This document shows, one piece after another, positions 1 to 64,000 of a stretch of 64,000 nt of DNA. Positions within the stretch are counted from its first letter, which is position 1. The number at the start of each line of letters is the position of its first letter. The position numbers and the translations under genes are program-made. A model generated the notes under the pieces. It made no database searches and was not told the origin of the DNA. It was given only the letters and a program-made list of their open reading frames with translations. The DNA lies in the NCBI RefSeq assembly GCF_013256625.1, contig NZ_CP053908.1, forward strand, positions 3,410,001 through 3,474,000, given 5' to 3'. The stretch is from Hymenobacter sp. BRD128. GTDB taxonomy: Bacteria > Bacteroidota > Bacteroidia > Cytophagales > Hymenobacteraceae.

Positions 1-237
1 GCTACCACTACCGACTTCGGCAACCGCGCCGGCATGGGCACCGAGCTCCAGGCCGTCGCCAATAAAGTGTCGATGAGCCCTGAACAGGTAGCCGAGGCCG
101 GCCTCAAAGCCCTTTTTGCCGGCAAGGCCGAGTTTATACCAGGCATACTTAATAAGGTATCGGCGCGCCTTACCAACGTGGTGCCCAAGCCCCTTGTAGA
201 AAAAATTGCGGCCGGCATCTACGAAAAGTACTTGTAA
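1..237 (+). CDS. SDR family oxidoreductase, C-terminal fragment
   Basis: The gene enters from the left edge; 78 residues are visible, in frame from base 1 to a TAA stop. The sequence (TDFGNRAGMG near the start, then MSPEQVAEAGLKALFAGK, ending PKPLVEKIAAGIYEKYL) resembles the last part of classical short-chain dehydrogenases: the substrate-loop region followed by the helix that many SDRs carry after 'PADVA/PEQVA'. The Rossmann fold and the Tyr-Lys active site lie outside the window, so substrate and cofactor cannot be judged. It ends well before the long non-coding stretch that follows. Confidence 0.7.
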   Translation, partial: ATTTDFGNRAGMGTELQAVANKVSMSPEQVAEAGLKALFAGKAEFIPGILNKVSARLTNVVPKPLVEKIAAGIYEKYL

Positions 238-422
238 ATCAGTCTATTTTCTGCTCGTATATTTTTGCCGTTTTTAGCGGGTATTAGGGCTGTAGGTAGC
301 CTTTATCGAGAAGTAATGGCCGTTTTTGCAAAATTCACGTAGCTACTAGGGCTGCAATCGTTTTCAGTAGCGCCGGTACAAATTGATAGGTTGGTGTTGA
401 CCAGCAGCAATATTTATTAAAA

Positions 423-451
423 TGACAAAATTTTGCACGAAAATTTTGTCA
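423..451. repeat. Perfect 12-bp inverted repeat, 5-base loop
   Basis: TGACAAAATTTT at 423-434 is matched exactly in reverse complement by 440-451, with gcacg between. There is no T-run after it, so it is not a classical terminator; it may be a protein-binding palindrome or a hairpin of a non-coding transcript. Confidence 0.6.
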
Positions 452-483
452 CTGATAATCAATAAGATAAATAGAAATAATAC

Positions 484-503
484 CGGTGAGTATCCACTCA
501 CCG
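484..503. repeat. Short perfect hairpin
   Basis: CGGTGAGT (484-491) and ACTCACCG (496-503) form an 8-bp stem with a 4-base loop. The word GGTGAG recurs just downstream, near 510. No function can be assigned. Confidence 0.4.
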
Positions 504-614
504 TCTTTTGGTGAGCTAACACTTACCGCTGATTACTTTTCTGTCGTAATATTGTTCCCACAAACAGCTAGCGAGTCCCACCCGGTTAGTTGTCCACTCT
601 TACGTTGCCCAGCT

Positions 615-723
615 GTCGTCCCACCCCAGTTGGTACCCACATTCTCTTCGCCAGTCGTCGTCCCACCCCGCCTGGTTCCGTCCCACACTCTGATTACCCG
701 GCCGTCGTCCCACCCCAGCCGGT
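615..723 (+). repeat. Three interspersed copies of a GTCGTCCCACCCC word
   Basis: A 20-base unit starting GTCGTCCCACCCC and ending in GGT occurs at 615-634, 657-676 and 704-723, spaced 42 and 47 bases apart; a decayed relative (TCCCAC) lies near 679. The spacing is irregular and the intervening sequences differ, so it is neither a true tandem array nor CRISPR. It sits directly before the terminator at 771. Confidence 0.6.
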
Positions 724-770
724 TATGACTATCTGCCCCGCCCCGGCCTGGCAGACCCTGAACGTTTTCC

Positions 771-811
771 AACCGGCCGATTTGGTAACTCCGAATCGGC
801 CGGTTTTTTTT
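771..811 (+). terminator. Rho-independent terminator with no obvious gene before it
   Basis: AACCGGCCGATT (771-782) pairs with AATCGGCCGGTT further on, giving a 12-bp stem extended by TGG/CCG-type pairs, followed by eight T residues. The nearest upstream gene on this strand ended 530 bases earlier, so the terminator may close a non-coding transcript. Confidence 0.75.
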
Positions 812-862
812 GGCTGCCAGCCACAAACCGCTCCGCAAGGGAATAAAACGAGGCTTTCGCTG

Positions 863-890
863 TTGATACAGCAATTATGCCCGAACTTTG
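863..890 (+). promoter_or_regulatory. Bacteroidota-type promoter for the TetR gene
   Basis: TTG at 863-865 is followed after 17 bases by GAACTTTG (883-890), one mismatch from the TAnnTTTG -7 element known from Bacteroidota. It places transcription start near 897, which rules out the upstream ATG at 888 and supports the ATG at 936 for the regulator. Confidence 0.45.
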
Positions 891-935
891 TACCTCATTC
901 TGGGCAACCCGCTGGCCCACCCACCCCACCGCGTT

Positions 936-1469
936 ATGATTACCCGCCGCCAACACATTGCCAATGTGGCGCTGCAACTATTTGGGGACAAAGGGTTTGA
1001 GAACACTTCCACCCAACAGATTGCCAAGGCAGCCGGTGTTTCGGAAGCCCTTATTTTCAAGCACTTCGGCTCAAAAGATCAGCTGCTCGACTTTATTATC
1101 AAGAGTGGCTACCAGCGCATTATCGAGCACAACCGGGGCGGGCTGCTCGAAACTGACCCGCTCACGTTTATCCATAGTGTGATTGACCTGCCTTACAAAC
1201 TGGTGTTGGAAGAGCCGCACTTCTGGAAGCTGCAATACCGGCTGGCCGACCGCGAAATGGCTAAGCAGCAGCACGAACGCTTTATGCGCCCGGTGCCGGC
1301 ACGGCTGCGGGTAGCCTTCGAGCAATTGGGCTACCCCGAGCCCGACAAAGAAACCCGCCTGCTACTGCTACTGATTGAAGCCTTGTGGAAAATCGAGGCC
1401 AACAAGACCGATGAGCACGTGCGCGAAATGCTCGACTTTATCAAGCGCAAGTACGAAGTGCAGCGCTAG
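936..1469 (+). CDS. TetR/AcrR family transcriptional regulator
   Basis: 177 residues, the usual size of the family. The N-terminal helix-turn-helix is clear: ITRRQHIANVALQLFGDKGF, then STQQIAKAAGVSEALIFKHF within the first 50 residues. The remainder is a helical ligand-binding domain with no recognisable ligand signature. I prefer the ATG at 936 over one 16 codons upstream because the likely promoter overlaps the latter. No partner gene is adjacent on the same strand; the HxlR/SDR pair downstream is convergent or separate. The target is unknown. Confidence 0.88.
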   Translation: MITRRQHIANVALQLFGDKGFENTSTQQIAKAAGVSEALIFKHFGSKDQLLDFIIKSGYQRIIEHNRGGLLETDPLTFIHSVIDLPYKLVLEEPHFWKLQYRLADREMAKQQHERFMRPVPARLRVAFEQLGYPEPDKETRLLLLLIEALWKIEANKTDEHVREMLDFIKRKYEVQR

Positions 1470-1538
1470 CCTAGCGGTGGGCAGGTTCGCATCGCGGCTG
1501 GGCTCTTGAGGCGGTGCCTCGGCATGCCGGCCCCTGTT

Positions 1539-1910
1539 TTACTTAGCCGGCGCGGCGCTGTGCCAGGCGCAGAGCTGGGCAAGAATGGGCAGCAGCTCTA
1601 ACCCATACATGGTAAGCGAATATTCGACGCGGGGGGGCAGCTCGGCAAAGGCTTCGCGGCGCACAATGCCGTCTTCTTCCAGCTCCTTGAGCTGTTCAGT
1701 CAGCACTTTGCGCGAAATAAGCGGCATACGTTGCGCCAGCTGCCCAAAGCGAACGCGGCGGTCGGCGAGCTGGGTGATGATGATGGGTTTCCATTTGCCG
1801 CCCAGCACGCCCATTGTGCGCGTCATCGAACAGGCGGAAGTACAGAAAGCAGTGTCGCGCATGTCAATTGGCAGTGAGGTTGCCCGCTTGTGGATAAACG
1901 CTTTACTCAT
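1539..1910 (-). CDS. HxlR family winged-helix transcriptional regulator
   Basis: 123 residues. Family hallmarks are an N-terminal cysteine in a CSMTRTMGVLGGKWKPIII segment, a winged helix with RFGQLAQRMPLISRKVLTEQ, and ELEEDGIVRREAFAELPPRV followed by EYSLTMYG. HxlR proteins often respond to electrophiles or quinones through that N-terminal cysteine. The gene is divergent from the SDR at 2018, and the 107-base gap contains two palindromes, so it probably controls both genes. Which stress it senses cannot be read from the sequence. Confidence 0.9.
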   Translation of the reverse strand: MSKAFIHKRATSLPIDMRDTAFCTSACSMTRTMGVLGGKWKPIIITQLADRRVRFGQLAQRMPLISRKVLTEQLKELEEDGIVRREAFAELPPRVEYSLTMYGLELLPILAQLCAWHSAAPAK

Positions 1911-1953
1911 TGGTTACGGCGAGGTAACCAGTTTGTGAGGCAAAATGATTGGT

Positions 1954-1999
1954 TTTAGTAACTAAATGAAACTTTCATTAGTTCCTTTTTGAAACTAAT
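1954..1999. promoter_or_regulatory. Candidate HxlR operators between divergent genes
   Basis: Two related palindromes lie in the HxlR-SDR gap: TTTAGTAACTAAA at 1954-1966 (perfect around the central A) and ATTAGTT (1977-1983) with AACTAAT (1993-1999). Their centres are 28 bases apart, close to three helical turns. They share the TTAGT/ACTAA core, as expected for dimer-binding sites of the neighbouring regulator. Confidence 0.5.
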
Positions 2000-2017
2000 C
2001 ACACACAATTTTCGCTC

Positions 2018-2776
2018 ATGGTAACTTCTCAAAAACTCGCCGGTAAAATTGCCCTCGTTACGGGCGGTACGGCCGGTATCGGCCTAGCCACGGCCCAGCG
2101 CTTCGTAGCCGAAGGCGCGTTTGTTTTCATCACCGGCCGGCGGTCGGCTGAACTCGACGCGGCCGTGCAAGCGCTTGGCAGCCAAGCGGTTGGCATTCAG
2201 GGTGACGTAAGCAGCCTGGCCGACCTCGACCGGGCCGTTGCCACTATCAAGGCGCAAAAAGGCCACCTCGATGTGCTGTTTGCCAACGCGGGCATTGCCG
2301 AGTTCCTGCCCATCGATGCGGTAACAGAAGACCACTACGACCGGCAGTTCGACATCAACGTGAAAGGCATCGTCTTTACGGTGCAGAAGGCGCTGCCGCT
2401 GCTGGCCGACGGCGCGGCCATCATCGTGATGTCGTCGGTGGTGGGCTCGAAGGGCTTCGGGGGCGACAGTATTTACAGCGCCACCAAGGCGGCCATCCGC
2501 TCGCTGGCCCGCACCTGGACCACCGACCTCAAAGCCCGCAAAATTCGGGTGAATGCCATCAGCCCCGGCCCCATCGAAACGCCCGGCCTCAATGGGCTAG
2601 CCGCCTCGCCCGAACAGGCCGAGCAGTTTAAGGCGCAGATGGTGAGCATTGTGCCGCTGAGCCGCATGGGCGAGGCCGACGAAATCGCCAAAGCAGTCGT
2701 CTTCCTGGCCTCGGACGACAGTAGCTACGTAACCGGCATCGAGCTGTTTGTAGACGGCGGCATGGCTCAGGTATAG
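2018..2776 (+). CDS. SDR family NAD(P)-dependent oxidoreductase
   Basis: 252 residues, a full classical short-chain dehydrogenase. The cofactor motif TGGTAGIG lies near residue 15, the NAG structural motif in LFANAGIAEF near 90, the catalytic Ser in MSSVVGSKG near 140 and the YSATK Tyr/Lys pair near 155; the C-terminus is GIELFVDGGMAQV. GRR after the second strand suggests NADP(H) preference, which is an inference. It is divergent from an HxlR regulator, an arrangement often seen for stress-induced reductases. The substrate is unknown. Confidence 0.92.
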   Translation: MVTSQKLAGKIALVTGGTAGIGLATAQRFVAEGAFVFITGRRSAELDAAVQALGSQAVGIQGDVSSLADLDRAVATIKAQKGHLDVLFANAGIAEFLPIDAVTEDHYDRQFDINVKGIVFTVQKALPLLADGAAIIVMSSVVGSKGFGGDSIYSATKAAIRSLARTWTTDLKARKIRVNAISPGPIETPGLNGLAASPEQAEQFKAQMVSIVPLSRMGEADEIAKAVVFLASDDSSYVTGIELFVDGGMAQV

Positions 2777-2820
2777 CAGGAGCGGCGCATTGGCTGGCAC
2801 CTTAACCGGTGTCCTTATGC

Positions 2821-2858
2821 ACGGCGGGAAGCCAGGCGGCTGCCGCGCTTCCCGCCGT
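2821..2858. repeat. Strong hairpin ending just before the MATE start codon
   Basis: ACGGCGGGAAG (2821-2831) pairs exactly with CTTCCCGCCGT (2848-2858). There is no T-run. It ends five bases before the ATG at 2864 and covers the alternative TTG at 2858, so it could terminate the SDR transcript or restrict translation of the exporter. Confidence 0.5.
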
Positions 2859-2863
2859 TGGGC

Positions 2864-4327
2864 ATGCACCCTACCCTCATCCTTGCCGTACTAGCGGGCA
2901 GTATGCCCGCACCCGTCGCCACTGCCCGTCCCAATCTCACCCAGGGCTCTATCCTGAGTGCCTTGCTCACGCTGGCGCTGCCCATCGTGTTTGGCAATCT
3001 GCTTCAGACCGGCTATCAACTCGTGGATGCCTACTGGGTGGGGCGCCTGGGGCCGAGCGCGGTGGCGGCCGTGGCCGTGTGCTTTCCCATCAACTTCCTG
3101 CTGGTGGCCCTGGGCTCGGGCTTCTCGGTGGCCGGCTCGGTGCTGGTGGCTCAGAACTACGGCGCCCGCAACCTAGCCCAGGTCAACCACATTGCGGCCC
3201 AGTCGCTGGTGCTGGAGACGGGCCTAGCGCTCGTACTCACCGTGGTGGCCTACGCGGCCTCGCCCTTCATCCTGCGCCTCTTTGGGGTGGGGCCCGACAT
3301 CTTCGGGCTGGCCAATTCCTTTCAGCGGGTGCTGATGCTGGGGCTGGTCTTCAACTTTGGCTTCCTTATGTTTCAGGCCCTGATGCGGGGCGTGGGCGAG
3401 GTGCGCATTCCCTTGTACATCAACATCGGCACGCTGGTGCTCAACTTCGGGCTCGACCCGCTCTTCATCTACGGCTGGGGGCCGGTGCCGGCCTTTGGCG
3501 TGGCCGGGGCGGCCGTGGCCACGCTCGGCACCCAGGTGCTGTCGGTGGCCATCGGCCTGGGGGTGCTGCTGCGGGGCCGGTCGGGCATCGTGCTCAGCTT
3601 CCGGGGCTTCCGGCCCGACTGGGCGCTCATGGGCCGCTCGGTGAAGCTGGGCTTGCCCTCGTCGGTCGACCTCTCGGCCCGCGCCCTGGGCTTGTCGATG
3701 CTCACGGGGCTGGCCGCCGCCTTTGGCACCACGGTGCTGGCCACCTACGGCATTGGCTCACGCATTCTGGCGCTGGGCATTATCCCGGCGCTAGGCATCT
3801 CGCTGGCCTGCTCGACGCTCGTGGCCCAGAATATCGGGGCCCGCAACCTGCCCCGCGCCCGCCAAACGGCCAACTACGCCATCGGCCTCAGCTTTACCGG
3901 CCTGCTGCTGCTGGGCATTGCCGGCTGGCTGGCCGCCGAGCCGCTGGTGCGCTTCTTTCTCAAGGGCGATGAGGCCGTGACGCGCGACGCCGTGGAGTTT
4001 GTGCGCATTGCCGTGGGTAGCCTCTGCTTCACGGGCGTGCAGCAGTGCATTTCGGGGGCGTTGCGCGGGGCTGGCAACACCCTGGGCGCTATGGTGCTCA
4101 CCATCATCGGGGTCTGGGGCCTGCAGTTTCCGGTGGCCTGGTACCTGTCGCGGCACACGGCCCTGGGCTTTCATGGCCTGTGGTGGTCGTTTGTGGTGGC
4201 CAACGTGCTCTCGGCTACCCTAGCCGGCGCGTGGTACCTGCGCGGTCAGTGGCTGCGCCAGGACCTGGCCCCCGCGCCGGCTGGCCCCGTCCGCCCTCCC
4301 GAAGCTGCCGCCTCCACACCGGCCTAG
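2864..4327 (+). CDS. MATE family efflux transporter
   Basis: About 487 residues with twelve hydrophobic segments in two similar halves, the multidrug and toxin extrusion fold: LALPIVFGNLLQTGYQLVD in TM1 and the matching KLGLPSSVDLSARALGL in TM7. These inner-membrane antiporters expel cationic or organic compounds using H+ or Na+. The C-terminus is a proline/alanine tail after the last membrane span. A TTG at 2858 lies in a hairpin, so I prefer the ATG at 2864; the ATG at 2903 (MPAPVATARP) is equally compatible with the family. It follows the SDR by under 90 bases and may be cotranscribed. The substrate is unknown. Confidence 0.9.
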   Translation: MHPTLILAVLAGSMPAPVATARPNLTQGSILSALLTLALPIVFGNLLQTGYQLVDAYWVGRLGPSAVAAVAVCFPINFLLVALGSGFSVAGSVLVAQNYGARNLAQVNHIAAQSLVLETGLALVLTVVAYAASPFILRLFGVGPDIFGLANSFQRVLMLGLVFNFGFLMFQALMRGVGEVRIPLYINIGTLVLNFGLDPLFIYGWGPVPAFGVAGAAVATLGTQVLSVAIGLGVLLRGRSGIVLSFRGFRPDWALMGRSVKLGLPSSVDLSARALGLSMLTGLAAAFGTTVLATYGIGSRILALGIIPALGISLACSTLVAQNIGARNLPRARQTANYAIGLSFTGLLLLGIAGWLAAEPLVRFFLKGDEAVTRDAVEFVRIAVGSLCFTGVQQCISGALRGAGNTLGAMVLTIIGVWGLQFPVAWYLSRHTALGFHGLWWSFVVANVLSATLAGAWYLRGQWLRQDLAPAPAGPVRPPEAAASTPA

Positions 4328-4468
4328 CCGCACCAGCGGGCACAGAGAGCACTCTCCTTCATAATGCCTGCTCCAAAAAATTCTCCCTGGCCACCCCCAC
4401 TACTGGCAAGCAGCGGGCTGCTGCCACTAGGTGGTGGAAGCCCGTTGTGCGGTACCAGACCGGAGATA

Positions 4469-5197
4469 TTAGCTGAGTTGGTCGGTTGCTCGGGTGGCAG
4501 CGGAAGCATCTTTAATTGCTGGCCGCACTATGAACCCCGCCAGCCAGTAGGCAAACCAGGCAAAAAAGGGTGCGGCCAGCACGTCGTAGCTATAGTGCAC
4601 GCGCTGCACCAGCACCAGCACCCCAATTGCCAACGCCACCAGGGCCAGCCCCCGCCGGAACCAGGGGCCGCGCACGGCCAGCGCCAGCAGCGCCACCGTG
4701 GCCGTGTGCCCCGAAAAGAATAAGTCCTTGGTAATGGCCTCGCTGGCGGTGGTGTGGAAAACGAGCGCCGTGAATGGGTCGGGCATGGGTAGCAGGCCGG
4801 GCGGCGGGTTGAGGGCCACCAGCCAGATGGTGCTTATGCGCAGCAGCAGTAAAATGAGGTAACCCCAGAGCCCGCGCAAAAAAAGTTGTGGCTGCCGCGT
4901 AAGCCAGCCCACCGCCGCCAGCACCCCGCCGTACATAAGCACAAAAACCGGCGTAGCTACGTCGTGGCGCGGCAGCAAGTGCAGCAGCGGGTCGGCCAGC
5001 ACAGCGCCCTCGCGGGCCTGCACCCACACAAAGAAGCCCGGCACCAGCGGCACCAGCACCCCAAACAGCAGCACCAGCAGCAAAGCCCAGCTGAGGCGAA
5101 AGGCCGGCCTAGCCAGTGCCGTGGCCCAGGCCCCCAGCGGGGTTGCTTCTTCCGCAGGGGTGGGCAGGGCAGTGGGGAGCGAAGGGAGGACGGGCAT
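4469..5197 (-). CDS. PAP2-like membrane phosphatase/phosphotransferase
   Basis: 242 residues with about six membrane spans. Near residue 160 is DLFFSGHTATVALLALA and near 200 RVHYSYDVLAA; the SGHT and H-YS-DV motifs match the catalytic His/Asp of the PAP2_C group, which includes sphingomyelin-synthase-like enzymes. Such proteins act on lipid phosphates at the membrane. Cytophagales make sphingolipids, so a role in sphingolipid or phospholipid head-group chemistry is possible but not shown. The gene is convergent with the MATE gene and divergent from the M20 gene. Confidence 0.75.
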   Translation of the reverse strand: MPVLPSLPTALPTPAEEATPLGAWATALARPAFRLSWALLLVLLFGVLVPLVPGFFVWVQAREGAVLADPLLHLLPRHDVATPVFVLMYGGVLAAVGWLTRQPQLFLRGLWGYLILLLLRISTIWLVALNPPPGLLPMPDPFTALVFHTTASEAITKDLFFSGHTATVALLALAVRGPWFRRGLALVALAIGVLVLVQRVHYSYDVLAAPFFAWFAYWLAGFIVRPAIKDASAATRATDQLS

Positions 5198-5344
5198 AGG
5201 GCAGGCGACTAAAAGCGAGGGCGGGGCTTAGCCAGCAAAAATAAGCCCAACCATCGGATACGTAGTAACCTAGCGATAACACGCCGACCAGCCACGAGCG
5301 TTCCCAGTGGCCGGGCCAGCCCTTGGTAATCTGCACCCGGGCAG

Positions 5345-5352
5345 TACCTTGC
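5345..5352 (+). promoter_or_regulatory. Likely -7 element (TACCTTGC) of the M20 gene
   Basis: TACCTTGC resembles the Bacteroidota -7 word TAnnTTTG and lies only five bases before the ATG at 5358, so the transcript would be nearly leaderless. The same variant occurs before other genes in this window. Confidence 0.35.
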
Positions 5353-5357
5353 GGGCT

Positions 5358-6683
5358 ATGACATACGCTACCCCTATTGCCCTGGCCGCCTTAACCCTTA
5401 GCTTGGCAGCCACGGCCGCGCCGCCTAAGATTGGGGGCGCCCCCAACGCCGCCCTCGATGCCCGCATTGCCACCCTGGCCGCCGCCGAGCAAGCTAAGGT
5501 GGTGGCCTGGCGGCGCGACCTGCACGAGCACCCCGAGCTGGGCAATGAAGAAACCCGCACCGCCCAGCTCATCGCCACCCAGCTCAAGAGCCTGGGCCTG
5601 GAAGTGCACACCGGCGTGGGCCGCACCGGCGTGGTAGGCATTCTGAAGGGCGGCAAGCCCGGCCGCGTGGTGGCCCTGCGCGCCGACATGGACGGCCTGC
5701 CCCTCACCGAAACCACCGGGCTAGCCTTCGCCAGCACCGTCAAGAGTACCTACCTGGGCCAGCCCGTGGGCGTAATGCACGCCTGCGGCCACGACACCCA
5801 CGTGGCCATGCTGCTGGGGGCCGCCGAGGTGCTGAGCCAGGTGCAGAAGGACCTGCCCGGTACCGTCAAGTTTATTTTTCAGCCCGCCGAGGAAGGCTCG
5901 CTGCCCGGCGTAGTGGGCGGCGCCAAGCTCATGGTGCAGGAAGGTGTGCTCGAAAACCCCAAGGTGGATGCCATCTTCGGGCTGCACATCTGGGCCTCGG
6001 CCCCGGTGGGCCAGCTCCAGTACCGGCCACAGGGTGAGATGGCCAGCTCGGACCGCTTCACGGTGAAGGTCATCGGCAAGGGCAGCCACGGGGCCAAGCC
6101 CTGGAGCAGCGTGGACCCGGTGGTGACGGCCGCCGAGATTATCACGGCCCTGCAAACCATCGTGAGCCGCCAGCTTGACCTGACGCAGGATGCCGCCGTG
6201 GTGACGGTGGGCACCGTGCAGGCCGGCGTGCGCTACAACATCATTCCGCCCGATGCCACCCTCAGCGGCACCATCCGGGCGTTCAGCCCCAAAACGCAGG
6301 AGCAAATCTGGGCGGCCATAAAGCGCACCGCCAACGGCATTGCCGCCGCCAACGGCGCCACGGCCGAGGTCGGCATCGAGCCCTACGTGCCGGTCACCTA
6401 CAACGACCCGGCCCTCACGGCCCGCATGCTGCCCACCATGCAGCGCACCGCCGGGGCTAGCAACGTAGTCGAGATTAAAGCCACTACCGGCGCCGAAGAT
6501 TTTGCCTTTTACCAGGAGAAAGTACCCGGCCTGTTCGTCTTCCTGGGCGGCATGACGCCCGGCACCGACCCCAGCACCGTGGCCGACCACCACACCGCCG
6601 GCTTCCGGGTTGACGAGAGCGCCTTTCCGCTGGGTGTGAAAACGCTCGCCACCCTGGCCGCCGACTACCTAACCGGGAAATAG
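5358..6683 (+). CDS. M20 family amidohydrolase/carboxypeptidase, exported
   Basis: 441 residues. An N-terminal signal peptide (IALAALTLSLAATAAP) sends it to the periplasm. The catalytic body follows the M20D/AMA-1 pattern: RRDLHEHPELGNEE, ADMDGLPL, the metal site HACGHDTHVAMLLG near residue 140, FQPAEEG near 175, and TGAEDFAFY near 380. Family members hydrolyse N-acyl amino acids (hippurate or IAA-conjugate type) or short peptides with two metal ions. I chose the ATG at 5358 over a GTG 17 codons upstream because the signal peptide starts there and a promoter word lies between. It stands alone; the next gene is convergent. Confidence 0.9.
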   Translation: MTYATPIALAALTLSLAATAAPPKIGGAPNAALDARIATLAAAEQAKVVAWRRDLHEHPELGNEETRTAQLIATQLKSLGLEVHTGVGRTGVVGILKGGKPGRVVALRADMDGLPLTETTGLAFASTVKSTYLGQPVGVMHACGHDTHVAMLLGAAEVLSQVQKDLPGTVKFIFQPAEEGSLPGVVGGAKLMVQEGVLENPKVDAIFGLHIWASAPVGQLQYRPQGEMASSDRFTVKVIGKGSHGAKPWSSVDPVVTAAEIITALQTIVSRQLDLTQDAAVVTVGTVQAGVRYNIIPPDATLSGTIRAFSPKTQEQIWAAIKRTANGIAAANGATAEVGIEPYVPVTYNDPALTARMLPTMQRTAGASNVVEIKATTGAEDFAFYQEKVPGLFVFLGGMTPGTDPSTVADHHTAGFRVDESAFPLGVKTLATLAADYLTGK

Positions 6684-6684
6684 A

Positions 6685-6741
6685 GGAGGAATTGGGAAGG
6701 AGGAATAATCACCAGAAATATTTCTCCTTCCCAATTTCTCC
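6685..6741. repeat. 23-bp imperfect palindrome between convergent genes
   Basis: The purine-rich arm at 6685-6707 (GGAGGAATTGGGAAGG...) is matched by the pyrimidine-rich arm at 6719-6741 with two mismatches, both of which become G-U pairs in one strand's RNA. It begins two bases after the M20 stop and ends five before the stop of the convergent barrel gene. It may act as a bidirectional terminator or be an inserted palindromic element. Confidence 0.65.
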
Positions 6742-6746
6742 TTGCA

Positions 6747-7484
6747 TTAATTGTTGTGCACGAGGGGCTTTTTCTGGCTCTTGCCAAGCGAGAACTCGAC
6801 CTTGAAGGTCAGCGTACCAAAGTCGTCGAGCTTGTCGGGGTTACCGCGCTGACTGATGTCGTCGAGCAGGTCGGTGCTGCTGAAGTAGTACAGCGCTTCT
6901 ACCGTGAAAGCCAGGCGCTTGCTGGCCCGCAGCGTGACGCCCCCGCCCACGGGCAGCACTGCCGCCAGGGCCGGGTAGGTGTTGCGACCTTCGGGGGGCA
7001 GCGGCACCCCATGCTGCGCGGCCGACGGATTGAATATCGTGGCCCCGACGCCGGCCTCGACAAAGACGAGCACCGGCATTTCCTTGTGCGTGGGACCGAT
7101 GTACAGGCTCTTATCGGCAAAGAGGTTGTATTGCAGGCGGCCCGTGAGCAGGCTGTTGTCGGCACTGAAGCTGTAGCCCCGGTCGGGGTAATCATCCACG
7201 GCCTTGAGGTGCAGGTAGCTCAGGTCGCTCACGAAGGTTAGGTGGGGGCTCAGCGTTTTGGTCAGGCCCACGTTGACGCCCACGCGCAGCGTGTTGTGGG
7301 AAAGCTTGCTCGTGAGGTCGCCATTATAATACGCCACGTTTACGCCCCCGCTGATGCGCAGCGGGTCGCGGTGGTAGGGCTGCCGGCTGGGCGTGAGAAA
7401 GCGGCGGGGCGCATGGTAGCCCGGAGGACCAGCCACGGCAGCCAGGCTGGTACCCAGCAGGGCAAGAAGCAGGGGAAAGCGCAT
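6747..7484 (-). CDS. Outer-membrane beta-barrel protein
   Basis: 245 residues. The signal peptide is LLLALLGTSLAAVAGPP. After it come alternating amphipathic strands (RISGGVNVAYYNGDL, HLTFVSDLSYLHL, KLDDFGTLTFKVEFSLGK), the pattern of small porin-like barrels of Bacteroidota such as DUF6089 or OmpA-like proteins. Function is unknown. The reading frame stays open far upstream, antisense to the glucanotransferase, but the signal peptide fixes the start at the ATG ending at 7484. The gene is divergent from the glucanotransferase at 7614. Confidence 0.8.
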   Translation of the reverse strand: MRFPLLLALLGTSLAAVAGPPGYHAPRRFLTPSRQPYHRDPLRISGGVNVAYYNGDLTSKLSHNTLRVGVNVGLTKTLSPHLTFVSDLSYLHLKAVDDYPDRGYSFSADNSLLTGRLQYNLFADKSLYIGPTHKEMPVLVFVEAGVGATIFNPSAAQHGVPLPPEGRNTYPALAAVLPVGGGVTLRASKRLAFTVEALYYFSSTDLLDDISQRGNPDKLDDFGTLTFKVEFSLGKSQKKPLVHNN

Positions 7485-7585
7485 CAGCAAAAAAGGTGAG
7501 GGCCGAAGGTGAAGCAGTAGGAACCCCCATACGGCAGAGGCGCGCCCGTCGTTGGGTCGATGGGCCGGGCCGGGCGGCGGGGCAG

Positions 7586-7593
7586 TATCTTGC
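7586..7593 (+). promoter_or_regulatory. Likely -7 element (TATCTTGC) of the glucanotransferase gene
   Basis: TATCTTGC lies 20 bases before the ATG at 7614. It supports that start over the in-frame ATG at 7560, which would precede the transcription start. No clear -33 TTG sits at the expected distance. Confidence 0.35.
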
Positions 7594-7613
7594 GGCCTTA
7601 TCTGGCTTGTTGC

Positions 7614-10385
7614 ATGACGCTGACTTTTTCTCTCCCCTACCGCACCACCTACGGCCAGCGCCTGGTGGTATGCGGCTCGTTGCCCGCCCTGGGCCACTGG
7701 AACCTGACCCAGGCCCTGCCCCTGGCCTACGACGAAGCCACCACCCGCTGGAGCGCCTCCCTGGAGGTGCCCGCCGATGCTACCGCAGTAATTTATAAAT
7801 ACGTGCTGCTGTTTGAGGGCGGCGGCGTGGTGTGGGAATGGGGCGACAACCGCACCCTGGCCGTGCCCGCCAGCCCGGCCAGCCTGACGGTACGTGACTT
7901 CTGGCGTGCGCCTGCCCAGCCTGAAAACGAGCTCTTTACGGCGGCTTTCACCAAGGCGCTGTTTCGCCGGCCGCCCCACCACCCCGGCATCGGCACCGCT
8001 AGCCCCGCCCCCGCCAAAAAAGGCGCTGCCAAAGGCAAAAAAGCCGTGCCCGCCCCGGCCAGCGTGCGCTTTCAACTCGAAGCGCCGCGCGTCGACCCGC
8101 ACCACCAGGTGTGCGTGCTGGGCTCGGACCCCGCCCTCGGCAATTGGGACAACACCCACCCACTCATTCTCAGCGACGCTACTTACCCCGCCTGGCAGGC
8201 CGAGCTGGCCTTGCAAAGCCCCGACCAGGAGCTGCGCTACAAATACGGCTTCTGGGACCCCCGGCGCCACGCCGTGGTGCAGCTCGAAACCGGCGACGAC
8301 CGCGTGCTGCCGGCCGGCAGCGCCCAGCCCGGCACCCTCACCGTGCTCGCCGACGAAGGCTTCCGCTACGCCGCGCAGCCCTGGCGCGGGGCCGGGGTGG
8401 CCATGCCCGTGTTTTCGCTGCGCAGCGAGAAAGGCCTGGGCGTGGGCGAGTTTTCCGACCTCAAGCTGCTCATCGACTGGGCCGAGAAAACGGGGCTGAA
8501 CCTGGTGCAGATTCTGCCCATCAACGACACCACGGCTACCCATACCTGGGTCGACTCGTACCCCTACGCCGCCATTTCGGTGTTTGCGCTGCACCCGCAG
8601 TACCTGCACCTCGAAGGCATTGCCGAGCTTAAGGACAAAGCCGCCCGCGCCGAGCTGGCTAGCCTCAGAGAAGAACTGAACGCAAAGGACTTCGTGGACT
8701 ACGAGGCCGTGATGAACGCCAAGTGGAAGTTTCTCAAGCTCTTATATCAGCAGGAGAAAAAGAAGTTCCTGGCCGACCCCGAGTTCCACGCTTTCAAGGC
8801 CGAGCAGGCTAACTGGCTCGTGCCCTACGCCGCCTTCTCGGCGCTGCGCGAGCGCTTCGGCACCGCCGACTTCAACCAGTGGCCGCGCGAGTTTCACGCG
8901 CCCACCGGCCTGGCCCAGCTCACCGCTGAGCACGGCCCCGACTTCGACGAGTTTGGCCTGCACTTCTTCACGCAGTTTCACCTCGACAAGCAGCTGCGCG
9001 CCGCCGTGGACTACGGCCGCCGCCGCGGCGTGGTGCTCAAGGGCGACCTGCCCATCGGCATCTACCGCCACTCGGTGGACGCCTGGACCCAGCCCGAGCT
9101 TTACCACCTGGACCAGCAGGCCGGCGCCCCGCCCGATGATTTCTCGACCAGCGGCCAAAACTGGCGCTTCCCGACCTACAACTGGGCGCGCATGGCCCAG
9201 GACAACTACAAGTGGTGGCGCGAGCGCCTGGGCCACCTGGCTCGCTACTTCGACGCCCTGCGCATCGACCACATTCTGGGCTTCTTCCGCATCTGGGAAA
9301 TGCCCGAAAACTCAGTGGAGGGACTACTCGGGCACTTCTCGCCCGCCCTGCCCCTGCACCGCGACGAGATAGTGCGCCGGCTAGGGTGGTTCGACTACGG
9401 CCGCCTCTGCGAGCCCTACATCCGCTGGCACCTGCTGGAGCGCACGTTTGGTAACGACGCCCAGGCCGTGTTCGACGAGTTTATGACGGCCGACCAGTAC
9501 GGTGCCATCCAGCTCAAGCCCCAGGTAAGCAGCCAGCGCCTCATCGAAACGTATGTGGATGAGCAGCTTGCGGCTAGCCCCGAGCGGACCGAATTTTTGC
9601 TGCGCGTGCGGCCGGGCTTGTATCACTTCGTGAACGAGGTGCTGTTTTTGCCCGCCGGCAACGACTTCTACCACCCGCGCATTACGCTCAACAAGACCGC
9701 CAGCTTTGCCGAGTTGGCCGACGACGAGAGCCGCCGCCGGCTCTACGACGATATCTACGTGGACTTTTTCTTCCGCCGCCACGAGGAATTCTGGCGCGAG
9801 CAGGGGCTTATCAAGCTGCCGGCCGTGCGCTACGCCACCGACATGCTCATCTGCGGCGAAGACCTGGGCATGGTGCCCGCCTCGGTGCCCGGCGTGATGC
9901 ACCAGCTCGGCATTCTGGGGCTGAATATTCAGCGGATGCCCTCGAACCCCGCCACCGAGTTTGGCCACCCCAACGACGCGCCTTACCTGTCGGTCGTGAC
10001 GACCGGCAGCCACGACATGAGTACCCTGCGCGGCTGGTGGGAAGAGGACCGCGTGCGCACCCAGCGCTACTACGAAACCACGCTGGGCCACTGGCGCCAG
10101 CTGGCGCCCTACTACTGCGAGCCCTGGGTGGTGCGCGAGGTGCTGAGCCAGCACCTCTACTCGCCGGCCATGTGGGCCATTTTCCCGCTCCAGGACTTCC
10201 TGGGCATGGATACCAGCCTGCGCCGCGCCAACCCCCACGACGAGCAAATCAACGTACCCAGCAACCCGCAGCACTTCTGGAAATACCGCCTGCACCTCAC
10301 CCTCGAAGAACTCAACGACGCCGTGGGCTTCAACGAGCCGGTGCGCGCGCTGGTCGAGGCTAGCGGGCGTGGCCCGGCCTACTAG
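7614..10385 (+). CDS. malQ: 4-alpha-glucanotransferase with two starch-binding domains (DPE2 type)
   Basis: 923 residues. Two CBM20-like starch-binding domains come first (residues about 1-105, with VVCGSLPALGHWN, and 145-250, with VCVLGSDPALGNWDN), joined by an Ala/Lys-rich linker. The GH77 catalytic domain follows: ALRIDHILGFFRIWEMP carries the nucleophile Asp, ICGEDLGMVP the acid/base Glu and TGSHDMSTLRGWW the third carboxylate. The enzyme moves glucan chains between acceptors in maltose or glycogen metabolism; this long form resembles plant DPE2. It is probably cytoplasmic, since there is no signal peptide. The gene stands alone between a divergent barrel gene and a convergent lipoprotein gene. 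Confidence 0.93.
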   Translation: MTLTFSLPYRTTYGQRLVVCGSLPALGHWNLTQALPLAYDEATTRWSASLEVPADATAVIYKYVLLFEGGGVVWEWGDNRTLAVPASPASLTVRDFWRAPAQPENELFTAAFTKALFRRPPHHPGIGTASPAPAKKGAAKGKKAVPAPASVRFQLEAPRVDPHHQVCVLGSDPALGNWDNTHPLILSDATYPAWQAELALQSPDQELRYKYGFWDPRRHAVVQLETGDDRVLPAGSAQPGTLTVLADEGFRYAAQPWRGAGVAMPVFSLRSEKGLGVGEFSDLKLLIDWAEKTGLNLVQILPINDTTATHTWVDSYPYAAISVFALHPQYLHLEGIAELKDKAARAELASLREELNAKDFVDYEAVMNAKWKFLKLLYQQEKKKFLADPEFHAFKAEQANWLVPYAAFSALRERFGTADFNQWPREFHAPTGLAQLTAEHGPDFDEFGLHFFTQFHLDKQLRAAVDYGRRRGVVLKGDLPIGIYRHSVDAWTQPELYHLDQQAGAPPDDFSTSGQNWRFPTYNWARMAQDNYKWWRERLGHLARYFDALRIDHILGFFRIWEMPENSVEGLLGHFSPALPLHRDEIVRRLGWFDYGRLCEPYIRWHLLERTFGNDAQAVFDEFMTADQYGAIQLKPQVSSQRLIETYVDEQLAASPERTEFLLRVRPGLYHFVNEVLFLPAGNDFYHPRITLNKTASFAELADDESRRRLYDDIYVDFFFRRHEEFWREQGLIKLPAVRYATDMLICGEDLGMVPASVPGVMHQLGILGLNIQRMPSNPATEFGHPNDAPYLSVVTTGSHDMSTLRGWWEEDRVRTQRYYETTLGHWRQLAPYYCEPWVVREVLSQHLYSPAMWAIFPLQDFLGMDTSLRRANPHDEQINVPSNPQHFWKYRLHLTLEELNDAVGFNEPVRALVEASGRGPAY

Positions 10386-10410
10386 GCGGCCGCCGCTAGC
10401 CTACTTTTCA

Positions 10411-10445
10411 CCAAAAAGGCCGCCCGATGAGGGCGGCCTTTTTGG
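10411..10445. terminator. Bidirectional terminator
   Basis: AAAAAGGCCGCCC, the loop gatga and GGGCGGCCTTTTT form a 13-bp stem with A- and T-runs on both sides, suited to both the glucanotransferase and the convergent lipoprotein gene. Confidence 0.85.
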
Positions 10446-10467
10446 TTGGTGACAGTTGCTGCCCCGG

Positions 10468-10866
10468 CTAGTCGCCCAGCGACATCTGCTTCAGGTAGGT
10501 TTTCATTTGGGGCGTGGCTTCCAGCTCGCGGAACTGGCTCAGCTGGCTAGGCGACATCAGGTGCCCCGCCACGCGCTGGAGCTGCTCGCGCTCGGCCGGA
10601 ATAAGCTCGGCCACTTCGGCAGCCGGATGATTAACGGCCTGCACGTTCATAAACTCAATTTCCTGCTCCAGATACTCCCGCAGACTGGTCCGCTGGGCTT
10701 CAGTGAGGTCGAGGCGACTGGCACAGGCCTGTACAAACTCTACGGCCAAGGCCGGCGGACCTGCCAAAGGCGCACCCAGGCCATGCGCCATGCTTGTGCA
10801 ACTACTGGCGGCCACTATAAGAATCGTAGCAGCGCCAATCCACGGGAAGGTAAGAGGGATTTTCAT
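10468..10866 (-). CDS. Small lipoprotein of unknown function, Spy/CpxP-like helix pattern
   Basis: 132 residues. The N-terminus ends in a lipobox-like ATILIVAASSC followed by TS, so the protein is probably lipidated. The mature part is helical and charged, with LTEAQRTSLREYLEQE and MSPSQLSQFRELEA; LTxxQ-type repeats resemble periplasmic Spy/CpxP chaperones, but the similarity is weak. It has no operon partner. Upstream lies a 640-base AT-rich gap. Confidence 0.6.
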   Translation of the reverse strand: MKIPLTFPWIGAATILIVAASSCTSMAHGLGAPLAGPPALAVEFVQACASRLDLTEAQRTSLREYLEQEIEFMNVQAVNHPAAEVAELIPAEREQLQRVAGHLMSPSQLSQFRELEATPQMKTYLKQMSLGD

Positions 10867-11507
10867 AGCACACAGAAAAGAAAATATTGAACGTAATCAC
10901 GTTGCAACCACCCTGCTACGAAAAAAGTGTCTGCCGTGGCCTTTTAAAGCATGTACTAAAGGCCAAGCAAAGTGACTTAATCCAGTTAAAGTATAATTTT
11001 TTTATAATATTTTCGAGTTATTATCAGTGGTTTATGAAATTATGATATAAGCTTTCTGCACAATCCGCGTCCATTAAATTTCTGATACTACCACCCGCAT
11101 AAAACTGCACTTTATTGTCCGCACAAGCTAGCTATCTACCGGTAAAATGACTTTTTTTAGCTTGACTGCTTTTTTAATCCGCAAGCAGCAAGCACATTAG
11201 CGCGCTAAATGTTGAGCTACTCAAAAATCCTAAAAAAGTTGCCTGTCAGAGGTTTTTTTAGCTAATTTCTCAATCCGCCGGTACCAGTTACTTCGTATGG
11301 CACCGGCGAGCTCGACTATAAGGACGAGCTTACATTCGGCGAGTAAATCTGGAGATTCAGCGAAATTCTTCAATTGCCCCCGAATGCTGAATTTAGTTTT
11401 GTAACGCATTCAAGCCAGTGTTTTAAGCTATTCAGACCTGCTTGTCTGCGCTAATTATAAAATCCTTCCTGCTTACTTTTTTATTTTCACCCTAGCCACT
11501 TGGCTGT
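10867..11507. other. AT-rich gap upstream of the giant surface protein
   Basis: 641 bases without a recognisable gene. Most is much richer in A and T than its surroundings, with T-runs near 11000, 11150 and 11260. An island of normal composition at 11280-11346 carries an open stretch of about 24 codons with no start codon, ending in TAA (GTGELDYKDELTFGE is part of it), possibly the remnant of a lost gene. I see no convincing terminator or known RNA motif. Confidence 0.45.
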
Positions 11508-14500
11508 ATGAGACCAACCTTACGATTACTTTTCGCTTGGCCGACTTTGGCCAGCCCTGGCAGGCCCTTCCGCTCCACATGGCTGTGGGCGATGCTGCTA
11601 TTATTTGGGGCAACTCATGCTTTCGCTCAAACGCCCGCGTTAGAATTTGCGCCTAACGGGAACGGCGTTAACAATCCGACTGGTAATGGTCCTTCGACAG
11701 CTGACCAAGCTATTACGTTCCAGAATAATACGGACAACCCGACTGGTAATACATTTGCCGCTTACTCGGTACCCATCACAACTACTTTTTCGCTTAGTAA
11801 CCAAGCGTATACTACGGTAGCTTCTGTACCTACTACAAATACGGGCACATCGTTTGGTGCAACTATCAACGGGGGTACTTCTGCCATTGCCTTTGCGCTT
11901 TATCCAACGATGGATGCGCAGTTCACGGGTACTTACCCAAGCGCTACTTACACATCGAATGCTACTAGTGGAGCAGGAGTGGGCATTGACCCAACTACTA
12001 ACCACGGAACCTCCTTGTACAACTCGGTTCAGGCGCTCCAAGGCAAAGGCATTACAGCGGCCTCGACTCGTTTTGCTTACTCTACCGTAACTATTACATT
12101 CAGCCAACCTACTGTCAACCCGGTAATTCAAATTGTTGACCTGGGGGGTAATACCGGTAGGGTAGGCTTCACAACTGATTTAGACCTGATTACAGCAGGA
12201 GTAACACTCTCCGAACTAAGCGGCTCGACAGGCTTTGCTGTAACAGCAGCGCAGATAAGCAATTCAAACACTACTTACCCCGCGGGGAATTTCGTAAGTG
12301 GCTCAGTACTGGTTACTACCCCGGCAGCAGGTATTACATCATTGCAATTCCGGCTCTATATACACGGTGACGGTACGGGCCGATGGCCGATAGCCGGTGA
12401 GGCACAGGCCGGCGACGTATTCTATCTTGCAACTTCAGCAGTAACGCCAACCGACCTGTCTACGACAATCGCCGGCCCCACCACGGCGCTAGCTGGCCAA
12501 ACGATAACCTACACTGCTACCACTACTAATGCGGGGGCTAGCGCTGCGGGCACACAAAGTACGATTACCCTACCCAGCAAGCCTGCAACGGTTACGACTT
12601 CGGCTAATGGCAGCTATGATGCCACCACGGGCGTCGTAACCTTTACTAATGGCACGGTGGCACCGGGCACTACGGTGACAAACACTGTTAGTTTTGTAGC
12701 CTTGGGTAGCTCAGTTACCGGGCGGGCAGCCAGCACTACGACCTCGACTGATGCCAATCCTAGTAATAACGATGGCTCAGCAGCTAATGCCAACGTAACG
12801 ACTACTCTGACGCCCACGGGTGCCGCTGGCACCCCGGCTCCTTGCGCCAATCCTGGCAAAGATGGCGCAGTTGCGGGCCTCCTGACTACTCCTAATACTT
12901 ATTATCCTAGTATTGCTAGCCAGACGCTAACTGGTGGCACCAGCACCACTATTGCAGTAGGTGCTGCTCGGGGCGCAGCCAATAATATTACAGCGGGCGA
13001 CTTGCTACTTGTTATACAAATGCAAGGCGCAGCTATTGATGCAACTAACACAGACAGCTATGGTGATGGAGTGGCTGGAGGCCCAGCTAACGGCAACACC
13101 GCTACCAACTTTACGGCCGGCACTTATGAATACGTGACGGTGGCTAGTAGTACGACAACCGCAGCGGCAGGTGGGACAATCACTTTAACATCCGCTCTTA
13201 AGAATAGCTATTCAAATACTACGGCTACTACAACGGCTGGACAGCGCACTTTTCAGGTTATTCGTGTGCCACAGTATACCAACTTGACCCTAGCCGCCAA
13301 TATCTCGCCGGTAGCATGGAACGGTAACACTGGTGGCATTGTGGTTCTCGATGTAGCTGGCAAACTGAACCTAGCTGGTTTCACAATTGATGCATCGGGT
13401 CTGGGTTTTCGCGGCGGTGCTGGCCGGAGGTTGACCGGCGACAATTCGGGCACTACGTCAGGCACTGACTACCGCAGCTCAGCTATGTTGAATACTGGCG
13501 GCACTAAAGGAGAAGGTATTGTTGGCACTCCGCGCTACGTGAACGACCCAGCTTACGCCGCAGCCAACAATGGCGTGTTGCTTGACACACGAGCGCCTGC
13601 AACTACGGGATATCCCACTCTACTACCACCTACTTTAAACGATGGCTACCCTAGCGGCGACAACGGTCGGGGAGCCCCTGGCAACGCTGGTGGCGGTGGC
13701 ACAGATGCTCATCCTTCTGCTAACGACCAGAACACAGGCGGTGGCGGTGGCGCCAATGGTGGCACCGGGGGCCGTGGTGGCAACTCCTGGAACAGTAATA
13801 GTCCGGTAGGAGGTGAGCCTGGTGCGGCTTTCTCAGTAACCAGTAGCAGCCGGCTCACCCTGGGTGGAGGCGGCGGAGCAGGTGTAACTAATGACGGCAC
13901 TGGTACTCCCGGCAATGGCTTCGCCAGCAGCGGCGCAGCCGGTGGTGGAGCAGTATTGATACGAACTGGCATTTTGAGTGGTACCGGCAGCATTTTAGCC
14001 AACGGTACAAATGCCAATAACACGGTTAACAATGACGGTAGTGGCGGAGGCGGTGCTGGCGGTTCTATCCTTCTGACGGTTGCCGTTAGCCAATCGGCTA
14101 CATTGACCTTGAGTGCTAATGGTGGTATTGGTGGCACTAATACGGGTGGTGGTGTATCGCATGGCCCCGGCGGCGGTGGCGGTGGCGGCGTTATCTTAAC
14201 TAATAATAATGTAACAGCTACAGCTACAGCGAATGGTGGTGCCAACGGAACTACGGTGCCTGGCGCTATCGCTTTCGGCGCGGCTCCTGGTACTACGGGT
14301 ATCGCTAACCCAGCTATCAGCACTAGTATCGCTAACAGCACGGCGGGCGCTAACTGTGTCGCCGACGTAACAACAGCACTCACTGGCCCTTCAACCGTAA
14401 TCGCTGGTCAGCCCACAGGTACTTACACGGCCACTTTTACTAATGAAGGCCCGCAGGCTGCCTCAAACGTGACCCGACAGGTAACGCTCCCAACCGGCGC

Positions 14501-17500
14501 AACTAACATTATTGTGAACGGGATGGCCTATACACCTACTACGGCCAACACTATCGACTTCGGCACCGCCGCCGCATTGGCTAACGGCGCCAGCAATGCC
14601 TTCACGTTTAGCTTCACCCCGGCCACCACGGCTACGGGTAGTGTAGCTATTACGAGCAACGTGACAACGACAACCCAGCAGGGGAGCAATGTCGCTCCGG
14701 ACGCCTCGACCATTACCGCCGCAGTGGCCCCGACGGCCGACGTATTCACGACCGTGACGGCTACTACCACTTCGGTAGCGGCCGGGACGCTGGCATCGGC
14801 CGGCACGCCGCCCAAGTTCACGGTGGTTTTCAACAACAACGGTCCCGCTACGGCAGCCGGCGTGGTAGCTGCCGTGCAGCTGCCCAAGGGCCTGACCAAC
14901 GTAACGGCTACCAACGGCGGCGTGTACAACAGCGCAACGGGCGTCGTAACGTACTCGGGGCTGACTTCTATCGCCAGCGGCACCCCAACCACTTCCGTTA
15001 TCACGTTCGATGCCCCGGCCACCGGCCCGGTAGTGGCCGCAGCCACCGTTTCGACGACGACCAGCGAGGCCGGTCAAACGGCTAATAATACGGCCAACGC
15101 GGCCATGACCATTACGCCGGCCTTCGACCTGGCTACCACGCTCACGGGTCCGACCTCGGCCGTAGCCGGCGACCCGGTAACCCTGGCGGTAACCACGACC
15201 AACAACGGCCCCAGTGCCGTAGCCAACGCCGTGCAAACCCTGCAGCTGGTAAGCGGCCTGACTAATGTGTACGTGAGCAATGGCGGTGTTTATAACCCTT
15301 CGACTTCTACCCAGACCTTGGTAGCGAACGGAGTTAGCTACACGGTACCAGCCGGCGGCGTTGTTTTCCCCACCCTGCCCAACGTACCCAGCGGCCAGAC
15401 GGTGGCCAACACCGTGAGCTTTGCTATGCCCAGCGCGCCGTTTGCGCCGACGGCTCTGGTAACGCCCAACACTGCCTCCAGCGCCACTACGGCCGGCGAT
15501 ACCAACCTCGCTAACAATGCGGTTGGCATCAACGGCAGCACGAGCGCTAGCCCGGCTTCGATAAGCGTAAGCACCACCGCTGCCGGCACGGCCAATGCCT
15601 ACACCAAAATCAGCTCATCGGTGGCGAGCACTACGGTGGGCAGCAACGTTACGCTGACCGTTATCACGGGCAACAATGGTCCTAGCCAGGCTACTGGCGT
15701 TACGCAAACCGTGCAGATTCTGCCCGGCCTGCAAGGCAGCATCAGCGTAGGGGGTAGCACCACCAGCACCACTGCTGGAAACGTGGTGACCTTCACGAAC
15801 GGCACGGCCAGCGGGGCTACTTACAACACGCAGACCGGCATTGTAACCTTCCCCACGCTGGCCAATGGCACGAACGGCAGCACGAGCGGCACGAGCGTGA
15901 GCAACACGATTTCGTTTGCGGCGCCGGCCTCTACGGGCAGCAACGGCCAGCTGCTGGCTACTGCTACGGTAAGCACTTCTAATACCGACCCCGTACCGGC
16001 CGACAACGTAGCGGCGGTAGCCGTTACGCTGCTGCAATCGACCGACCTGGCCACGACTATTTCGGGCCCGGCCTCGGCTACGGCCGGCCAGCCGGTTCAG
16101 TATACCGTGACCTTCCTCAACAACGGCCCGATGGCCGCCACCGGCGTGACGGAAACGGCGCAGCTGCCCGCCGGCCTGGCCAGCGTGACCATTACCGATG
16201 GCGCAGGCACTGCCGTGAGCGGCGCTACCTATACTGCTGCTACCGGCCTGGTTACCTTCCCCACCCAGGCCAATGACCCCAACGGGGCCACGCAGGTATT
16301 CAAGCTGTCTTTCGCTGCCCCGGCACTGAGCTTCAGCCCCAGCAGCAGCGTTGGCTCGAGCAGCTCCGACGCCGTACCGGCCAATAACAACGCCAGCGTA
16401 GCCACTACGGTAGCGGCCTCGGCCGACCTAGCTACCACGGTAAGCGGCCCGGCTACCGCCGTGGTGGGCAATGCGGTTACCTACTCGGTGAACACCACTA
16501 ATAACGGCCCCTCAATAGCGGCCAATACGGTCACGACCTTACAACTGGCCACTGGCTTTACGCCGGCCACGTTGCAGGTAGGCGGGCAGACGGGTACGCT
16601 GAGCGGCAACGTTATTACCTACGGCAGCGGCGCTACTTACAACACGAGCACCGGCCTGGTTACCTTCCCGGCCGTTGCCAACCTAGCCAACGGCCAGACG
16701 GTGAGCAACTACGTAACGTATGTGATGCCCAACGCAACCGGTGGCCAAACCACCGGGGTTGCCTCCGCCAGCTCGGCAGCAGCCGACCCGATTGCCAGCA
16801 ACAATACCAGCAGCGTAGCAACCAGCATTGCCCCGACAACCACGACTTCGGCTGATGTTACGGCCGCGGTATCGGCCTCGGCCAGCTCTGTCAATGCCGG
16901 CACAGCGGTAACGTTTACGGCTACTTACGGCAACATTGGTACCGACCCGGCCGTGAATGTGCGGCCTACGCTGCAGCTGGTGCCTGGCCTGACTACTACC
17001 AGCATTCAGGTAGCGGGGCAGACGGGCACGCTGAGCGGCAACGTTATAACGTTTGGCAACGGTGCTACCTACAACACGACCAGCGGCCTGTTGACCTTCC
17101 CCACTATCGCCAGCCAGGCTAGCGGCAGCACCGGCAATGTCAGCTATCAGGTGCAGGTAACGGCCCCGACGAACGGGCCGCTGCTGGCTACCGCTGCCAC
17201 GACTACCGACACCAGTGAGCCGGCTACGGCGGCTGCCCAGGCCAACAATGTGAACAGCGCCAGCGTCGGGATTACACCCGTATTCGACGAGGTGACCAGC
17301 ATCAGCGGGCCAGCCTCGGCCCTGCCCGGCACCAGCCAGACGTATACCGTAACGACGACCAACAACGGCCCCTCGCTCACGGCTAATACTACTACGCAAA
17401 CGGTAACGCTGCCCAGTGGCCTCACGCCCACCAACATCACAAACGGTGGGGTATACTCGAGCACCAGCAACACCATTACCTGGACGGTGCCCGCCGGCCA

Positions 17501-18995
17501 AGCGCCTGGCAGCAACGGCGCCGTGGCCAACAGCTTCACGGTGACCCAACCCGCTGGCAGCCTTACGCTCACGGCCAACGTTACGGTAACCGGCGAAAGC
17601 AACACGGCCAACAACAGTGCGACGATTACTACTACGGCTACCAACCAGCCCCCGCTGGCTTACGCCGTGGTGAACACGCTGCAAAGCCCCATGGGCAACA
17701 CCGCTGCCAACAACAGCGCCACGCCCAATGGCTTGCTCATTTCGCCGCTCGCGGCTTCCGACCCTCAAAACGCCCTCAGTGCCACAACGCCCTTTACCAT
17801 CGTGAGCATCCCCCCTACCTCCCAGGGCGTTCTGTACTACAGCACCAACGGTACCAGCACGGGCACTTACGCTGCCGTGGCAGCCAATCAGACGCTAACC
17901 GCCGCCCAGGCTACTACCCTTCGCTTCCTGCCCAGTACGTCGTTCGTAGGCAACGCCTCCTTCACGTACCTGGCCACCAATGCGGCGGGTGCTCAGTCGC
18001 CGGTTGTGGAGTATACCATTCCGGTGGCCGCCGACCAGCCAACCTCCTACGTGAAGTATAACGACACGAAAGGCGGCACTAACACTAATAAGTATGTAAC
18101 CAATGACATCCTGGCGCAAGTAACTGACCCTAACACGGCCGTTTATACCGCAGGGGGCTTGATTTACAATGCCACGACTGGTGTTTTGCAAAGTGGAGCG
18201 GCTAATGGCTTGCCCACCACCGGCACCAACGCGGTGCTGGCCTCGGGTACCCTGCCAGCTGGTGTAAGCCTTAATCCAACTACCGGCACCATCTACGTAA
18301 GCAACGCTAGCCTACTGGCTAATAACCCTACGGCGCAGACCTACACCGTATCGGTTACAACCACTGACAGCAATGGCGGTACCAACACCACGCCTGTTTC
18401 CTTTGTCATCGGGGCTTACCCGCTGCCGGTGGAATTGACGGCCTTCACGGCTTCGGCCGTGCAAAACCGCGACACCAAGCTGAGCTGGACCACCGCTTCG
18501 GAACTCAACAGCGCCTATTTTGACGTGGAGCGTAGCCTCGACGGCTTGGCCTTCACCAAAATTGGCCAGGTAGCAGCGCAAGGCACTGTAACGGTTGCGA
18601 CGAACTACACCTTCACCGACCTGAACGCGGCACGCCTGGCCCAGGGCCCGGTGTACTACCGCCTCAAGCAGGTAGACTTCGACGCCAAGGCTAGCTACTC
18701 GCCTGTGCGCTCGGTTAGCTTCACCAAAGCCGGCACGGTGGCCCTGAGCCTCTACCCCAACCCGGCCCAGAGCGCCACAACCCTCGACCTGAGCCAGCTG
18801 CCGACCACCGGCACCTACCAGGTGCAGCTACTCGATGCCACCGGCCGCCTGGTGCGCTCGGCTAGCCTCGGCGGTGGCCTGGCCCAGTCGCTGGACCTGC
18901 ATGAGCTGGCTACCGGCACCTACCACGTACTCGTGACGGGTACCCTGGCCGACGGCTCGACCCTACGCCAGACCCTGCGCCTTACCAAGGAATAA
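11508..18995 (+). CDS. Giant T9SS-secreted repeat protein (DUF11 repeats, glycine-rich domain)
   Basis: 2495 residues. The N-terminal signal (LWAMLLLFGATHAFAQ) is followed by a lectin-like region to about 315, one DUF11 domain (DLSTTIAGPTTALAGQTITY), a second unique region with a glycine-rich segment at about 727-890 (GGGGGANGGTGG), and eight further DUF11 domains from about 950 to 2050, recognised by TTNNGPS motifs. Cadherin-like repeats follow, then LPVELTAFTA near 2304, a fibronectin-like domain, and a C-terminal T9SS type A sorting domain starting SLYPNPAQ near 2413. It should be exported and attached to or released from the cell surface, probably as an adhesin or matrix protein. No partner gene adjoins it. 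Confidence 0.9.
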   Translation: MRPTLRLLFAWPTLASPGRPFRSTWLWAMLLLFGATHAFAQTPALEFAPNGNGVNNPTGNGPSTADQAITFQNNTDNPTGNTFAAYSVPITTTFSLSNQAYTTVASVPTTNTGTSFGATINGGTSAIAFALYPTMDAQFTGTYPSATYTSNATSGAGVGIDPTTNHGTSLYNSVQALQGKGITAASTRFAYSTVTITFSQPTVNPVIQIVDLGGNTGRVGFTTDLDLITAGVTLSELSGSTGFAVTAAQISNSNTTYPAGNFVSGSVLVTTPAAGITSLQFRLYIHGDGTGRWPIAGEAQAGDVFYLATSAVTPTDLSTTIAGPTTALAGQTITYTATTTNAGASAAGTQSTITLPSKPATVTTSANGSYDATTGVVTFTNGTVAPGTTVTNTVSFVALGSSVTGRAASTTTSTDANPSNNDGSAANANVTTTLTPTGAAGTPAPCANPGKDGAVAGLLTTPNTYYPSIASQTLTGGTSTTIAVGAARGAANNITAGDLLLVIQMQGAAIDATNTDSYGDGVAGGPANGNTATNFTAGTYEYVTVASSTTTAAAGGTITLTSALKNSYSNTTATTTAGQRTFQVIRVPQYTNLTLAANISPVAWNGNTGGIVVLDVAGKLNLAGFTIDASGLGFRGGAGRRLTGDNSGTTSGTDYRSSAMLNTGGTKGEGIVGTPRYVNDPAYAAANNGVLLDTRAPATTGYPTLLPPTLNDGYPSGDNGRGAPGNAGGGGTDAHPSANDQNTGGGGGANGGTGGRGGNSWNSNSPVGGEPGAAFSVTSSSRLTLGGGGGAGVTNDGTGTPGNGFASSGAAGGGAVLIRTGILSGTGSILANGTNANNTVNNDGSGGGGAGGSILLTVAVSQSATLTLSANGGIGGTNTGGGVSHGPGGGGGGGVILTNNNVTATATANGGANGTTVPGAIAFGAAPGTTGIANPAISTSIANSTAGANCVADVTTALTGPSTVIAGQPTGTYTATFTNEGPQAASNVTRQVTLPTGATNIIVNGMAYTPTTANTIDFGTAAALANGASNAFTFSFTPATTATGSVAITSNVTTTTQQGSNVAPDASTITAAVAPTADVFTTVTATTTSVAAGTLASAGTPPKFTVVFNNNGPATAAGVVAAVQLPKGLTNVTATNGGVYNSATGVVTYSGLTSIASGTPTTSVITFDAPATGPVVAAATVSTTTSEAGQTANNTANAAMTITPAFDLATTLTGPTSAVAGDPVTLAVTTTNNGPSAVANAVQTLQLVSGLTNVYVSNGGVYNPSTSTQTLVANGVSYTVPAGGVVFPTLPNVPSGQTVANTVSFAMPSAPFAPTALVTPNTASSATTAGDTNLANNAVGINGSTSASPASISVSTTAAGTANAYTKISSSVASTTVGSNVTLTVITGNNGPSQATGVTQTVQILPGLQGSISVGGSTTSTTAGNVVTFTNGTASGATYNTQTGIVTFPTLANGTNGSTSGTSVSNTISFAAPASTGSNGQLLATATVSTSNTDPVPADNVAAVAVTLLQSTDLATTISGPASATAGQPVQYTVTFLNNGPMAATGVTETAQLPAGLASVTITDGAGTAVSGATYTAATGLVTFPTQANDPNGATQVFKLSFAAPALSFSPSSSVGSSSSDAVPANNNASVATTVAASADLATTVSGPATAVVGNAVTYSVNTTNNGPSIAANTVTTLQLATGFTPATLQVGGQTGTLSGNVITYGSGATYNTSTGLVTFPAVANLANGQTVSNYVTYVMPNATGGQTTGVASASSAAADPIASNNTSSVATSIAPTTTTSADVTAAVSASASSVNAGTAVTFTATYGNIGTDPAVNVRPTLQLVPGLTTTSIQVAGQTGTLSGNVITFGNGATYNTTSGLLTFPTIASQASGSTGNVSYQVQVTAPTNGPLLATAATTTDTSEPATAAAQANNVNSASVGITPVFDEVTSISGPASALPGTSQTYTVTTTNNGPSLTANTTTQTVTLPSGLTPTNITNGGVYSSTSNTITWTVPAGQAPGSNGAVANSFTVTQPAGSLTLTANVTVTGESNTANNSATITTTATNQPPLAYAVVNTLQSPMGNTAANNSATPNGLLISPLAASDPQNALSATTPFTIVSIPPTSQGVLYYSTNGTSTGTYAAVAANQTLTAAQATTLRFLPSTSFVGNASFTYLATNAAGAQSPVVEYTIPVAADQPTSYVKYNDTKGGTNTNKYVTNDILAQVTDPNTAVYTAGGLIYNATTGVLQSGAANGLPTTGTNAVLASGTLPAGVSLNPTTGTIYVSNASLLANNPTAQTYTVSVTTTDSNGGTNTTPVSFVIGAYPLPVELTAFTASAVQNRDTKLSWTTASELNSAYFDVERSLDGLAFTKIGQVAAQGTVTVATNYTFTDLNAARLAQGPVYYRLKQVDFDAKASYSPVRSVSFTKAGTVALSLYPNPAQSATTLDLSQLPTTGTYQVQLLDATGRLVRSASLGGGLAQSLDLHELATGTYHVLVTGTLADGSTLRQTLRLTKE

Positions 18996-19011
18996 GCCCT
19001 TGAGACTAGCT

Positions 19012-19047
19012 AAAAAACCTCCCTGCCGCTGGCAGGGAGGTTTTTTT
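19012..19047 (+). terminator. Terminator of the giant surface protein gene
   Basis: AAAAAACCTCCCTGCC pairs with GGCAGGGAGGTTTTTT around a gct loop, followed by T. It begins 16 bases after the stop codon. Confidence 0.88.
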
Positions 19048-19114
19048 ATACCCGACCCAGACTGGCCCCAGTCCCGTACGCGTATCCGTTCTTTGCACTT
19101 TCTATTTTCTGTTT

Positions 19115-19609
19115 ATGTCCGAATCAACTTCTCCTAGCCTCACCCACGTCGGTCCCGGCGGCCTGCCCGCCATGGTCAACGTCGGCGGCAAGGCCGTGAC
19201 GGCCCGGCTAGCCCGCGCCCGCGCCCGGGTCGTGCTCGGGGCCGAAATTCTGAAGCTAGTGCAGGCCGGCGACCTGCCCACCCGCAAGGGCCCGGTATTT
19301 CAAACGGCCATTATTGCCGGCGTGATGGCAGCTAAAAAGACGGCCGACCTCATCCCCCTCTGCCACCCGCTGGGCCTCGACGATTGCCAGCTCACCATCG
19401 AAGTAGTGCAGCCCGATGCTATTATTATTGAGTGCACGGCCCGCGTCACGGGCAAAACCGGCATCGAGATGGAAGCTCTCACCGGCGCCTCGGTGGCGGC
19501 CCTCACGGTGTACGATATGTGCAAAGCCATGTCGCACAACATCGTAATTGAGCAAGTGCGGCTGGTGGAGAAAACGGGCGGCAAGTCGGACTTTCACCAC
19601 GAAGGCTAG
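19115..19609 (+). CDS. moaC: Cyclic pyranopterin monophosphate synthase MoaC
   Basis: 164 residues, full length. MoaC converts 3',8-cyclo-7,8-dihydro-GTP, made by MoaA, into cyclic pyranopterin monophosphate, the first stable intermediate of molybdenum cofactor. Family signatures are MVNVGGKAVTARLARA near residue 20, LIPLCHPLGLDDC near 80, and GKTGIEMEALTGASVAALTV with YDMCKAM near 120-140. It is transcribed towards moaE, apart from the other moa genes here, and has its own promoter region (TTCTTTGC near 19089). Confidence 0.96.
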   Translation: MSESTSPSLTHVGPGGLPAMVNVGGKAVTARLARARARVVLGAEILKLVQAGDLPTRKGPVFQTAIIAGVMAAKKTADLIPLCHPLGLDDCQLTIEVVQPDAIIIECTARVTGKTGIEMEALTGASVAALTVYDMCKAMSHNIVIEQVRLVEKTGGKSDFHHEG

Positions 19610-19639
19610 CCCAGCATTTCGGGTTAATATCATTTTAAA

Positions 19640-19678
19640 CACAAACGCCGCGCACTCTGAGAGTGCGCGGCGTTTGTG
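19640..19678. terminator. 18-bp perfect hairpin between moaC and moaE
   Basis: The arm at 19640-19657 (CACAAACGCCGCGCACTC) is exactly complementary to 19661-19678 with a tga loop. It ends at the moaE stop codon and so serves convergent genes. No long T-run follows, but the stem is very stable. Confidence 0.75.
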
Positions 19679-20095
19679 CTAGGGATGGGCGGCTACCCAC
19701 ACGGTACCGTCTTCATACTCCTCCTTCTTCCAGATGGGCACCACTTCCTTCAGCGTGTCGATAATGTATTGGCAGGCGGCGAAGGAGTCGGCGCGGTGCG
19801 GCGTAGACACGGCCACTACTACGGCCACGTCGCCGATTTCGAGGGTGCCGTGGCGGTGCACCACGGCTACCTGGCGCAGCATGGGCCACTTTTCCTGGGC
19901 CATTTCGGCCACGCGGCGCAGCTGGTGCACGGCCATGGGCGGATAGGCCTCGTAGTGCAGGCGCACCACACGGCGGCCGTCGCTGCGGCTGCGCACGGTG
20001 CCGATGAAAGCATTTACGGCGCCGGCCTCGTCCGATTCGGCAGCTTGCAGCACGGCAGCCACGTCGATAGCGTGGTCAACTAAGTCGATAAGCAT
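19679..20095 (-). CDS. moaE: Molybdopterin synthase catalytic subunit MoaE
   Basis: 138 residues. MoaE inserts dithiolene sulfur, carried by MoaD, into cyclic pyranopterin monophosphate. Typical motifs are GAVNAFIGTVR near residue 26, LHYEAYPPMA near 46, VVHRHGTLEIGD near 80, and IWKKEEYEDGTVW near 122, which holds the catalytic lysines. It is the last gene of the minus-strand molybdenum series, 28 bases after moaD. Confidence 0.96.
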   Translation of the reverse strand: MLIDLVDHAIDVAAVLQAAESDEAGAVNAFIGTVRSRSDGRRVVRLHYEAYPPMAVHQLRRVAEMAQEKWPMLRQVAVVHRHGTLEIGDVAVVVAVSTPHRADSFAACQYIIDTLKEVVPIWKKEEYEDGTVWVAAHP

Positions 20096-20123
20096 TGGTC
20101 AGTTTCTAAAGCTCGAACAACGG

Positions 20124-20366
20124 CTAGCCCCCGCTCACGGGCGGAATCAGCGCGATTTCATCGCGCTCGTGCAAGGGCACATCTTCGGCAGCGTATTCAT
20201 TGTTGACGGCCACGGCCAGGCTGCGCAGGCCGGCCAGTGCGGGGTATTGGGTGCGTAGGTCGGCCAGCAGGCCGGCAGCCGACTGCCCAGCTGGTGCAGC
20301 CACTTGCAGCGACGACTGCCCCACGATTTCGCGGGCAATGCCAAAAAGGGCAACGGTAAGGTTCAT
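20124..20366 (-). CDS. moaD: Molybdopterin synthase sulfur carrier subunit MoaD
   Basis: 80 residues with a ubiquitin-like fold. The C-terminus is DEIALIPPVSGG; the final Gly-Gly is adenylated by MoeB and thiocarboxylated before MoaE uses it. It starts MNLTVALFGIAREIVG, as in other MoaD proteins. It lies between moaA and moaE, and the AT-rich palindrome at 20376-20448 separates it from moaA. Confidence 0.95.
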   Translation of the reverse strand: MNLTVALFGIAREIVGQSSLQVAAPAGQSAAGLLADLRTQYPALAGLRSLAVAVNNEYAAEDVPLHERDEIALIPPVSGG

Positions 20367-20375
20367 CTTGTCAAT

Positions 20376-20448
20376 TATCAGTTATCAATTGTCAGTTGTT
20401 AGTTATCAGCTAAGTCATCACCTGATAAGTGGTAATTGATAACTGATA
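20376..20448. repeat. AT-rich palindromic element with 15-bp perfect arms
   Basis: TATCAGTTATCAATT (20376-20390) is matched exactly by AATTGATAACTGATA (20434-20448). The inside is also built of iterated GTTATCA/GTCAGTT words. It lies in the 93-base gap between moaA and moaD and is much more AT-rich than the genes on either side, suggesting a small inserted element. Confidence 0.65.
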
Positions 20449-20459
20449 CTTGACGAAGG

Positions 20460-21476
20460 CTAGCCGCCAATCGTGGCCATGCTCTCAAAATTGAGTTGGT
20501 GCACCGGGCGCTGGCTTTCGGCCTCGAAGCCGTTGGCGGCGCGGTGGTAAAAGGCGCTGGCCAGCGCTTCGGCAATGGCCGTATCGGTGGCGCCGCCGCG
20601 CAGCAGGGCCCGCACATCGAGCACGCCCTGGTCGTAGAGGCAGGTTTTGATGCCGCCTTCGGCCGTGAGGCGCAGGCGGTTGCAAGTGCCGCAGAAGGTG
20701 CGCGAGTAGGCCGCGATGATGCCCACCCGGCCCTGGTGGCCGGCAATAGTATACTCGCTGGCCGTGGCGCCGGTGGCGGTATAGGCCGGCACAAGGTCGC
20801 CTAAGTGCGCCTCCAGGTGCTGCCGGATGCGGCGGTGGTTCCAGGGCAGCGACTCGGGCGTGGCCACGTGGCTACCGCCGTTGAAGGGCATTTCCTCGAT
20901 GAAGCGCACTTCGACGGGCAGGCCGCGGCTGAGCTCGGCCAGGGGCACCAGGTCCTGGATGTTGCGGCCATCCATTACCACGGCATTGATTTTCACTTGG
21001 ATACCAGCGTCGAGCAGCGCGTAGAACGTGCGCATGACCTGCGGCAGCTCGTCGCGGCGGGTTATCTCACAAAACCGCTGGCGGTCCAGCGTATCAAGGC
21101 TGAGGTTGACGGCTTTCACACCCATGCGGGCCAGGGCCGGTACGTGGGGCGCGGTGAGCACGCCGTTGGTCGTGAGGCTGAGGTCGTCGATGCCGGGCAG
21201 GGCGGCCAGGCGCTCCATGAAGGGCACCAGGTCGCGCCGCACGAAGGGCTCGCCGCCGGTGAGACGCACCTTGCGCACCCCCAGGCCAGCCAGAATACCG
21301 ACCAGGCGTAGCATTTCCTCGCAGCTAAGCAGCTCGTGCTTAGGCATGTACTTAATACCTTCCTCGGGCATGCAGTAGAAGCAGCGCAGGTTGCAGCGGT
21401 CGGTAATGGCCAGGCGCACGTATTCGAGCGGCCGGCCGTGGGCGTCGTATAGCACGGAGGAGGAGGGAAAAGACAT
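20460..21476 (-). CDS. moaA: GTP 3',8-cyclase MoaA (radical SAM)
   Basis: 338 residues. MoaA rearranges GTP to 3',8-cyclo-7,8-dihydro-GTP using S-adenosylmethionine. The radical SAM cluster motif CNLRCFYC lies near residue 30, then KVRLTGGEPFVRRD near 70. The second iron-sulfur site is CGTCNRLRLTAEGGIKTC near 265-282. The protein ends TIGG, the C-terminal Gly-Gly needed by this family. The -7 word TATATTTG sits five bases before the ATG. Confidence 0.97.
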   Translation of the reverse strand: MSFPSSSVLYDAHGRPLEYVRLAITDRCNLRCFYCMPEEGIKYMPKHELLSCEEMLRLVGILAGLGVRKVRLTGGEPFVRRDLVPFMERLAALPGIDDLSLTTNGVLTAPHVPALARMGVKAVNLSLDTLDRQRFCEITRRDELPQVMRTFYALLDAGIQVKINAVVMDGRNIQDLVPLAELSRGLPVEVRFIEEMPFNGGSHVATPESLPWNHRRIRQHLEAHLGDLVPAYTATGATASEYTIAGHQGRVGIIAAYSRTFCGTCNRLRLTAEGGIKTCLYDQGVLDVRALLRGGATDTAIAEALASAFYHRAANGFEAESQRPVHQLNFESMATIGG

Positions 21477-21481
21477 CTAGC

Positions 21482-21489
21482 CAAATATA
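21482..21489 (-). promoter_or_regulatory. -7 element (TATATTTG) directly upstream of moaA
   Basis: On the minus strand TATATTTG matches TAnnTTTG fully and ends five bases before the moaA ATG, so transcription from here would start at or beside the start codon. It could give moaA-moaD-moaE an internal promoter. Confidence 0.45.
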
Positions 21490-21656
21490 CTGCGGGGGCT
21501 AGCTGGCCCGAAAGCGGCCGGCCGCACCAGCCCTGCCTACGCGGCCACGGCCGGGCAGGTTGATGCGCCCTTGGCTAGTAGAAGTCTTTTCCGGGAGGAA
21601 TTGTTGCACTTGCGGCCACTAAGCTAATGCTCAGCTCCACCACGCGGCGAAGGAGG

Positions 21657-22757
21657 CTAGCCGGGGTAGTCTTCGAGGCCGCCGCGCAGGGTCAGCACAT
21701 TATCGTAGCCCAGCTCGCGGCGCAGCAGGTCCACGGCTTTGGCGCTGCGCACGCCGCTCTGGCAGTACACCACCACCGGGCGGGTACGGGGCACCTCGGC
21801 GGCGCGGGCGGCTAGCTCGGGCAGGGGCAGCAGCACGGCGCCCGGCAGGTGGCGGCGCTGGTATTCGAGCGGGCCGCGCACATCGAGCAGCAGCGGCGGC
21901 GCGGCCGAGGCCAGCCGCTGGCGCAGGTCGTCGGCCGAGAGGCTGATAGCCTGGACTTCGGGGGCGCAGCTCACGTCGAAGTAGTCGGCGGGGCTAGCGG
22001 TGTCGAGGTTAATTTGACTCTGCGCCGCGTCGCGCTTGAAGCGCAGCGTGCGGCTCTGGAAAGTGAGCGTGTCGAGCAGCCAGAGGCGGCCGCTGAGCAC
22101 GTCGCCCAGGCCCAGCACCACCTTCAGGGCCTCGGTGGCCTGCACCGTGCCAATGAGGCCGGGCAGCACATTGAGCACGCCGGTGGTGTTGCAGTCGGGT
22201 GCCTCGGCGGCGCTCGGCGGCTCGGGGAACAGGCAGCGGTAAGTAGGCCCGCCCGCATAATTAAACACCGAAACCTGGCCCTCAAACTTGTAGATGGCGC
22301 CCGACACCAGCGGCCGGCCCAGGCTCACGCAGGCATCGTTGAGCAGGTAGCGCGTGGGGAAGTTATCGGAGCCATCGACCACTACGTCGTAGCCGGCCAC
22401 CAGCTCGCGCACGTTTTCAGGACTTACGCGAATGGGGTGCAGGTTGTAGGTATTCAGCTCGTTGAGTCGTTTTAGGGCGCGGGCGGCGGCTTCCACCTTA
22501 GGTTGGCCCACATCGGCGGGGCCGTAGAGAATCTGGCGGGGCAGGTTGGTCAGCTCCACCTTGTCGGCGTCGGCGAGGCCTAGCGTGCCCACGCCGGCAG
22601 CGGCCAGGTATTGCAAAATGGGGCAGCCCAGGCCGCCCGCGCCTACCACCAGCACGCGGGCCGCGCGCAGGCGCTGCTGGCCGGCTTCGCCGACTTCGGC
22701 CAGCTGCAGGTGGCGGCGGTAGCGCTGGCGCTCGGCGGCGGAGAATGGGTGTGACAT
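21657..22757 (-). CDS. moeB: MoeB/ThiF-type adenylyltransferase with C-terminal rhodanese domain
   Basis: About 366 residues. The E1-like domain (VLVVGAGGLGCPILQYLAAA near residue 40, GSDNFPTRYLLNDAC near 130) adenylates the MoaD C-terminus. The rhodanese domain from about 270 (PPLLLDVRGPLEYQRRHLPG, active-site loop VVYCQSGVRSAKA) could deliver sulfur, so both steps are fused. Instead of the paired CxxC zinc ligands of E. coli MoeB I see only single cysteines (TYRCLF, VSCAPE). The start is the ATG at 22757, not the TTG six codons upstream. It is flanked by moaA and the TonB-dependent receptor. Confidence 0.9.
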   Translation of the reverse strand: MSHPFSAAERQRYRRHLQLAEVGEAGQQRLRAARVLVVGAGGLGCPILQYLAAAGVGTLGLADADKVELTNLPRQILYGPADVGQPKVEAAARALKRLNELNTYNLHPIRVSPENVRELVAGYDVVVDGSDNFPTRYLLNDACVSLGRPLVSGAIYKFEGQVSVFNYAGGPTYRCLFPEPPSAAEAPDCNTTGVLNVLPGLIGTVQATEALKVVLGLGDVLSGRLWLLDTLTFQSRTLRFKRDAAQSQINLDTASPADYFDVSCAPEVQAISLSADDLRQRLASAAPPLLLDVRGPLEYQRRHLPGAVLLPLPELAARAAEVPRTRPVVVYCQSGVRSAKAVDLLRRELGYDNVLTLRGGLEDYPG

Positions 22758-22829
22758 GGCGTTTCTTTTTTGCAAAAGAAGATTAGCGCCGGAAAGTTGC
22801 AGCCCCCCTGGCCCCGCGGGGGTGGGGCC

Positions 22830-25523
22830 TCACAGCCCGTAGCTCACCGTGAGGTAGTACAGCCCACCCACGCTGGGCCCGCCGAGATAAGTCACGTAGT
22901 AGCTGTTCAACACATTGCTGGCCCCCAGCTTGAACCGCACCTGGGCCGCGGGCACGTAGTAGCTCAGCTGCGCATCGAGCGAGCTGAAGGCGGGCACACT
23001 GCCGTTCACGAGGAAGGTTTGGGAATAGTAGCTGACTTGGTGGCGAAAATTAAGGCCGAAGCCGAAGTTGCGGTAGGCGTTTTCGTTGGCCAGGCTCAGG
23101 TTGTATAGCCACTGCGGGGTGTTGAAGCCGTCTTCGAGGCCATCGCCGTTTTCGGTGCGGTCGAGGCGGGTGTAGGTGGCGTTGGCGCCGGCCAGGTAGC
23201 CCCTGGCCATGTTGTAGCGCAGGCCGGCCGAGCCGCCGTAGTTGTACACCTGGCTCTGCGAGTTGGTCCAGAGGCGGTAGCGGGCCTGGCCGGTGGTGGT
23301 GCTACCCGCGGGTATAGTCGTAGTATTCAGCGCCGTAGCTATCGCATTGAGGTCAGTGCCGGTGTTCAGCGCCACGCCGCTGGTGGTCTGCGGCACGTAG
23401 GCTTCGACTTGGGCAATGAAGTCGCGGTACGAATTATAGTAGAAATCGACATCGACCAGCAGCCGGCCGCCCGGGCCCAGCGCCGCCTTGTAGCCAGCTT
23501 CAAGCGAGCGGATATACTCGGGCTTGATGTAGGTGTAGGGGTTTTTGACGAGCAAGCCCTGATTGGCCGCCACGGCCTGGGCGCGGGTCTGGGCCGGCGT
23601 GCCGTTGATGCCGGCCGTCACGGCGGCGTTGAAGCGGTCGATGCTGCTGCGCAGGTAGCTGTTCTCAAACACGCCGTCGCTCATCACTCGCAGGCCGCCG
23701 ATGCGCTTTACCTGGCCGCTGTTCACGTTGGAAAAGCCTTCAAACAAGCTCGGAAAGCGGTAGCCGCTCTGGTAGCTGAGGCGGAAATTCTGGCGCTGCG
23801 TGGGCGAGTAGACGGCCGTGAAGCGCGGGTTGAATTTCACGTTGAAACAGTCGTTCTTATCGACCCGCAGCGTGGCCGTGAGGCGCAGCTTTTCTTCAAA
23901 CAGCCGCCCGCCCGCCTGCACAAAGCCGCCGGTTTTGGAGTACGTGAGGTTGTCGTTGAGCGGGTCTTTGCCGGGGTTGGGGTTGATGAAGTAGTTGCCA
24001 TCGGGCACCACGAGGTAGGTGCGGTGGTCGGCCCCGGCCAGTAGGTCGAGGCTAGCCGGCAGGGCGGTGCCGCCGCGCCGCAGGGCCTCGGCCAGGTTTA
24101 CCTGGGCTTCGGCGTGGGCCAGGTTGGCGCGCACGCGCAGGGCGGCGCCCACGTCCCAGTTGTTGATGTCCTGGAGCTGGCTCAGGCGCTGGTTGAAGGC
24201 ATCGGTGCCGGACTGGAGGCGGCCGGCATCGGCAGCCGCGCGGGCGGCGCGGTGGGCCTCGGCCACGCCCAAGCCACTCTTGGTAGCATTGTTCCAGGCC
24301 GTGGTATAATCGCCGTACCACTGGGTGTCGGGCTTGTAGCTGCGGTCGATGTTTTCGCCCATCGAGCGCAGGTTGTAGCTCTTGCCGGTGTTTTCTTCGG
24401 TAAAATAGGCGCGGGCCTGCACCACTGGCGAGGTGAAGGTGAGCGCGTGCTGCTGCAAGAGGTAGTCTTGCAGCCGGAAGCGGTTCGCGCGCTGGTACAC
24501 GTTGTCGAAGCTAGCCACGCGGTAGGTGTAGGCCAGCTCGGTGCCGGGCCGGAAGCGGTAGTGCAGCGCACCGTCGGCCTTGAGCGTTCGCACGTTGTAG
24601 TCCACCAGGTCGCGCTCGTCGTAGCCGGTGCGGGCCACCTGGTAGCTTTTGCCCCCCAGCGTAATATTCTTGCGGTCCGACGACTCGTTGCCGTAGCGGC
24701 TCACTTGGTCCTGGGCCGGGTTGTCGGCCCCAAACAGGCCGGTGGTGGCGTTGCCGGTGGGGTTGATGTCGGTCTGGTCGTTGGCAATCCAGTCGTAGGC
24801 CCGCAGGTATCTGGCGTTCACCTTGAAGGCTAGCCGGTCAGTCACCAGCACCTTCGCGTAGCGCACGCTGGTTTCGGAATAGCTTTTCACCGGCGAGCCA
24901 TTCTCGCCAAACGTCTTGGCATTGGGGTCGTTCACGTGGTTGACGCCCGTTTGCTGGCGCACGCTCAGCCCCTCCGAGTTGAAAGGATTCTTCGTCTGAA
25001 AGTTGGCTAGCCCATTAATAGCATTCAACCCATAAAGCGCGGCGGCGGTGCCGGGCACCAGCTCCACGCGCTGAATATCGAGGTCGCTCGGTCCCAGCAC
25101 GTTGCCGATGGGCCCGCCGATGTGCGGCGCCTGGTTGTCCACGCCATCCACGAGCTGGGCAAAGCGCACGTTGGTGGTATTGGTGAAGCCGCGCGCGTTA
25201 ATCACCTTAAACCCAATGCTGGGCGTAATCACCTGCACGCCCTTCAGATTATCGATGGCGTCGAAAAACGAGGGCGCGGGCGACAACCGAATGGCGCGGG
25301 CGTTGAGCTTCTCCACCGTCACCGGCGACTGCAAAAAGCTCTCCTCCACCCGCGAGGCCGTCACAACCACCTCTTTGAGGTCGGTGCGCAGCGTGTCGGC
25401 GGGCGGCGGGCGGCGGGCTAGCCCCGGCTGCGGCTTGGTAGCCTGGGCGGCGGCAGCCTGGGCCAGCGCCAGCACCGAGGCGCACGCCACCGAGCCGCGC
25501 AGCATGCGTAGCTTATTGCTCAT
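22830..25523 (-). CDS. TonB-dependent outer-membrane receptor, candidate molybdate-complex importer
   Basis: 897 residues. The signal peptide ends near ALAQAAAAQ. There is no carboxypeptidase-like N-terminal domain; the plug begins soon after (LKEVVVTASRVEESFLQSPV) and contains GFKVINARGFTNTTNVRFAQ, LVDGVDNQAPHIGG and IQRVELVPGTAAALYG. A 22-strand barrel and a C-terminus ending YYLTVSYGL follow. It imports some ligand using TonB-ExbBD energy. It sits between a small molybdopterin-fold protein and moeB, downstream of a ModE-type operator, so a molybdenum or tungsten complex is the favoured ligand by context only. A siderophore-like or other role is not excluded. Confidence 0.85.
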   Translation of the reverse strand: MSNKLRMLRGSVACASVLALAQAAAAQATKPQPGLARRPPPADTLRTDLKEVVVTASRVEESFLQSPVTVEKLNARAIRLSPAPSFFDAIDNLKGVQVITPSIGFKVINARGFTNTTNVRFAQLVDGVDNQAPHIGGPIGNVLGPSDLDIQRVELVPGTAAALYGLNAINGLANFQTKNPFNSEGLSVRQQTGVNHVNDPNAKTFGENGSPVKSYSETSVRYAKVLVTDRLAFKVNARYLRAYDWIANDQTDINPTGNATTGLFGADNPAQDQVSRYGNESSDRKNITLGGKSYQVARTGYDERDLVDYNVRTLKADGALHYRFRPGTELAYTYRVASFDNVYQRANRFRLQDYLLQQHALTFTSPVVQARAYFTEENTGKSYNLRSMGENIDRSYKPDTQWYGDYTTAWNNATKSGLGVAEAHRAARAAADAGRLQSGTDAFNQRLSQLQDINNWDVGAALRVRANLAHAEAQVNLAEALRRGGTALPASLDLLAGADHRTYLVVPDGNYFINPNPGKDPLNDNLTYSKTGGFVQAGGRLFEEKLRLTATLRVDKNDCFNVKFNPRFTAVYSPTQRQNFRLSYQSGYRFPSLFEGFSNVNSGQVKRIGGLRVMSDGVFENSYLRSSIDRFNAAVTAGINGTPAQTRAQAVAANQGLLVKNPYTYIKPEYIRSLEAGYKAALGPGGRLLVDVDFYYNSYRDFIAQVEAYVPQTTSGVALNTGTDLNAIATALNTTTIPAGSTTTGQARYRLWTNSQSQVYNYGGSAGLRYNMARGYLAGANATYTRLDRTENGDGLEDGFNTPQWLYNLSLANENAYRNFGFGLNFRHQVSYYSQTFLVNGSVPAFSSLDAQLSYYVPAAQVRFKLGASNVLNSYYVTYLGGPSVGGLYYLTVSYGL

Positions 25524-25550
25524 GCTTACTTCTTGCTTACTTCTTGCTTA
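25524..25550. repeat. 11-base tandem repeat before the receptor start codon
   Basis: The word TGCTTACTTCT is repeated twice plus a partial copy (plus-strand reading) directly upstream of the TonB-receptor ATG at 25523, in the 35-base gap after the preceding gene. Slippage here would change the spacing ahead of the start codon. Confidence 0.5.
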
Positions 25551-25558
25551 AGAACTGT

Positions 25559-26092
25559 TTATTGCACTTTCACCACGCGCAGACCGGTGAGCTGGCGCAC
25601 CCAGCGGGCGGGCTTTTTTTCGAGCGGCACGATGAGCTGGTAGGGGCCGTCGTGGGCGGGCAGGGGCTGGCCGTCGCGCAGGTCGGCCAGTAGGATAGTC
25701 TGGGGCGAGAAATCGGCGTCGATTTCGGGCAGCGCAAACACAGCCTGGTAGCCGTCGGCGGCGCTGGCCAGCACCACCTCGGCCAGCACCGCGCCGTGAA
25801 TGCCCTTGCCCTCGGGCACGCCGGCCAGGTGCAGCACGTCGCGCAGAGCCACGCCGCGGTACGCGTGCATTTTGCCGTCTTTGTCGGTAGTGGTTTGCTC
25901 GCGGTGAGGCAAGGCGGCGATTTCGGCGGCGCTGAGCGTGCGTGGGGTAGCGACCAGGCCTTCGATACGTAGCTGCGCGGCGGCGGTCGGCGTGGCGCTC
26001 TGCGCATAAATCACTGGCCCAGTGAGACTAGCACCCGTCAGCACCAGAGCGGCGGCCACAAGTTTTTGGCAGCCGGCAGGAAAAAGTAGCAT
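25559..26092 (-). CDS. Small exported sulfite-oxidase-fold (molybdopterin-binding-like) protein
   Basis: 177 residues. The signal peptide is LVAAALVLTGASLTGPVIYA. The mature part has the stand-alone oxidoreductase molybdopterin-binding fold (PF00174 type): LRIEGLVATPRTLSAAEIAALP, AYRGVALRDVLHLAGVP, DGYQAVFALPEIDADF, PLPAHDGPYQLIVP and WVRQLTGLRVVKVQ. Full SUOX/YedY enzymes use a cysteine as molybdenum ligand, but the only cysteine here is in the signal peptide. It may therefore bind cofactor or ligand without redox catalysis. It lies between a ModE-like regulator and the TonB receptor, with a ModE-type operator 20 bases upstream of its start. Confidence 0.75.
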   Translation of the reverse strand: MLLFPAGCQKLVAAALVLTGASLTGPVIYAQSATPTAAAQLRIEGLVATPRTLSAAEIAALPHREQTTTDKDGKMHAYRGVALRDVLHLAGVPEGKGIHGAVLAEVVLASAADGYQAVFALPEIDADFSPQTILLADLRDGQPLPAHDGPYQLIVPLEKKPARWVRQLTGLRVVKVQ

Positions 26093-26111
26093 GTGGGGGA
26101 ATAGGAAAGCT

Positions 26112-26135
26112 CGTTATATTTCAACGAATATAACG
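26112..26135 (-). promoter_or_regulatory. ModE-type operator palindrome
   Basis: CGTTATATT (26112-26120), six bases, AATATAACG (26127-26135): a perfect 9-bp inverted repeat. It closely resembles the E. coli ModE sites described as CGTTATAT...ATAACG upstream of modABCD. It lies between the ModE-like gene and the small SUOX-like gene, 20 bases from the latter's start. The minus-strand word TATATTCG (26125-26132), a near match to the -7 element TAnnTTTG, falls inside it, so a bound repressor would block transcription. Confidence 0.8.
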
Positions 26136-26169
26136 GAGGGCGCAGCCGATTGTTTATCTTTTTTCGGAA

Positions 26170-26529
26170 TTACTGGTACAGTCGAGCTGTCTCGTCGGCC
26201 AGGAACTGCGCGAAGCGCGTTTGCATAGCCCGGAACTCGGCCACGGCCTGCGCGCCGGCTTCGGTGAGGGTGGCGCCGCCGCCGTGGGCGCCGCCGGCGT
26301 GGGCCCCCACCAGGGGCTGCCGCGCCTGCGCATTCATGGAACTCACTAAATCCCAGGCTTTTTTGTAAGACATCCCCATTTCCTTGGCCGCCTTCGAGAT
26401 GGAGCCGGTGGCCTCGATGCGCTCCAGCAGCTCCAGCCGGCCGATGCCCAGAAAGCGGTCGGCCGGGCCTTCTATCCAGAGGCGGCCGTTGGCGCGGAAG
26501 GCTTGATTTTCGGCAAAAAGCTTGTGCAT
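26170..26529 (-). CDS. ModE-like winged-helix regulator without molybdate-binding domain
   Basis: 119 residues. The sequence matches the DNA-binding half of ModE: RFLGIGRLELLERIEATGSI then SKAAKEMGMSYKKAWDLVSS, VGAHAGGAHGGGATLTEAG and AVAEFRAMQTRFAQFL. E. coli ModE is about 260 residues, with two molbindin domains that sense molybdate; these are absent here. The signal must come from another protein or from the wing itself. The frame is open upstream, but the ATG at 26529 (MHKLFAENQAF) fits the family. It is the first gene of the minus-strand molybdenum series. Confidence 0.87.
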   Translation of the reverse strand: MHKLFAENQAFRANGRLWIEGPADRFLGIGRLELLERIEATGSISKAAKEMGMSYKKAWDLVSSMNAQARQPLVGAHAGGAHGGGATLTEAGAQAVAEFRAMQTRFAQFLADETARLYQ

Positions 26530-26582
26530 AAGAAGCAAGCAGTAAAAAGCAGCAGGAGCGCAAAAATAGCCCACCGGCAGCC

Positions 26583-26606
26583 GGCCGCCGCAAACCTGCG
26601 GCGGCC
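26583..26606. repeat. GC-rich hairpin in a divergent intergenic region
   Basis: GGCCGCCGCA (26583-26592) pairs with TGCGGCGGCC (26597-26606) around aacc. It lies between the ModE-like gene and the thioredoxin-reductase-like gene. It may be a structured leader of the regulator transcript. Confidence 0.4.
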
Positions 26607-26666
26607 CGGCACGGTATAGTAGGCGGCCGCCGGCTTCACGGCTAGCCTTTGGCAAACGATATTTTT

Positions 26667-27601
26667 ATGGAGTACGATGTGCTGGTAGTAGGCGCTGGCA
26701 GCGCCGGCTTGAGCGCCGCCCTTACTTTGGCGCGCTGCCGCCGCCGCGTACTGGTGGCCGATGGCGGAGCCCCGCGCAATGCGCCCTCGGGGGCGTGCAC
26801 GGCTTTTTGACTCACGATGGCATCCGACCGGCCGAGCTGCTGCGCCTGGGCCGCGCGCAACTCGCCCCCTACCCTACTGCGGAAGTACGCGAACTGAAAA
26901 TCGACCGCATTGTTCGCCAAGGGCCGGGCTTTGAGGCCACCGGCACCACCAGCCAGGGCCACGCCTGGACCGGCACCGCCCGCCGGGTGCTGCTGGCCAC
27001 CGGGGTAGACGATATGCTACCGCCGCTGCCGGGTTTTCGCGAGCTGTGGGGCACGGGCGTGCTGCACTGCCCCTACTGCCACGGCTATGAGGTGCGCGAC
27101 CAGCCGCTGGCTATTTATGGGCAGGGGAAAACCGTGCTGGGCCTGGCGCTGCTGCTCACCAACTGGAGCCGCGACCTGGTGGTGGTCACCGATGGCCCCG
27201 GCCACCTCACCGACCACGGCCGGCAGCGGCTGCATCGGCACGGCATTGGCGTGCGCGAAGAGCCAGTGGCGCGGCTGGTGGGCGAGCCCAACGGCACCCT
27301 GCGCTGCGTCGAATTTGCCGATGGCACCTACCTGGAGCGCACCGCCCTGTTTATGCACGCCCCACAGGAGCAGCGCAGCCCCCTGGCTGCCGAGCTAGGG
27401 GCGCGCCTAACCAGCAAAGGAGCCATTTGGGTAGATAAAAATGCCCAGACCTCCGTGCCCGGCCTGTACGCGGCCGGCGACATGGTGCCCGGCCAGCAGC
27501 AGGCTATGCTAGCCGCCGCCGAGGGCAACAAAGCCGGTATCTGTCTCAACGAGGCGCTTACCCGCGAAGACGTGCATAAGCCCGGGGCGGGCAAAAAATA
27601 A
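26667..27601 (+). pseudogene. FAD-dependent thioredoxin-reductase-like oxidoreductase, frameshifted
   Basis: The first frame, from the ATG at 26667, reads [20 protein letters not shown], the FAD-binding GxGxxG, then [12 protein letters not shown], and hits a stop within about 47 codons. The homology continues at once in another frame as [16 protein letters not shown] to the stop at 27601. One extra G in the G5 run at 26789-26793 would join them into about 311 residues. Downstream are LLATGVDDMLPPLPG, the redox motif CPYCHG and GLYAAGDMVPGQQQAMLAAA, all normal for this family. Either a real inactivating deletion or a base-calling error in a homopolymer. Confidence 0.85.
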
Positions 27602-27608
27602 GGTGGCC

Positions 27609-27995
27609 TCAGCCCCCGGCCAGCCAGGCGTGCGCGGCGGCTTCGTCGATGAAAGTGGCAATCTGGCAATCGGTATCGGCGGCCGAAACCACGGCCATTA
27701 CCGGCTGCCCGGCGCGCAGCGGCGACACCAGGAAGGCTAGCCGGACGGCCTCGTGGTAGCGCCCGCGCAAAGCCGGTGCGAAGGTTTGGCCAAACCAGGT
27801 GTTGACGGTGGGCTCGGTGAGGTCTTCGCGGCGGCGCAGGTCGAGCAGCCAGCGGGCACAGGCGGCCGCATCGGCCGCAGCTAGCAACGACTCGTAGCCG
27901 GCTTGCAGCTCGGCGGGCGTCACCTCGCGGTGCCAGCGCGCGATAAGCGCCGGCAGGTCAGGGCGATGCAGCAGGTCGAGGCCGTGGTTAGTCAT
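27609..27995 (-). CDS. Conserved hypothetical protein, SpoIIAA/STAS-like
   Basis: 128 residues, no signal peptide or membrane span. The alternation of short strands and helices (ACARWLLDLRRREDL, VRLAFLVSPLRAGQPVMAVV, IATFIDEAAAHAWLAG) recalls SpoIIAA/STAS-like proteins often annotated as hypothetical in Cytophagales, where the end reads like FxDEAAAxAWL. The assignment is weak. It is convergent with the frameshifted oxidoreductase and divergent from the MFS gene. Confidence 0.55.
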   Translation of the reverse strand: MTNHGLDLLHRPDLPALIARWHREVTPAELQAGYESLLAAADAAACARWLLDLRRREDLTEPTVNTWFGQTFAPALRGRYHEAVRLAFLVSPLRAGQPVMAVVSAADTDCQIATFIDEAAAHAWLAGG

Positions 27996-28062
27996 AAAAG
28001 CCGGGCCGCCGGCAACTGCCGGCCTGCCTGCAAGTTAAGCCACTTCCGGTCACAAACGGCCA

Positions 28063-28070
28063 TACTTTTG
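28063..28070 (+). promoter_or_regulatory. -7 element (TACTTTTG) upstream of the MFS gene
   Basis: TACTTTTG matches TAnnTTTG exactly, 43 bases before the ATG at 28114. A second, weaker word (TTCTTTTG) lies at 28091-28098. No good TTG lies at -33. Confidence 0.45.
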
Positions 28071-28113
28071 CCCCGTTGGGCAGTTAGTATTTCTTTTGCC
28101 CCTTTCGTCATCT

Positions 28114-29415
28114 ATGAGCCCCAGTGCCCCAGCCGCTACCCCGCACGACCCCTACGCCGCCCTACGTATCCCCGATTTTCGCCGCTACATTACGGCTCGC
28201 GCCTTGTTTTCAATAGCTACCCAAATTCAAGGCGTAGTAGTGAGCTGGCAGATTTTTAAGCTTACCGGCGACCCGCTGGCCCTGGGCCTCATTGGGCTGG
28301 CCGAGGCCATTCCGAGCATCACGGTGTCGCTCTACGCCGGGCACGTGGCCGACTCGGTGCGGCGCAAGCGCATTGTGGTGCCAGCCGTGGTGGTGCTGTT
28401 TCTGTGCGCCGTTACGCTCTGGTGGCTGGCGCACCCGCTGCAAGCAGCCCTGCTAGAAAAAGGTCGCCTGCACCTGAATTTTGCCCACGCCACCATCGTG
28501 TGGCCGCTGTACTTGGTTATTTTCGTGAGCGGCATTGCCCGGGGCTTTATGGGGCCGGCGCTGTTTGCTTTTATGCCGCAGCTGCTGCCCGACCGCAGCG
28601 TTCTGGCCAATGCCGTGACCTGGAGCTCGACCACCTGGCAGGGCTCGGCGGTGATAGGGCCGGCCATTGGGGGCTTGCTGCTGCACCTCAGTGTCGAGTT
28701 TGCCTACGGGGTCGATATGGTGATGGAGGGGCTAGCGCTGCTCTTTTTCATTAGTATTGCCAGCCGCGAGCTACCGCCCATCGAGGGCGAAAAGCTGAGC
28801 ATGGGCGAGAGCATTCTGAGCGGCATCAAGTTCATTTTCAGCAATCAGCTGGTGCTGGCGGCGCTTTCGCTCGATATGTTTGCCGTACTCTTTGGCGGGG
28901 CGGTGGCGCTGCTGCCCTTCTTTGCCGAAAATATTTTGCACGGCGGCCCCGATGCCTTTGGCTACCTGCGCGCCGCACCGGCCGTGGGCTCGGTGCTGAT
29001 GGCGGTATTTCTCACCTTTTCGCCCCTCAAAAAAGGCGCGGGCCGCAAAATGCTGTGGGCCGTGGCGGGTTTTGGCGCGGCTACCGTGGCCTTCGCGCTG
29101 TCCACCAATTTTTACTTGTCGTTGTTCCTGCTTTTCCTCACGGGCGTATTCGATTCGGTGTCGGTTATCGTGCGCCAGACGTTGGTGCATACCTACACGC
29201 CCGAGTACATGAAGGGTCGCGTATCGGCGGTGAACAGCATTTTCATCGGCTCCAGCAACGAAATTGGGGCCTTTGAGAGCGGGGCAGCGGCCAAGCTCCT
29301 CGGCACCGTGCCGAGCGTAGTTTTCGGCGGCCTGATGACTATGCTCGTGGTGGCCATCACGAGTTGGCGGGCCGACCAGCTACGCAAGCTCGAAATGGGA
29401 GCCGGGAAGAAATAG
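28114..29415 (+). CDS. MFS transporter, EntS-like (MFS_3) group
   Basis: 433 residues and about twelve membrane spans. Diagnostic parts are ALRIPDFRRYITARALFSIA at the start, LYAGHVADSVRRKRIVVPAV (the loop 2-3 motif of the superfamily), GPAIGGLLL, and FDSVSVIVRQTLVHTYTPEY followed by MKGRVSAVNSIFIGSSNEIG. This group includes EntS-type exporters of siderophores and other small molecules. A PepSY-type membrane protein lies convergent, which may hint at iron but is weak evidence. The ATG at 28114 is preferred over a TTG six codons upstream. Confidence 0.88.
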   Translation: MSPSAPAATPHDPYAALRIPDFRRYITARALFSIATQIQGVVVSWQIFKLTGDPLALGLIGLAEAIPSITVSLYAGHVADSVRRKRIVVPAVVVLFLCAVTLWWLAHPLQAALLEKGRLHLNFAHATIVWPLYLVIFVSGIARGFMGPALFAFMPQLLPDRSVLANAVTWSSTTWQGSAVIGPAIGGLLLHLSVEFAYGVDMVMEGLALLFFISIASRELPPIEGEKLSMGESILSGIKFIFSNQLVLAALSLDMFAVLFGGAVALLPFFAENILHGGPDAFGYLRAAPAVGSVLMAVFLTFSPLKKGAGRKMLWAVAGFGAATVAFALSTNFYLSLFLLFLTGVFDSVSVIVRQTLVHTYTPEYMKGRVSAVNSIFIGSSNEIGAFESGAAAKLLGTVPSVVFGGLMTMLVVAITSWRADQLRKLEMGAGKK

Positions 29416-29435
29416 CGCCTTTTATGGCAACGCAT

Positions 29436-29469
29436 AAAGCCCCGCACCGGCTGCAGGTGCAGGGCTTTT
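29436..29469. terminator. Terminator between convergent MFS and PepSY genes
   Basis: AAAGCCCcGCACC pairs with GGTGCaGGGCTTTT around a short loop. It lies between two stop codons and can serve both strands. Confidence 0.75.
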
Positions 29470-29492
29470 GCTGCTTGTTAGTTTTGGCACCT

Positions 29493-30725
29493 CTAGCCCG
29501 CTATTGGCTGCGCCACCGTGCGGCGGCGGGCCTTACCCGACTTTTTGCGGGTCCGGTTCAGCCACAGCAGCACGCCCGTAACCGGGAAAGTGAGGCTGCA
29601 CAAGGTCACGACCAGGACCAGCGCCTTGGTCCAGATGCCCCCGATTTCGCCGGTGTGCAAGGGCTTGGCGAGGCGGCGCAGCTGCGCGCCGGCCGTTTGG
29701 CGGGTGTACAGATGCTGGCCCAGCGCCACGCCCGTGCGGCGGTCTGCAAACAACGTATCGAGGCCCGCCGAGCGTAGCGGCAGGGTGCTGGGGGCACTCA
29801 CGGTAATGGCGGCGGCGGAATCTTTGGGCGCGCCCACCCGCCAATATTCAGCGGTGCGGTACGTGGCCTGGCCGGTGCGCAGGGCCGCATCGTAGGCCAC
29901 CTGGCGGCGGCTGCTGGGCCGGGCCGAAACCGGAGCTAGCAAACCCGCCGTGGGCCGCGAATTGGTAAGTGTGAATAAAGTCTCGGTAGCCCAGCGGTAC
30001 GACATAATGACGCCCGTGAATGCTAATCCAAACAGAAACAGCGAGCAATAAAAGCCTAGCACCACGTGCAAGTCGTGGGTCAGGCGCTTGCCGCTAGCTC
30101 CCCACTTGATGCGCAGGCGGCCCCGCAGTATAGCGCGCGTTTTGGGCCACCACAGTACCAGGCCCGTGCCGGTGATAAAGAGAATAAAAATGGCCGACAA
30201 CCCGGTCAGGGCCTTGCCCACCTCCCCGGCCAGCAGGCGCCGGTGCAGGTCTTCGGCAAATTTGAAAACGGGCAGCTGCTTTTCGGTTTGTAGCCCCAGC
30301 ACCTGGCCGGTGTAAGGGTTGAGATAGGCCGTGCTGCCGCGCTCGGGCCGGCCCCTATCGGTGCCCCGCTTGCTTTGCGCCGGGTCACGGCCCAGTTCAC
30401 CCCTAGCGCCGCCTTTGTGCCGGGGGCCATCGGGGCGGGCGTTGCCATCGCGATACATCAGCTCCACGGTACGCGCCGGGTCGGCGTATACTTTGAAGCC
30501 CAACACGCTGCTTTTTGGATTAGCCTGCTCAAACTGGCTAGCCAGCTGAGCCAGCGCCAACCGAGACTGCCCCACCGGCACGGCCACCGCGTAGCGCTCG
30601 GGGTGTAGCGCATGGGTTATTTCTTCCTCAAAAACCAGCACCGTCCCGGTGAGGCACTGCACAAAAAACACCAGGCCGGCCACCAGAGCTAGGTAAAGGT
30701 GAAGACGGCGAAAAAATATTTTCAT
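29493..30725 (-). CDS. PepSY-associated transmembrane protein
   Basis: 410 residues. Four membrane spans (LYLALVAGLVFFVQCLTGTV near residue 10, LSAIFILFITGTGLVLWW near 180, VVLGFYCSLFLFGLAFTGV near 220, VLVVTLCSLTFPVTGVLLW near 375) surround two periplasmic loops. Conserved histidines occur in the family positions (HLYLAL, DLHRRLL, THDLHVVLG, KPLHTGEIGGIW). Such proteins often accompany TonB-dependent siderophore receptors and are thought to reduce or release iron in the periplasm. A basic Lys/Arg/Gly-rich insertion lies near residue 105-130. The start is the ATG at 30725. Confidence 0.87.
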   Translation of the reverse strand: MKIFFRRLHLYLALVAGLVFFVQCLTGTVLVFEEEITHALHPERYAVAVPVGQSRLALAQLASQFEQANPKSSVLGFKVYADPARTVELMYRDGNARPDGPRHKGGARGELGRDPAQSKRGTDRGRPERGSTAYLNPYTGQVLGLQTEKQLPVFKFAEDLHRRLLAGEVGKALTGLSAIFILFITGTGLVLWWPKTRAILRGRLRIKWGASGKRLTHDLHVVLGFYCSLFLFGLAFTGVIMSYRWATETLFTLTNSRPTAGLLAPVSARPSSRRQVAYDAALRTGQATYRTAEYWRVGAPKDSAAAITVSAPSTLPLRSAGLDTLFADRRTGVALGQHLYTRQTAGAQLRRLAKPLHTGEIGGIWTKALVLVVTLCSLTFPVTGVLLWLNRTRKKSGKARRRTVAQPIAG

Positions 30726-30753
30726 CAAGCGGCTGCATTTAAATCAGGCCGCA

Positions 30754-30772
30754 ATTTAGAACGATTTTAAAT
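30754..30772. promoter_or_regulatory. 19-bp AT-rich palindrome before the PepSY gene
   Basis: An imperfect palindrome with arms ATTTAnAA and TTnTAAAT, 29 bases upstream of the PepSY start. Size and AT-richness suit a Fur-like iron box, but no Fur site consensus for this genus is available to me. Confidence 0.35.
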
Positions 30773-30800
30773 ACGCAGCAGCTCTTTTATCGACGGACGC

Positions 30801-31838
30801 CTAGTCGCAGCGCACGTAGGGGCGAAGTTTGACGAAGTTTTCCTCTTTCAGCAATTTGAGTTGGCGCAGGTCGTCGGGCGTGGCGAAGGGGCCGTGCTGC
30901 TTCCGATAAGCTACGATAAGACGGGCCAACGGCTTGCCTACGTAAGGGTGCGGCCACAGCTCATCGAAGCTGGCCGAGTTCACGTGCACTGGCCGGGGGG
31001 CAAAGCCGGGCGCCACAAAAGTGTATTTGCGCAGGCTATCGACGAGGTCAGGCGCATCTTGCAGCACATATACTTCGGCTAACTGATTTTCAACCAGGTA
31101 GCCCCCCAGCTCGTCGCGGCGCCTGACTATCCACTTGGCCCGGCCCCGCCCGATTCCCCTTATCTGCATCAGCTGGGTGGTATCGGCCAGGTTGAGGTCG
31201 AAGGGCTGCAAGTGAGCCGGCTTGCGCGCAAAGCGGCCCGGCAAGCGAGCCCCGTTATCGCCAAAAGACGGCCGGCTGGCGGCGTAGTCGGGTCGCTCAC
31301 GTCCAGGCAGCGCCTCGGGTAATTGCATAAAGGGCGCCAGCCGCTGATACACCGAGTCGGGCAGGCCGTAGATGCGCTGCACCTGGCTTTTGGCCCGAAA
31401 GCCCCCCGCCTTCTGGCCGTAGTTGACGATGCGGCCGGCCACAAAGTGCGGCACGCCGCGCGCCTCCCACCCCTCGGCGGTGAGGGCATTAGAGTCAAAA
31501 GGGGCTAGCCGCACCTGCGGCACGGCGGGGTAGCGGCTAGCCCCGCGGGCTGGGTAGCGCGCGGCATAGGCCCGGTCGTGGGCCACGCGGTTCGAGTCGA
31601 GGCGGGCGGTGAGGTCCTGGCCCCAGGCGTCGAGTTGGCGCTGGTCGGCGGCGGGCAGGTAGGCGGGGTCGGTGGGGCGCAGCAACAGCGGCGCTACGGC
31701 TATGGCCAATGCTACAAGCAGCAAGAGCACAAAGCCTCGCGTTTCGGCCCGCGAGAAACCAAAATACCGCCGCACCCAGCGCCAGACCGACCAGCGATTA
31801 CCGGGTGGGCGAGCAGGCGGCGGCGAAGTAACGGGCAT
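30801..31838 (-). CDS. Helix-hairpin-helix (ComEA-like) membrane-anchored protein
   Basis: 345 residues. One membrane span near residue 35-53 (GFVLLLLVALAIAVAPLLL) follows a basic N-terminus. The rest holds several helix-hairpin-helix units: FVAGRIVNYGQKAGGFRAKS near 130, FDLNLADTTQLMQIRGIGRG near 215, and VNSASFDELWPHPYVGKPLA near 285 with YRKQHGPFATPDDL. The motif binds DNA non-specifically, as in ComEA of DNA uptake, but here several copies are strung together as in other Bacteroidota proteins of unknown role. No competence gene adjoins it. Confidence 0.8.
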   Translation of the reverse strand: MPVTSPPPARPPGNRWSVWRWVRRYFGFSRAETRGFVLLLLVALAIAVAPLLLRPTDPAYLPAADQRQLDAWGQDLTARLDSNRVAHDRAYAARYPARGASRYPAVPQVRLAPFDSNALTAEGWEARGVPHFVAGRIVNYGQKAGGFRAKSQVQRIYGLPDSVYQRLAPFMQLPEALPGRERPDYAASRPSFGDNGARLPGRFARKPAHLQPFDLNLADTTQLMQIRGIGRGRAKWIVRRRDELGGYLVENQLAEVYVLQDAPDLVDSLRKYTFVAPGFAPRPVHVNSASFDELWPHPYVGKPLARLIVAYRKQHGPFATPDDLRQLKLLKEENFVKLRPYVRCD

Positions 31839-31938
31839 AAATAGGCAGCCAGATTACAACACGTATATCTGGCCGACTACAAGTATAGGGCAAGTAACTG
31901 ATTCTAACGCAGCCTAGCTCCCCGGTTTGGCTTAAGAG

Positions 31939-33087
31939 CTAGGCCCGCGCGGCCACCGGCTCGTAGAGCTTGATGAGCTGGGCAGCGGCATAGTCTACCT
32001 CGGCTTCGGTATTGAGCTTGCTCAGGGAAAGGCGCACGGTGGGCCGGTCGGCGGCGGCACCGAGGGCTTCGAGCACGTGCGAGCCCAGCTGGGCGCCGCT
32101 GGTGCAGGCCGAGCCGCCCGAGGCTGCTACCTTATTGATATCGAGGCTAAAAAGCAGCATTTCACTGATGCTGGACGGCGGCAGGCTCACGCTGAGCACG
32201 GTGTAGAGACTCTGGTCGGCCTCAGCCGAAAGACCATTGAACCGCACGCCCTCGATGCCCGCCGCGAGCTGGCCGATAAACCGGTCTTTCAATCCCTGCA
32301 CGTGGCGCTGGTGGTCGGCCATGTCGCGGCAGGCAATTTCGAGCGCCTTGGCTAGCCCCACGATGCCATACACATTCTCGGTGCCCGAGCGCACGTTGCG
32401 CTCCTGCGAGCCGCCGTGGATGAGCGGCGCCACCTCCACCCCACCGCGCCGGTAGAGAAAGCCCACGCCCTTGGGCCCGTGAAACTTGTGCGCCGAGCCC
32501 ACCAAAAAGTGGTTGCTGAGCTGTTGCACATCGTGGTGGTAGTGGCCCATCGTCTGCACCGTATCGGTGTGGAACACGGCGTCGTGCCGGGCGCATATCT
32601 CCCCGATAGCCTTGATATCGTTGAGGTTGCCCAGCTCATTATTGCCGTGCATCAGGCTCACAAAGGTGCGCGGGTGGCTAGCCAGCAGCTCTTCGAGGTG
32701 CCCGAGGTCGAGGCGCCCCTGGGCATCGTGGCGCAGGTAGCTCAGCGTGGTTTCGCCATTTTTAGTCAGCGCTTGCAGCGGGTGCAGCACGGCGTGGTGC
32801 TCCAGGGGCGAGGTGATGGCGTGCTGCAGCCCCAGCGAGCGCACGCTGCCGAAGATGGCGTAGTTATCGGCCTCGGTGCCGCCCGACGTGAACGTAACTT
32901 CGCTAGGAGCGGCGTTTATCAAGTGGGCCACCGTTTTGCGGGCCTGCTCGATGGCCGAACGCACCTGCCGGCCCGGCCCGTGCAGCGAGCTGGGGTTGCC
33001 GTAGTACTGCGCTAGGTAGGGCAGCATGGCATCCAGCACTTCGGGGTCGAGGGGGGTGGTGGCGGCGTTATCGAAGTAGGCGTGCAT
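31939..33087 (-). CDS. Cysteine desulfurase (NifS/IscS family)
   Basis: 382 residues. A PLP enzyme that removes sulfur from cysteine for iron-sulfur clusters and thiolated cofactors. Seen are YFDNAATTPLDPEVL at the start, TSGGTEADNYAIFG, HTDTVQTMGH, the PLP lysine in GSAHKFHGPKGVGFLYRRGG near residue 205 and the sulfur-carrying cysteine in ASGGSACTSGAQLGSHVLEA near 325. The ATG at 33087 fits the family; an apparent extension to 33132 runs into the insertion sequence that ends 24 bases upstream. The native promoter region has therefore been separated from the gene. Confidence 0.93.
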   Translation of the reverse strand: MHAYFDNAATTPLDPEVLDAMLPYLAQYYGNPSSLHGPGRQVRSAIEQARKTVAHLINAAPSEVTFTSGGTEADNYAIFGSVRSLGLQHAITSPLEHHAVLHPLQALTKNGETTLSYLRHDAQGRLDLGHLEELLASHPRTFVSLMHGNNELGNLNDIKAIGEICARHDAVFHTDTVQTMGHYHHDVQQLSNHFLVGSAHKFHGPKGVGFLYRRGGVEVAPLIHGGSQERNVRSGTENVYGIVGLAKALEIACRDMADHQRHVQGLKDRFIGQLAAGIEGVRFNGLSAEADQSLYTVLSVSLPPSSISEMLLFSLDINKVAASGGSACTSGAQLGSHVLEALGAAADRPTVRLSLSKLNTEAEVDYAAAQLIKLYEPVAARA

Positions 33088-34649
33088 GGTACTAGCGTTT
33101 GGTAATGGAAGGTGGCTGTTGCAGAACTCCACGCTATTTGGCGCCCACTTTCGAGCGCGCCCTGAAAGCGATAGCCAGTCAACAAGCGGCGGCTAAACAA
33201 AGCCTGCATGAGCCCGTGTTGCGCTGGTCGCAGGGCTAGTGCTAGGCTCAGCATCCGAGTTGATTGCTGCTTCAGCAGCTTCTTGAGGTTGTAGGCGATA
33301 GCCGTGATTAGCATCGTTTTATGCGCCGCTGCTCGCCCCTTGGTGTTGACCCGACGCAGGCCATAATGCTGCAGTAGACTACCAAAGACGGGTTCGACGG
33401 TGCGTTGCCGGACTCGGCGCATGTGCTGGCCTTGGCGCGTGCGCTGCCGCTGCCACGCCCGGCGATACGCCGCGTCAAAGGCGGAGCGAACCACCTGTTT
33501 AAACTGGCTATGCGGCACACAGCTCGCTTTGAGCGGGCACTGTTGACAATCCTTATAAGCCGCGCGATACTGCTTGACCCACGTCTCGTTCTCAGTCGTG
33601 CGAAAGGAGCGAAACGGCAAGAGCTTATTGGCTCGGCAGCGGTAGGCATCGGCCGCCGGCTCGTAGATAAACCCCTCGACCGTGGGCTTGTAGGGACCAA
33701 ACACGGGAATCCAAGGGGTGATGCCTTGCTGCTCTAGAAAGGCATAATTGAAGCCGTTGGAATAACCCGTGTCGGCGACGAAATCGCGGAGCGTTAACTC
33801 CTGGGCCCTGAGCCGGGCTTGTAGCCGCGGCACCAGGGCCGGTAAGTGCAGGCAATCGCGACTGTCAGCCAAATCAGCCTGGATGTGGCTAATGACGCCC
33901 GTGGCCGTATCCACGGCCAGGCTACAGAGGTAATTCAGGGCCCGCGCTTTGCCGGGTTTAACCGAGATGCGGGCTTCGGGGTCGGTGGGACTGTAGTGCG
34001 TCTTGTTGCTGAGTAACTGCGCCTTGGCATGGTGGGCGCCCAGTCCCCCAGGCGCGGCTTGACGTTTGGCTTGACGCGCCGCGACACGCCGCAACTGCAA
34101 CGCCGTCTTGGCGGAGGGTAACTCAGTGGGGAACGCCGTTTCCTGGGTCACGTGCAGGGGGGCGACGGGCGCTTTTTCGCGTAAGCTATCGAGTGAGGCA
34201 TTGGCTTTGACGGGCGCGGAATCCACCGTTTGCGTATCGCCCGCGACGAGCCCAGCGGCCACGCACTGGCCGAAAACCTGGTCAAACAGGTGCTCGAAGA
34301 CGGTGACTGGATACAGCTGGCGGGTCCGACTAATAGTCGAGTGCCAGGGCAAGTCCTCGTCCACCTCGTAGCCCAGAAAATAGAGGATGTCGAGCCGCAG
34401 ACTGCAGTGCTCGACCAGGCGGCGGTCACTGGCAATGTTTTCCAACCGGCCCACGAGCACCAGCTTAAAGAACACCACGGGGTCGAGCGAGGGCTGGCCG
34501 GTGTGGCTATAGAGGGCCCGGGTCTGCTGGTAGAGAAAGTCCCAGTTGAGCAGCTCGGCTAGTCGGCGGTAGAGATTCTGTTTCGGCACGCGCTCCGACA
34601 AGCGGAAGCGTAGCACGACTTTATCGACGAACTGCTTGTGGCCCTGCAT
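33012..34649 (-). CDS. IS1182-like DDE transposase, reading through the element end
   Basis: 545 residues as translated, of which about 512 lie inside the element. The N-terminal DUF772-like part (YRRLAELLNWDFLYQQTRAL, YFLGYEVDEDLPWHSTISRT) is followed by the DDE domain: QTVDSAPVKANASLDSL (first Asp), FVADTGYSNGFNYAFLEQQG (second Asp), a CQQCPLKASC zinc-like knuckle, and QRTVEPVFGSLLQHYGLRRV (Glu). There is no stop codon before the terminal repeat, so the frame runs about 33 codons into host DNA, overlapping the start of the cysteine desulfurase in another frame. It may still be active. Confidence 0.88.
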   Translation of the reverse strand: MQGHKQFVDKVVLRFRLSERVPKQNLYRRLAELLNWDFLYQQTRALYSHTGQPSLDPVVFFKLVLVGRLENIASDRRLVEHCSLRLDILYFLGYEVDEDLPWHSTISRTRQLYPVTVFEHLFDQVFGQCVAAGLVAGDTQTVDSAPVKANASLDSLREKAPVAPLHVTQETAFPTELPSAKTALQLRRVAARQAKRQAAPGGLGAHHAKAQLLSNKTHYSPTDPEARISVKPGKARALNYLCSLAVDTATGVISHIQADLADSRDCLHLPALVPRLQARLRAQELTLRDFVADTGYSNGFNYAFLEQQGITPWIPVFGPYKPTVEGFIYEPAADAYRCRANKLLPFRSFRTTENETWVKQYRAAYKDCQQCPLKASCVPHSQFKQVVRSAFDAAYRRAWQRQRTRQGQHMRRVRQRTVEPVFGSLLQHYGLRRVNTKGRAAAHKTMLITAIAYNLKKLLKQQSTRMLSLALALRPAQHGLMQALFSRRLLTGYRFQGALESGRQIAWSSATATFHYQTLVPCTPTSITPPPPPSTPKCWMPCCPT

Positions 34650-34695
34650 ACCCCTAAGATACCGCTGGCCAAGCAGCTACTTCTGCAACAGCCAC
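33112..34695 (-). mobile_element. Complete insertion sequence, IS1182-like, 1584 bp
   Basis: The ends are perfect 15-bp inverted repeats: GTGGCTGTTGCAGAA at 33112-33126 and its reverse complement at 34681-34695. The base quartet GAAG flanks both sides (33108-33111 and 34696-34699), a 4-bp target duplication. One transposase gene fills the inside. Intact ends and duplication suggest a recent insertion. It landed between glmM and the cysteine desulfurase, 24 bases from the latter's start codon and beside a palindromic repeat (34707-34806). Confidence 0.92.
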
Positions 34696-34706
34696 GAAGA
34701 ATAAAA

Positions 34707-34806
34707 GAACGTCATGCTGAGCTTACCGAAGCATCTCTACCGCATCGTTGGGATTGGGTCCCTAGCGGCGCGAGCGAGATGCTTCGGCAAGCTCAGCATG
34801 ACGTTC
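34707..34806. repeat. 100-bp palindromic element with 31-bp arms
   Basis: The arm 34707-34737 (GAACGTCATGCTGAGCTT...) and the arm 34776-34806 are reverse complements with one mismatch, around a 38-base loop. It lies between the insertion sequence and the glmM stop. Elements starting GTCATGCTGAGC are, from memory, scattered through many Bacteroidota genomes; I cannot check copies here. It is probably a MITE or REP-like element, and its transcript would be a long hairpin. Confidence 0.8.
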
Positions 34807-34827
34807 AGTTGGCTCCTGGCTAAGGCT

Positions 34828-36222
34828 CTATTTTGCGGAGATAATCTCTTTGATATCCGCGATAATCTTCTGCGCCAGGTGGTCGGCTGTGGCGTTGGAG
34901 TCCGACTCGGCATAGATGCGGATAATGGGCTCGGTATTGGACTTGCGCAGGTGCACCCACTCCTTGTCAAACTCGATTTTTACCCCATCAATCGTATTTA
35001 CGGGCTGCTTAGCGTAGCGCTTTTCCATCTGCACCAGCACTTGGTCGGTGTCGATTTCAGGCGTCAGCTCAATCTTATTCTTGGAGATGAAATAGCTCGG
35101 ATACGAGTTGCGCAAGCGGCTCATGGCCAGGCCCGACTTAGCGAGGTGCGTCAAAAATAGCGCAATGCCCACCAGCGCGTCGCGGCCGTAGTGCAGCTCG
35201 GGAAAGATGATGCCACCGTTGCCCTCGCCACCAATCACGGCGTTGGTTTCCTTCATCTTAGTAACCACGTTTACCTCGCCCACGGCCGCTGCCGTGTAGG
35301 TGCCGCCGTGCTTCTCGGTCACGTCGCGCAGGGCGCGGGTGCTGCTGAGGTTGCTCACGGTGTTGCCACCGCCGTGGTAGCCCAGCACGTAGTCGGCCAC
35401 GGCTACCAGGGTGTATTCTTCGCCAAACATCTCGCCGTTTTCGCTCACCAAGGCTAGCCGGTCCACGTCGGGGTCAACCACGATGCCAAGGTCGAAGCCG
35501 CCTTTTTCGAGCACCTTGGCAATGTCGCGCAGGTGCTCGGGCAGCGGTTCGGGGTTATGGGCGAAGTCGCCGGTAGGCTCGCAGTGGATTTTCTCCACCG
35601 TTTCGACCCCTAGCGCGGCCAGCAGCTGCGGCACCGCAATGCCCCCGCTGCTGTTCACGGCATCGACCACTACCCGGAAATTCTTGGCCTTGATGGCCGC
35701 CACATCAACCAGCGGCGAAGCCAGGATGGCGGCAATGTGCTCGGCCAGAAAAGCATCGTCGGTGGTGTAGTTACCCAGCTTCGTAACGGAGGCAAAATCA
35801 ACGCTTTCGCTCTCGGCCAAGGCTAGCACGCGCTCACCGGCTTCGGCCGACAAAAACTCGCCGTGCTGGTCGAGTAGCTTAAGCGCATTCCACTGCTTGG
35901 GGTTGTGCGAGGCGGTGAGGATGATGCCGCCGGCCGCTTTTTTGGCGGGCACGGCCATCTCCACCGTGGGCGTGGTGCTCAGGCCCAGGTCAAGTACATC
36001 AAACCCCAGGCCTTGCAGCGTGCCAGCCACGAGGCGGCTCACCATCTCGCCCGAGAGGCGGGCATCGCGCCCAATTACTATTAGCTTGCCGGCCCCCGGC
36101 TGAGCCGCCGCCCAGGCACCGTAGGCTGCCGTATATTTCACCACGTCGAGGGGCGTCAGCCCCTGCCCGGCGGGGCCACCAATGGTGCCACGAATGCCGG
36201 AAATAGATTTTATGAGGGTCAC
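34828..36222 (-). CDS. glmM: Phosphoglucosamine mutase
   Basis: 464 residues. GlmM interconverts glucosamine-6-phosphate and glucosamine-1-phosphate for peptidoglycan and lipopolysaccharide precursors. Motifs: SISGIRGTIGG at the start, the phosphoserine loop ILTASHNPKQWNALK near residue 100, the metal loop VVDPDVDRLALV near 245, VIGGEGNGGIIFPELHYGRD near 330, and the phosphate-binding WVHLRKSNTEPIIRIYAES near 430. Phosphomannomutase is the alternative within this family. The start is the GTG at 36222, because a perfect -7 word lies 20 bases upstream and longer forms would begin before it. Confidence 0.9.
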   Translation of the reverse strand: MTLIKSISGIRGTIGGPAGQGLTPLDVVKYTAAYGAWAAAQPGAGKLIVIGRDARLSGEMVSRLVAGTLQGLGFDVLDLGLSTTPTVEMAVPAKKAAGGIILTASHNPKQWNALKLLDQHGEFLSAEAGERVLALAESESVDFASVTKLGNYTTDDAFLAEHIAAILASPLVDVAAIKAKNFRVVVDAVNSSGGIAVPQLLAALGVETVEKIHCEPTGDFAHNPEPLPEHLRDIAKVLEKGGFDLGIVVDPDVDRLALVSENGEMFGEEYTLVAVADYVLGYHGGGNTVSNLSSTRALRDVTEKHGGTYTAAAVGEVNVVTKMKETNAVIGGEGNGGIIFPELHYGRDALVGIALFLTHLAKSGLAMSRLRNSYPSYFISKNKIELTPEIDTDQVLVQMEKRYAKQPVNTIDGVKIEFDKEWVHLRKSNTEPIIRIYAESDSNATADHLAQKIIADIKEIISAK

Positions 36223-36242
36223 TGTTTGTCTCTTTAGCTTTG

Positions 36243-36250
36243 CAAAAGTA
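36243..36250 (-). promoter_or_regulatory. -7 element (TACTTTTG) of glmM
   Basis: TACTTTTG on the minus strand matches TAnnTTTG exactly, 20 bases before the GTG start at 36222, and decides between that start and the upstream open frame. Confidence 0.5.
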
Positions 36251-36403
36251 GCTAGCCTACTCGTTTGTTTGCTTGTTAGCCCCCTAGGCTGCTCCCTCAC
36301 CAGCCCTTGCCATCAGCTTTCGTAATCGGCCATTGGGCTACCCTAGCCGACGCCTTCTGGCTTTTTTAACGACGAGTGCGCCTGTTCTTCTGCCCTATTT
36401 TTT

Positions 36404-37231
36404 ATGGAAAATCCGTTGCTTTCTCCTTCCCGACGCCCGGCGCAGCTCGAAGCCTTTGGCCGCCTGCTCGACGTGCTCGACCGCCTGCGCCAAGAGTGCC
36501 CCTGGGACAAAAAACAAACGCTCGACAGCCTGCGCCACCTCACTATTGAGGAAACCTACGAACTGAGCGACGCCATCTTGCGCCACGACCTGCCCGACCT
36601 GAAAAAGGAACTCGGCGACGTGATGCTGCACCTCGTGTTCTACGCCCGCATTGCCGCCGAGCAGGGTGCTTTCGACATTGCCGACGCCCTTAATGCACAG
36701 TGCGAGAAGCTCATCTACCGCCACCCGCATATCTACGGCGATGTGCAGGCCGACGACGAGGCCACCGTGAAGCGCAACTGGGAGCAGCTCAAGCTTAAGG
36801 AAAAAGGCAACACCGGCGGCGTGCTCGGTGGGGTGCCCACCTCGCTGCCAGCCCTGGTAAAGGCCATGCGCATTCAGGAAAAAGCGCGCGGCGCGGGCTT
36901 CGACTGGGACGACCCTAGCCAGGTGTGGCTGAAGGTGCAGGAGGAGCTAGCCGAATTTGGCGCTGAGTATGGCCACGGCCAGCCGCCCGCCGATACCGCG
37001 CAGGCCGAACGCGCCACCCAGGAGTTTGGCGACCTGCTTTTTTCGCTGGTCAACTTCGCCCGCTTTGCCGGTATCAACCCCGAGGAGGCCCTGGAGCGCA
37101 CAAATCGAAAATTTATTAGTCGCTTCCAGTACCTGGAGACGGCCGCCAGGCAGGCCGGCCAATCTTTACCTGACCTGACCTTAGCCCAAATGGACGTATA
37201 TTGGAATGAGGCTAAGCAGGCCGGGGCCTAG
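36404..37231 (+). CDS. mazG: Nucleoside triphosphate pyrophosphohydrolase MazG
   Basis: 275 residues, the usual two-domain MazG. It hydrolyses (d)NTPs to monophosphates and pyrophosphate. The first domain has CPWDKKQTLDSLRHLTIEET with YELSDAI and the metal-binding KKELGDVMLHLVFYARIA; the second has GFDWDDPSQVWLKVQEELAE with FGAEYG and EFGDLLFSLVNFARFAGINP. It is divergent from glmM. Confidence 0.93.
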   Translation: MENPLLSPSRRPAQLEAFGRLLDVLDRLRQECPWDKKQTLDSLRHLTIEETYELSDAILRHDLPDLKKELGDVMLHLVFYARIAAEQGAFDIADALNAQCEKLIYRHPHIYGDVQADDEATVKRNWEQLKLKEKGNTGGVLGGVPTSLPALVKAMRIQEKARGAGFDWDDPSQVWLKVQEELAEFGAEYGHGQPPADTAQAERATQEFGDLLFSLVNFARFAGINPEEALERTNRKFISRFQYLETAARQAGQSLPDLTLAQMDVYWNEAKQAGA

Positions 37232-37596
37232 CCAAGCGCCAGCCTACGCAGCATAATCGATTGAGTAAGGCAGCGCTGCCTTCAACTGAGGCGACTCCTT
37301 TTTCATCTTTCTTCGCCTTTTGCAAATTAACCTCGCACCCGGTTCTTACGTTGGCTATTCGTATAGAATTCAGCACTAATCGGGCTGGATATTGTCTCCC
37401 TCTTTTGGGGTACTTTTCCGCAGGGCTTATCCAAAAAAAACTTTGCTAAGTCCGGATTTTACCGGCTTCGGCGTAGATTCGGCCCCGAAACACCTGTTTG
37501 GCCCGCTGTCGCCAGTGCTTATCTGGCCACAGACACTTTTGTATCGCCTTCTTTTTTACCTTCAACCAACCCCCACCTCCTACACTTACCGGACAC
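37232..37596. other. 365-base gap before exbB, with a perfect 16-bp palindrome
   Basis: No gene is visible. AAGGCAGCGCTGCCTT at 37267-37282 is a perfect palindrome soon after the mazG stop. A T-rich part follows, then an A8 run and AAACTTTG near 37440. CACTTTTG at 37544-37551, 46 bases before the exbB ATG, is one mismatch from the -7 word and is the best exbB promoter candidate. Confidence 0.45.
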
Positions 37597-38481
37597 ATGG
37601 AACAGAAAAATGCAGTAAACCCGAGCGCCCGCCCCGCTGCGCCGGCCGCCCCCAAAGCCGCCCCCGCCGCTAAAAGCAGCGGTGGAGCTTCGCTGTTTGC
37701 GGTATTGGTTATCGTTCTCGGCTTCATTATCAGCTTGCTCATCTACAAGTTTGTGCTGGGTGACCCTAGCCACTTCCTGGGCAACAACCCCGAGAACAAC
37801 CCCAAGCCCGGTGACTATCTCGGCATTGTATACAAGGGTGGGGTAATCGTACCGGCCCTGATGACCATGCTGCTGTGCGTTATCACCTTCTCTATCGAGC
37901 GTGCCCTCACCATCTCGAAAGCCAAAGGCAGCAAGAGCATTGAGTCGTTTGTGCGCGGCGTGCGCCAGAAACTGAACACCAACGACATCAACGGTGCCAT
38001 CGCCCTCTGCGACCAGCAGAAAGGCTCGGTAGCCAACGTAGTACGCGCCGGCCTGAAGAAATATCAGGAAATGGGCCGCGAAACCACGATGGCAACCGAC
38101 CAGCGCGTGCTGGCCATCCAGAAAGAAATCGAGGAAAGCACCGCCCTGGAGCTGCCGATGCTGGAAAAGAATCTGGTTATCATCTCGACCATCGCTTCTA
38201 TCGCCACGCTGACCGGTCTGCTCGGCACGGTATTCGGCATGATTAAGGCCTTCTCGGCTCTTGCTCAGGCTGGTAACCCCGACGCTACGGCCCTGGCAAC
38301 GGGTATCTCGGAAGCGCTTATCAACACGGCCCTCGGTATCGGTACCTCGGCCCTGGCCATCGTAGGCTACAACTTCTTCACCAGCAAGATTGACGAGCTG
38401 ACTTACAGCATCGACGAGGCTGGCTTCAGCATCATTCAGACCTTCGCGGCCCAGCACGGCGCCAAAGGTCAGGAGTCGTAG
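37597..38481 (+). CDS. exbB: ExbB/TolQ/MotA-type proton channel protein
   Basis: 294 residues. ExbB forms the inner-membrane pentamer that uses the proton gradient to energise TonB. A proline/alanine-rich N-terminus precedes TM1 (LFAVLVIVLGFIISLLIYKF); TM2 is VPALMTMLLCVITFSIERAL; the pore-lining TM3 region has TIASIATLTGLLGTVFGMIK and ALINTALGIGTSALAIVGYN. It heads the exbB-exbD-exbD-tonB cluster. The ATG at 37597 (MEQKNAVNP) was preferred to a longer open frame with unlikely sequence. Confidence 0.94.
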   Translation: MEQKNAVNPSARPAAPAAPKAAPAAKSSGGASLFAVLVIVLGFIISLLIYKFVLGDPSHFLGNNPENNPKPGDYLGIVYKGGVIVPALMTMLLCVITFSIERALTISKAKGSKSIESFVRGVRQKLNTNDINGAIALCDQQKGSVANVVRAGLKKYQEMGRETTMATDQRVLAIQKEIEESTALELPMLEKNLVIISTIASIATLTGLLGTVFGMIKAFSALAQAGNPDATALATGISEALINTALGIGTSALAIVGYNFFTSKIDELTYSIDEAGFSIIQTFAAQHGAKGQES

Positions 38482-38500
38482 TAGCTGCTGGCACGAAAAG

Positions 38501-38541
38501 GGGGGCGGAGGCGTTTTGCCGTCCCCGCCCCAACTTTTTTT
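38501..38541 (+). terminator. Possible attenuator between exbB and exbD
   Basis: GGGGCGG (38502-38508) pairs with CCGCCCC (38525-38531), with further imperfect pairing inside, and seven T residues follow after CAA. It could reduce read-through so that ExbB is made in excess over ExbD and TonB, as the complex stoichiometry requires. Confidence 0.45.
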
Positions 38542-38674
38542 CTGGGTACGTGTGCAATTGGCTAGCCTGCGGCATCAGTACCACTGAGCGGCTCCCGCCC
38601 CCGGCGGCCCGCTGATGGTAACACCCCTAGCCCCTGCCCATTGGCCCGTCCAGTCATTTTAACTTCTCCCGGCA

Positions 38675-39304
38675 ATGCCTAAAGTAAAACCGCACCGCAC
38701 CTCGCCGTCGCTCGACATGACGCCGATGGTGGACCTGGCGTTTCTGCTGGTAACATTTTTTATGTTGACCACGCAGTTTCGCCCCGATGAAGCTGTGGTA
38801 GTAGACCCGCCGTCTTCGACGTCGGACCTGCAGGCCCCCGATAGCGACATCCTCACGCTCACGATTGACGCCAACAAGCGCGTATTCTTCGGCTATGATA
38901 AAGCGCCTGTAAAGGAAGCTGCTCTTAAAGCCGTCGGCGCCAAATACGGCGTCAACTTCACGCCTACCCAGGTTAAGCAGTTTTCGCTGCTGCCCAACTT
39001 TGGGGTGCCGATTACGCAGCTGGGTAGCTACCTGGATAAGGATACTGAGCAGCGCAAAGCGCTGAATAAGGGCCTGCCGGGTATCCCCTACGACTCGCTT
39101 AACAACCAGATGATTGACTGGGTAATGGAAGCCCGGAAAGCCAATGCTGCGTTGTTTCACAAGCCCACTTTCCTTGTTATTAAAGGGGATGGTGACGCTG
39201 ATGTGAAAACCGTGCAAACGGTGATTAAGGACTTGCAGGAAAAAGACATCAATCGTTTTAACCTGCTGACGAGCCTCGAAATGAAGCCTTCGTTTGTGAA
39301 ATAA
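38675..39304 (+). CDS. exbD: ExbD biopolymer transport protein (first copy)
   Basis: 209 residues. A short cytoplasmic start leads into the single membrane span with the essential aspartate: SPSLDMTPMVDLAFLLVTFF then MLTTQF. The periplasmic domain follows (DILTLTIDANKRVFFGYDKA, TFLVIKGDGDADVKTVQTVI). It works with ExbB as the stator-like energy unit. It lies 193 bases after exbB, longer than the other gaps in the cluster. Confidence 0.94.
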   Translation: MPKVKPHRTSPSLDMTPMVDLAFLLVTFFMLTTQFRPDEAVVVDPPSSTSDLQAPDSDILTLTIDANKRVFFGYDKAPVKEAALKAVGAKYGVNFTPTQVKQFSLLPNFGVPITQLGSYLDKDTEQRKALNKGLPGIPYDSLNNQMIDWVMEARKANAALFHKPTFLVIKGDGDADVKTVQTVIKDLQEKDINRFNLLTSLEMKPSFVK

Positions 39305-39316
39305 CCTGTTTGAATC

Positions 39317-39874
39317 ATGGCAGAAATCCAACAAAAAGGCGGCGACTCCGGTAAGGGAGGCAAGAAACGGGCAAAGAAAATGTCGACCAAAATCGACATG
39401 ACGCCCATGGTGGACTTGGCCTTCCTGCTGCTGACCTTCTTCATGCTCACCACCACTTTTGCCAAGCCCAACGTGATGCAGCTCACGATGCCGGTGAAAG
39501 ACAAGAACCCCAAGCCCGAGGAGCAGACTAAAATCAAAGCGTCGCAGGCCATGACGATTATCCTGGCCCCCGACAATAAGGTTTTTTACTACTTTGGCTT
39601 GAACGAGCCCGCTGACAAGAGCGTGCCCGTACCCGAAATCAAGGTAACTGACTTCTCGGCCAACGGCATCCGCAAAGTGCTGCTCGACCGCCAGAAGCAG
39701 CAGCCCGAGCCTATCATTCTGATTGAGCCCTACGTCTACGACGGTAAGGAGTCCAAGTACAAGAATATGGTAGACATCTTGGACGAGATGAACATCACCG
39801 ACCAAAAGAAGTACGCGTTGATTGATATCTCGAAGAAAGACGTGGACCTCATTAAAAAACAGAACCTGCTATGA
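39317..39874 (+). CDS. exbD: ExbD biopolymer transport protein (second copy)
   Basis: 185 residues. A lysine-rich N-terminus (GGKKRAKKMSTK) precedes the membrane span IDMTPMVDLAFLLLTFFMLT with its key aspartate, then the periplasmic domain (KIKASQAMTIILAPDNKVFY, EPIILIEPYVYDGKESKYKN). Twelve bases separate it from the first exbD, and its stop overlaps the tonB start (ATGA), implying coupled translation. Paired, unequal ExbD proteins are usual in Bacteroidota. Confidence 0.94.
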   Translation: MAEIQQKGGDSGKGGKKRAKKMSTKIDMTPMVDLAFLLLTFFMLTTTFAKPNVMQLTMPVKDKNPKPEEQTKIKASQAMTIILAPDNKVFYYFGLNEPADKSVPVPEIKVTDFSANGIRKVLLDRQKQQPEPIILIEPYVYDGKESKYKNMVDILDEMNITDQKKYALIDISKKDVDLIKKQNLL

Positions 39875-40697
39875 TGGATAATGCGCAGCTGGCTAGTGCC
39901 AGCCTGAACGACATCGTATTTGAGGGTCGCAACAAAGCTTACGGAGCCTTCGAGCTACGGCGCATCTACGGGCGCAACGTCACGCGGGCCCTCATCATTG
40001 GGGCTGCTTTGCTGGCGCTGCTGGTGTTTATTCCGGCCATTGCTAAAATGCTGGAAGACCGCAAGCCCAAGGAGGTGCTCAACCTGAAGGAGAACGTACT
40101 GATGGACGCGCCGCCTCTGGACGAAACCAAGCCCCCGCCCCCGCCGCCCCCCCCGAGGCACCCCCGCCCCCGCCGCCCAAACTCACGACGGTAAAATTCA
40201 CGCCGCCCGTAGTAAAGAAAGACGAGGAAGTGAAGAAAGAGGAGGTGCCTGACCAGGAAGAGCTTAAGGATAAGACGGTAGCTACCGTGACCGTAAAAGG
40301 CAACACGGATACTCCCGACCTGAGTGACCTGAGCGGCGAAGGCACCAAACCGGTAGAGGAAGTAGTAGAAACCAATAAAGTCTATACCTACGTTGAGCAA
40401 ATGCCTTCGCTGCCCGGCGGCGGCGGTATGGGCGCCATCGTATCGGCCATTCAGAAAAACGTGCGCTACCCCGCCGTTGACCTGCGCAACCAAGTAGAAG
40501 GCAAGGTATTCGCTAGCTTCACGGTGGATGAGAACGGCGATATTTCGGACGTTAAAATCGTGAAAGGCATCAGCAGCACGATTGATGCTGAAACCATCCG
40601 CTCTATCAAAGCCCTGCCGAAGTTTATCCCTGGCAAGCAGAACGGCCGCTCGGTAAAAGTTTCGTTTACCGTGCCCGTAACGTACAAGATTCAGTAG
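39871..40697 (+). pseudogene. tonB: Energy transducer TonB, split by one missing base in a C8 run
   Basis: The first frame runs MMDNAQLASASLNDIVFEGR, a membrane span ALIIGAALLALLVFIPAIAK, then a proline run and stops at 40194. The second frame begins inside the same proline tract (EAPPPPPPKLTTVKFTPPVV) and ends with a normal TonB C-terminal domain: VEQMPSLPGGGG, YPAVDLRNQVEGKVFASFTV, VPVTYKIQ. Adding one C to the run at 40147-40154 restores a 275-residue protein. TonB links ExbBD to outer-membrane receptors, so loss should matter; a sequencing error, phase variation or slippage is more likely than simple decay. Confidence 0.88.
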
Positions 40698-40714
40698 CTT
40701 CTGCCTACTTACTT

Positions 40715-40750
40715 AAAAGCCCTGACTAATCCCCTAGTCAGGGCTTTTTT
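40715..40750 (+). terminator. Terminator after the first tonB
   Basis: AAAAGCCCTGACTA pairs with TAGTCAGGGCTTTTTT around atcccc. It ends the exbB-exbD-exbD-tonB unit before the second tonB. Confidence 0.87.
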
Positions 40751-40875
40751 GTGCTATCTATAAAATTATTTGAGCAAAGTACAGGGTAGTTGTATGGAAA
40801 AAATTGCGGGCTAGCATCAGTAAAATACTGGTGGCCACCGGTAGAATTTCTTCTCATTTTTTCTACCCCTGCTCA

Positions 40876-41703
40876 ATGTCATTACTTCCCGCGTTTCTTA
40901 CCGATAGCCTCGACGACGTTGTCTTCGAAGGCCGTAATCAGGCATACGGCGCCTACCAATTGCGCCAAGACTACCAGCAGCACCTGGCCTCGGCTGGGGG
41001 CTATACGCTGCTGTTTGGTGCGCTGCTTTTTCTGGGTGCCGCTGGATGGAGCCGGCTGCATCCGGCGACCGTGGCACCGCTAACCCATCCTGTTATTGCG
41101 TGTCCTATCATAATACCTAAGGAAGTCGTAATTGAACATCCCAAGGTGGCTCCCGCTAGCCCACCGCCCGCCCGCCCAGCAGTTACCCACCCTGCCCCTA
41201 GCATACCCACTGAGGTAGCGAAAGACAATGTGCCGCAGCCGCACATTACGCCGGTGACGCACACGGAAATAGTGGACGGCGCTACTGGCCCCGTCGTTCC
41301 CGGTTCGGTAGCTGTCACTGACCCTAGCGCTGTAGCTGGCCCGGGCGGCGATGCCACAACTGGCCCCGCTACGGCACCCGCCTCGAATGAGCCCTTCGTG
41401 GTCGTCGAAAAAATGCCGGAGTTCGCCGGTGGGCAGGCAGCCTTATTGCGCTACTTACAGCAACATTTGCGCTACCCCAACTCGGCGCTGGCAGCCGGCG
41501 TGGGCGGTAAGGTATTTATGAGCTTCGTGGTGGGGGCAGACGGTACTATTTCCGACGTCACGATTCTGAAAGGGCTGGGCTACGGGCTGGAAGAGGAAGC
41601 GCTGCGCGTGGTGCGCCAGATGCCAACATGGATGCCCGGCTACCAGAGCAAGCACCCGGTACCGGTGCGCTTTACCCTGCCTATCACCTTCAGCATTCAA
41701 TAA
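40876..41703 (+). CDS. tonB: Energy transducer TonB, second copy
   Basis: 275 residues, the same length as the repaired first copy and clearly paralogous: SLDDVVFEGRNQAYGAYQLR matches the start of the other gene. A membrane span (GGYTLLFGALLFLGAAGWS) precedes a Pro/Thr/Val-rich periplasmic spacer. The C-terminal TonB domain is VEKMPEFAGGQAALLRYLQQ, VGGKVFMSFVVGADGTISDV and PVRFTLPITFSIQ. It lies beyond a terminator, so it has its own promoter. It could substitute for the frameshifted first copy. Confidence 0.92.
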   Translation: MSLLPAFLTDSLDDVVFEGRNQAYGAYQLRQDYQQHLASAGGYTLLFGALLFLGAAGWSRLHPATVAPLTHPVIACPIIIPKEVVIEHPKVAPASPPPARPAVTHPAPSIPTEVAKDNVPQPHITPVTHTEIVDGATGPVVPGSVAVTDPSAVAGPGGDATTGPATAPASNEPFVVVEKMPEFAGGQAALLRYLQQHLRYPNSALAAGVGGKVFMSFVVGADGTISDVTILKGLGYGLEEEALRVVRQMPTWMPGYQSKHPVPVRFTLPITFSIQ

Positions 41704-41766
41704 GGATTACGAGGCTTAGTAGGAGAAATCAGGTTTTTGTGCCCTTTTTTGCAGGCTGATTACGCG

Positions 41767-41804
41767 CCCGCGCCGGACCCGAACAAATTGGGGTCCGGCG
41801 CGGG
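41767..41804. terminator. 14-bp GC-rich hairpin after the second tonB
   Basis: CCCGCGCCGGACCC (41767-41780) pairs perfectly with 41791-41804 around gaacaaattg. No T-run follows, so termination strength is uncertain. Confidence 0.6.
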
Positions 41805-41834
41805 TTATGAGTATTCTATTACTCCCCTCGTTTC

Positions 41835-42101
41835 ATGGCCCTTCCCACCACCGAAGAGCGCCTGGGCTCGCCCCAGCGAATAGTGCGCTTTTTTACCCTC
41901 ATCATGTCGCTGGTATATGCCGCACTGGGCATTTGGCTCTGGCTGACGGCGCACCGGCCCTCGGCGGCGGGCGCCCTGCTGCCGCTAGGCCCCAAAACCC
42001 GCATGGTGCTGGGCTCCGTGTTTATTCTGTACGGCCTCATTCGCTTTGTGCGTACCATCCGCACGCAGTTTCGCAAACCTACTCCCGATGACTTTAGCTA
42101 A
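41835..42101 (+). CDS. Small membrane protein of unknown function
   Basis: 88 residues with two membrane spans (FFTLIMSLVYAALGIWLWLT near residue 20 and MVLGSVFILYGLIRFVRTIR near 57). I do not recognise a family. Its 3' end overlaps the start of the PstS-like gene by 14 bases, so the two are probably made together. Its place between tonB and the pstS-like gene suggests a helper of that envelope system. Confidence 0.7.
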   Translation: MALPTTEERLGSPQRIVRFFTLIMSLVYAALGIWLWLTAHRPSAAGALLPLGPKTRMVLGSVFILYGLIRFVRTIRTQFRKPTPDDFS

Positions 42102-43107
42102 TCTGTTTTACCGGCCCGGCCGCTCTGCTTTGGGCACGCTGTTACTAGCCGCCTGCATGCTGCCCGGCTGCCACCCCGACCGCTCGGCGGGCACCAGCGA
42201 AGACGCTACCGACACGCCCACCAGTGGCCACGTCGGCATTAGCGTCGATGAGACGTTTGCGCCCATCCTGGAGTCGCAGGTCGATACGTTTCAGAAGCTG
42301 TATCCCGATGCCCACCTCAAGGTATCGTATCAGCCGGAGGACAACGTGTTTCTCGACCTGCTCAATGATAAGGTAAAGGCTATTGTGACAGCCCGCGAGC
42401 TAACGGCCGACGAGAAGAAGACGCTGGACAAGCAAAATATGCTGCCTATCACCACCAAAGTAGGCATCGACGGGCTAGCCATCATTCTGAACCCGTCTAA
42501 CCCCGACTCGCTGCTGACCATAACCCAGCTGCGGGGCATTTTCGGGGGCCAGACTACGCAGTGGAGCCAGGTGAGCGGTCAGAAAAAGCTAGGCGCTATC
42601 AATGTGGTATTTGATGCCAACCGAAGCAGCACCAGCCGTTTCATGCGCGACTCGCTGTTGCACGGTGCGGTGCTCAGTCCCAAGGCGTTCGCGGCGCAGT
42701 CCAATACCAAGCTGCTCGACTACGTGGCTAGCCACCCCACGGCCGTGGGCGTGGTGGGAGTGAACTGGATTTCGGATGCCGACGACCCTACCGTGCGCCG
42801 GTACCGCCGGGGCATCCGGGTGGCGAGCATTACCGCCCGCCCCAACCCGACCAAGGACGACTACATTCAGCCCGACCAAGTGTACCTGGCCCAAAAAACA
42901 CCGGAGCTGCTCAAGCAGCACCCTGAGTTGCAGAACTACCCGCTGCGCCGCAACCTTTACGCCATTAGCCGCGAGGCGCGGGCGGGGCTGGGCTCGGGCT
43001 TTGTTTCGTTCGTGGCGGGCCAGAAAGGGCAGTTGATTTTTCAAAAATCGGGCTTGATGCCCGCCAATATGCAGGCCCGTATTGTAACCACGAATAAACG
43101 CCAGTGA
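42088..43107 (+). CDS. PstS-like substrate-binding lipoprotein
   Basis: 339 residues. The lipobox LPGC near residue 28 marks a lipoprotein. The body is a periplasmic-binding-protein fold of the phosphate-binding type: GISVDETFAPILESQVDTFQ, LYPDAHLKVSYQPEDNVFLD, KVGIDGLAIILNPSNPDSLL, QLRGIFGGQTTQWSQVSGQK and FDANRSSTSRFMRD (the SGT-like anion site is altered). There is no phosphate ABC transporter nearby; in Bacteroidota this gene commonly sits next to exbD/tonB and a TPR gene, with unknown function. Phosphate binding is not assured. Confidence 0.82.
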   Translation: MTLANLFYRPGRSALGTLLLAACMLPGCHPDRSAGTSEDATDTPTSGHVGISVDETFAPILESQVDTFQKLYPDAHLKVSYQPEDNVFLDLLNDKVKAIVTARELTADEKKTLDKQNMLPITTKVGIDGLAIILNPSNPDSLLTITQLRGIFGGQTTQWSQVSGQKKLGAINVVFDANRSSTSRFMRDSLLHGAVLSPKAFAAQSNTKLLDYVASHPTAVGVVGVNWISDADDPTVRRYRRGIRVASITARPNPTKDDYIQPDQVYLAQKTPELLKQHPELQNYPLRRNLYAISREARAGLGSGFVSFVAGQKGQLIFQKSGLMPANMQARIVTTNKRQ

Positions 43108-43109
43108 AC

Positions 43110-43117
43110 TACCTTGC
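43110..43117 (+). promoter_or_regulatory. Possible -7 element (TACCTTGC) of the TPR gene
   Basis: TACCTTGC, the same variant word seen before the M20 gene, starts three bases after the PstS-like stop and 64 bases before the TPR ATG. Confidence 0.3.
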
Positions 43118-43180
43118 GCCGCATCGCGTAGTATACCCACCAATCTTTCACCTGAAGTTTTCTTTTTTTCCTTCCCTCTT

Positions 43181-44812
43181 ATGTCTTACAAGCCCTGGAA
43201 ACCGCTGCTGCTGACCGTCCTCACCGTAGGGGCCGGCGCTACGGCCGCCACCGCCCAAAACATAGCCACTGCTCAGAAAGCCATTGAGCTAGGCCGCTAC
43301 AATGAGGCACGCGCTGCGCTGCGCGGCAACAGCTCGCCCGAAGCCAACTTTGAACTTGGGCGCCTTTACCAGATGCGCGACCTGCCCGACTCGGCTAGCT
43401 ACTTCTTCAATCGTGCCGCCGGCCCCACGCCGTTTGGCCAGGTAGCCGAAGGCCGCGCCCTGCTGGCTAAAGGCCGGGCTAGCGAAGCCGATGCTAAGTT
43501 CTCGGCTGCCGCTGCCGCCACCAAGAATAAAGACCCCAAGGTGCTAACCATGATTGCGCAGGCATATGGCGAGTACGACGGCAAAAGCCTGGACATTACC
43601 AAGCCGCTGACTTACGTTAAAACAGCTGAGGTACTGAGCAAGGGTAAGGACGACCCGGCCCTGATGGTAGCGCGTGGTGACATTTACCTGCACAGCGATG
43701 CCGGCGGTGGCGAGGCAATGAGCAGCTACGACCGCGCCATCGCGGCTAATCCGAATTACACGGAAGCTTACTACAAACGGGGTGTCTTGAATGTGCGCAG
43801 CAAAAACGGCGCCGGCGCCCAGGAGAACTTCAATAAAGCCATTGCCTTGAATTCGGGCTATGCACCGGCTTACCTCGACATGGCTACCATGTATGCATCG
43901 GCTAGCCAGTATGATAAGGCGCTCGCAGCATTTCAGCAGTACACCAACGTAGCGGAGAAGTCGCCTTCGACTACGGAGAAGTATGCTGCATTCCTCTACC
44001 TCTCGAAGAAGTACCCAGAAGCGCTGGCGCAGGCCAATGAAGCCTTAGCCAAGGAGCCCAATAACCCGACCATGAATCGCATCAAGGCCACTTCGCTGTA
44101 TGAAACTGGCGATTACGCCGGTGCCGCGACTGCCATGGACCAGTTTATGAAAGTGGTTCCGGCCGATAAAATCCTGGTTGATGATTATTCTTACCAGAGC
44201 AAGATTTTGCTAAAAAATGGCCGCAACGATGAGGCATTGAGCGTGTTACAGAAGGCTATTGCCGGCACGACTGACCCTGCTAAGAAAGCCGACTTGCAAA
44301 ACGACCTTGCTTCGGTATACTTGGCTAAGAAGGACTACCCGGCCGCCATTCGTATCTACAAGTCGAAAGGGAACCTTGACTTGGCTGACCAGTTCCGTAT
44401 TGGTAGTGCTTATAGCGGCAACAAGCAGTACACCCAGGCTGATAGCGTATACAATATTATCACGACTGCCAAACCAACTTACGCACCGGCTTACCAGGCG
44501 CGCGCTCAGGCTAACTTCCGCCTCGACCCCGACTCAAAGAAGGGCTTGGCAAAGCCTTACTATGAGAAATATATTGAACTGACTAGCGCCGACCCAACCA
44601 AGTACCGCAGCGGTCTAATTGAGGCCAACAATTACCTCGGTTACTATAATCTGCAAAAAGGTGACAAGCTAGCGGCTACGCCCTACTACCAGAAGATTCT
44701 GGAAATGGACCCCACCAACGCCGATGCCACCAACGCCATGAAGATTATCAAGGGCGTGCCGGCAAAGACGACGACGACCAAGAAAACCACTACGACTGTT
44801 AAAAAGAAGTAG
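43181..44812 (+). CDS. Tetratricopeptide repeat protein, exported
   Basis: 543 residues. The signal peptide ends near ATAATAQ. About nine TPR-like helical pairs follow, for example AIELGRYNEARAALRG, AIAANPNYTEAYYKRGVLNV, ASQYDKALAAFQQYTNV, LSKKYPEALAQANEALAKEP and LQKGDKLAATPYYQKILEMD. The C-terminus is a Lys/Thr-rich tail (KTTTTKKTTTTVKKK). TPR proteins act as docking platforms; here the partner is presumably the TonB/PstS-like envelope system with which it is clustered. Confidence 0.88.
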   Translation: MSYKPWKPLLLTVLTVGAGATAATAQNIATAQKAIELGRYNEARAALRGNSSPEANFELGRLYQMRDLPDSASYFFNRAAGPTPFGQVAEGRALLAKGRASEADAKFSAAAAATKNKDPKVLTMIAQAYGEYDGKSLDITKPLTYVKTAEVLSKGKDDPALMVARGDIYLHSDAGGGEAMSSYDRAIAANPNYTEAYYKRGVLNVRSKNGAGAQENFNKAIALNSGYAPAYLDMATMYASASQYDKALAAFQQYTNVAEKSPSTTEKYAAFLYLSKKYPEALAQANEALAKEPNNPTMNRIKATSLYETGDYAGAATAMDQFMKVVPADKILVDDYSYQSKILLKNGRNDEALSVLQKAIAGTTDPAKKADLQNDLASVYLAKKDYPAAIRIYKSKGNLDLADQFRIGSAYSGNKQYTQADSVYNIITTAKPTYAPAYQARAQANFRLDPDSKKGLAKPYYEKYIELTSADPTKYRSGLIEANNYLGYYNLQKGDKLAATPYYQKILEMDPTNADATNAMKIIKGVPAKTTTTKKTTTTVKKK

Positions 44813-44827
44813 TATTCGTGGTCCTGC

Positions 44828-44866
44828 AAAAAAAGCCCCGCTGCCACTTGGCAGCGGGGCTTTTTT
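44828..44866. terminator. Bidirectional terminator between TPR and rluD-type genes
   Basis: AAAAAAAGCCCCGCTGCC pairs with GGCAGCGGGGCTTTTTT around actt. It reaches the stop codon of the convergent pseudouridine synthase gene. Confidence 0.88.
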
Positions 44867-45927
44867 CATTCTTGCGTAACAGCCCAGGCTTCCCATTTCG
44901 CCAGCACTGCGGCAAAGTCTTCGGGTAGCTCGGCCTCGAAATATATTCGCTCGCCGGTGCTAGGGTGCACAAAGCCTAGCGAGCGGGCGTGGAGCGCCTG
45001 CCGGGGCATCCGGGCGAAGCACTGTTCCACAAATGCCTTGTAGGCGCCGCTAGCCGGTCCCACGCGGATGCGGTCGCCGCCGTAAGTAGCATCGCTGAAT
45101 AGGGGGTGGCCGATGTGCTGCATGTGCGCCCGAATTTGGTGCGTGCGGCCGGTTTCGAGGCGGCATTCGAGCAGCGAGACGGGGCCGTAGCGCGCGAGCA
45201 CCCGGTAGTGCGTCACGGCGTGCTTACCCTGCTCGCCGTCGGGGTACACGGCCTGCACCTTGCGGTCACGCAGGCTGCGCCCGATGTGGCCGCGCACAGT
45301 ACCTGCGTCGTCGTCAAACTTGCCCCAGGCCAGCGCAAGGTAGCTGCGCTCGATGGTGTGGTGAAAAAACTGCTGCGAGAGATGCGTCATGGCCCACTCA
45401 GTTTTGCCAATCACCAGCAGGCCGGAAGTGTCCTTATCAATGCGGTGCACGAGGCCGGGGCGGATTTCACCATTGCGGCCCGTAGGTAGGTTTTCGAGGT
45501 GGTAGGCAAGCCCATTCACCAGCGTACCTTCCCAGTTGCCATAAGCGGGGTGCACCACCATCCCGGCCGGCTTATTCACGATGAGCAAGTCGGCATCCTC
45601 GTAGCGGATATCGAGGTTCATCTTTTGCGGCTCGACCTTGCCGGTGCGCGGCGGCTCGGGCAGCGTGATGGTAATGACATCGGCCGGCCGCACCCGGTAG
45701 TTGGACTTGGTTACGTGCCCATTCACTTGCACCGCCTCGGCCCGGATAGCGTCCTGAATCTTGGTGCGCGAGGCGTTGGCTAGCCGATTGAGCAAAAATT
45801 TATCGAGGCGCAGCAGCTCTTGCCCCCGGTCGGCCACAATGCGGTGGTGCTCATAAAGCTCATCGCCTTCGCCCGCGTCGTCGGGCTCTAAATCGGAGTC
45901 GGGGCTAGCGGGGGGCGGAAGCAGCAT
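44866..45927 (-). CDS. rluD: RluA-family 23S rRNA pseudouridine synthase (RluD type)
   Basis: 353 residues. An S4 RNA-binding domain (LRLDKFLLNRLANASRTKIQ near residue 45) precedes the RluA catalytic domain: ADLLIVNKPAGMVVHPAYGN, the catalytic aspartate in RPGLVHRIDKDTSGLLVIGK near 160, ETGRTHQIRAHMQHIGHPLF near 255, and ARMPRQALHARSLGFVHPST. It isomerises uridines in the large ribosomal RNA. The ATG at 45927 is preferred because longer forms would start inside the terminator hairpin at 45957-45989. Confidence 0.9.
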   Translation of the reverse strand: MLLPPPASPDSDLEPDDAGEGDELYEHHRIVADRGQELLRLDKFLLNRLANASRTKIQDAIRAEAVQVNGHVTKSNYRVRPADVITITLPEPPRTGKVEPQKMNLDIRYEDADLLIVNKPAGMVVHPAYGNWEGTLVNGLAYHLENLPTGRNGEIRPGLVHRIDKDTSGLLVIGKTEWAMTHLSQQFFHHTIERSYLALAWGKFDDDAGTVRGHIGRSLRDRKVQAVYPDGEQGKHAVTHYRVLARYGPVSLLECRLETGRTHQIRAHMQHIGHPLFSDATYGGDRIRVGPASGAYKAFVEQCFARMPRQALHARSLGFVHPSTGERIYFEAELPEDFAAVLAKWEAWAVTQE

Positions 45928-45956
45928 GGGTAAAAGCGGAGCGGAGTAGCTGACAC

Positions 45957-45989
45957 GAAAAAAGCCGGAGCCACAGGCTCCGGCTTTTT
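45957..45989. terminator. Terminator between skp-like and rluD-type genes
   Basis: AAAAAAAGCCGGAGCC pairs with GGCTCCGGCTTTTT around aca. On the minus strand it lies just after the skp-like stop. Confidence 0.85.
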
Positions 45990-46008
45990 GGCCACTGGTG
46001 GGCAATAT

Positions 46009-46641
46009 TTATTTGCTCTTGGTTTTGGTCTTACCAGCCGGCGCGGCGGGTACCATAGGCGCCTGAGCTTTGGGAGCTTGCATTACCGGAGCCGTTGAAG
46101 GAGCCGTAGGCGTGATGCCCATTTTCTTCAAGATGATATCCGATACGTCGCCGTCTTTGGGGCCGTGCAGCAGGATAGGGTTACTGCCCGAATCCGAGTT
46201 CAGGATATAGGTATACCCCTGCTCATTAGCTACGGCATCAATGTTTTTCTGAATCTTGTCGAGCACCGGGCGCAGCAGCGTCTGCTGCTTTTGCTGCATC
46301 GATTGCTGGGCCGTCTGCTGAAACTCCTGGATGCTCTGGCCCAGGGTCTGCAGTTCCTTTTCTTTATCAGCCTTGATAACGGGCGTCATAGTCGGAGCAC
46401 CCTTCTGGTAAGCATCCAACTTTGTCTGGTATTCAGTCGTCTTGGTTTTCAGCTGGGCCTCCAGCTGCGTGCCGTAAGCTTTCAGGTCCGACTCAATCTG
46501 CTTGCTTTCGGGCATCTGGCTCAGCACGTATTCCACGCTGGTAAAGCCAATTTTAAGGGGAGCCTGCGCCTGAGCGCTCGGAGCGAAAAACGAAGCGGCT
46601 GCGAGTGCGACGGCGGCGAAGGTCAGGTGAAGTTTTTTCAC
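46009..46641 (-). CDS. OmpH/Skp family periplasmic chaperone (second in order)
   Basis: 210 residues. Signal peptide LTFAAVALAAASFFAPSAQA; then IGFTSVEYVLSQMPESKQIE, a long coiled coil (YGTQLEAQLKTKTTEYQTKL, MQQKQQTLLRPVLDKIQKNI) and YTYILNSDSGSNPILLH, the Skp/OmpH layout. The tail is Ala/Pro/Lys-rich. Skp holds unfolded outer-membrane proteins for the Bam machine. I chose the GTG at 46641 (MKKLHLTF), as MKK starts are usual, over a TTG seven codons upstream. A perfect -7 word precedes it. Confidence 0.88.
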   Translation of the reverse strand: MKKLHLTFAAVALAAASFFAPSAQAQAPLKIGFTSVEYVLSQMPESKQIESDLKAYGTQLEAQLKTKTTEYQTKLDAYQKGAPTMTPVIKADKEKELQTLGQSIQEFQQTAQQSMQQKQQTLLRPVLDKIQKNIDAVANEQGYTYILNSDSGSNPILLHGPKDGDVSDIILKKMGITPTAPSTAPVMQAPKAQAPMVPAAPAGKTKTKSK

Positions 46642-46684
46642 GCGGTTTACGAAGAAAGTCAAGGGTCTAAAAAAATTTCGGTTG

Positions 46685-46692
46685 CAAAGGTA
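46685..46692 (-). promoter_or_regulatory. -7 element (TACCTTTG) before the second skp-like gene
   Basis: TACCTTTG on the minus strand matches TAnnTTTG exactly. It lies in the 57-base gap between the two chaperone genes, 43 bases before the GTG start, so the second gene can be transcribed alone. Confidence 0.5.
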
Positions 46693-46698
46693 AGGATA

Positions 46699-47394
46699 CT
46701 AGGGCTTTCTGCCAGCAGAGGTTTTTGAGGCCCTGGTAGACTGCGTTTTGGCCGGAATAGCGGGGTCGGGCGTGCCCGAATCCGACTCAAAGTTAGGGTC
46801 GGTGCTAGTGGTCGGGGTTTTGGGCGGCTTCACAGTTTTTACCGGGCCTTTAGGGCCGGGCTGGTTGCGGGTGGGCGAGCCTAGCCCCAGCGCTTCCAGC
46901 ACAAACTCAGTATAGTCGTGCGTGGGATTGACATAAATTAGCGTCAAATCCCCGGCTCTGTCAATAATCATATCTAGTTTGCGGGCCTTGGCAACCTTCT
47001 CGACCGCGTCAAAAATCTTGTCCTGCGCGGGCTTATTTAACTCCACACGCTTCTTAAATAGCTGGCCTTCGTAGCCAAACTGCTTGGTTTCGTAGGCTTT
47101 AACTTCCTGCTCTTTTTTCAGAATCTCGTCCTGGCGCTTCTTTTTCATTTCCTCAGTCAGGACGACTTCCTCGGCCTGGTAGGTGCGATAGAGCTTGTCG
47201 AGGTCTTTCTTCTGCGCCTCGATTTCCTTCTGCCAGGTATCAGTGAGCTTGGCTAGCTCCACCTGGGCCTGGGCATACTCCGGCATCTTGCTCATAATGT
47301 ACTCGGTATCGATATAACCGAATTTCTGGCCCCAGGCCGGCGCACAGGCCACCAGTAGCAACAGTGCCAATACAGAACGAGCAACGTGAGTCAT
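46699..47394 (-). CDS. OmpH/Skp family periplasmic chaperone (first in order)
   Basis: 231 residues. The signal peptide is VARSVLALLLLVACAPAWGQ. The mature start KFGYIDTEYIMSKMPEYAQA is followed by a coiled coil (LTDTWQKEIEAQKKDLDKLY, EILKKEQEVKAYETKQFGYE) and MIIDRAGDLTLIYVNPTHDY, matching OmpH/Skp. A Pro/Thr-rich tail ends the protein. Tandem skp-like genes right after bamA are normal in Bacteroidota. The start is the ATG at 47394; the upstream frame has no signal-like sequence. Confidence 0.9.
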   Translation of the reverse strand: MTHVARSVLALLLLVACAPAWGQKFGYIDTEYIMSKMPEYAQAQVELAKLTDTWQKEIEAQKKDLDKLYRTYQAEEVVLTEEMKKKRQDEILKKEQEVKAYETKQFGYEGQLFKKRVELNKPAQDKIFDAVEKVAKARKLDMIIDRAGDLTLIYVNPTHDYTEFVLEALGLGSPTRNQPGPKGPVKTVKPPKTPTTSTDPNFESDSGTPDPAIPAKTQSTRASKTSAGRKP

Positions 47395-47535
47395 GCGGGA
47401 AAAAAGGAGCGCAATCCGAACCAGCTTCGGCGCGTCGGCTACAACGACCAAGCCAGCTTCTTTAGTCTAAGCAGCAAGCTGCCAGGCTGTTCTTAAACCA
47501 CTTGGGCTAGCCAAAACGTTCAGCCCAGCGCAAGC

Positions 47536-50049
47536 CTAGCGAATCTGCTGGCCGATGATGAAGTGGAAGTGATTGAAATCCTGTGCCGTTGTAGTACCAG
47601 GAGGCGGAATTACTGTATCGAATGCCCGGCCGTAGTCAAACCCTAGCAAACCGAACGCCGACATGAAAATACGGGCCCCGAAGCCAGCCGAGCGGTACAG
47701 CTTATAGGGGTTGTACTGGCTGTACACATCTACCGCGTTGCCCGCTTCGGCAAAGCCCAGGATGTAGACCGTAGCGGCCGGGTTGAGGCTCACCGGATAG
47801 CGCAGCTCAGCCACGTACTTATTATAAGCCACGCCGCCGCTCTTACCCGTTTGAGCCGTCGGGATGGCGTAAGCACCATTGGGGTCGTCGTAGCCGCGTA
47901 GACCAATATAGTCGGTACCCACCAGGAATGAGCCGCCGCCGCCGTAGCCCAGGCCCGCGCCGCCCATCTTGAAGCGTTCAAACGGTCCAGGAGTGCGGTC
48001 CTTGCTATACGTGCCGATGTAGCCGAAGTGCGCCCGTGTGTTGAGCACCAGCTTACCCACGATGGGTGTAAACCACGAGGCGTCAAACATCCACTTGTGA
48101 AATTCTACCCACTCGTACACGTTGGGGTGCGCACCGGGGAAGGCCGAGTACGGCGGCGTCAGGCTTACGCTCAGGCTCAGCGACGAGCCCCGGCGGGTGT
48201 AGGTCGGGTTATCGATGCTATTGCGCGACAGCGTGGTATTGAGCGTAATGTTATTGGCGCGGCCGGTGCTGAAATCCGAGAAAATCGAATAATTTTGCAG
48301 CTGATACTGGCTGAACGAGAGCGAGTTGCTAAGCGAAAAATAGTCATCCGGCACCCGCAGCTGGCGGCCCAGGCCGATGGTAGCACTATTTACCTTGATA
48401 AAGCTGCCCGTAGTGGGGTTAAAATTGACCCCCAGGCGCGACACGCTGCGGTTCAGACTAAACGATAAGGAATTAGGCTTACGGCCCCCTAGCCAGGGCT
48501 CGGTGAAGCTGAACGAATAAGCCTGGTACTGCAAGCCATTGGCCTGCACATTTAGGGCCACGCGCTGGCCATCGCCGGCCGGTACGGGCGTCCAGTTGTG
48601 AAAGTCACGGGCCTTACGCAGCGAGAAGTTGTTGAAGACCAGGCCCACCGTACCAATAAAGCCGGCATAGCCACCCCAGCCGCCCGACAGCGTAATCTGG
48701 TCCGAAGGCTTTTCCACCACCGTATAATTGATGTCCACCGTCCCATCGGCCTGGTTCGGCACGGGGTTGATACCAATTTTTTCCGGGTCGAAGTACCCTA
48801 GCGTGGCAATCTCACGCTGCGAGCGAATGAGCAACTCCCGGTTGAACTTATCGCCGGGCAGCGTGCGCAGCGTGCGGCGCAGCACGTGGTCGCTGGTCTT
48901 GGTATTGCCCGCGATGTTGATGTCCTTTACCCGCGCCTGCACCCCTTCCGAGATGCGCATCTCAATGTCGATGGAATCGCCTTCGACCTTGGTTTCTACC
49001 GGGTCGAGCTGAAAGAACAGATAGCCGTCGTTCATATAGAGCGACTCCACATCCTGGCCCGTGGGGTTGTAATGCAGCCGCTTGTCGAGGTTTTCGTGGC
49101 TATAAGGTGCCCCGCGCTTGATGCCCAACACCGACGACAGCGTTTTGCTATCGTAGAGGTAATTGCCTGACCAGGTGATATTGCGGAAGTAGTATTTTGG
49201 TCCTTCGTCTACTTTCAGTTTTACAATCAGGCCCTTCGCATCACGCTCAATGGTATCGGACAGGATGGTGGCATCGCGGTAGCCCTGGTTGTTGTAAAAA
49301 TCGACCAGTTTCTTCTTATCATCTTCAAAATCAGAGCGCTGAAATTTACCAGGCGTCAGGATTTTGTACGACTTGCGGGCCTTGGTCTTCTTGAATTGAC
49401 TGGCTAGCTTACCGTCCTTGAATGCTTTGTTGCCTTCAAACTCAATGTCGTGAATACGTACCTTCTGGCCCTTATCCACGTCAATTTTCAGCGCTACACT
49501 GTTGGAAAGCGCCGAGTCAGCTACTTGGCGGATAACTACTTTGGTATCTAGGAAACCTTTGTTAGTGTAGAACTTGCGTACCTGCGTGCGGGTGTTAGCC
49601 AGCAGGGCATCGGTCACGACCTTACCCCGGATGAGCTTGATTTTCTTCTCAATATCCGTGGCCTGCCCCTTACTAATACCCTCAAACGAAAACTTGGAGA
49701 GGCGCGGCCGCTCGCGCACGTTGAAATCCAGGAATATCTTGCTGCCTTCGGTGCGCGCAACACTTACTGAAATATCGGCCACCAGTCCCTGCGCCCAAAT
49801 TTTGCGGATGGCTTTGCCCAGGTCATCGCCAGGCACATTTATCACGTCCCCAATCCGCAAACCTGACAGGCTAATTAACGTATTAGGGTCTAGTGAGCGG
49901 GCGCCACTCACCGTGATGCCCCCCAGTTCGTACTTGCGCGGCTCTTCAGCGGCCGCTTCTACCTGCTGCGCATGCGCCGGCCGGGCTACCAGCACAGTAG
50001 CCAGCAGTAGTACACTCAACAATCCACTACGTAGGTAGGTACGCATCAT
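47536..50049 (-). CDS. bamA: Outer-membrane protein assembly factor BamA
   Basis: 837 residues. Signal peptide LLSVLLLATVLVARPAHAQ. Five POTRA domains follow to about residue 440, e.g. ELGGITVSGARSLDPNTLIS, VRIHDIEFEGNKAFKDGKLA, YYFRNITWSGNYLYDSKTLS and VKDINIAGNTKTSDHVLRRT. The 16-strand barrel has the lid-loop motif as GLRGYDDPNG and ends FNHFHFIIGQQIR. BamA inserts barrel proteins into the outer membrane. It follows uppS by 18 bases and precedes the two skp-like chaperone genes. Confidence 0.95.
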   Translation of the reverse strand: MMRTYLRSGLLSVLLLATVLVARPAHAQQVEAAAEEPRKYELGGITVSGARSLDPNTLISLSGLRIGDVINVPGDDLGKAIRKIWAQGLVADISVSVARTEGSKIFLDFNVRERPRLSKFSFEGISKGQATDIEKKIKLIRGKVVTDALLANTRTQVRKFYTNKGFLDTKVVIRQVADSALSNSVALKIDVDKGQKVRIHDIEFEGNKAFKDGKLASQFKKTKARKSYKILTPGKFQRSDFEDDKKKLVDFYNNQGYRDATILSDTIERDAKGLIVKLKVDEGPKYYFRNITWSGNYLYDSKTLSSVLGIKRGAPYSHENLDKRLHYNPTGQDVESLYMNDGYLFFQLDPVETKVEGDSIDIEMRISEGVQARVKDINIAGNTKTSDHVLRRTLRTLPGDKFNRELLIRSQREIATLGYFDPEKIGINPVPNQADGTVDINYTVVEKPSDQITLSGGWGGYAGFIGTVGLVFNNFSLRKARDFHNWTPVPAGDGQRVALNVQANGLQYQAYSFSFTEPWLGGRKPNSLSFSLNRSVSRLGVNFNPTTGSFIKVNSATIGLGRQLRVPDDYFSLSNSLSFSQYQLQNYSIFSDFSTGRANNITLNTTLSRNSIDNPTYTRRGSSLSLSVSLTPPYSAFPGAHPNVYEWVEFHKWMFDASWFTPIVGKLVLNTRAHFGYIGTYSKDRTPGPFERFKMGGAGLGYGGGGSFLVGTDYIGLRGYDDPNGAYAIPTAQTGKSGGVAYNKYVAELRYPVSLNPAATVYILGFAEAGNAVDVYSQYNPYKLYRSAGFGARIFMSAFGLLGFDYGRAFDTVIPPPGTTTAQDFNHFHFIIGQQIR

Positions 50050-50067
50050 TCTAACTAAATAATAAAA

Positions 50068-50814
50068 TCAGGAGGCCGACAGCTGTTCGCTGGTTTTGCC
50101 AAAGCGGCGCTCCCGGCCCTGGTAGGCCCGCAAGGCATCGCGAAAGTGACTGCGCCGAAAATCAGGCCACAGAACGGGGGTAATATAAAGCTCCGTATAG
50201 GCGAGCTGCCAGAGCAGAAAATTGCTGATGCGCTGCTCGCCGCTGGTGCGAATAAGTAATTCGGGGTCAGGAATACCAGCCGTTGACAAATAGCTGGTTA
50301 TGGTGTTTTCGTTTACTTCAGCCGGTTGCAGGCGGCCAGCCGCCACATCAGTGGCCAACCGCCGGGCCGCTTGGGCCAGGTCCCAGCGCCCGCTGTAGCT
50401 CAGGGCTAGCACCAGGGTCATGCGGGTACCAGCCTTCGTTAGCTCAATAGCTTCGGCTAGCTCGCGCTGGCAGTTAGCAGGTAGGTTGCCAACTTCGCCA
50501 ATTGCTTGCAAACGCACACTGTTTTTTAGTAGCGTAGGTGTTTCCTGTCGAATGGTATGCACCAGTAGTTGCATTAGCGCAGTCACCTCAAAAGCCGGAC
50601 GGTTCCAGTTTTCGGTTGAGAACGCGTAAAGCGTTAAGTAGTGCACCCCCAACTCGGCGGCCTCCTCTACCGTGTCGCGCACCGCCGTAATAGCACTTTG
50701 ATGCCCAAACACGCGTAGTCCTCCCCGCTGCTTGGCCCAGCGCCCGTTACCATCCATGATAACGGCTACGTGGGCAGGAATATTAGAGAGGTCTATTTCG
50801 GACCGTTCGGCCAT
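50068..50814 (-). CDS. uppS: Isoprenyl transferase (undecaprenyl diphosphate synthase)
   Basis: 248 residues. It condenses isopentenyl diphosphate units in cis to make the undecaprenyl carrier for cell-wall synthesis. Motifs: HVAVIMDGNGRWAKQRG with the catalytic aspartate near residue 21, LTLYAFSTENWNRP near 80, and LLIRTSGEQRISNFLLWQLA with YTELYITPVLWPDF near 190-215. It is placed directly upstream of bamA, as in other Bacteroidota. Confidence 0.96.
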   Translation of the reverse strand: MAERSEIDLSNIPAHVAVIMDGNGRWAKQRGGLRVFGHQSAITAVRDTVEEAAELGVHYLTLYAFSTENWNRPAFEVTALMQLLVHTIRQETPTLLKNSVRLQAIGEVGNLPANCQRELAEAIELTKAGTRMTLVLALSYSGRWDLAQAARRLATDVAAGRLQPAEVNENTITSYLSTAGIPDPELLIRTSGEQRISNFLLWQLAYTELYITPVLWPDFRRSHFRDALRAYQGRERRFGKTSEQLSAS

Positions 50815-50839
50815 CTTTGCGGTTTGCGTATAAGAGGCC

Positions 50840-50847
50840 GCAAGTTA
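50840..50847 (-). promoter_or_regulatory. Possible -7 element (TAACTTGC) before uppS
   Basis: TAACTTGC on the minus strand, 25 bases before the uppS ATG, is identical to the word before the lipoprotein gene at 60862. Confidence 0.35.
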
Positions 50848-50967
50848 CGCAAAGGGTTGCAGTCTGGCTTCGGCCGCGCCCCTATAAGCGAGGCAGACAA
50901 CAAAGCCGTTAGATTTTAATTGACTATTTGTCAAGATATTAACCCCATAAAAGCACTGCACAAACCC

Positions 50968-51732
50968 TTATTTCAAGAGGCGTTTGTTTTTATTGTAAGG
51001 TGCCGGGCAGAGGATTTTATAGAAGGTATACGACAGGCTGATGCCGGAATAATAGTACCAATCCTGGTCGTGGCTATTTACGAGCAGAGGGGTCTGGTCG
51101 CCGGTGTGGTCGAGCTGGTCAGTAAAGGTCTTGCGCGCGCCCATCTCCAAACCCAGGTTGAAGTGTTCGGTGAGCGCGATTTTTAGGCCGGCACCAGCGG
51201 GAATGGCTAGGCCCACTTTAGCACCTTTGCGGTCAAAATCGGCTTTAAGGGCATCATTGGCGCTGCTAACAGTGGTGCTGACATAATACAGCCCTAGTCC
51301 GGCGAATAAATAAGGCGACACATGCACGCGGTGCTGGTCCCTACGGTCATGATAGTCCAAAAAATTGTATTCCACCACGCCGGCGGCTTCCGCTAGCCCC
51401 CCACTCAGGCTGAGTTGCCGATAGCTCTGCAAGGGTGGCACGCCACCGTTCACGCCTTGTACATTAGCATCGGTGGCACGCAGAAAGCCAGTCGTCAGGC
51501 TAGCCCGCAGCGTAACGGGCACCGACACATCACGGCGATAAAAGATAGTTAAGGCCGGGCGGCTATTCTGCCACTGAAACTGCGGCGATACTTCGCCTTT
51601 ATAGTTGGTAGCGCCCACTCCAATGCCTACCTCACTGGTATGCTGAGCAAAAGCAGGAGTAGCTAAAAAAAACGCACTTCCCACTAGTAAGCTACTAGCG
51701 GGAAGTGCGAAGAGAAACCTAAAAACGGTCAT
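50968..51732 (-). CDS. DUF6089-type outer-membrane beta-barrel protein (short copy)
   Basis: 254 residues. Signal peptide LLVGSAFFLATPAFAQ. The mature start SEVGIGVGATNYKGEVSPQF and the strands PYLFAGLGLYYVSTTV, FNLGLEMGARKTFTDQLDHT and YYYSGISLSYTFYKILCPAP follow the DUF6089 barrel seen next to uppS/bamA in many Bacteroidota. The role is unknown. It shares the GxRKTFTxxLD motif with the neighbouring barrel at 51775, so the two are probably paralogues. Confidence 0.85.
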   Translation of the reverse strand: MTVFRFLFALPASSLLVGSAFFLATPAFAQHTSEVGIGVGATNYKGEVSPQFQWQNSRPALTIFYRRDVSVPVTLRASLTTGFLRATDANVQGVNGGVPPLQSYRQLSLSGGLAEAAGVVEYNFLDYHDRRDQHRVHVSPYLFAGLGLYYVSTTVSSANDALKADFDRKGAKVGLAIPAGAGLKIALTEHFNLGLEMGARKTFTDQLDHTGDQTPLLVNSHDQDWYYYSGISLSYTFYKILCPAPYNKNKRLLK

Positions 51733-51774
51733 GCAGCAGACTGTAAGGGTAAGGTCCAGCCAGCTAGCAATAGC

Positions 51775-52668
51775 CTAGCGGAACTTGGGGTTCTTAATTT
51801 TCGGGTTCAGGATGTAGTTGAGCGAGAAGCCGGTAACGGTGTACCAGTCGCTTTTACCCTGACCGCGCTTGGCGCCAGGGAGAAAACCGCCAGCTACCCC
51901 AGTCGACGTATTGGTGATACCACCGGGCGCAGTACCACCGCCGTAACCGCCAAAATATTGTGCAGCAGCGCTAGCACCCGACAAACTAGCATAGTTTCCG
52001 CTCACATCGTCTAGGTAACCAGTAAAGGTTTTACGCAAGCCTATCTCGAAAGCAGCATCCAGGTTGCGATTGATACGGTAGCGCACGCCAACACCGAAGG
52101 GCAGCGAAAATTGGAATTTGCTGTAATCAACCCCTTCCGTCTTCAATGCTTGCAGGTCAACATAGTTGCCGCTGGCATCTTTGCCCTGCGGAGAATGATG
52201 GAAACCAGCAACGCCACCGAACAGGTAGGGTACGAAGTCAGGACGCTTTAGGTAATTGTTGCGGTTTTCAATCAGGTCAACGATAACTACGGCCGAAGCT
52301 TCGTAGATATCATTGCGGAAATTCATATTTCGCGTGTAGCGGAAGCGGGCGTTCACATCGTCTTTGCTGGCATTGGTGTTGTCATCGGCCGTGATGCGGC
52401 CATAGGCAATAGCAAAGCGGCCCGACACGCGCGGAAAGAAGCGGTGCGTAATATTAAGGCCAATATTAGGCCGGGTATCGCCCAAGTGAAATGAGGCGAA
52501 GTTGGTGAGTGGGTTTAAGTCACCAAAATAGTTCATTGCATTCAGGCTCACCCCGATAGAGGTATACTGCTTACGCTTGCTGAACTGCTGGGCATCGGCA
52601 TGTTGCGTAGAGCCTAGCAATGCTAGACCGGCGAGCACGGCCGTTGAGTACGTGAAAAACTTAGTCAT
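51775..52668 (-). CDS. DUF6089-type outer-membrane beta-barrel protein (long copy)
   Basis: 297 residues. Signal peptide LAGLALLGSTQHADAQ. The barrel strands include TSIGVSLNAMNYFGDLNPLT, RVSGRFAIAYGRIT, VPYLFGGVAGFHHSPQG, NLDAAFEIGLRKTFTGYLDD and WYTVTGFSLNYILNPKIKNP. A glycine/serine-rich loop of about 50 residues (near 225-275) is missing from the shorter paralogue downstream. Function unknown; the conserved neighbourhood links it to outer-membrane assembly. Confidence 0.85.
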   Translation of the reverse strand: MTKFFTYSTAVLAGLALLGSTQHADAQQFSKRKQYTSIGVSLNAMNYFGDLNPLTNFASFHLGDTRPNIGLNITHRFFPRVSGRFAIAYGRITADDNTNASKDDVNARFRYTRNMNFRNDIYEASAVVIVDLIENRNNYLKRPDFVPYLFGGVAGFHHSPQGKDASGNYVDLQALKTEGVDYSKFQFSLPFGVGVRYRINRNLDAAFEIGLRKTFTGYLDDVSGNYASLSGASAAAQYFGGYGGGTAPGGITNTSTGVAGGFLPGAKRGQGKSDWYTVTGFSLNYILNPKIKNPKFR

Positions 52669-52738
52669 AAGGCGTAGAGTAAGGAGTTGGTCGAGCTAGA
52701 TGGATGCAAACGCGACAGGACGTGGTTCGCAACGAATG

Positions 52739-52746
52739 CAAAAGTA
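52739..52746 (-). promoter_or_regulatory. -7 element (TACTTTTG) before the long DUF6089 gene
   Basis: TACTTTTG on the minus strand matches TAnnTTTG exactly and gives a leader of about 65 bases. The gap to nadK is 131 bases, so a fresh promoter here is reasonable. Confidence 0.45.
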
Positions 52747-52799
52747 AGAGTTAAAGGTAACTAAAAAAAACCAAGCCTTTTTTTAGTAGCTTTTCAGCA

Positions 52800-53699
52800 C
52801 TATTTTAACTGTAATGCAACAGCTGGATTACGGCGGTCAAGGCCCCAATTTAGTTTATTTCGCAAAGTACTTAAGAAATTGACGTGGTTTAATTTAACCA
52901 GCCGAGCGTTAAAGTTTTCACGCCGAACAGCCATTTGTATGCTTGCTTCGACCGGTACAGAGCGCGAATCGAGGGCAAGCAAGTAGCTGGTGGCGCGGCC
53001 TTCTATCTCAAACGAAATAATGCTTTGGTCGGATACAACAAGTGGGCGAACATTCAAATTGTGGGGGCATACGGGAGCGATGATAAAATTGTTTGTCTGC
53101 GGGAGCATTACTGGTCCACCACAGCTCAAAGAATAGCCCGTAGAGCCCGTAGGCGTAGAAACAACGAGCCCATCGGCCCAGTACGAGTTTAAATATTCTC
53201 CGTTGATGTAGGTGTGCACGACAATCATGGCGGAGGTGTCGCGCTTTAAAATACTAAATTCGTTGAGGCCAAAGTTAAGGGCACCAAATACATCGGGGTC
53301 GGTTTCGACCCGGAGCAGGCTGCGGTCTTCGAGGGTGAAGTGCCCCTTAAACAAGGCATCGATAGCTTGCGGAATATAGTCGGGATTGATGGGAGCCAGG
53401 AAGCCTAGCCGGCCGGTGTTGATACCCAAAATCGGTATCTGAAGCGCGCCGACATAGGTGACCGTATCGAGCAGGGTGCCATCGCCGCCGATGCTGAGCA
53501 CAAATTGAACTCCCCGCAAGGAGTCGCCGCGCCGAAAAGTGCTGATGTCGGGTGGCAGGCGCAGGTGGCTGGCTAGGTAGTCGCAAAAAGCCTCGACTAT
53601 CATCATCTCGGCCCCCCGGGCCACTAGTTCATCGAGCAGAGTTTGCAGGAAAGGGGCTACGGCCTCGTCAAATGGCTTACCCAGGATAGCAATTTTCAT
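52800..53699 (-). CDS. nadK: NAD kinase
   Basis: 299 residues. NadK phosphorylates NAD to NADP. Motifs: LSIGGDGTLLDTVTYVG near residue 70 with the catalytic GGDGT, LGINTGRLGFLAPI near 95, FGLNEFSILKRDTSAMI near 150, and DGLVVSTPTGSTGYSLSCGG near 180. It lies in the CBS - surface antigen - nadK - DUF6089 - uppS - bamA series. Confidence 0.96.
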   Translation of the reverse strand: MKIAILGKPFDEAVAPFLQTLLDELVARGAEMMIVEAFCDYLASHLRLPPDISTFRRGDSLRGVQFVLSIGGDGTLLDTVTYVGALQIPILGINTGRLGFLAPINPDYIPQAIDALFKGHFTLEDRSLLRVETDPDVFGALNFGLNEFSILKRDTSAMIVVHTYINGEYLNSYWADGLVVSTPTGSTGYSLSCGGPVMLPQTNNFIIAPVCPHNLNVRPLVVSDQSIISFEIEGRATSYLLALDSRSVPVEASIQMAVRRENFNARLVKLNHVNFLSTLRNKLNWGLDRRNPAVALQLK

Positions 53700-53732
53700 A
53701 ACAAAAACTTAATACTGCGGCACCCTTGCAAA

Positions 53733-55289
53733 TCAGATGGGGAAAGCCGTGCGGAAAAAGACTCCCGTGCTTGTGTAAACGGTGAGGGTACGAGTGAGCT
53801 CGACGCAGAAAACACGGTCGTAGTAGGTCACCAAATGTAGGCCCAGGCCCACCGATGCCAGCAACTGACCGGGCAGCTGGTTAGTAGGCGACTGGTAGCG
53901 GCCGACGCTGCCCCCCGCCACGCCCGCGTCGGCGAAAGCGTTGAGGTATACGGCCAAGGGCAGCGTACCTACTTTCGGATTGTGAATAAATGGCAGAGCC
54001 AGCGGCGGGGGGGCCCAGGCGCGCAGGCTCAGGCCCTGCTGCACGAGCGCATAGGAGCGGCCCTCGACCACGTAGATGTCGTAGCCGCGCACCAGTGCAT
54101 CGTAGCCGAAGCTACGCGCATCGGCATAAGCCAGGCTGGGGGCAAAGAGTCGGGTTTGGGCGCTCAGGCCGCCGGCGTAGTAAAAACCGTGGCCCAGGCT
54201 GAGGTAGCGCGCGTAGCGCAGCCGCACTGTGGCGTAGGCCGGCGAACGCTCGGCGCCTACAAACTGGCGAAAATTGAGCCCGGCCTGAAAAAACTGCCCG
54301 GTAAGCGGATAGGCAAAAGTATTGCGCTGGTTGTTTGTAGTGACGAAGCTGGCATCCAGGTACGCGCGCTGCGCCAAGCCTAGCAGGTAGTCCGGGTTAA
54401 GCTGGCCAATAAGGTTACTGATTTGCTCCCGGTGATACGACACGTCGAACGCCGAGGCTAGCTGCACGGTGTGGCGCAGCCGCAACCCACTCGACACGTA
54501 GAAGCGCTGAATAGGAAAGGCATCGGTTTCGGCATCGCTGAGGCTACGCAGGCGGTCGAAGAACGTGTTGTAGTCGAGATTACGGCTTTGGTAGTACGAG
54601 ATGGCTAGCCCCACTCCTATCCGGCGGCGGCGCCCCAGGCCGGGCGCCTCGTAAAACAACTCGTACTTGCGGTTGAAGCCGAGCTGGATGTTGGCCGTTA
54701 GCTGCTCGGCGCGCCCCCGGAAATTAGCATCGACCAGATGCAGGCCGTAGTCAATGCGCTGCCAGCGGTCGAGGCGGGTGCGCCAGCGGTTAAAATCCTC
54801 TCCCAGCGACAAAATAGGGCTAGGCAAAATATACCAGCGCTCCTGCATGCTGAACAGCACCGTAAGCTGCCCCGTGCCGCCGCAGCTGCCCTGCGCCAGC
54901 ACAGTATGAAAGAGTTGCAAGTTGTAGAGGCGGCGGCGGTTGGCTTCGAGGCGGGTGGCCAAGTCGGCCACCGTCAGCGAGTCGCCTTCGTGAAAATCGA
55001 GCTCGGCGCGCAGCGTGCGCTCACGGGTGCGGTTGTTGCCCACAAAAAGAACGGCCGATACCCGCACGCGGGCGCCGGGGCAGGAGCCCACGCGCACCAG
55101 CGTGTCGGTGGGAACCACCACGGGGGCTAACGCTGGCGGGTGAGCCTCGCGGCGCAGCGGAGGCAAGCCATCGGGCGGGGCCGGCGGTAGCGGCGTTTGA
55201 GCTGCCAATAAGCCCGCCGACCCCAGCAACATGGTAAGGAGCAGCCAACCTACGGCAGTAGCAACAGAAAGCCGGGCGTGGTGCTTCAC
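53733..55289 (-). CDS. BamA/TamA-like outer-membrane protein with one POTRA domain
   Basis: 518 residues. Signal peptide VGWLLLTMLLGSAGLLAAQ, then a Pro-rich linker. A single POTRA-like domain follows (VRVSAVLFVGNNRTRERTLR, RRRLYNLQLFHTVLAQG), and the rest is a barrel (FYEAPGLGRRRRIGVGLAIS, YASLSG-like turns absent, DALVRGYDIYVVEGRSYALV). VRGY matches the Omp85 lid motif. The start is a GTG; a perfect -7 word (55294-55301) ends four bases before it and overlaps the stop of the CBS gene. It may insert or export a specific partner. Confidence 0.82.
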   Translation of the reverse strand: MKHHARLSVATAVGWLLLTMLLGSAGLLAAQTPLPPAPPDGLPPLRREAHPPALAPVVVPTDTLVRVGSCPGARVRVSAVLFVGNNRTRERTLRAELDFHEGDSLTVADLATRLEANRRRLYNLQLFHTVLAQGSCGGTGQLTVLFSMQERWYILPSPILSLGEDFNRWRTRLDRWQRIDYGLHLVDANFRGRAEQLTANIQLGFNRKYELFYEAPGLGRRRRIGVGLAISYYQSRNLDYNTFFDRLRSLSDAETDAFPIQRFYVSSGLRLRHTVQLASAFDVSYHREQISNLIGQLNPDYLLGLAQRAYLDASFVTTNNQRNTFAYPLTGQFFQAGLNFRQFVGAERSPAYATVRLRYARYLSLGHGFYYAGGLSAQTRLFAPSLAYADARSFGYDALVRGYDIYVVEGRSYALVQQGLSLRAWAPPPLALPFIHNPKVGTLPLAVYLNAFADAGVAGGSVGRYQSPTNQLPGQLLASVGLGLHLVTYYDRVFCVELTRTLTVYTSTGVFFRTAFPI

Positions 55290-55293
55290 CCCG

Positions 55294-55301
55294 CAAAGTT
55301 A
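55294..55301 (-). promoter_or_regulatory. -7 element (TAACTTTG) four bases before a GTG start
   Basis: TAACTTTG on the minus strand matches TAnnTTTG exactly. It overlaps the TAA of the CBS gene and sits four bases from the GTG of the surface-antigen gene, so a transcript from here would be leaderless. Confidence 0.45.
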
Positions 55302-55976
55302 GACGCTGAGGTAGCGCAGCAGCGCGTCGAAGCGCTCCTGCTCGTCTTCACTCGCCACGGGTGTACCGCTAAACTGGGCCGATACCACGTAGCCAAACCG
55401 CTCGAGCGTGGCCGTGATGCGGGCCAGATTATCGGTATTGAGGCGCAACGTGAGGCGGATGCGGTAGGGGTCGTGCTCGTCGGCAATGACGTGGGCCGAG
55501 AGAATCTTGGCGTTGTTTTCCTCCACGTAGCGGCTGATTTGCGAGAGCGAATAATCGCGCTCCTCCATCGTGAGCACCAGGATGCTGCCCTGGCCAGCCA
55601 CGCCGGGCACCGGCCCGAAGGCGGCCAGGGCATCGCTCACCGTTACCACGCCCGCGTATTCCTGCTGCTCGTCGAGCACGGGCACGAGCTGGATTTTCTG
55701 CTCAATAGCCAGCTCCATCACCCGGTAGAAGTGCTGGTCGTGCTGCACGTGCACGTTGGCGTAGCCTAGCGGCAGCTCGGCCAGCTGGGTATTGGGGTTT
55801 TCGTAGTCGGCCAGGTCTTGCTCGGTGACGAGGCCGCGGTAGCTGCGGCCGGTGAGCACGGGCAGCTGCCCCACGTGAAACTCTTCCAGCCACCGCGCGG
55901 CCTTGGCGGTCGTGTCGGTGCCCTTCAGCGGCGGAATCATCTGATTGAGAAGGTCTTCGGCGAGTAGAGCAGGCAT
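55299..55976 (-). CDS. CBS-domain protein with C-terminal ACT-like region
   Basis: 225 residues. Two CBS motifs form one Bateman module (TTAKAARWLEEFHVGQLPVL with YRGLVTEQDLADY, and FYRVMELAIEQKIQLVPVLD with YAGVVTVSDALAAF), which usually binds adenine nucleotides. An ACT-like domain follows (ILVLTMEERDYSLSQISRYV, RIRLTLRLNTDNLARITATL). It probably senses energy state or a ligand; the target is unknown. It heads the nadK/bamA series, as it does in related genomes. Confidence 0.87.
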   Translation of the reverse strand: MPALLAEDLLNQMIPPLKGTDTTAKAARWLEEFHVGQLPVLTGRSYRGLVTEQDLADYENPNTQLAELPLGYANVHVQHDQHFYRVMELAIEQKIQLVPVLDEQQEYAGVVTVSDALAAFGPVPGVAGQGSILVLTMEERDYSLSQISRYVEENNAKILSAHVIADEHDPYRIRLTLRLNTDNLARITATLERFGYVVSAQFSGTPVASEDEQERFDALLRYLSV

Positions 55977-56156
55977 AAATACATAAGCTAAGAAAGCGGG
56001 CAGTCAACAGCATACCAGCCTAGATTCGGGCCAACTGCCGCCAAAAGCAGCAGGACGCCGCACATGGCGCGGCAAGCCACGAATAGGACTACTAACGGGT
56101 GGGAAAGGTTGCTAAATAAAGGCAAAAACCAAGCCCAGCCTCGGCCAATATACCAG

Positions 56157-56957
56157 CTAGCGCGCCGAGCTGGCGGCCAGCATCGGCGAAAGCTGGTTGG
56201 TAGTGCGCTGCAGGAAGCCCGCCAGCCAGCGGTTGAAGCCGGCCGGGCGCTCCATCATGGGGGCGTGGCCGCAGTGGTCAAGAAACCGCAGCTCGGCCTG
56301 GGGCAGCAGGCGCTCGAAATCGTGCGCCACGGAGGGCGGCGTAATGGTGTCGTTCAGTCCCCACACCAGCAGCACCGGCACCGTGATGCGGTGCAGGTCG
56401 CCAGCCAAGTTGTGATGCTGGGCCGAGCGCGCAATGCTAATCATGCGCAGGCACTTGGCGTTGGAATTGGTAACGGCAAATACTTCATCGACCAATTCCT
56501 TGGTGGCCACGCTAGGGTCGTAAAACGTGTAGCCCACCCGCTCGCGCACAAAATTGTAGTCGCCGCGCTTCGGGAAAGAGCCGCCCATGCCGTCCTCAAA
56601 TAAGCCGCTGCTACCGGTGAGCACCAGCCGACGCACGCGGCCGGGGTTTTTGAGCGTGTACACCAGCGCAACGTGGCCGCCGAGCGAATTGCCCAGCAGA
56701 GTAAACTCAGTGGGCAGCTGCAACTTATCCACAAAGCTTTCCACATAGGCGACCAGCCCCGGCACGGTGGCTTGCAACAGCGGCATGTCGTAGACGGGTA
56801 GCACCGGAATAATTACGCGATACTGGGCCGAAAACTCGGCCACCACGTCTTGCCAGTTGCTGAGCGCGCCGAAAAGCCCATGCAGCAGCAGCAACACCGG
56901 CCCCTGGCCTTCGTCGACATAGTCAAACCCGTGCTGCTGCTGGCGGCGAAGCTCCAT
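56157..56957 (-). CDS. Alpha/beta-fold hydrolase
   Basis: 266 residues from the ATG at 56957. The fold shows the oxyanion-hole segment LLLLHGLFGALSNWQDVV, the nucleophile elbow LLGNSLGGHVALVYTLKNPG, the acid residue in LVWGLNDTITPPSV and the catalytic histidine in DHCGHAPMMERP. The substrate is unknown; such hydrolases include esterases and MhpC-like enzymes. A TTG 17 codons upstream extends the frame but adds only basic residues. Confidence 0.87.
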   Translation of the reverse strand: MELRRQQQHGFDYVDEGQGPVLLLLHGLFGALSNWQDVVAEFSAQYRVIIPVLPVYDMPLLQATVPGLVAYVESFVDKLQLPTEFTLLGNSLGGHVALVYTLKNPGRVRRLVLTGSSGLFEDGMGGSFPKRGDYNFVRERVGYTFYDPSVATKELVDEVFAVTNSNAKCLRMISIARSAQHHNLAGDLHRITVPVLLVWGLNDTITPPSVAHDFERLLPQAELRFLDHCGHAPMMERPAGFNRWLAGFLQRTTNQLSPMLAASSAR

Positions 56958-57059
56958 AATTTCTGGTTTAGCGTTTCTAGGTTTTCGCTTTTGAGGGCTG
57001 GCACTCAACTGCCCAAACGACAGGCAGCCCGAAACCAGCCTGCGTAATAAAAAGTCAAC

Positions 57060-57644
57060 CTATGCAATGTTACAACAGGCCATCCAATTTGCCAGCCAGC
57101 GCAGGCCGTGGGTGGTGAGCAGCGCTTCGGGGTGAAACTGCACGCCGTAGAGCGGCAACGCAGTGTGGCGCAGGGCCATTAGCTCGCGGTCGGCATCGGC
57201 GGTCACGGCCAGTGGGCGCAGGCTAGCGGGCAGCGTATCGACGTCTAAGGCTAGCGAGTGGTAGCGCGTTACGGGCTGGCGCCGGGGCTGGCCAGCCAGC
57301 CAGGGGTCGTCATCGAGCAGCTCAATGTCGGTCACCTTGCCGTGCCAGGGCCGGGCCGCGCGGCGCAGGCTAGCCCCAAAAAACTCGCCCAGCGCCTGCT
57401 GGCCCAGGCACACGCCCAGCATGGGCAGCTCTTGGTGGTAAGCCTCGACAACGGCCAGCAGGTTGCCCGCCGTGGCGGGTGAGCCGGGGCCGGGCGACAG
57501 CACGATGCCCTGAAACACCAGCGCCCGCAGCTCGGCCAGCGGCACATCGTTGCGGCGCACCAGCACCTCGGCCCCCAGCTGGCGCAGGTAGTCGGCCAGC
57601 ATGTGGGTAAAGGAATCGAAGCTATCGAGCAGCAGAATTTTCAA
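57060..57644 (-). CDS. pabA: Glutamine amidotransferase, anthranilate/aminodeoxychorismate synthase component II
   Basis: 194 residues. A class I amidotransferase that supplies ammonia from glutamine to TrpE or PabB. Motifs: LLLDSFDSFTHMLADYL at the start, GIVLSPGPGSPATAGN near residue 48, the nucleophile in LGVCLGQQALGEFFGA near 78, and GVQFHPEALLTTHGLRWL near 168. Whether it is TrpG or PabA cannot be decided, as the partner subunit is not in the window. The start codon appears to be TTG; no ATG lies near. Confidence 0.88.
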   Translation of the reverse strand: MKILLLDSFDSFTHMLADYLRQLGAEVLVRRNDVPLAELRALVFQGIVLSPGPGSPATAGNLLAVVEAYHQELPMLGVCLGQQALGEFFGASLRRAARPWHGKVTDIELLDDDPWLAGQPRRQPVTRYHSLALDVDTLPASLRPLAVTADADRELMALRHTALPLYGVQFHPEALLTTHGLRWLANWMACCNIA

Positions 57645-57649
57645 GTTGA

Positions 57650-57712
57650 AATGAGGAATGAAGAAGTTAGAATGAGAAATTATGCCGCTAACAATTCTTC
57701 ATTTCTCATTCT
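57650..57712. repeat. Palindromic element upstream of cvpA stop (copy 1)
   Basis: AATGAGGAATGAAGAA (57650-57665) pairs with 57695-57710 with one mismatch; an alternative pairing is AGAATGAGAAAT (57669-57680) with 57701-57712. The same 18-base word starting AATGAGGAATG recurs at 58266, on the other side of cvpA. Confidence 0.65.
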
Positions 57713-57728
57713 ATTATTTCAAAGTAAT

Positions 57729-58250
57729 TCACATTGCCCCTTTGAGCCTAGCCAGCAGGTTTTGGGCAAAGGGCAGCACGTAGCCGGTTAGTTGCAGGGC
57801 TAGCGGCGTGGCTTTCACCACCCAGGGCAGCACTACCGAGCCGGCCGTGAGGCTGGGCGCCAGCAGCGGCAGGCCGGCCAGGGCCGTGCCGTGCAGCAGC
57901 AGGCTCAGGCCCAGCAGCCACTTAAGACCGCCGGCCGCCGCGCCCAGCAGGTGGTCGAGCACCCCCAGTGGGGTGAGGTGCACGGCCTTTTTTACCAGCC
58001 CGCCCAGCAGGTGCACGCCCCACATAATACCCACCAGCACCAGCAGGAACGATACCAGCGGCAGCATGCCCCACAGCTCGCCCAGGTAGGAGCGCACCAC
58101 CGGAATGGCCGCGCTCAGCAAGCACAGCCCACCCACTACCCCTAGCACGAAGGCCAGCAGCGACACCACCTCCAGCACCAGCCCGTGCCGGTAACCCTTG
58201 ACGGTGCCCACGGCCAGCGGCAACAGCAACAGCACGTCGAGCGGAGCCAT
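57729..58250 (-). CDS. CvpA family membrane protein
   Basis: 173 residues with four membrane spans: MAPLDVLLLLPLAVGTVKGY then RHGLVLEVVSLLAFVLGVVG, LPLVSFLLVLVGIMWGVHLL, and DHLLGAAAGGLKWLLGLSLL. This is the colicin V production/CvpA pattern. The molecular role of the family is uncertain; it affects envelope integrity and purine-linked traits in enterics. The start at the ATG ending at 58250 matches the conserved MxxLDxxLLxPL opening. Copies of the same palindromic repeat flank the gene. Confidence 0.88.
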   Translation of the reverse strand: MAPLDVLLLLPLAVGTVKGYRHGLVLEVVSLLAFVLGVVGGLCLLSAAIPVVRSYLGELWGMLPLVSFLLVLVGIMWGVHLLGGLVKKAVHLTPLGVLDHLLGAAAGGLKWLLGLSLLLHGTALAGLPLLAPSLTAGSVVLPWVVKATPLALQLTGYVLPFAQNLLARLKGAM

Positions 58251-58265
58251 GTTACAGGTATTTGG

Positions 58266-58309
58266 AATGAGGAATGAAGAAGTACTTTCTGCTAATTTTC
58301 CATTCCTCA
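58266..58309. repeat. Palindromic element upstream of cvpA (copy 2)
   Basis: The 18-base word starting AATGAGGAATG (58266-58283) matches copy 1 at 57650. Its TGAGGAATG pairs with CATTCCTCA at 58301-58309. The inside differs from copy 1. Confidence 0.6.
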
Positions 58310-58320
58310 CGCTAAGCTAA

Positions 58321-58785
58321 CTAGAAGTCTGTGTTGTTGAGCAGCATATTCACCACTTCCGAAATGCGCTTGCCGTCGGCCTGGCCGCTGAGCTCGCGGG
58401 CGGCTACGCCCATTACTTTGCCCAGGTCAGAAGGCCCTTTGGCGCCCGTGCGCTGAATAATGTCTACGAGCTTCTGCACTAGGTCGCCCTCGCTAAGCTG
58501 CTGGGGCAAGAACTCTTCGATAATGGCCAGCTCGGCCAGCTCGGTTTCTTCGAGGTCGGAGCGGAACTGCTCTTTGTAGGTAGCGGCCGACTCGCGGCGC
58601 TGTTTGGCGGCTTTGTTGAGCAGCTTCAGCTCCTGGTCGGCGCTGAGGCCGGTGGTGCTGGCGCCTTCAGCCGTTTCGGCCAGTAAAATCTGCGATTTGA
58701 TGGAGCGCAGGGCGGTGAGGCGGGTTTTGTCTTTGGCCAGCATAGCTTGCTTGATGCCGGCGTCGATGGTGTCTTTGAGAGCCAT
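58321..58785 (-). CDS. GatB/YqeY domain-containing protein
   Basis: 154 residues. The YqeY family is tied to tRNA-dependent amide transfer by its likeness to the tail of GatB. Motifs: TIDAGIKQAMLAKDKTRLTA, ALRSIKSQILLAE, KLLNKAAKQRRESAATYKEQ, EFLPQQLSEGDLVQKLVDII and GAKGPSDLGKVMGVAARELS. It has no GatA or GatB gene beside it. Confidence 0.92.
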   Translation of the reverse strand: MALKDTIDAGIKQAMLAKDKTRLTALRSIKSQILLAETAEGASTTGLSADQELKLLNKAAKQRRESAATYKEQFRSDLEETELAELAIIEEFLPQQLSEGDLVQKLVDIIQRTGAKGPSDLGKVMGVAARELSGQADGKRISEVVNMLLNNTDF

Positions 58786-58820
58786 TGGGAAAGGGAAAGA
58801 GCGGGTTAGCGCAGTAAAAA

Positions 58821-59840
58821 TTAGGAGTGAAGCCGGGATGCGGCAATAAATTGCTGCGGCTGGTCGAGGTATACGGCTAGGCGACGGGCCGTGCGGCGCA
58901 GGCCATACGGCCCCACAACCACTACCGGCTTGGCAAAGGTGAGCAACAGATTGGGGCTAGCGAATAAGAGCTTGCTCAGGCCTAGCACGCCGGAGCCCGC
59001 AGCCGGGGCTTCGTGCAGGGCTTCGGCAGCTACCAAGGCCGTGCGCGGCACGGCTAGCTCCCACACAAACCCAATGCGGAGGCGTAGCTCGTCGGGGCTC
59101 AGCAACACGGGCCGCAGGCGCACCGCCTGGGCATGGCCCAGCAAGAATACCAAGCCGTATGCATCGGCCAGCAGCAGCCAGGGCGCGAGCGCGGGGCACC
59201 AGTGCTGGGCCAGCAGGTGTACGCAGGTAGCCTCCACCACGAGCACACCCGCGGCCGTAGCCACCAGCGCCACAAAGCCCGATTCGCGGTAGCTGCTGAA
59301 GGCCGTGGCACGAATCGGTCTTTCGGGGCGGGCCCACCAGCCCAGGCCAGCATACCGCAGCACGGTGAGCTCGGCCAGCAGCAGTTCGCCCACCGCGCCC
59401 AGCGAGCGCATGGCGGCCTGGGCGCTAGGCCACACGTGGGGCTCCCGGGCGTAGGCCGCTCGGTAGGTATGCACCAAGCGGCGGGCCCGAGTGGCGGCTA
59501 GCCCCAGGGCCGCAGCTTCGAGCAACGCGGGCAGCAGGCGCAGGGCGCGCAACGGGGCCTGCTGGGCCGCAGGCAGCAGCCAGCTAGCTAGCCCTAAACA
59601 CGCCCCCAGCACGGCTACCAGGCTGGTAAGAGGCAGGCGATAGGGCCGCATCACTAGGAAATAGAATAGCAGCGGCAAACAAACTAGCAGGTCAAAGGCT
59701 ACCCCCACGGGCAGGGCCGGGCGCTGGCTGAAGACAGGCTGGTGAATGACAAGGTTTTCGATACCCAGCAGCAGGCTGGCCAGCGCCCCGAACCATAGCA
59801 ATGGGCCCAGGCGAACGGGTGGGCGCAACGAACTAGTCAT
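58821..59840 (-). CDS. Hypothetical multi-span membrane protein
   Basis: 339 residues, not recognised. About six membrane spans: LLWFGALASLLLGIENLVIH, VAFDLLVCLPLLFYFLVM, SLVAVLGACLGLASWLLPA and LLPALLEAAALGLAATRA in the first half, FVALVATAAGVLVVEATCVH and LAPWLLLADAYGLVFLLGHA in the second. A soluble C-terminal part of about 90 residues follows (IGFVWELAVPRTALVAAEAL, LTFAKPVVVVGPYGLRRTAR). The look is that of hypothetical proteins found across Hymenobacter. No functional clue comes from the neighbours. Confidence 0.6.
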   Translation of the reverse strand: MTSSLRPPVRLGPLLWFGALASLLLGIENLVIHQPVFSQRPALPVGVAFDLLVCLPLLFYFLVMRPYRLPLTSLVAVLGACLGLASWLLPAAQQAPLRALRLLPALLEAAALGLAATRARRLVHTYRAAYAREPHVWPSAQAAMRSLGAVGELLLAELTVLRYAGLGWWARPERPIRATAFSSYRESGFVALVATAAGVLVVEATCVHLLAQHWCPALAPWLLLADAYGLVFLLGHAQAVRLRPVLLSPDELRLRIGFVWELAVPRTALVAAEALHEAPAAGSGVLGLSKLLFASPNLLLTFAKPVVVVGPYGLRRTARRLAVYLDQPQQFIAASRLHS

Positions 59841-60000
59841 GGGCAGCGTGGTTTAGGGAGGAAAAAGTCAGGCGGCGCAGCGGCCCGGCAAAGGTACCTT
59901 GCACTGCTGCGCCGCCCTAGCCTGCCCGCCGCGCCCACTTACGTAGCCAGCTTGGCGCCGCCAAGCGCATCCGTTAAATCTGTTTAATCTGTTTGAATCT

Positions 60001-60723
60001 GTGGTCAAGCTAAGCGTTAACATCAACAAAATTGCCACGCTGCGCAACGCGCGCGGCCTGCACGCCCGCCCCGACTTGCTGCAAGCCGCTCGCGACATCG
60101 AGCGCTTTGGGGCCGAAGGTATTACGGTGCACCCGCGCCCCGATGAGCGCCACATTCGCTATGACGACGTGCGCAACCTGAAGAGCATCGTGACCACCGA
60201 GCTAAACGTGGAGGGTAATCCCACGCCCGACTTCCTGGCCCTGTGCCGCGAGGTGCGCCCCGAGCAGGTGACGCTGGTGCCCGACGCCCCCGACGCCATT
60301 ACTTCCAATGCCGGCTGGAATGTCATTCAGCACCAAGGCTTTCTGCGCGAGGTAGTGGCCGAGCTTAAGGGCTACGGTGCCCGCGTCAGTATTTTCCTCG
60401 ACCCCGACCCTAGCCTGGTCGATGCCGCCGCCCACACCGGCACCGACCGCGTGGAGCTCTATACCGAAGCCTACGCCCGTTACTACGCCGCCGACCGCGC
60501 CGCCGCCGTGCTGCCCTACCGCGACACCGCCCGCGCCGCCGTGGCCGCCGGCCTGGGCCTGAATGCTGGCCACGACCTCGACCTCGACAACCTAGCCTAC
60601 CTAGCCCAGGAGCTGCCCGGCTTGCAGGAAGTGAGCATCGGCCACGCGCTGGTGGCCGATGCGCTGTATCTGGGCCTAGAAAACACGGTGCAGCTGTATA
60701 AGCGGCAACTGCGGCAGGGCTAG
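60001..60723 (+). CDS. pdxJ: Pyridoxine 5'-phosphate synthase PdxJ
   Basis: 240 residues. PdxJ joins 1-deoxyxylulose-5-phosphate and 3-amino-2-oxopropyl phosphate in vitamin B6 synthesis. Family features: [16 protein letters not shown] at the start, [20 protein letters not shown] near 38, TELNVEGNP near 67, [20 protein letters not shown] near 98 and [20 protein letters not shown] near 190, ending in [19 protein letters not shown]. The start codon is GTG, three residues before LSVNIN, as expected for the family. Confidence 0.95.
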
Positions 60724-60827
60724 CGGCGGGCGCCCAGTCAAAGTAAGAGATTGGCGAAAAGCAGCACCTAACCGGCTGGCTTCACCAGCCTTTCACCCGC
60801 TGGGCTTGCCGGCCCCTGGCTGGGCCG

Positions 60828-60835
60828 TAACTTGC
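60828..60835 (+). promoter_or_regulatory. Possible -7 element (TAACTTGC) of the lipoprotein gene
   Basis: TAACTTGC covers the TTG at 60832 that would otherwise be a start, and lies 26 bases before the preferred GTG at 60862. Confidence 0.35.
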
Positions 60836-60861
60836 GCCCTCATTTACCTATCTCAACTGTA

Positions 60862-61890
60862 GTGCGTTCACGTTTTTATTCGGCTTGGCGCGGCGCGCTG
60901 GGCCTGGGGCTGCTGGCCAGCCTGGGCCTTTCGGCCTGCAACCGCTCGGGGCAAGGCGAAGCGGCCACCGACAAAACCGACACCCTAGCCGCCGCCAACA
61001 AGCCGGCCCCCGTCGATACCCTGAAGCTTAAGCGCCTGGCCATGCAGCGCGACTCGCTCAAGGCCGACAGCATTGCCAAGAAAACCGGCCAGCTGCCGGG
61101 CTCACTGCTGCCGGGCCACCGCATTGTGGCGTTTTACGGCAACATTCGCTCGAAGGGCATGGGTATTCTGGGCCGCGAGCCCAAGGCCCAGATGATGCGC
61201 AAGTTCGACGGTGTGCTGAAGGAGTGGCAGGCCGCCGACCCTAGCCTACCCGTGCTGCCGGCTTTTCACAGCGTGACCATCACGGCGCAGGGCGCGCCGG
61301 GCGCCGATGGCAAGTGGCGCCTCATGAACTCGAAAAGCACCATCGAGGAAACCCGCGCCTGGGCCCGGGAGAAAAATGCCATTTTGTTTCTGGATGTGCA
61401 GGTGGGCTGGAGCGACCTCGCCCACGAGTTGCCCAAGCTCACCGAATACCTCAAGGACCCGATGGTGCACCTGGGCATCGACCCCGAATTTGCGCTGGGT
61501 ACTATGCACGTGCGGCCCAACAAGAAAATCGGCACCTACGACGCCAAAGACGTGAATTTTGCCATCAACTTCCTGGCCCGCATCGTGAGCGAAAACCACC
61601 TGCCGCCCAAGATTCTGATGGTGCACCGCTTCACTCGCAAGATGGTGACCAACGTTAAGAATATCAAGCTGGACCCGCGCGTGCAGGTAGTGATGGATAT
61701 GGACGGCTGGGGCGACCCTACTCTCAAAAAGGATTCGTACAAAGCTTACATCGAGAAGGAGCCCGTGCAGTTTACCGGCTTCAAGCTCTTCTACGAATAC
61801 GACATCAAGCCCAAGCCGCACCACATGATGACGCCTCCCGAGGTGCTGGCCCAGCTCAACCCCAAGCCGCTTTACATTCAGTATCAATAG
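60862..61890 (+). CDS. Lipoprotein of unknown function, possible TIM-barrel hydrolase-like
   Basis: 342 residues from the GTG at 60862. A lipobox (LLASLGLSAC) marks a lipoprotein; a Lys/Asp-rich linker follows. The main domain starts RIVAFYGNIRSKGMGILG and continues VLPAFHSVTITAQGAPG, NAILFLDVQVGWSDLAHELP, HLGIDPEFALG, ILMVHRFTRKMV and VQVVMDMDGWGDP. The regular strand-helix order and acidic strand ends (FLDVQVG, LGIDPEF, MDMDGWG) suggest a TIM-barrel of the glycosidase kind, but I do not recognise a family. It has its own promoter word and terminator. Confidence 0.65.
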   Translation: MRSRFYSAWRGALGLGLLASLGLSACNRSGQGEAATDKTDTLAAANKPAPVDTLKLKRLAMQRDSLKADSIAKKTGQLPGSLLPGHRIVAFYGNIRSKGMGILGREPKAQMMRKFDGVLKEWQAADPSLPVLPAFHSVTITAQGAPGADGKWRLMNSKSTIEETRAWAREKNAILFLDVQVGWSDLAHELPKLTEYLKDPMVHLGIDPEFALGTMHVRPNKKIGTYDAKDVNFAINFLARIVSENHLPPKILMVHRFTRKMVTNVKNIKLDPRVQVVMDMDGWGDPTLKKDSYKAYIEKEPVQFTGFKLFYEYDIKPKPHHMMTPPEVLAQLNPKPLYIQYQ

Positions 61891-61913
61891 GCGCGGGACT
61901 AGCCCTGGCACCT

Positions 61914-61952
61914 AAAAAAGGCTTCCGGCATAATGCCGGAAGCCTTTTTTTT
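61914..61952 (+). terminator. Terminator after the lipoprotein gene
   Basis: AAAAAAGGCTTCCGGCA pairs with TGCCGGAAGCCTTTTTT around aa, followed by more T. It lies between convergent genes. Confidence 0.88.
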
Positions 61953-62023
61953 ATAACCTAGCGCCTAATAATCGTCACCTAAGTAAGCCACGTAAATAGG
62001 CTTTTGCAAAACGCGGGCCAGAA

Positions 62024-63595
62024 TTAGTGGGCCGCATTGAGGTCGATTTTCTCGCCCACTTTCGGGCGCTTGACCAGCAAAATGAGCGGCACACAGGCCA
62101 GGAAGAAGAAGCCGAGCGCGTAGAAAATCTCGGTGTAGGTGATGAGCGACACCTGCTTCATCAGGGTGCCTTCGAGGGCAGCGTAGGCGGCTTGCTTGGC
62201 TTGGTCGAGGGCTAGCCCCTTGTTGAGAAAGCTCTGGGTGAAGGCCTGCACGCGCTGGGCCGTTTCGGTATTGTAGAGCGAGATATTGGGCAGCAGGGCC
62301 ACGCGGTTGTTCTGGATGCTGCGCTCGAGGTAAGTACCCACGATGGCCACGCCAAACGAGCCGCCGAGCTGGCGAATCATGCCGGTGAGGCCGGCGGCCT
62401 GCCCGGCATCGCGCCCTTGCAGGCCGGCCAGGCTCATGGTGGTGATGGGCATAAAAATCAACCCTAGCCCCACGCCGCGCACGATGAGTGGCCAAAAGAA
62501 GTCGTGCTCGCCGGCCGTGGGCGAAATGCGGCTGCCCATCCAGAACGTGAAGCCGAAGAAGATGGCGAAGCCCACCGGCAGCATAAATTTCTGGGGCACG
62601 CCGGCCATCAGCATCCGGCCCACAATGGGCATCATCAGGCCCGAAGCCAGGGCGCCGGGCAACAGTATCCAGCCCGTTTGCTCGGCCGAGAAGCCCAGGA
62701 TGCGCTGGGTGAAAATCGGAAACACAAACACCGAGGCAAACAGCCCGAAGCCCAGCACGAACGACAGAAAAGCGCCTACGGCCAGGTTGCGGCTCTTGGC
62801 CAGCACCCGCAGGTCCACAATCGGGGCCTTGGCCGTGAGCTCGCGCCACACGAAGCCAATGAGCCCGACGGCCGCTAGCCCGGTAAAGAGCTTAATAATG
62901 TTGTCGTCGAACCAGTCGTTGGTTTCACCCTGCTCCAGCACGTATTGCAGTGAGCCCACGCCCAGTATCAGCAGGCCGATACCGGCCCAGTCGATGTCGC
63001 GCAGCGGCCGCGGAATGGCATTTTTGATGCGCTCGGGGTCGCGGATAAACAGGATGGTGAAGATGCTAGCCAGAATGCCCACCGGCACGTTCACGTAAAA
63101 AATCCAGGGCCAGGAGTAGTTTTCTACGATGTAGCCGCCCAGGGTTGGGCCGATGGTGGGGCCGATAATCACACCCATGCCGAACAGCGCCTGCCCTAGC
63201 GGCAACTGCTTGGGCGGGAAGGTGTCAATCAGAATGGCCTGCGAAGTCGCCATCAGGGCTCCGCCACCCACGCCCTGGATAAAGCGGAAAATAACCAGCT
63301 CGGGCAGCGTGGTGCTTTGGCCGCAGGCCATGGAGGCCAGCGTAAATAAAATGACCGAGGCCAGGTAATAGTTTTTGCGCCCGAACTGCTCGGCCAGGAA
63401 GCCGGTCATCGGAATCACAATCACGTTGGCAATGGCGTAAGAGGCAATTACCCAGCTCACTTCCTGCTGCGTGGCCGAGAGGTTGCCCATCATCTGGGTC
63501 AGGGCCACGTTCACGATGCTGGTGTCAATGAGCTCCAGCAAGCAGCAGAAAACTACCGTCACGACGATAATCCACTTTCTAAATCCGGTTTCCAT
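62024..63595 (-). CDS. MFS transporter, DHA2 family (EmrB/QacA type)
   Basis: 523 residues and fourteen membrane spans. Signatures: LLELIDTSIVNVALTQMMGN (motif D1 of DHA2), ASYAIANVIVIPMTGFLAEQ with FGRKNYYLAS, FIQGVGGGALMATSQAILID, and GVIIGPTIGPTLGGYIVENY with SWPWIFYVNVPVG. It exports drugs or fatty-acid-like compounds with an EmrA-type periplasmic adaptor. That adaptor gene lies immediately upstream on the same strand (63731-64000, cut by the window edge), so the two form an operon. Confidence 0.93.
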   Translation of the reverse strand: METGFRKWIIVVTVVFCCLLELIDTSIVNVALTQMMGNLSATQQEVSWVIASYAIANVIVIPMTGFLAEQFGRKNYYLASVILFTLASMACGQSTTLPELVIFRFIQGVGGGALMATSQAILIDTFPPKQLPLGQALFGMGVIIGPTIGPTLGGYIVENYSWPWIFYVNVPVGILASIFTILFIRDPERIKNAIPRPLRDIDWAGIGLLILGVGSLQYVLEQGETNDWFDDNIIKLFTGLAAVGLIGFVWRELTAKAPIVDLRVLAKSRNLAVGAFLSFVLGFGLFASVFVFPIFTQRILGFSAEQTGWILLPGALASGLMMPIVGRMLMAGVPQKFMLPVGFAIFFGFTFWMGSRISPTAGEHDFFWPLIVRGVGLGLIFMPITTMSLAGLQGRDAGQAAGLTGMIRQLGGSFGVAIVGTYLERSIQNNRVALLPNISLYNTETAQRVQAFTQSFLNKGLALDQAKQAAYAALEGTLMKQVSLITYTEIFYALGFFFLACVPLILLVKRPKVGEKIDLNAAH

Positions 63596-63629
63596 AGTAC
63601 TTATTTAGCTAGTACTGAATGTATAAAAT

Positions 63630-63722
63630 TTGGCATTGCGAGCGCAGCGAAGCAATCGCATCCGAACAGCACCCGAACGATTTCGTTCTGGGGCGATTGC
63701 TTCGCTGCGCTCGCAATGCCAA
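63630..63722. repeat. Palindromic element with 30-bp perfect arms
   Basis: The arm 63630-63659 (TTGGCATTGCGAGCGCAGCG...) is the exact reverse complement of 63693-63722, with a 33-base loop. It lies between the EmrA-like stop and the EmrB-like start, so it is transcribed within that operon and would fold into a very long hairpin. From memory, words such as GCGAGCGCAGCGAAGCAATC recur in Cytophagales genomes; copies cannot be checked here. Confidence 0.8.
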
Positions 63723-63730
63723 AATGGGCC

Positions 63731-64000
63731 TTACTTCACCGCCACGATGGCATTTACGCTCATGCCGGTGCGCAGCGGGTGGGCGGGGTCTTCTTTGTTG
63801 AGCACGATTTTTACGGGCACGCGCTGGGTTACTTTCACAAAGTTGCCGGTCGAGTTGTCGGGGGGCAGCAGCGCAAAGCGGGCACCCGTAGCCGCCGACA
63901 GCGACTCGATGTGGCCATCAAATTCTTCGTTCGGGTAGGCATCCACTTCGAGTTTCACCGGCTGGCCCACTTTCATGTTTTCAAGCTGGGTTTCCTTGAA
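63731..64000 (-). CDS. HlyD/EmrA family membrane fusion protein, C-terminal fragment
   Basis: The last 89 residues are visible, in frame to the window edge. They read FKETQLENMKVGQPVKLEVD, then AYPNEEFDGHIESLSAATGA, a Pro/Asp segment and FVKVTQRVPVKIVLNKEDP, ending TGMSVNAIVAVK: the beta-barrel and membrane-proximal end of EmrA-type adaptors. It should bridge the DHA2 transporter downstream to an outer-membrane channel. The start lies outside the window. Confidence 0.9.
   Translation of the reverse strand, partial: FKETQLENMKVGQPVKLEVDAYPNEEFDGHIESLSAATGARFALLPPDNSTGNFVKVTQRVPVKIVLNKEDPAHPLRTGMSVNAIVAVK

Follow-up and report, generated by a model that had tools for sequence, protein, structure and literature searches.

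A predicted ModE-controlled TonB-dependent receptor for molybdenum in Hymenobacter and related Bacteroidota

A TonB-dependent receptor gene of Hymenobacter sp. BRD128, with the short ModE gene and the ModE-type operator that precede it, probably forms a ModE-repressed system for importing molybdenum, likely as molybdate, across the outer membrane (probability about 0.7). There is good support, from the predicted operator and from conservation that spans genera and families, for tying the receptor to molybdenum regulation. Many enzymes depend on molybdenum; it is in short supply in soil and fresh water, and its crossing of the outer membrane is usually ascribed to porins. To our knowledge, molybdenum is not a known cargo of any TonB-dependent pump, and no TonB-dependent molybdate importer was found in searches of the open-access literature. 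All coordinates given here are positions in the window, i.e., the whole stretch of 64,000 nt that was analyzed (NZ_CP053908.1, 3,410,001-3,474,000), unless another location is named.

Layout of the gene cluster

The eight genes that the initial annotation placed at 19115-26529 were borne out by gene coordinates and HMM matches. Seven of them lie on the minus strand and converge, as had been described, on moaC on the plus strand (19115-19609; TIGR00581, 170.9 bits, cut-off 141.5). The minus-strand genes comprise moaE, encoding the molybdopterin synthase large subunit (19679-20095; PF02391, 136.2 bits), moaD, encoding the small subunit (20124-20366; PF02597, 61.2 bits; TIGR01682, 64.7 bits, cut-off 66.15), moaA, encoding GTP 3',8-cyclase (20460-21476; TIGR02666, 340.5 bits, cut-off 284.05), a moeB-rhodanese fusion encoding a MoaD adenylyltransferase/sulfurtransferase (21657-22775; PF00899, PF00581, and NF004281 with 276.7 bits, above its cut-off), the receptor gene (22830-25523, 897 aa), a gene for a small SUOX-fold protein (25559-26092, 177 aa; PF00174, 40.8 bits, cut-off 24), and the short modE (26170-26529, 119 aa; PF00126, 32.9 bits, above cut-off). 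The moaA, moaC, moaD, moaE, and moeB families were all recognized by HMM, with Pfam models over their cut-offs and some NCBIfam models under them, including NF007959 for MoaE (100 against 175 bits) and TIGR02355 for MoeB (209.4 against 376.55 bits). The gaps between the minus-strand genes measure 28, 93, 180, 54, 35, and 77 bases, in agreement with the annotated range of 28 to 180; an ATG at about 22757 is a likelier moeB start than 22775, and with it the gap of 54 bases becomes 72.

Where moaE and moaC converge, a perfect inverted repeat with 19-base arms and 1 base between them (19640-19678) lies between the two 3' ends. It may be a two-way terminator; it is absent from the consensus terminator scan, which requires a loop of 3-8. 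The gene and HMM scan agreed with the initial annotation that the island itself holds no modABC. These genes do occur in the same genome, near 3.198 Mb of contig C1, about 230 kb from the island, where they adjoin a second receptor gene.

The short ModE protein and its predicted operator

The short ModE consists of a DNA-binding domain alone, without a molybdate-binding domain. Its N-terminal winged-helix ModE domain was recognized by TIGR00637 with an E-value of 1.5e-23, though the score of 82.7 bits falls below the cut-off of 98.5, and the closest solved chain found by phmmer was 2ijl (E 1.2e-19), followed by E. coli ModE (1b9m, 1o7l). The Mop/TOBE model PF03459 gave 0 matches genome-wide, whereas it matched in 12 of 14 control genomes. 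The missing molybdate-binding domain and the lack of a TOBE match in the genome count against an importer switched by this protein. A single-domain ModE of the same kind is described in Desulfovibrio, where the sensing mechanism was called not clear (PMC545781). The Desulfovibrio protein is associated with its own site, CGGTCACG-N14-CGTGACCG, before mod operons (PMC545781), whereas here a site of the E. coli type precedes a receptor gene.

This predicted operator, CGTTATATT-N6-AATATAACG, lies on the minus strand at 26112-26135 with 0 mismatches; it follows the modE stop by 34 nt and precedes the ATG of the SUOX-fold gene by 19 nt. It shares its spacing with the E. coli ModE consensus, ATCGNTATATA-N6-TATATANCGAT, and agrees with it at 14 of the 16 defined bases of the CG-to-CG part (PMC545781), so that this palindrome is a good candidate for the cognate site of the short ModE. 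No other box with 0-2 mismatches was found in the Hymenobacter genome, and when the window was shuffled 100 times, nothing matched even at up to 3 mismatches. The initial annotation contains no operator at these positions. In the genus survey, a box with at most 2 mismatches occurred in 50 of 67 genomes, as a single copy in 39 of them, and all 30 box loci among the matches listed for Hymenobacter genomes adjoin the receptor. Elsewhere in the 2.95 Mb of fetched loci 11 boxes were counted, a slight undercount since sites mismatching at all of the first three bases were skipped; eight of these stand a short distance upstream of a xanthine-dehydrogenase-type operon, and another precedes moaA.

The motif TAnnTTTG, which we take to be the Bacteroidota -7 element, occurs inside the box in both orientations: 41 of 75 boxes have it directed at the receptor and 8 have it reversed. 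Such a bias would follow from an operator that covers the promoter. No peak emerged for a TTG element placed at a constant distance upstream of the box. The promoter overlap suggests that ModE represses rather than activates these genes. Rfam at gathering scores gave no match within 18800-27800, and a molybdenum-cofactor riboswitch in this interval was rejected on this basis. Of 14 Hymenobacter genomes, 7, among them BRD128, have a weaker ModE-type site before modA, with 2-3 mismatches to the E. coli consensus; matches as good occurred in 14 of 600 random pieces taken from these loci. In BRD128 the best site, 30 bases ahead of modA, differs from the E. coli consensus at 3 positions and from the Hymenobacter pattern at 5. 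The locus resembles the E. coli ModE-ModABC regulon in its ModE-type DNA-binding domain and in the half-sites and spacing of its operator, but differs in that the strongest of its predicted targets encodes an outer-membrane receptor, the regulator has no molybdate-binding domains, and most genomes with the receptor lack a ModA above the cut-off.

The receptor clade and its conserved core

The receptor contains plug and barrel domains (PF07715, 44.8 bits; PF00593, 77.7 bits; both above cut-off), and its AlphaFold2 model has the expected fold (mean pLDDT 78.2, pTM 0.79), with parts of the plug, including the plug apex, modelled at low confidence. The top Foldseek match was Cir (9nn6, E 6.1e-29), with PirA, PfeA, and BtuB also among the best, and a search of solved structures returned three generic receptors; since structure and fold searches yield generic receptors, neither names the cargo. 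The protein differs from Cir, PirA, PfeA, and BtuB in its sequence (10-15% identity), in a helical insertion modelled at about residues 385-451, and in its molybdenum-linked neighbours. Its prediction as a molybdenum importer draws on its relatives as well as on these domains and the model.

The receptor clade, represented by 95 loci from several Bacteroidota families, was compared with 18 sister-clade and 45 outgroup loci; the clade loci are mostly from Hymenobacter and hence not independent, and two of them (L142 and L176) are one locus. A ModE gene lies upstream of the receptor on the same strand at 74 of the 95 loci (no ModE match at 21), the box was found at 3 or fewer mismatches within 900 bases upstream of the receptor at 70 (25 without), and both occur together at 64. 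With 50 sets of shuffled half-sites, the box turned up at 0.04 loci on average and at 1 locus at most, and no box was found upstream of any of the 18 sister-clade or 45 outgroup receptors at the same threshold. Some molybdenum gene or ModE is present at 85 of the 95 loci; the remaining 10 have no recognized molybdenum gene, and 5 of these have the box. Because the neighbour queries were drawn from loci of the receptor's own clade, distant families are searched with lower sensitivity. In Flavobacterium, Pedobacter, and Mucilaginibacter, three receptors without ModE adjoin molybdoenzyme and moaA genes.

No molybdenum gene was found at the sister-clade or the outgroup loci. The tree separates the receptor clade from the sister clade with full support, and 44 alignment columns differ between them. 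Sister-clade receptors are found inside cys clusters, and near chromate transporters in some species; 7 of the 18 loci lie among core sulfate-assimilation genes (a sulfur label was given to 11, of which 4 based on a TauE/CysG-like match alone were not counted). One such receptor is encoded in the BRD128 genome (C1:2580151, L061); it is 45% identical to the window receptor but lies between cysH, cysD, cysN, cysJ, and sulfite reductase genes, without ModE or box.

The cofactor genes show a narrower distribution. Genes of the moa type occur at 13 of the 95 loci, of which 9, all in one Hymenobacter clade, carry the moeB-moaADE-moaC set and 4 (3 distinct), in Flavobacterium, Mucilaginibacter, and Pedobacter, carry moaA-type genes; SUOX-fold matches occur at 14. 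The moa and SUOX-fold genes are therefore lineage-specific around the receptor, and the conserved core, namely the short ModE, the ModE-type box, and the receptor, is smaller than eight genes. The initial annotation had proposed that uptake, regulation, and cofactor synthesis form one molybdate system and had named non-conservation of the neighbourhood in relatives as grounds for rejecting this; the outcome is split, in that the regulatory link to the receptor stands, through the operator and its cross-family conservation, while the eight-gene unit was rejected. As to the SUOX-fold protein, its N-terminus resembles a signal peptide (judged by eye), and its sole cysteine is residue 8, in that N-terminal region. 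A cysteine is the molybdenum ligand in SUOX-type molybdoenzymes, so the lack of one outside the N-terminal region leaves a molybdoenzyme label unsupported. The aligned rows (14 rows, with L081 and L085 in wrong frames and L105 incomplete) have no cysteine in common, although one or two that are more C-terminal are shared by L071, L076, L092, and L105.

Candidate cargoes and biological meaning

In the preferred model, the short ModE would bind the palindrome upstream of the SUOX-fold and receptor genes, overlap their promoter, and repress both when molybdenum is sufficient. When molybdenum is scarce, the receptor would be made and would use TonB-derived power to bring molybdenum into the periplasm, most likely as the molybdate anion and possibly as a chelate. 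In BRD128, ModABC from the distant locus could take it onward, and the adjoining moeB-moaADE genes would then build the cofactor; these genes are possibly transcribed from the same operator, or may have a separate promoter. ModA above the cut-off is absent from 54 of the 68 genomes that carry the receptor at 70% identity or more, which counts against the importer reading.

A variant within this model, in which the receptor takes a molybdenum chelate (a catecholate, a molybdophore, or another siderophore-like carrier) instead of free molybdate, is a good deal less probable. Known TonB-dependent receptors take mostly bulky ligands, the nearest folds are catecholate and cobalamin receptors, and 10 loci have an MFS exporter-like gene close by (28096-29415 in the window); on the other hand, no chelator-synthesis genes were seen by eye among the recurrent neighbours, the fold matches are generic at their low identity, and the link of the sister clade to sulfate points to a small oxyanion. 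The same sister clade speaks against import of an organic substrate of a xanthine-dehydrogenase/aldehyde-oxidase-type enzyme, with ModE coupling receptor expression to the enzyme's molybdenum supply. This explanation is unlikely, even though such enzyme genes are in reach at 27 of the 95 loci, 16 of them 2.6-5 kb downstream, several ModE-less loci retain solely the molybdoenzyme link, and the xanthine-dehydrogenase-type operon of BRD128 has a palindromic box with 3 mismatches: the fetched stretch contains no such enzyme at 68 loci, yet ModE is present at 74, the linked enzymes belong to two types, and the position of the box suggests repression.

Xanthine-dehydrogenase-type enzymes use molybdenum; the neighbouring enzymes are of this type and the genome has five such large subunits, which makes tungstate a very improbable physiological cargo, although sequence cannot separate the two anions. 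ModA proteins have been reported to bind both molybdate and tungstate (PMC9171197). An ordinary iron-siderophore or heme receptor that simply adjoins molybdenum genes is the most improbable reading: the best NCBIfam receptor models are of heme and siderophore families, but their matches are far under the cut-offs, and the molybdenum association spans several families and includes the ModE-type box. An outer-membrane route for molybdate was also described in Pseudomonas aeruginosa, through T6SS, secreted ModA, and outer-membrane IcmP, and the part of that account used here names no ModE-controlled TonB-dependent receptor (PMC8602904).

It is conceivable, though we lean against it, that the two clades form a pump family for small inorganic oxyanions, with a molybdate clade under single-domain ModE and a sulfate sister clade, in which most Hymenobacter carriers have no recognizable ModA and ModE senses molybdenum in an undescribed way. 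The sulfate-linked sister clade provides a natural comparison for specificity. If the importer reading is true, molybdenum would be a new cargo class for TonB-dependent transport, the defined operator and target would make sensing by single-domain ModE testable, and a function would be assigned to a receptor that 68 of the 150 searched genomes of the family encode at 70% identity or above.

The island and its conserved core

The island at window 19115-26529, which the initial annotation inferred to be one molybdate acquisition and use system, consists of moaC on the plus strand and of moaE, moaD, moaA, moeB, a TonB-dependent receptor gene (22830-25523), a SUOX-fold gene (25559-26092) and a short modE (26170-26529) on the minus strand. 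Gene calls and profile searches bore out the positions and family assignments of all eight genes, and their gaps and orientations agreed with that description as well. Every island gene has a Pfam match over the cut-off; under the curated NCBIfam cut-offs fall MoaD (64.7 vs 66.15) and ModE (82.7 vs 98.5), and the E. coli-type MoaE and TIGR02355 MoeB models fall further under theirs. The island is real, but its outline was drawn too wide and its operator was overlooked: the conserved unit is composed of the short ModE, the operator and the receptor.

Several features were observed in and around the island. The sequence TATATTTG at window 21482-21489 (-), five bases before the moaA start, is possibly a promoter element of moaA itself, given a leaderless message. 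Window 11508-18995, beside the island, encodes a repetitive protein of 2495 residues whose start is signal-like, and the gene for an FAD/NAD(P) oxidoreductase that diverges from modE (26640-27601, +) is apparently frame-broken near its start, where a relative is open.

Receptor clades and their neighbouring genes

Receptor matches at E 1e-40 or better were found in 95 of 150 family genomes; among the matches listed, orthologues of at least 70% identity occur in 68 genomes, one other genus has a few at 53-57%, and the paralogues show about 40-47% identity. The nearest named loci belong to Hymenobacter sp. CA2-7 and BT559 (93% identity in the receptor), on which ground the genome is assigned to Hymenobacter. 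A genome-collection scan gave 208 relatives, and the best 80 loci, which were kept, are mostly from Hymenobacter, with others from Adhaeribacter, Solirubrum, Pedobacter, Mucilaginibacter and Flavobacterium. Across the class, 82 of 395 genomes gave a match. The sample was enlarged by 60 places among the class-wide matches listed, some of them lying on short contigs, and by 14 paralogue loci.

In a FastTree phylogeny of 157 receptors (L081, a locus without a clean frame, was omitted), a first clade of 94 rows has molybdenum genes near 84, none near 10 and cys genes near 0, and its sister clade of 18 rows contains 11 labelled sulfur, 7 with no label and 0 labelled molybdenum; the 45 other rows carry neither label. 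The molybdenum label requires 10 changes on this tree vs 52.1 under shuffling, where none of 500 shuffles was as low, and in a mixture-model tree of 48 hand-chosen rows each group is set apart by a fully supported branch. With L081 added, the first clade comprises 95 loci, L142 and L176 being one locus. ModE is present in 74 of these, always upstream on the strand of the receptor and 393 to 2891 bases off, and 85 loci have ModE, a molybdenum gene or both. XDH-type enzyme genes (27/95, together with ModE in 16/95), SUOX-fold matches (14/95) and moa genes (13/95) are less frequent; the neighbour queries were drawn from first-clade loci, which lowers sensitivity in distant families. Query-free clustering of all neighbours also ranked ModE first, with three molybdoenzyme subunits within the top six. 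No molybdenum gene is in reach at 10 loci, and five of those have the box; L157 and L141, among the other five, offer little upstream sequence.

The sister-clade member in the genome of the window (C1:2580151; L061:5822-8725), a receptor paralogue, is embedded among cysH, cysD, cysN, cysJ and sulfite reductase. Core sulfate-assimilation genes accompany 7 of the 18 sister-clade loci and a TauE/CysG-like match alone 4 more; members in other families have TauE-like and Rrf2-like neighbours, and chromate-transporter genes in 3 loci (these names are our reading, except Chromate_transp, confirmed for L236). That sulfate, chromate and molybdate share the tetrahedral oxyanion form suggests that these receptors may be a family for anions of this kind.

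The ModE-type operator

The operator is a perfect palindrome, CGTTATATT-N6-AATATAACG, at 26112-26135 between modE and the SUOX-fold gene; 100 shuffles of the window gave 0 matches at up to 3 mismatches. It is the only copy with 0-2 mismatches in the genome. Two further copies have 3 mismatches, one of them, itself palindromic, upstream of a xanthine-dehydrogenase-type operon and the other at window 52447-52470. The E. coli ModE consensus is quoted as ATCGNTATATA-N6-TATATANCGAT (PMC545781); the spacing is equal, within the CG-to-CG part 14 of the 16 defined bases are identical, and the outer AT/AT pairs mostly differ.

Within 900 bases upstream of the receptor, the box (up to 3 mismatches) was found at 70 of 95 first-clade loci (64 with ModE, 6 without), and at 0 of 18 sister-clade and 0 of 45 outgroup loci; 50 shuffled palindromic half-sites matched a mean of 0.04 loci (maximum 1). 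Elsewhere in the 2.95 Mb of fetched loci 11 boxes were found, of which 8 precede an XDH-type operon by 240-360 bases and one lies a short way upstream of moaA. Of the 67 genus genomes, 50 carry one or more boxes at up to 2 mismatches (two boxes in 11 of them) and 17 have none, and a reversed control pattern was found in 3. All 30 genus boxes with loci among the matches listed adjoin the receptor, which points to the receptor as the leading predicted ModE-type target in the genus.

TAnnTTTG, which we take to be the Bacteroidota -7 element, lies inside the box, pointing toward the receptor in 41 and away from it in 8 of 75 boxes (up to 4 mismatches). The window version, TATATTCG, differs at one base, and the window box overlaps a match of sigma-70 type too. 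This arrangement favours a model in which ModE would repress by promoter occlusion.

Predicted molybdenum uptake and demand

The modABC genes are located about 230 kb from the island, where a second TonB-dependent receptor gene of a different type precedes modA, modB and modC (L007:6975-11915; C1 about 3.197-3.202 Mb). Among the 14 Hymenobacter genomes with ModA, a relative of this second receptor lies directly upstream of modABC in 12, and a weaker ModE-type site, which departs from the E. coli consensus at 2-3 positions, precedes modA in 7, in the present genome by 30 bases; of 600 pieces drawn at random from these loci, 14 gave an equally good match. This site makes modABC a possible member of the regulon that includes the receptor. 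Of the 150 family genomes, 22 have a ModA above the cut-off; the 68 genomes with a close receptor comprise 14 with such a ModA and 54 without.

The window SUOX-fold protein has no cysteine positioned to hold molybdenum and may be a periplasmic accessory; in another genus, 2 of 7 modA loci have a relative of it directly upstream of modA (L290:2277-2663, PF00174 confirmed, and L291:2268-2693). As for molybdenum demand, the genome encodes five XDH-family large subunits, three PF00384 proteins (possibly NuoG-like in part) and another two PF00174 proteins.

The window ModE has no domain besides the DNA-binding one, and the genome gave no TOBE match. The single-domain ModE of Desulfovibrio has the same architecture, and its sensing mechanism is described as not clear (PMC545781). 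We infer both the cargo of the receptor and sensing by ModE, and the best-supported function of the unit is the import of molybdenum through the outer membrane under repression by molybdenum.
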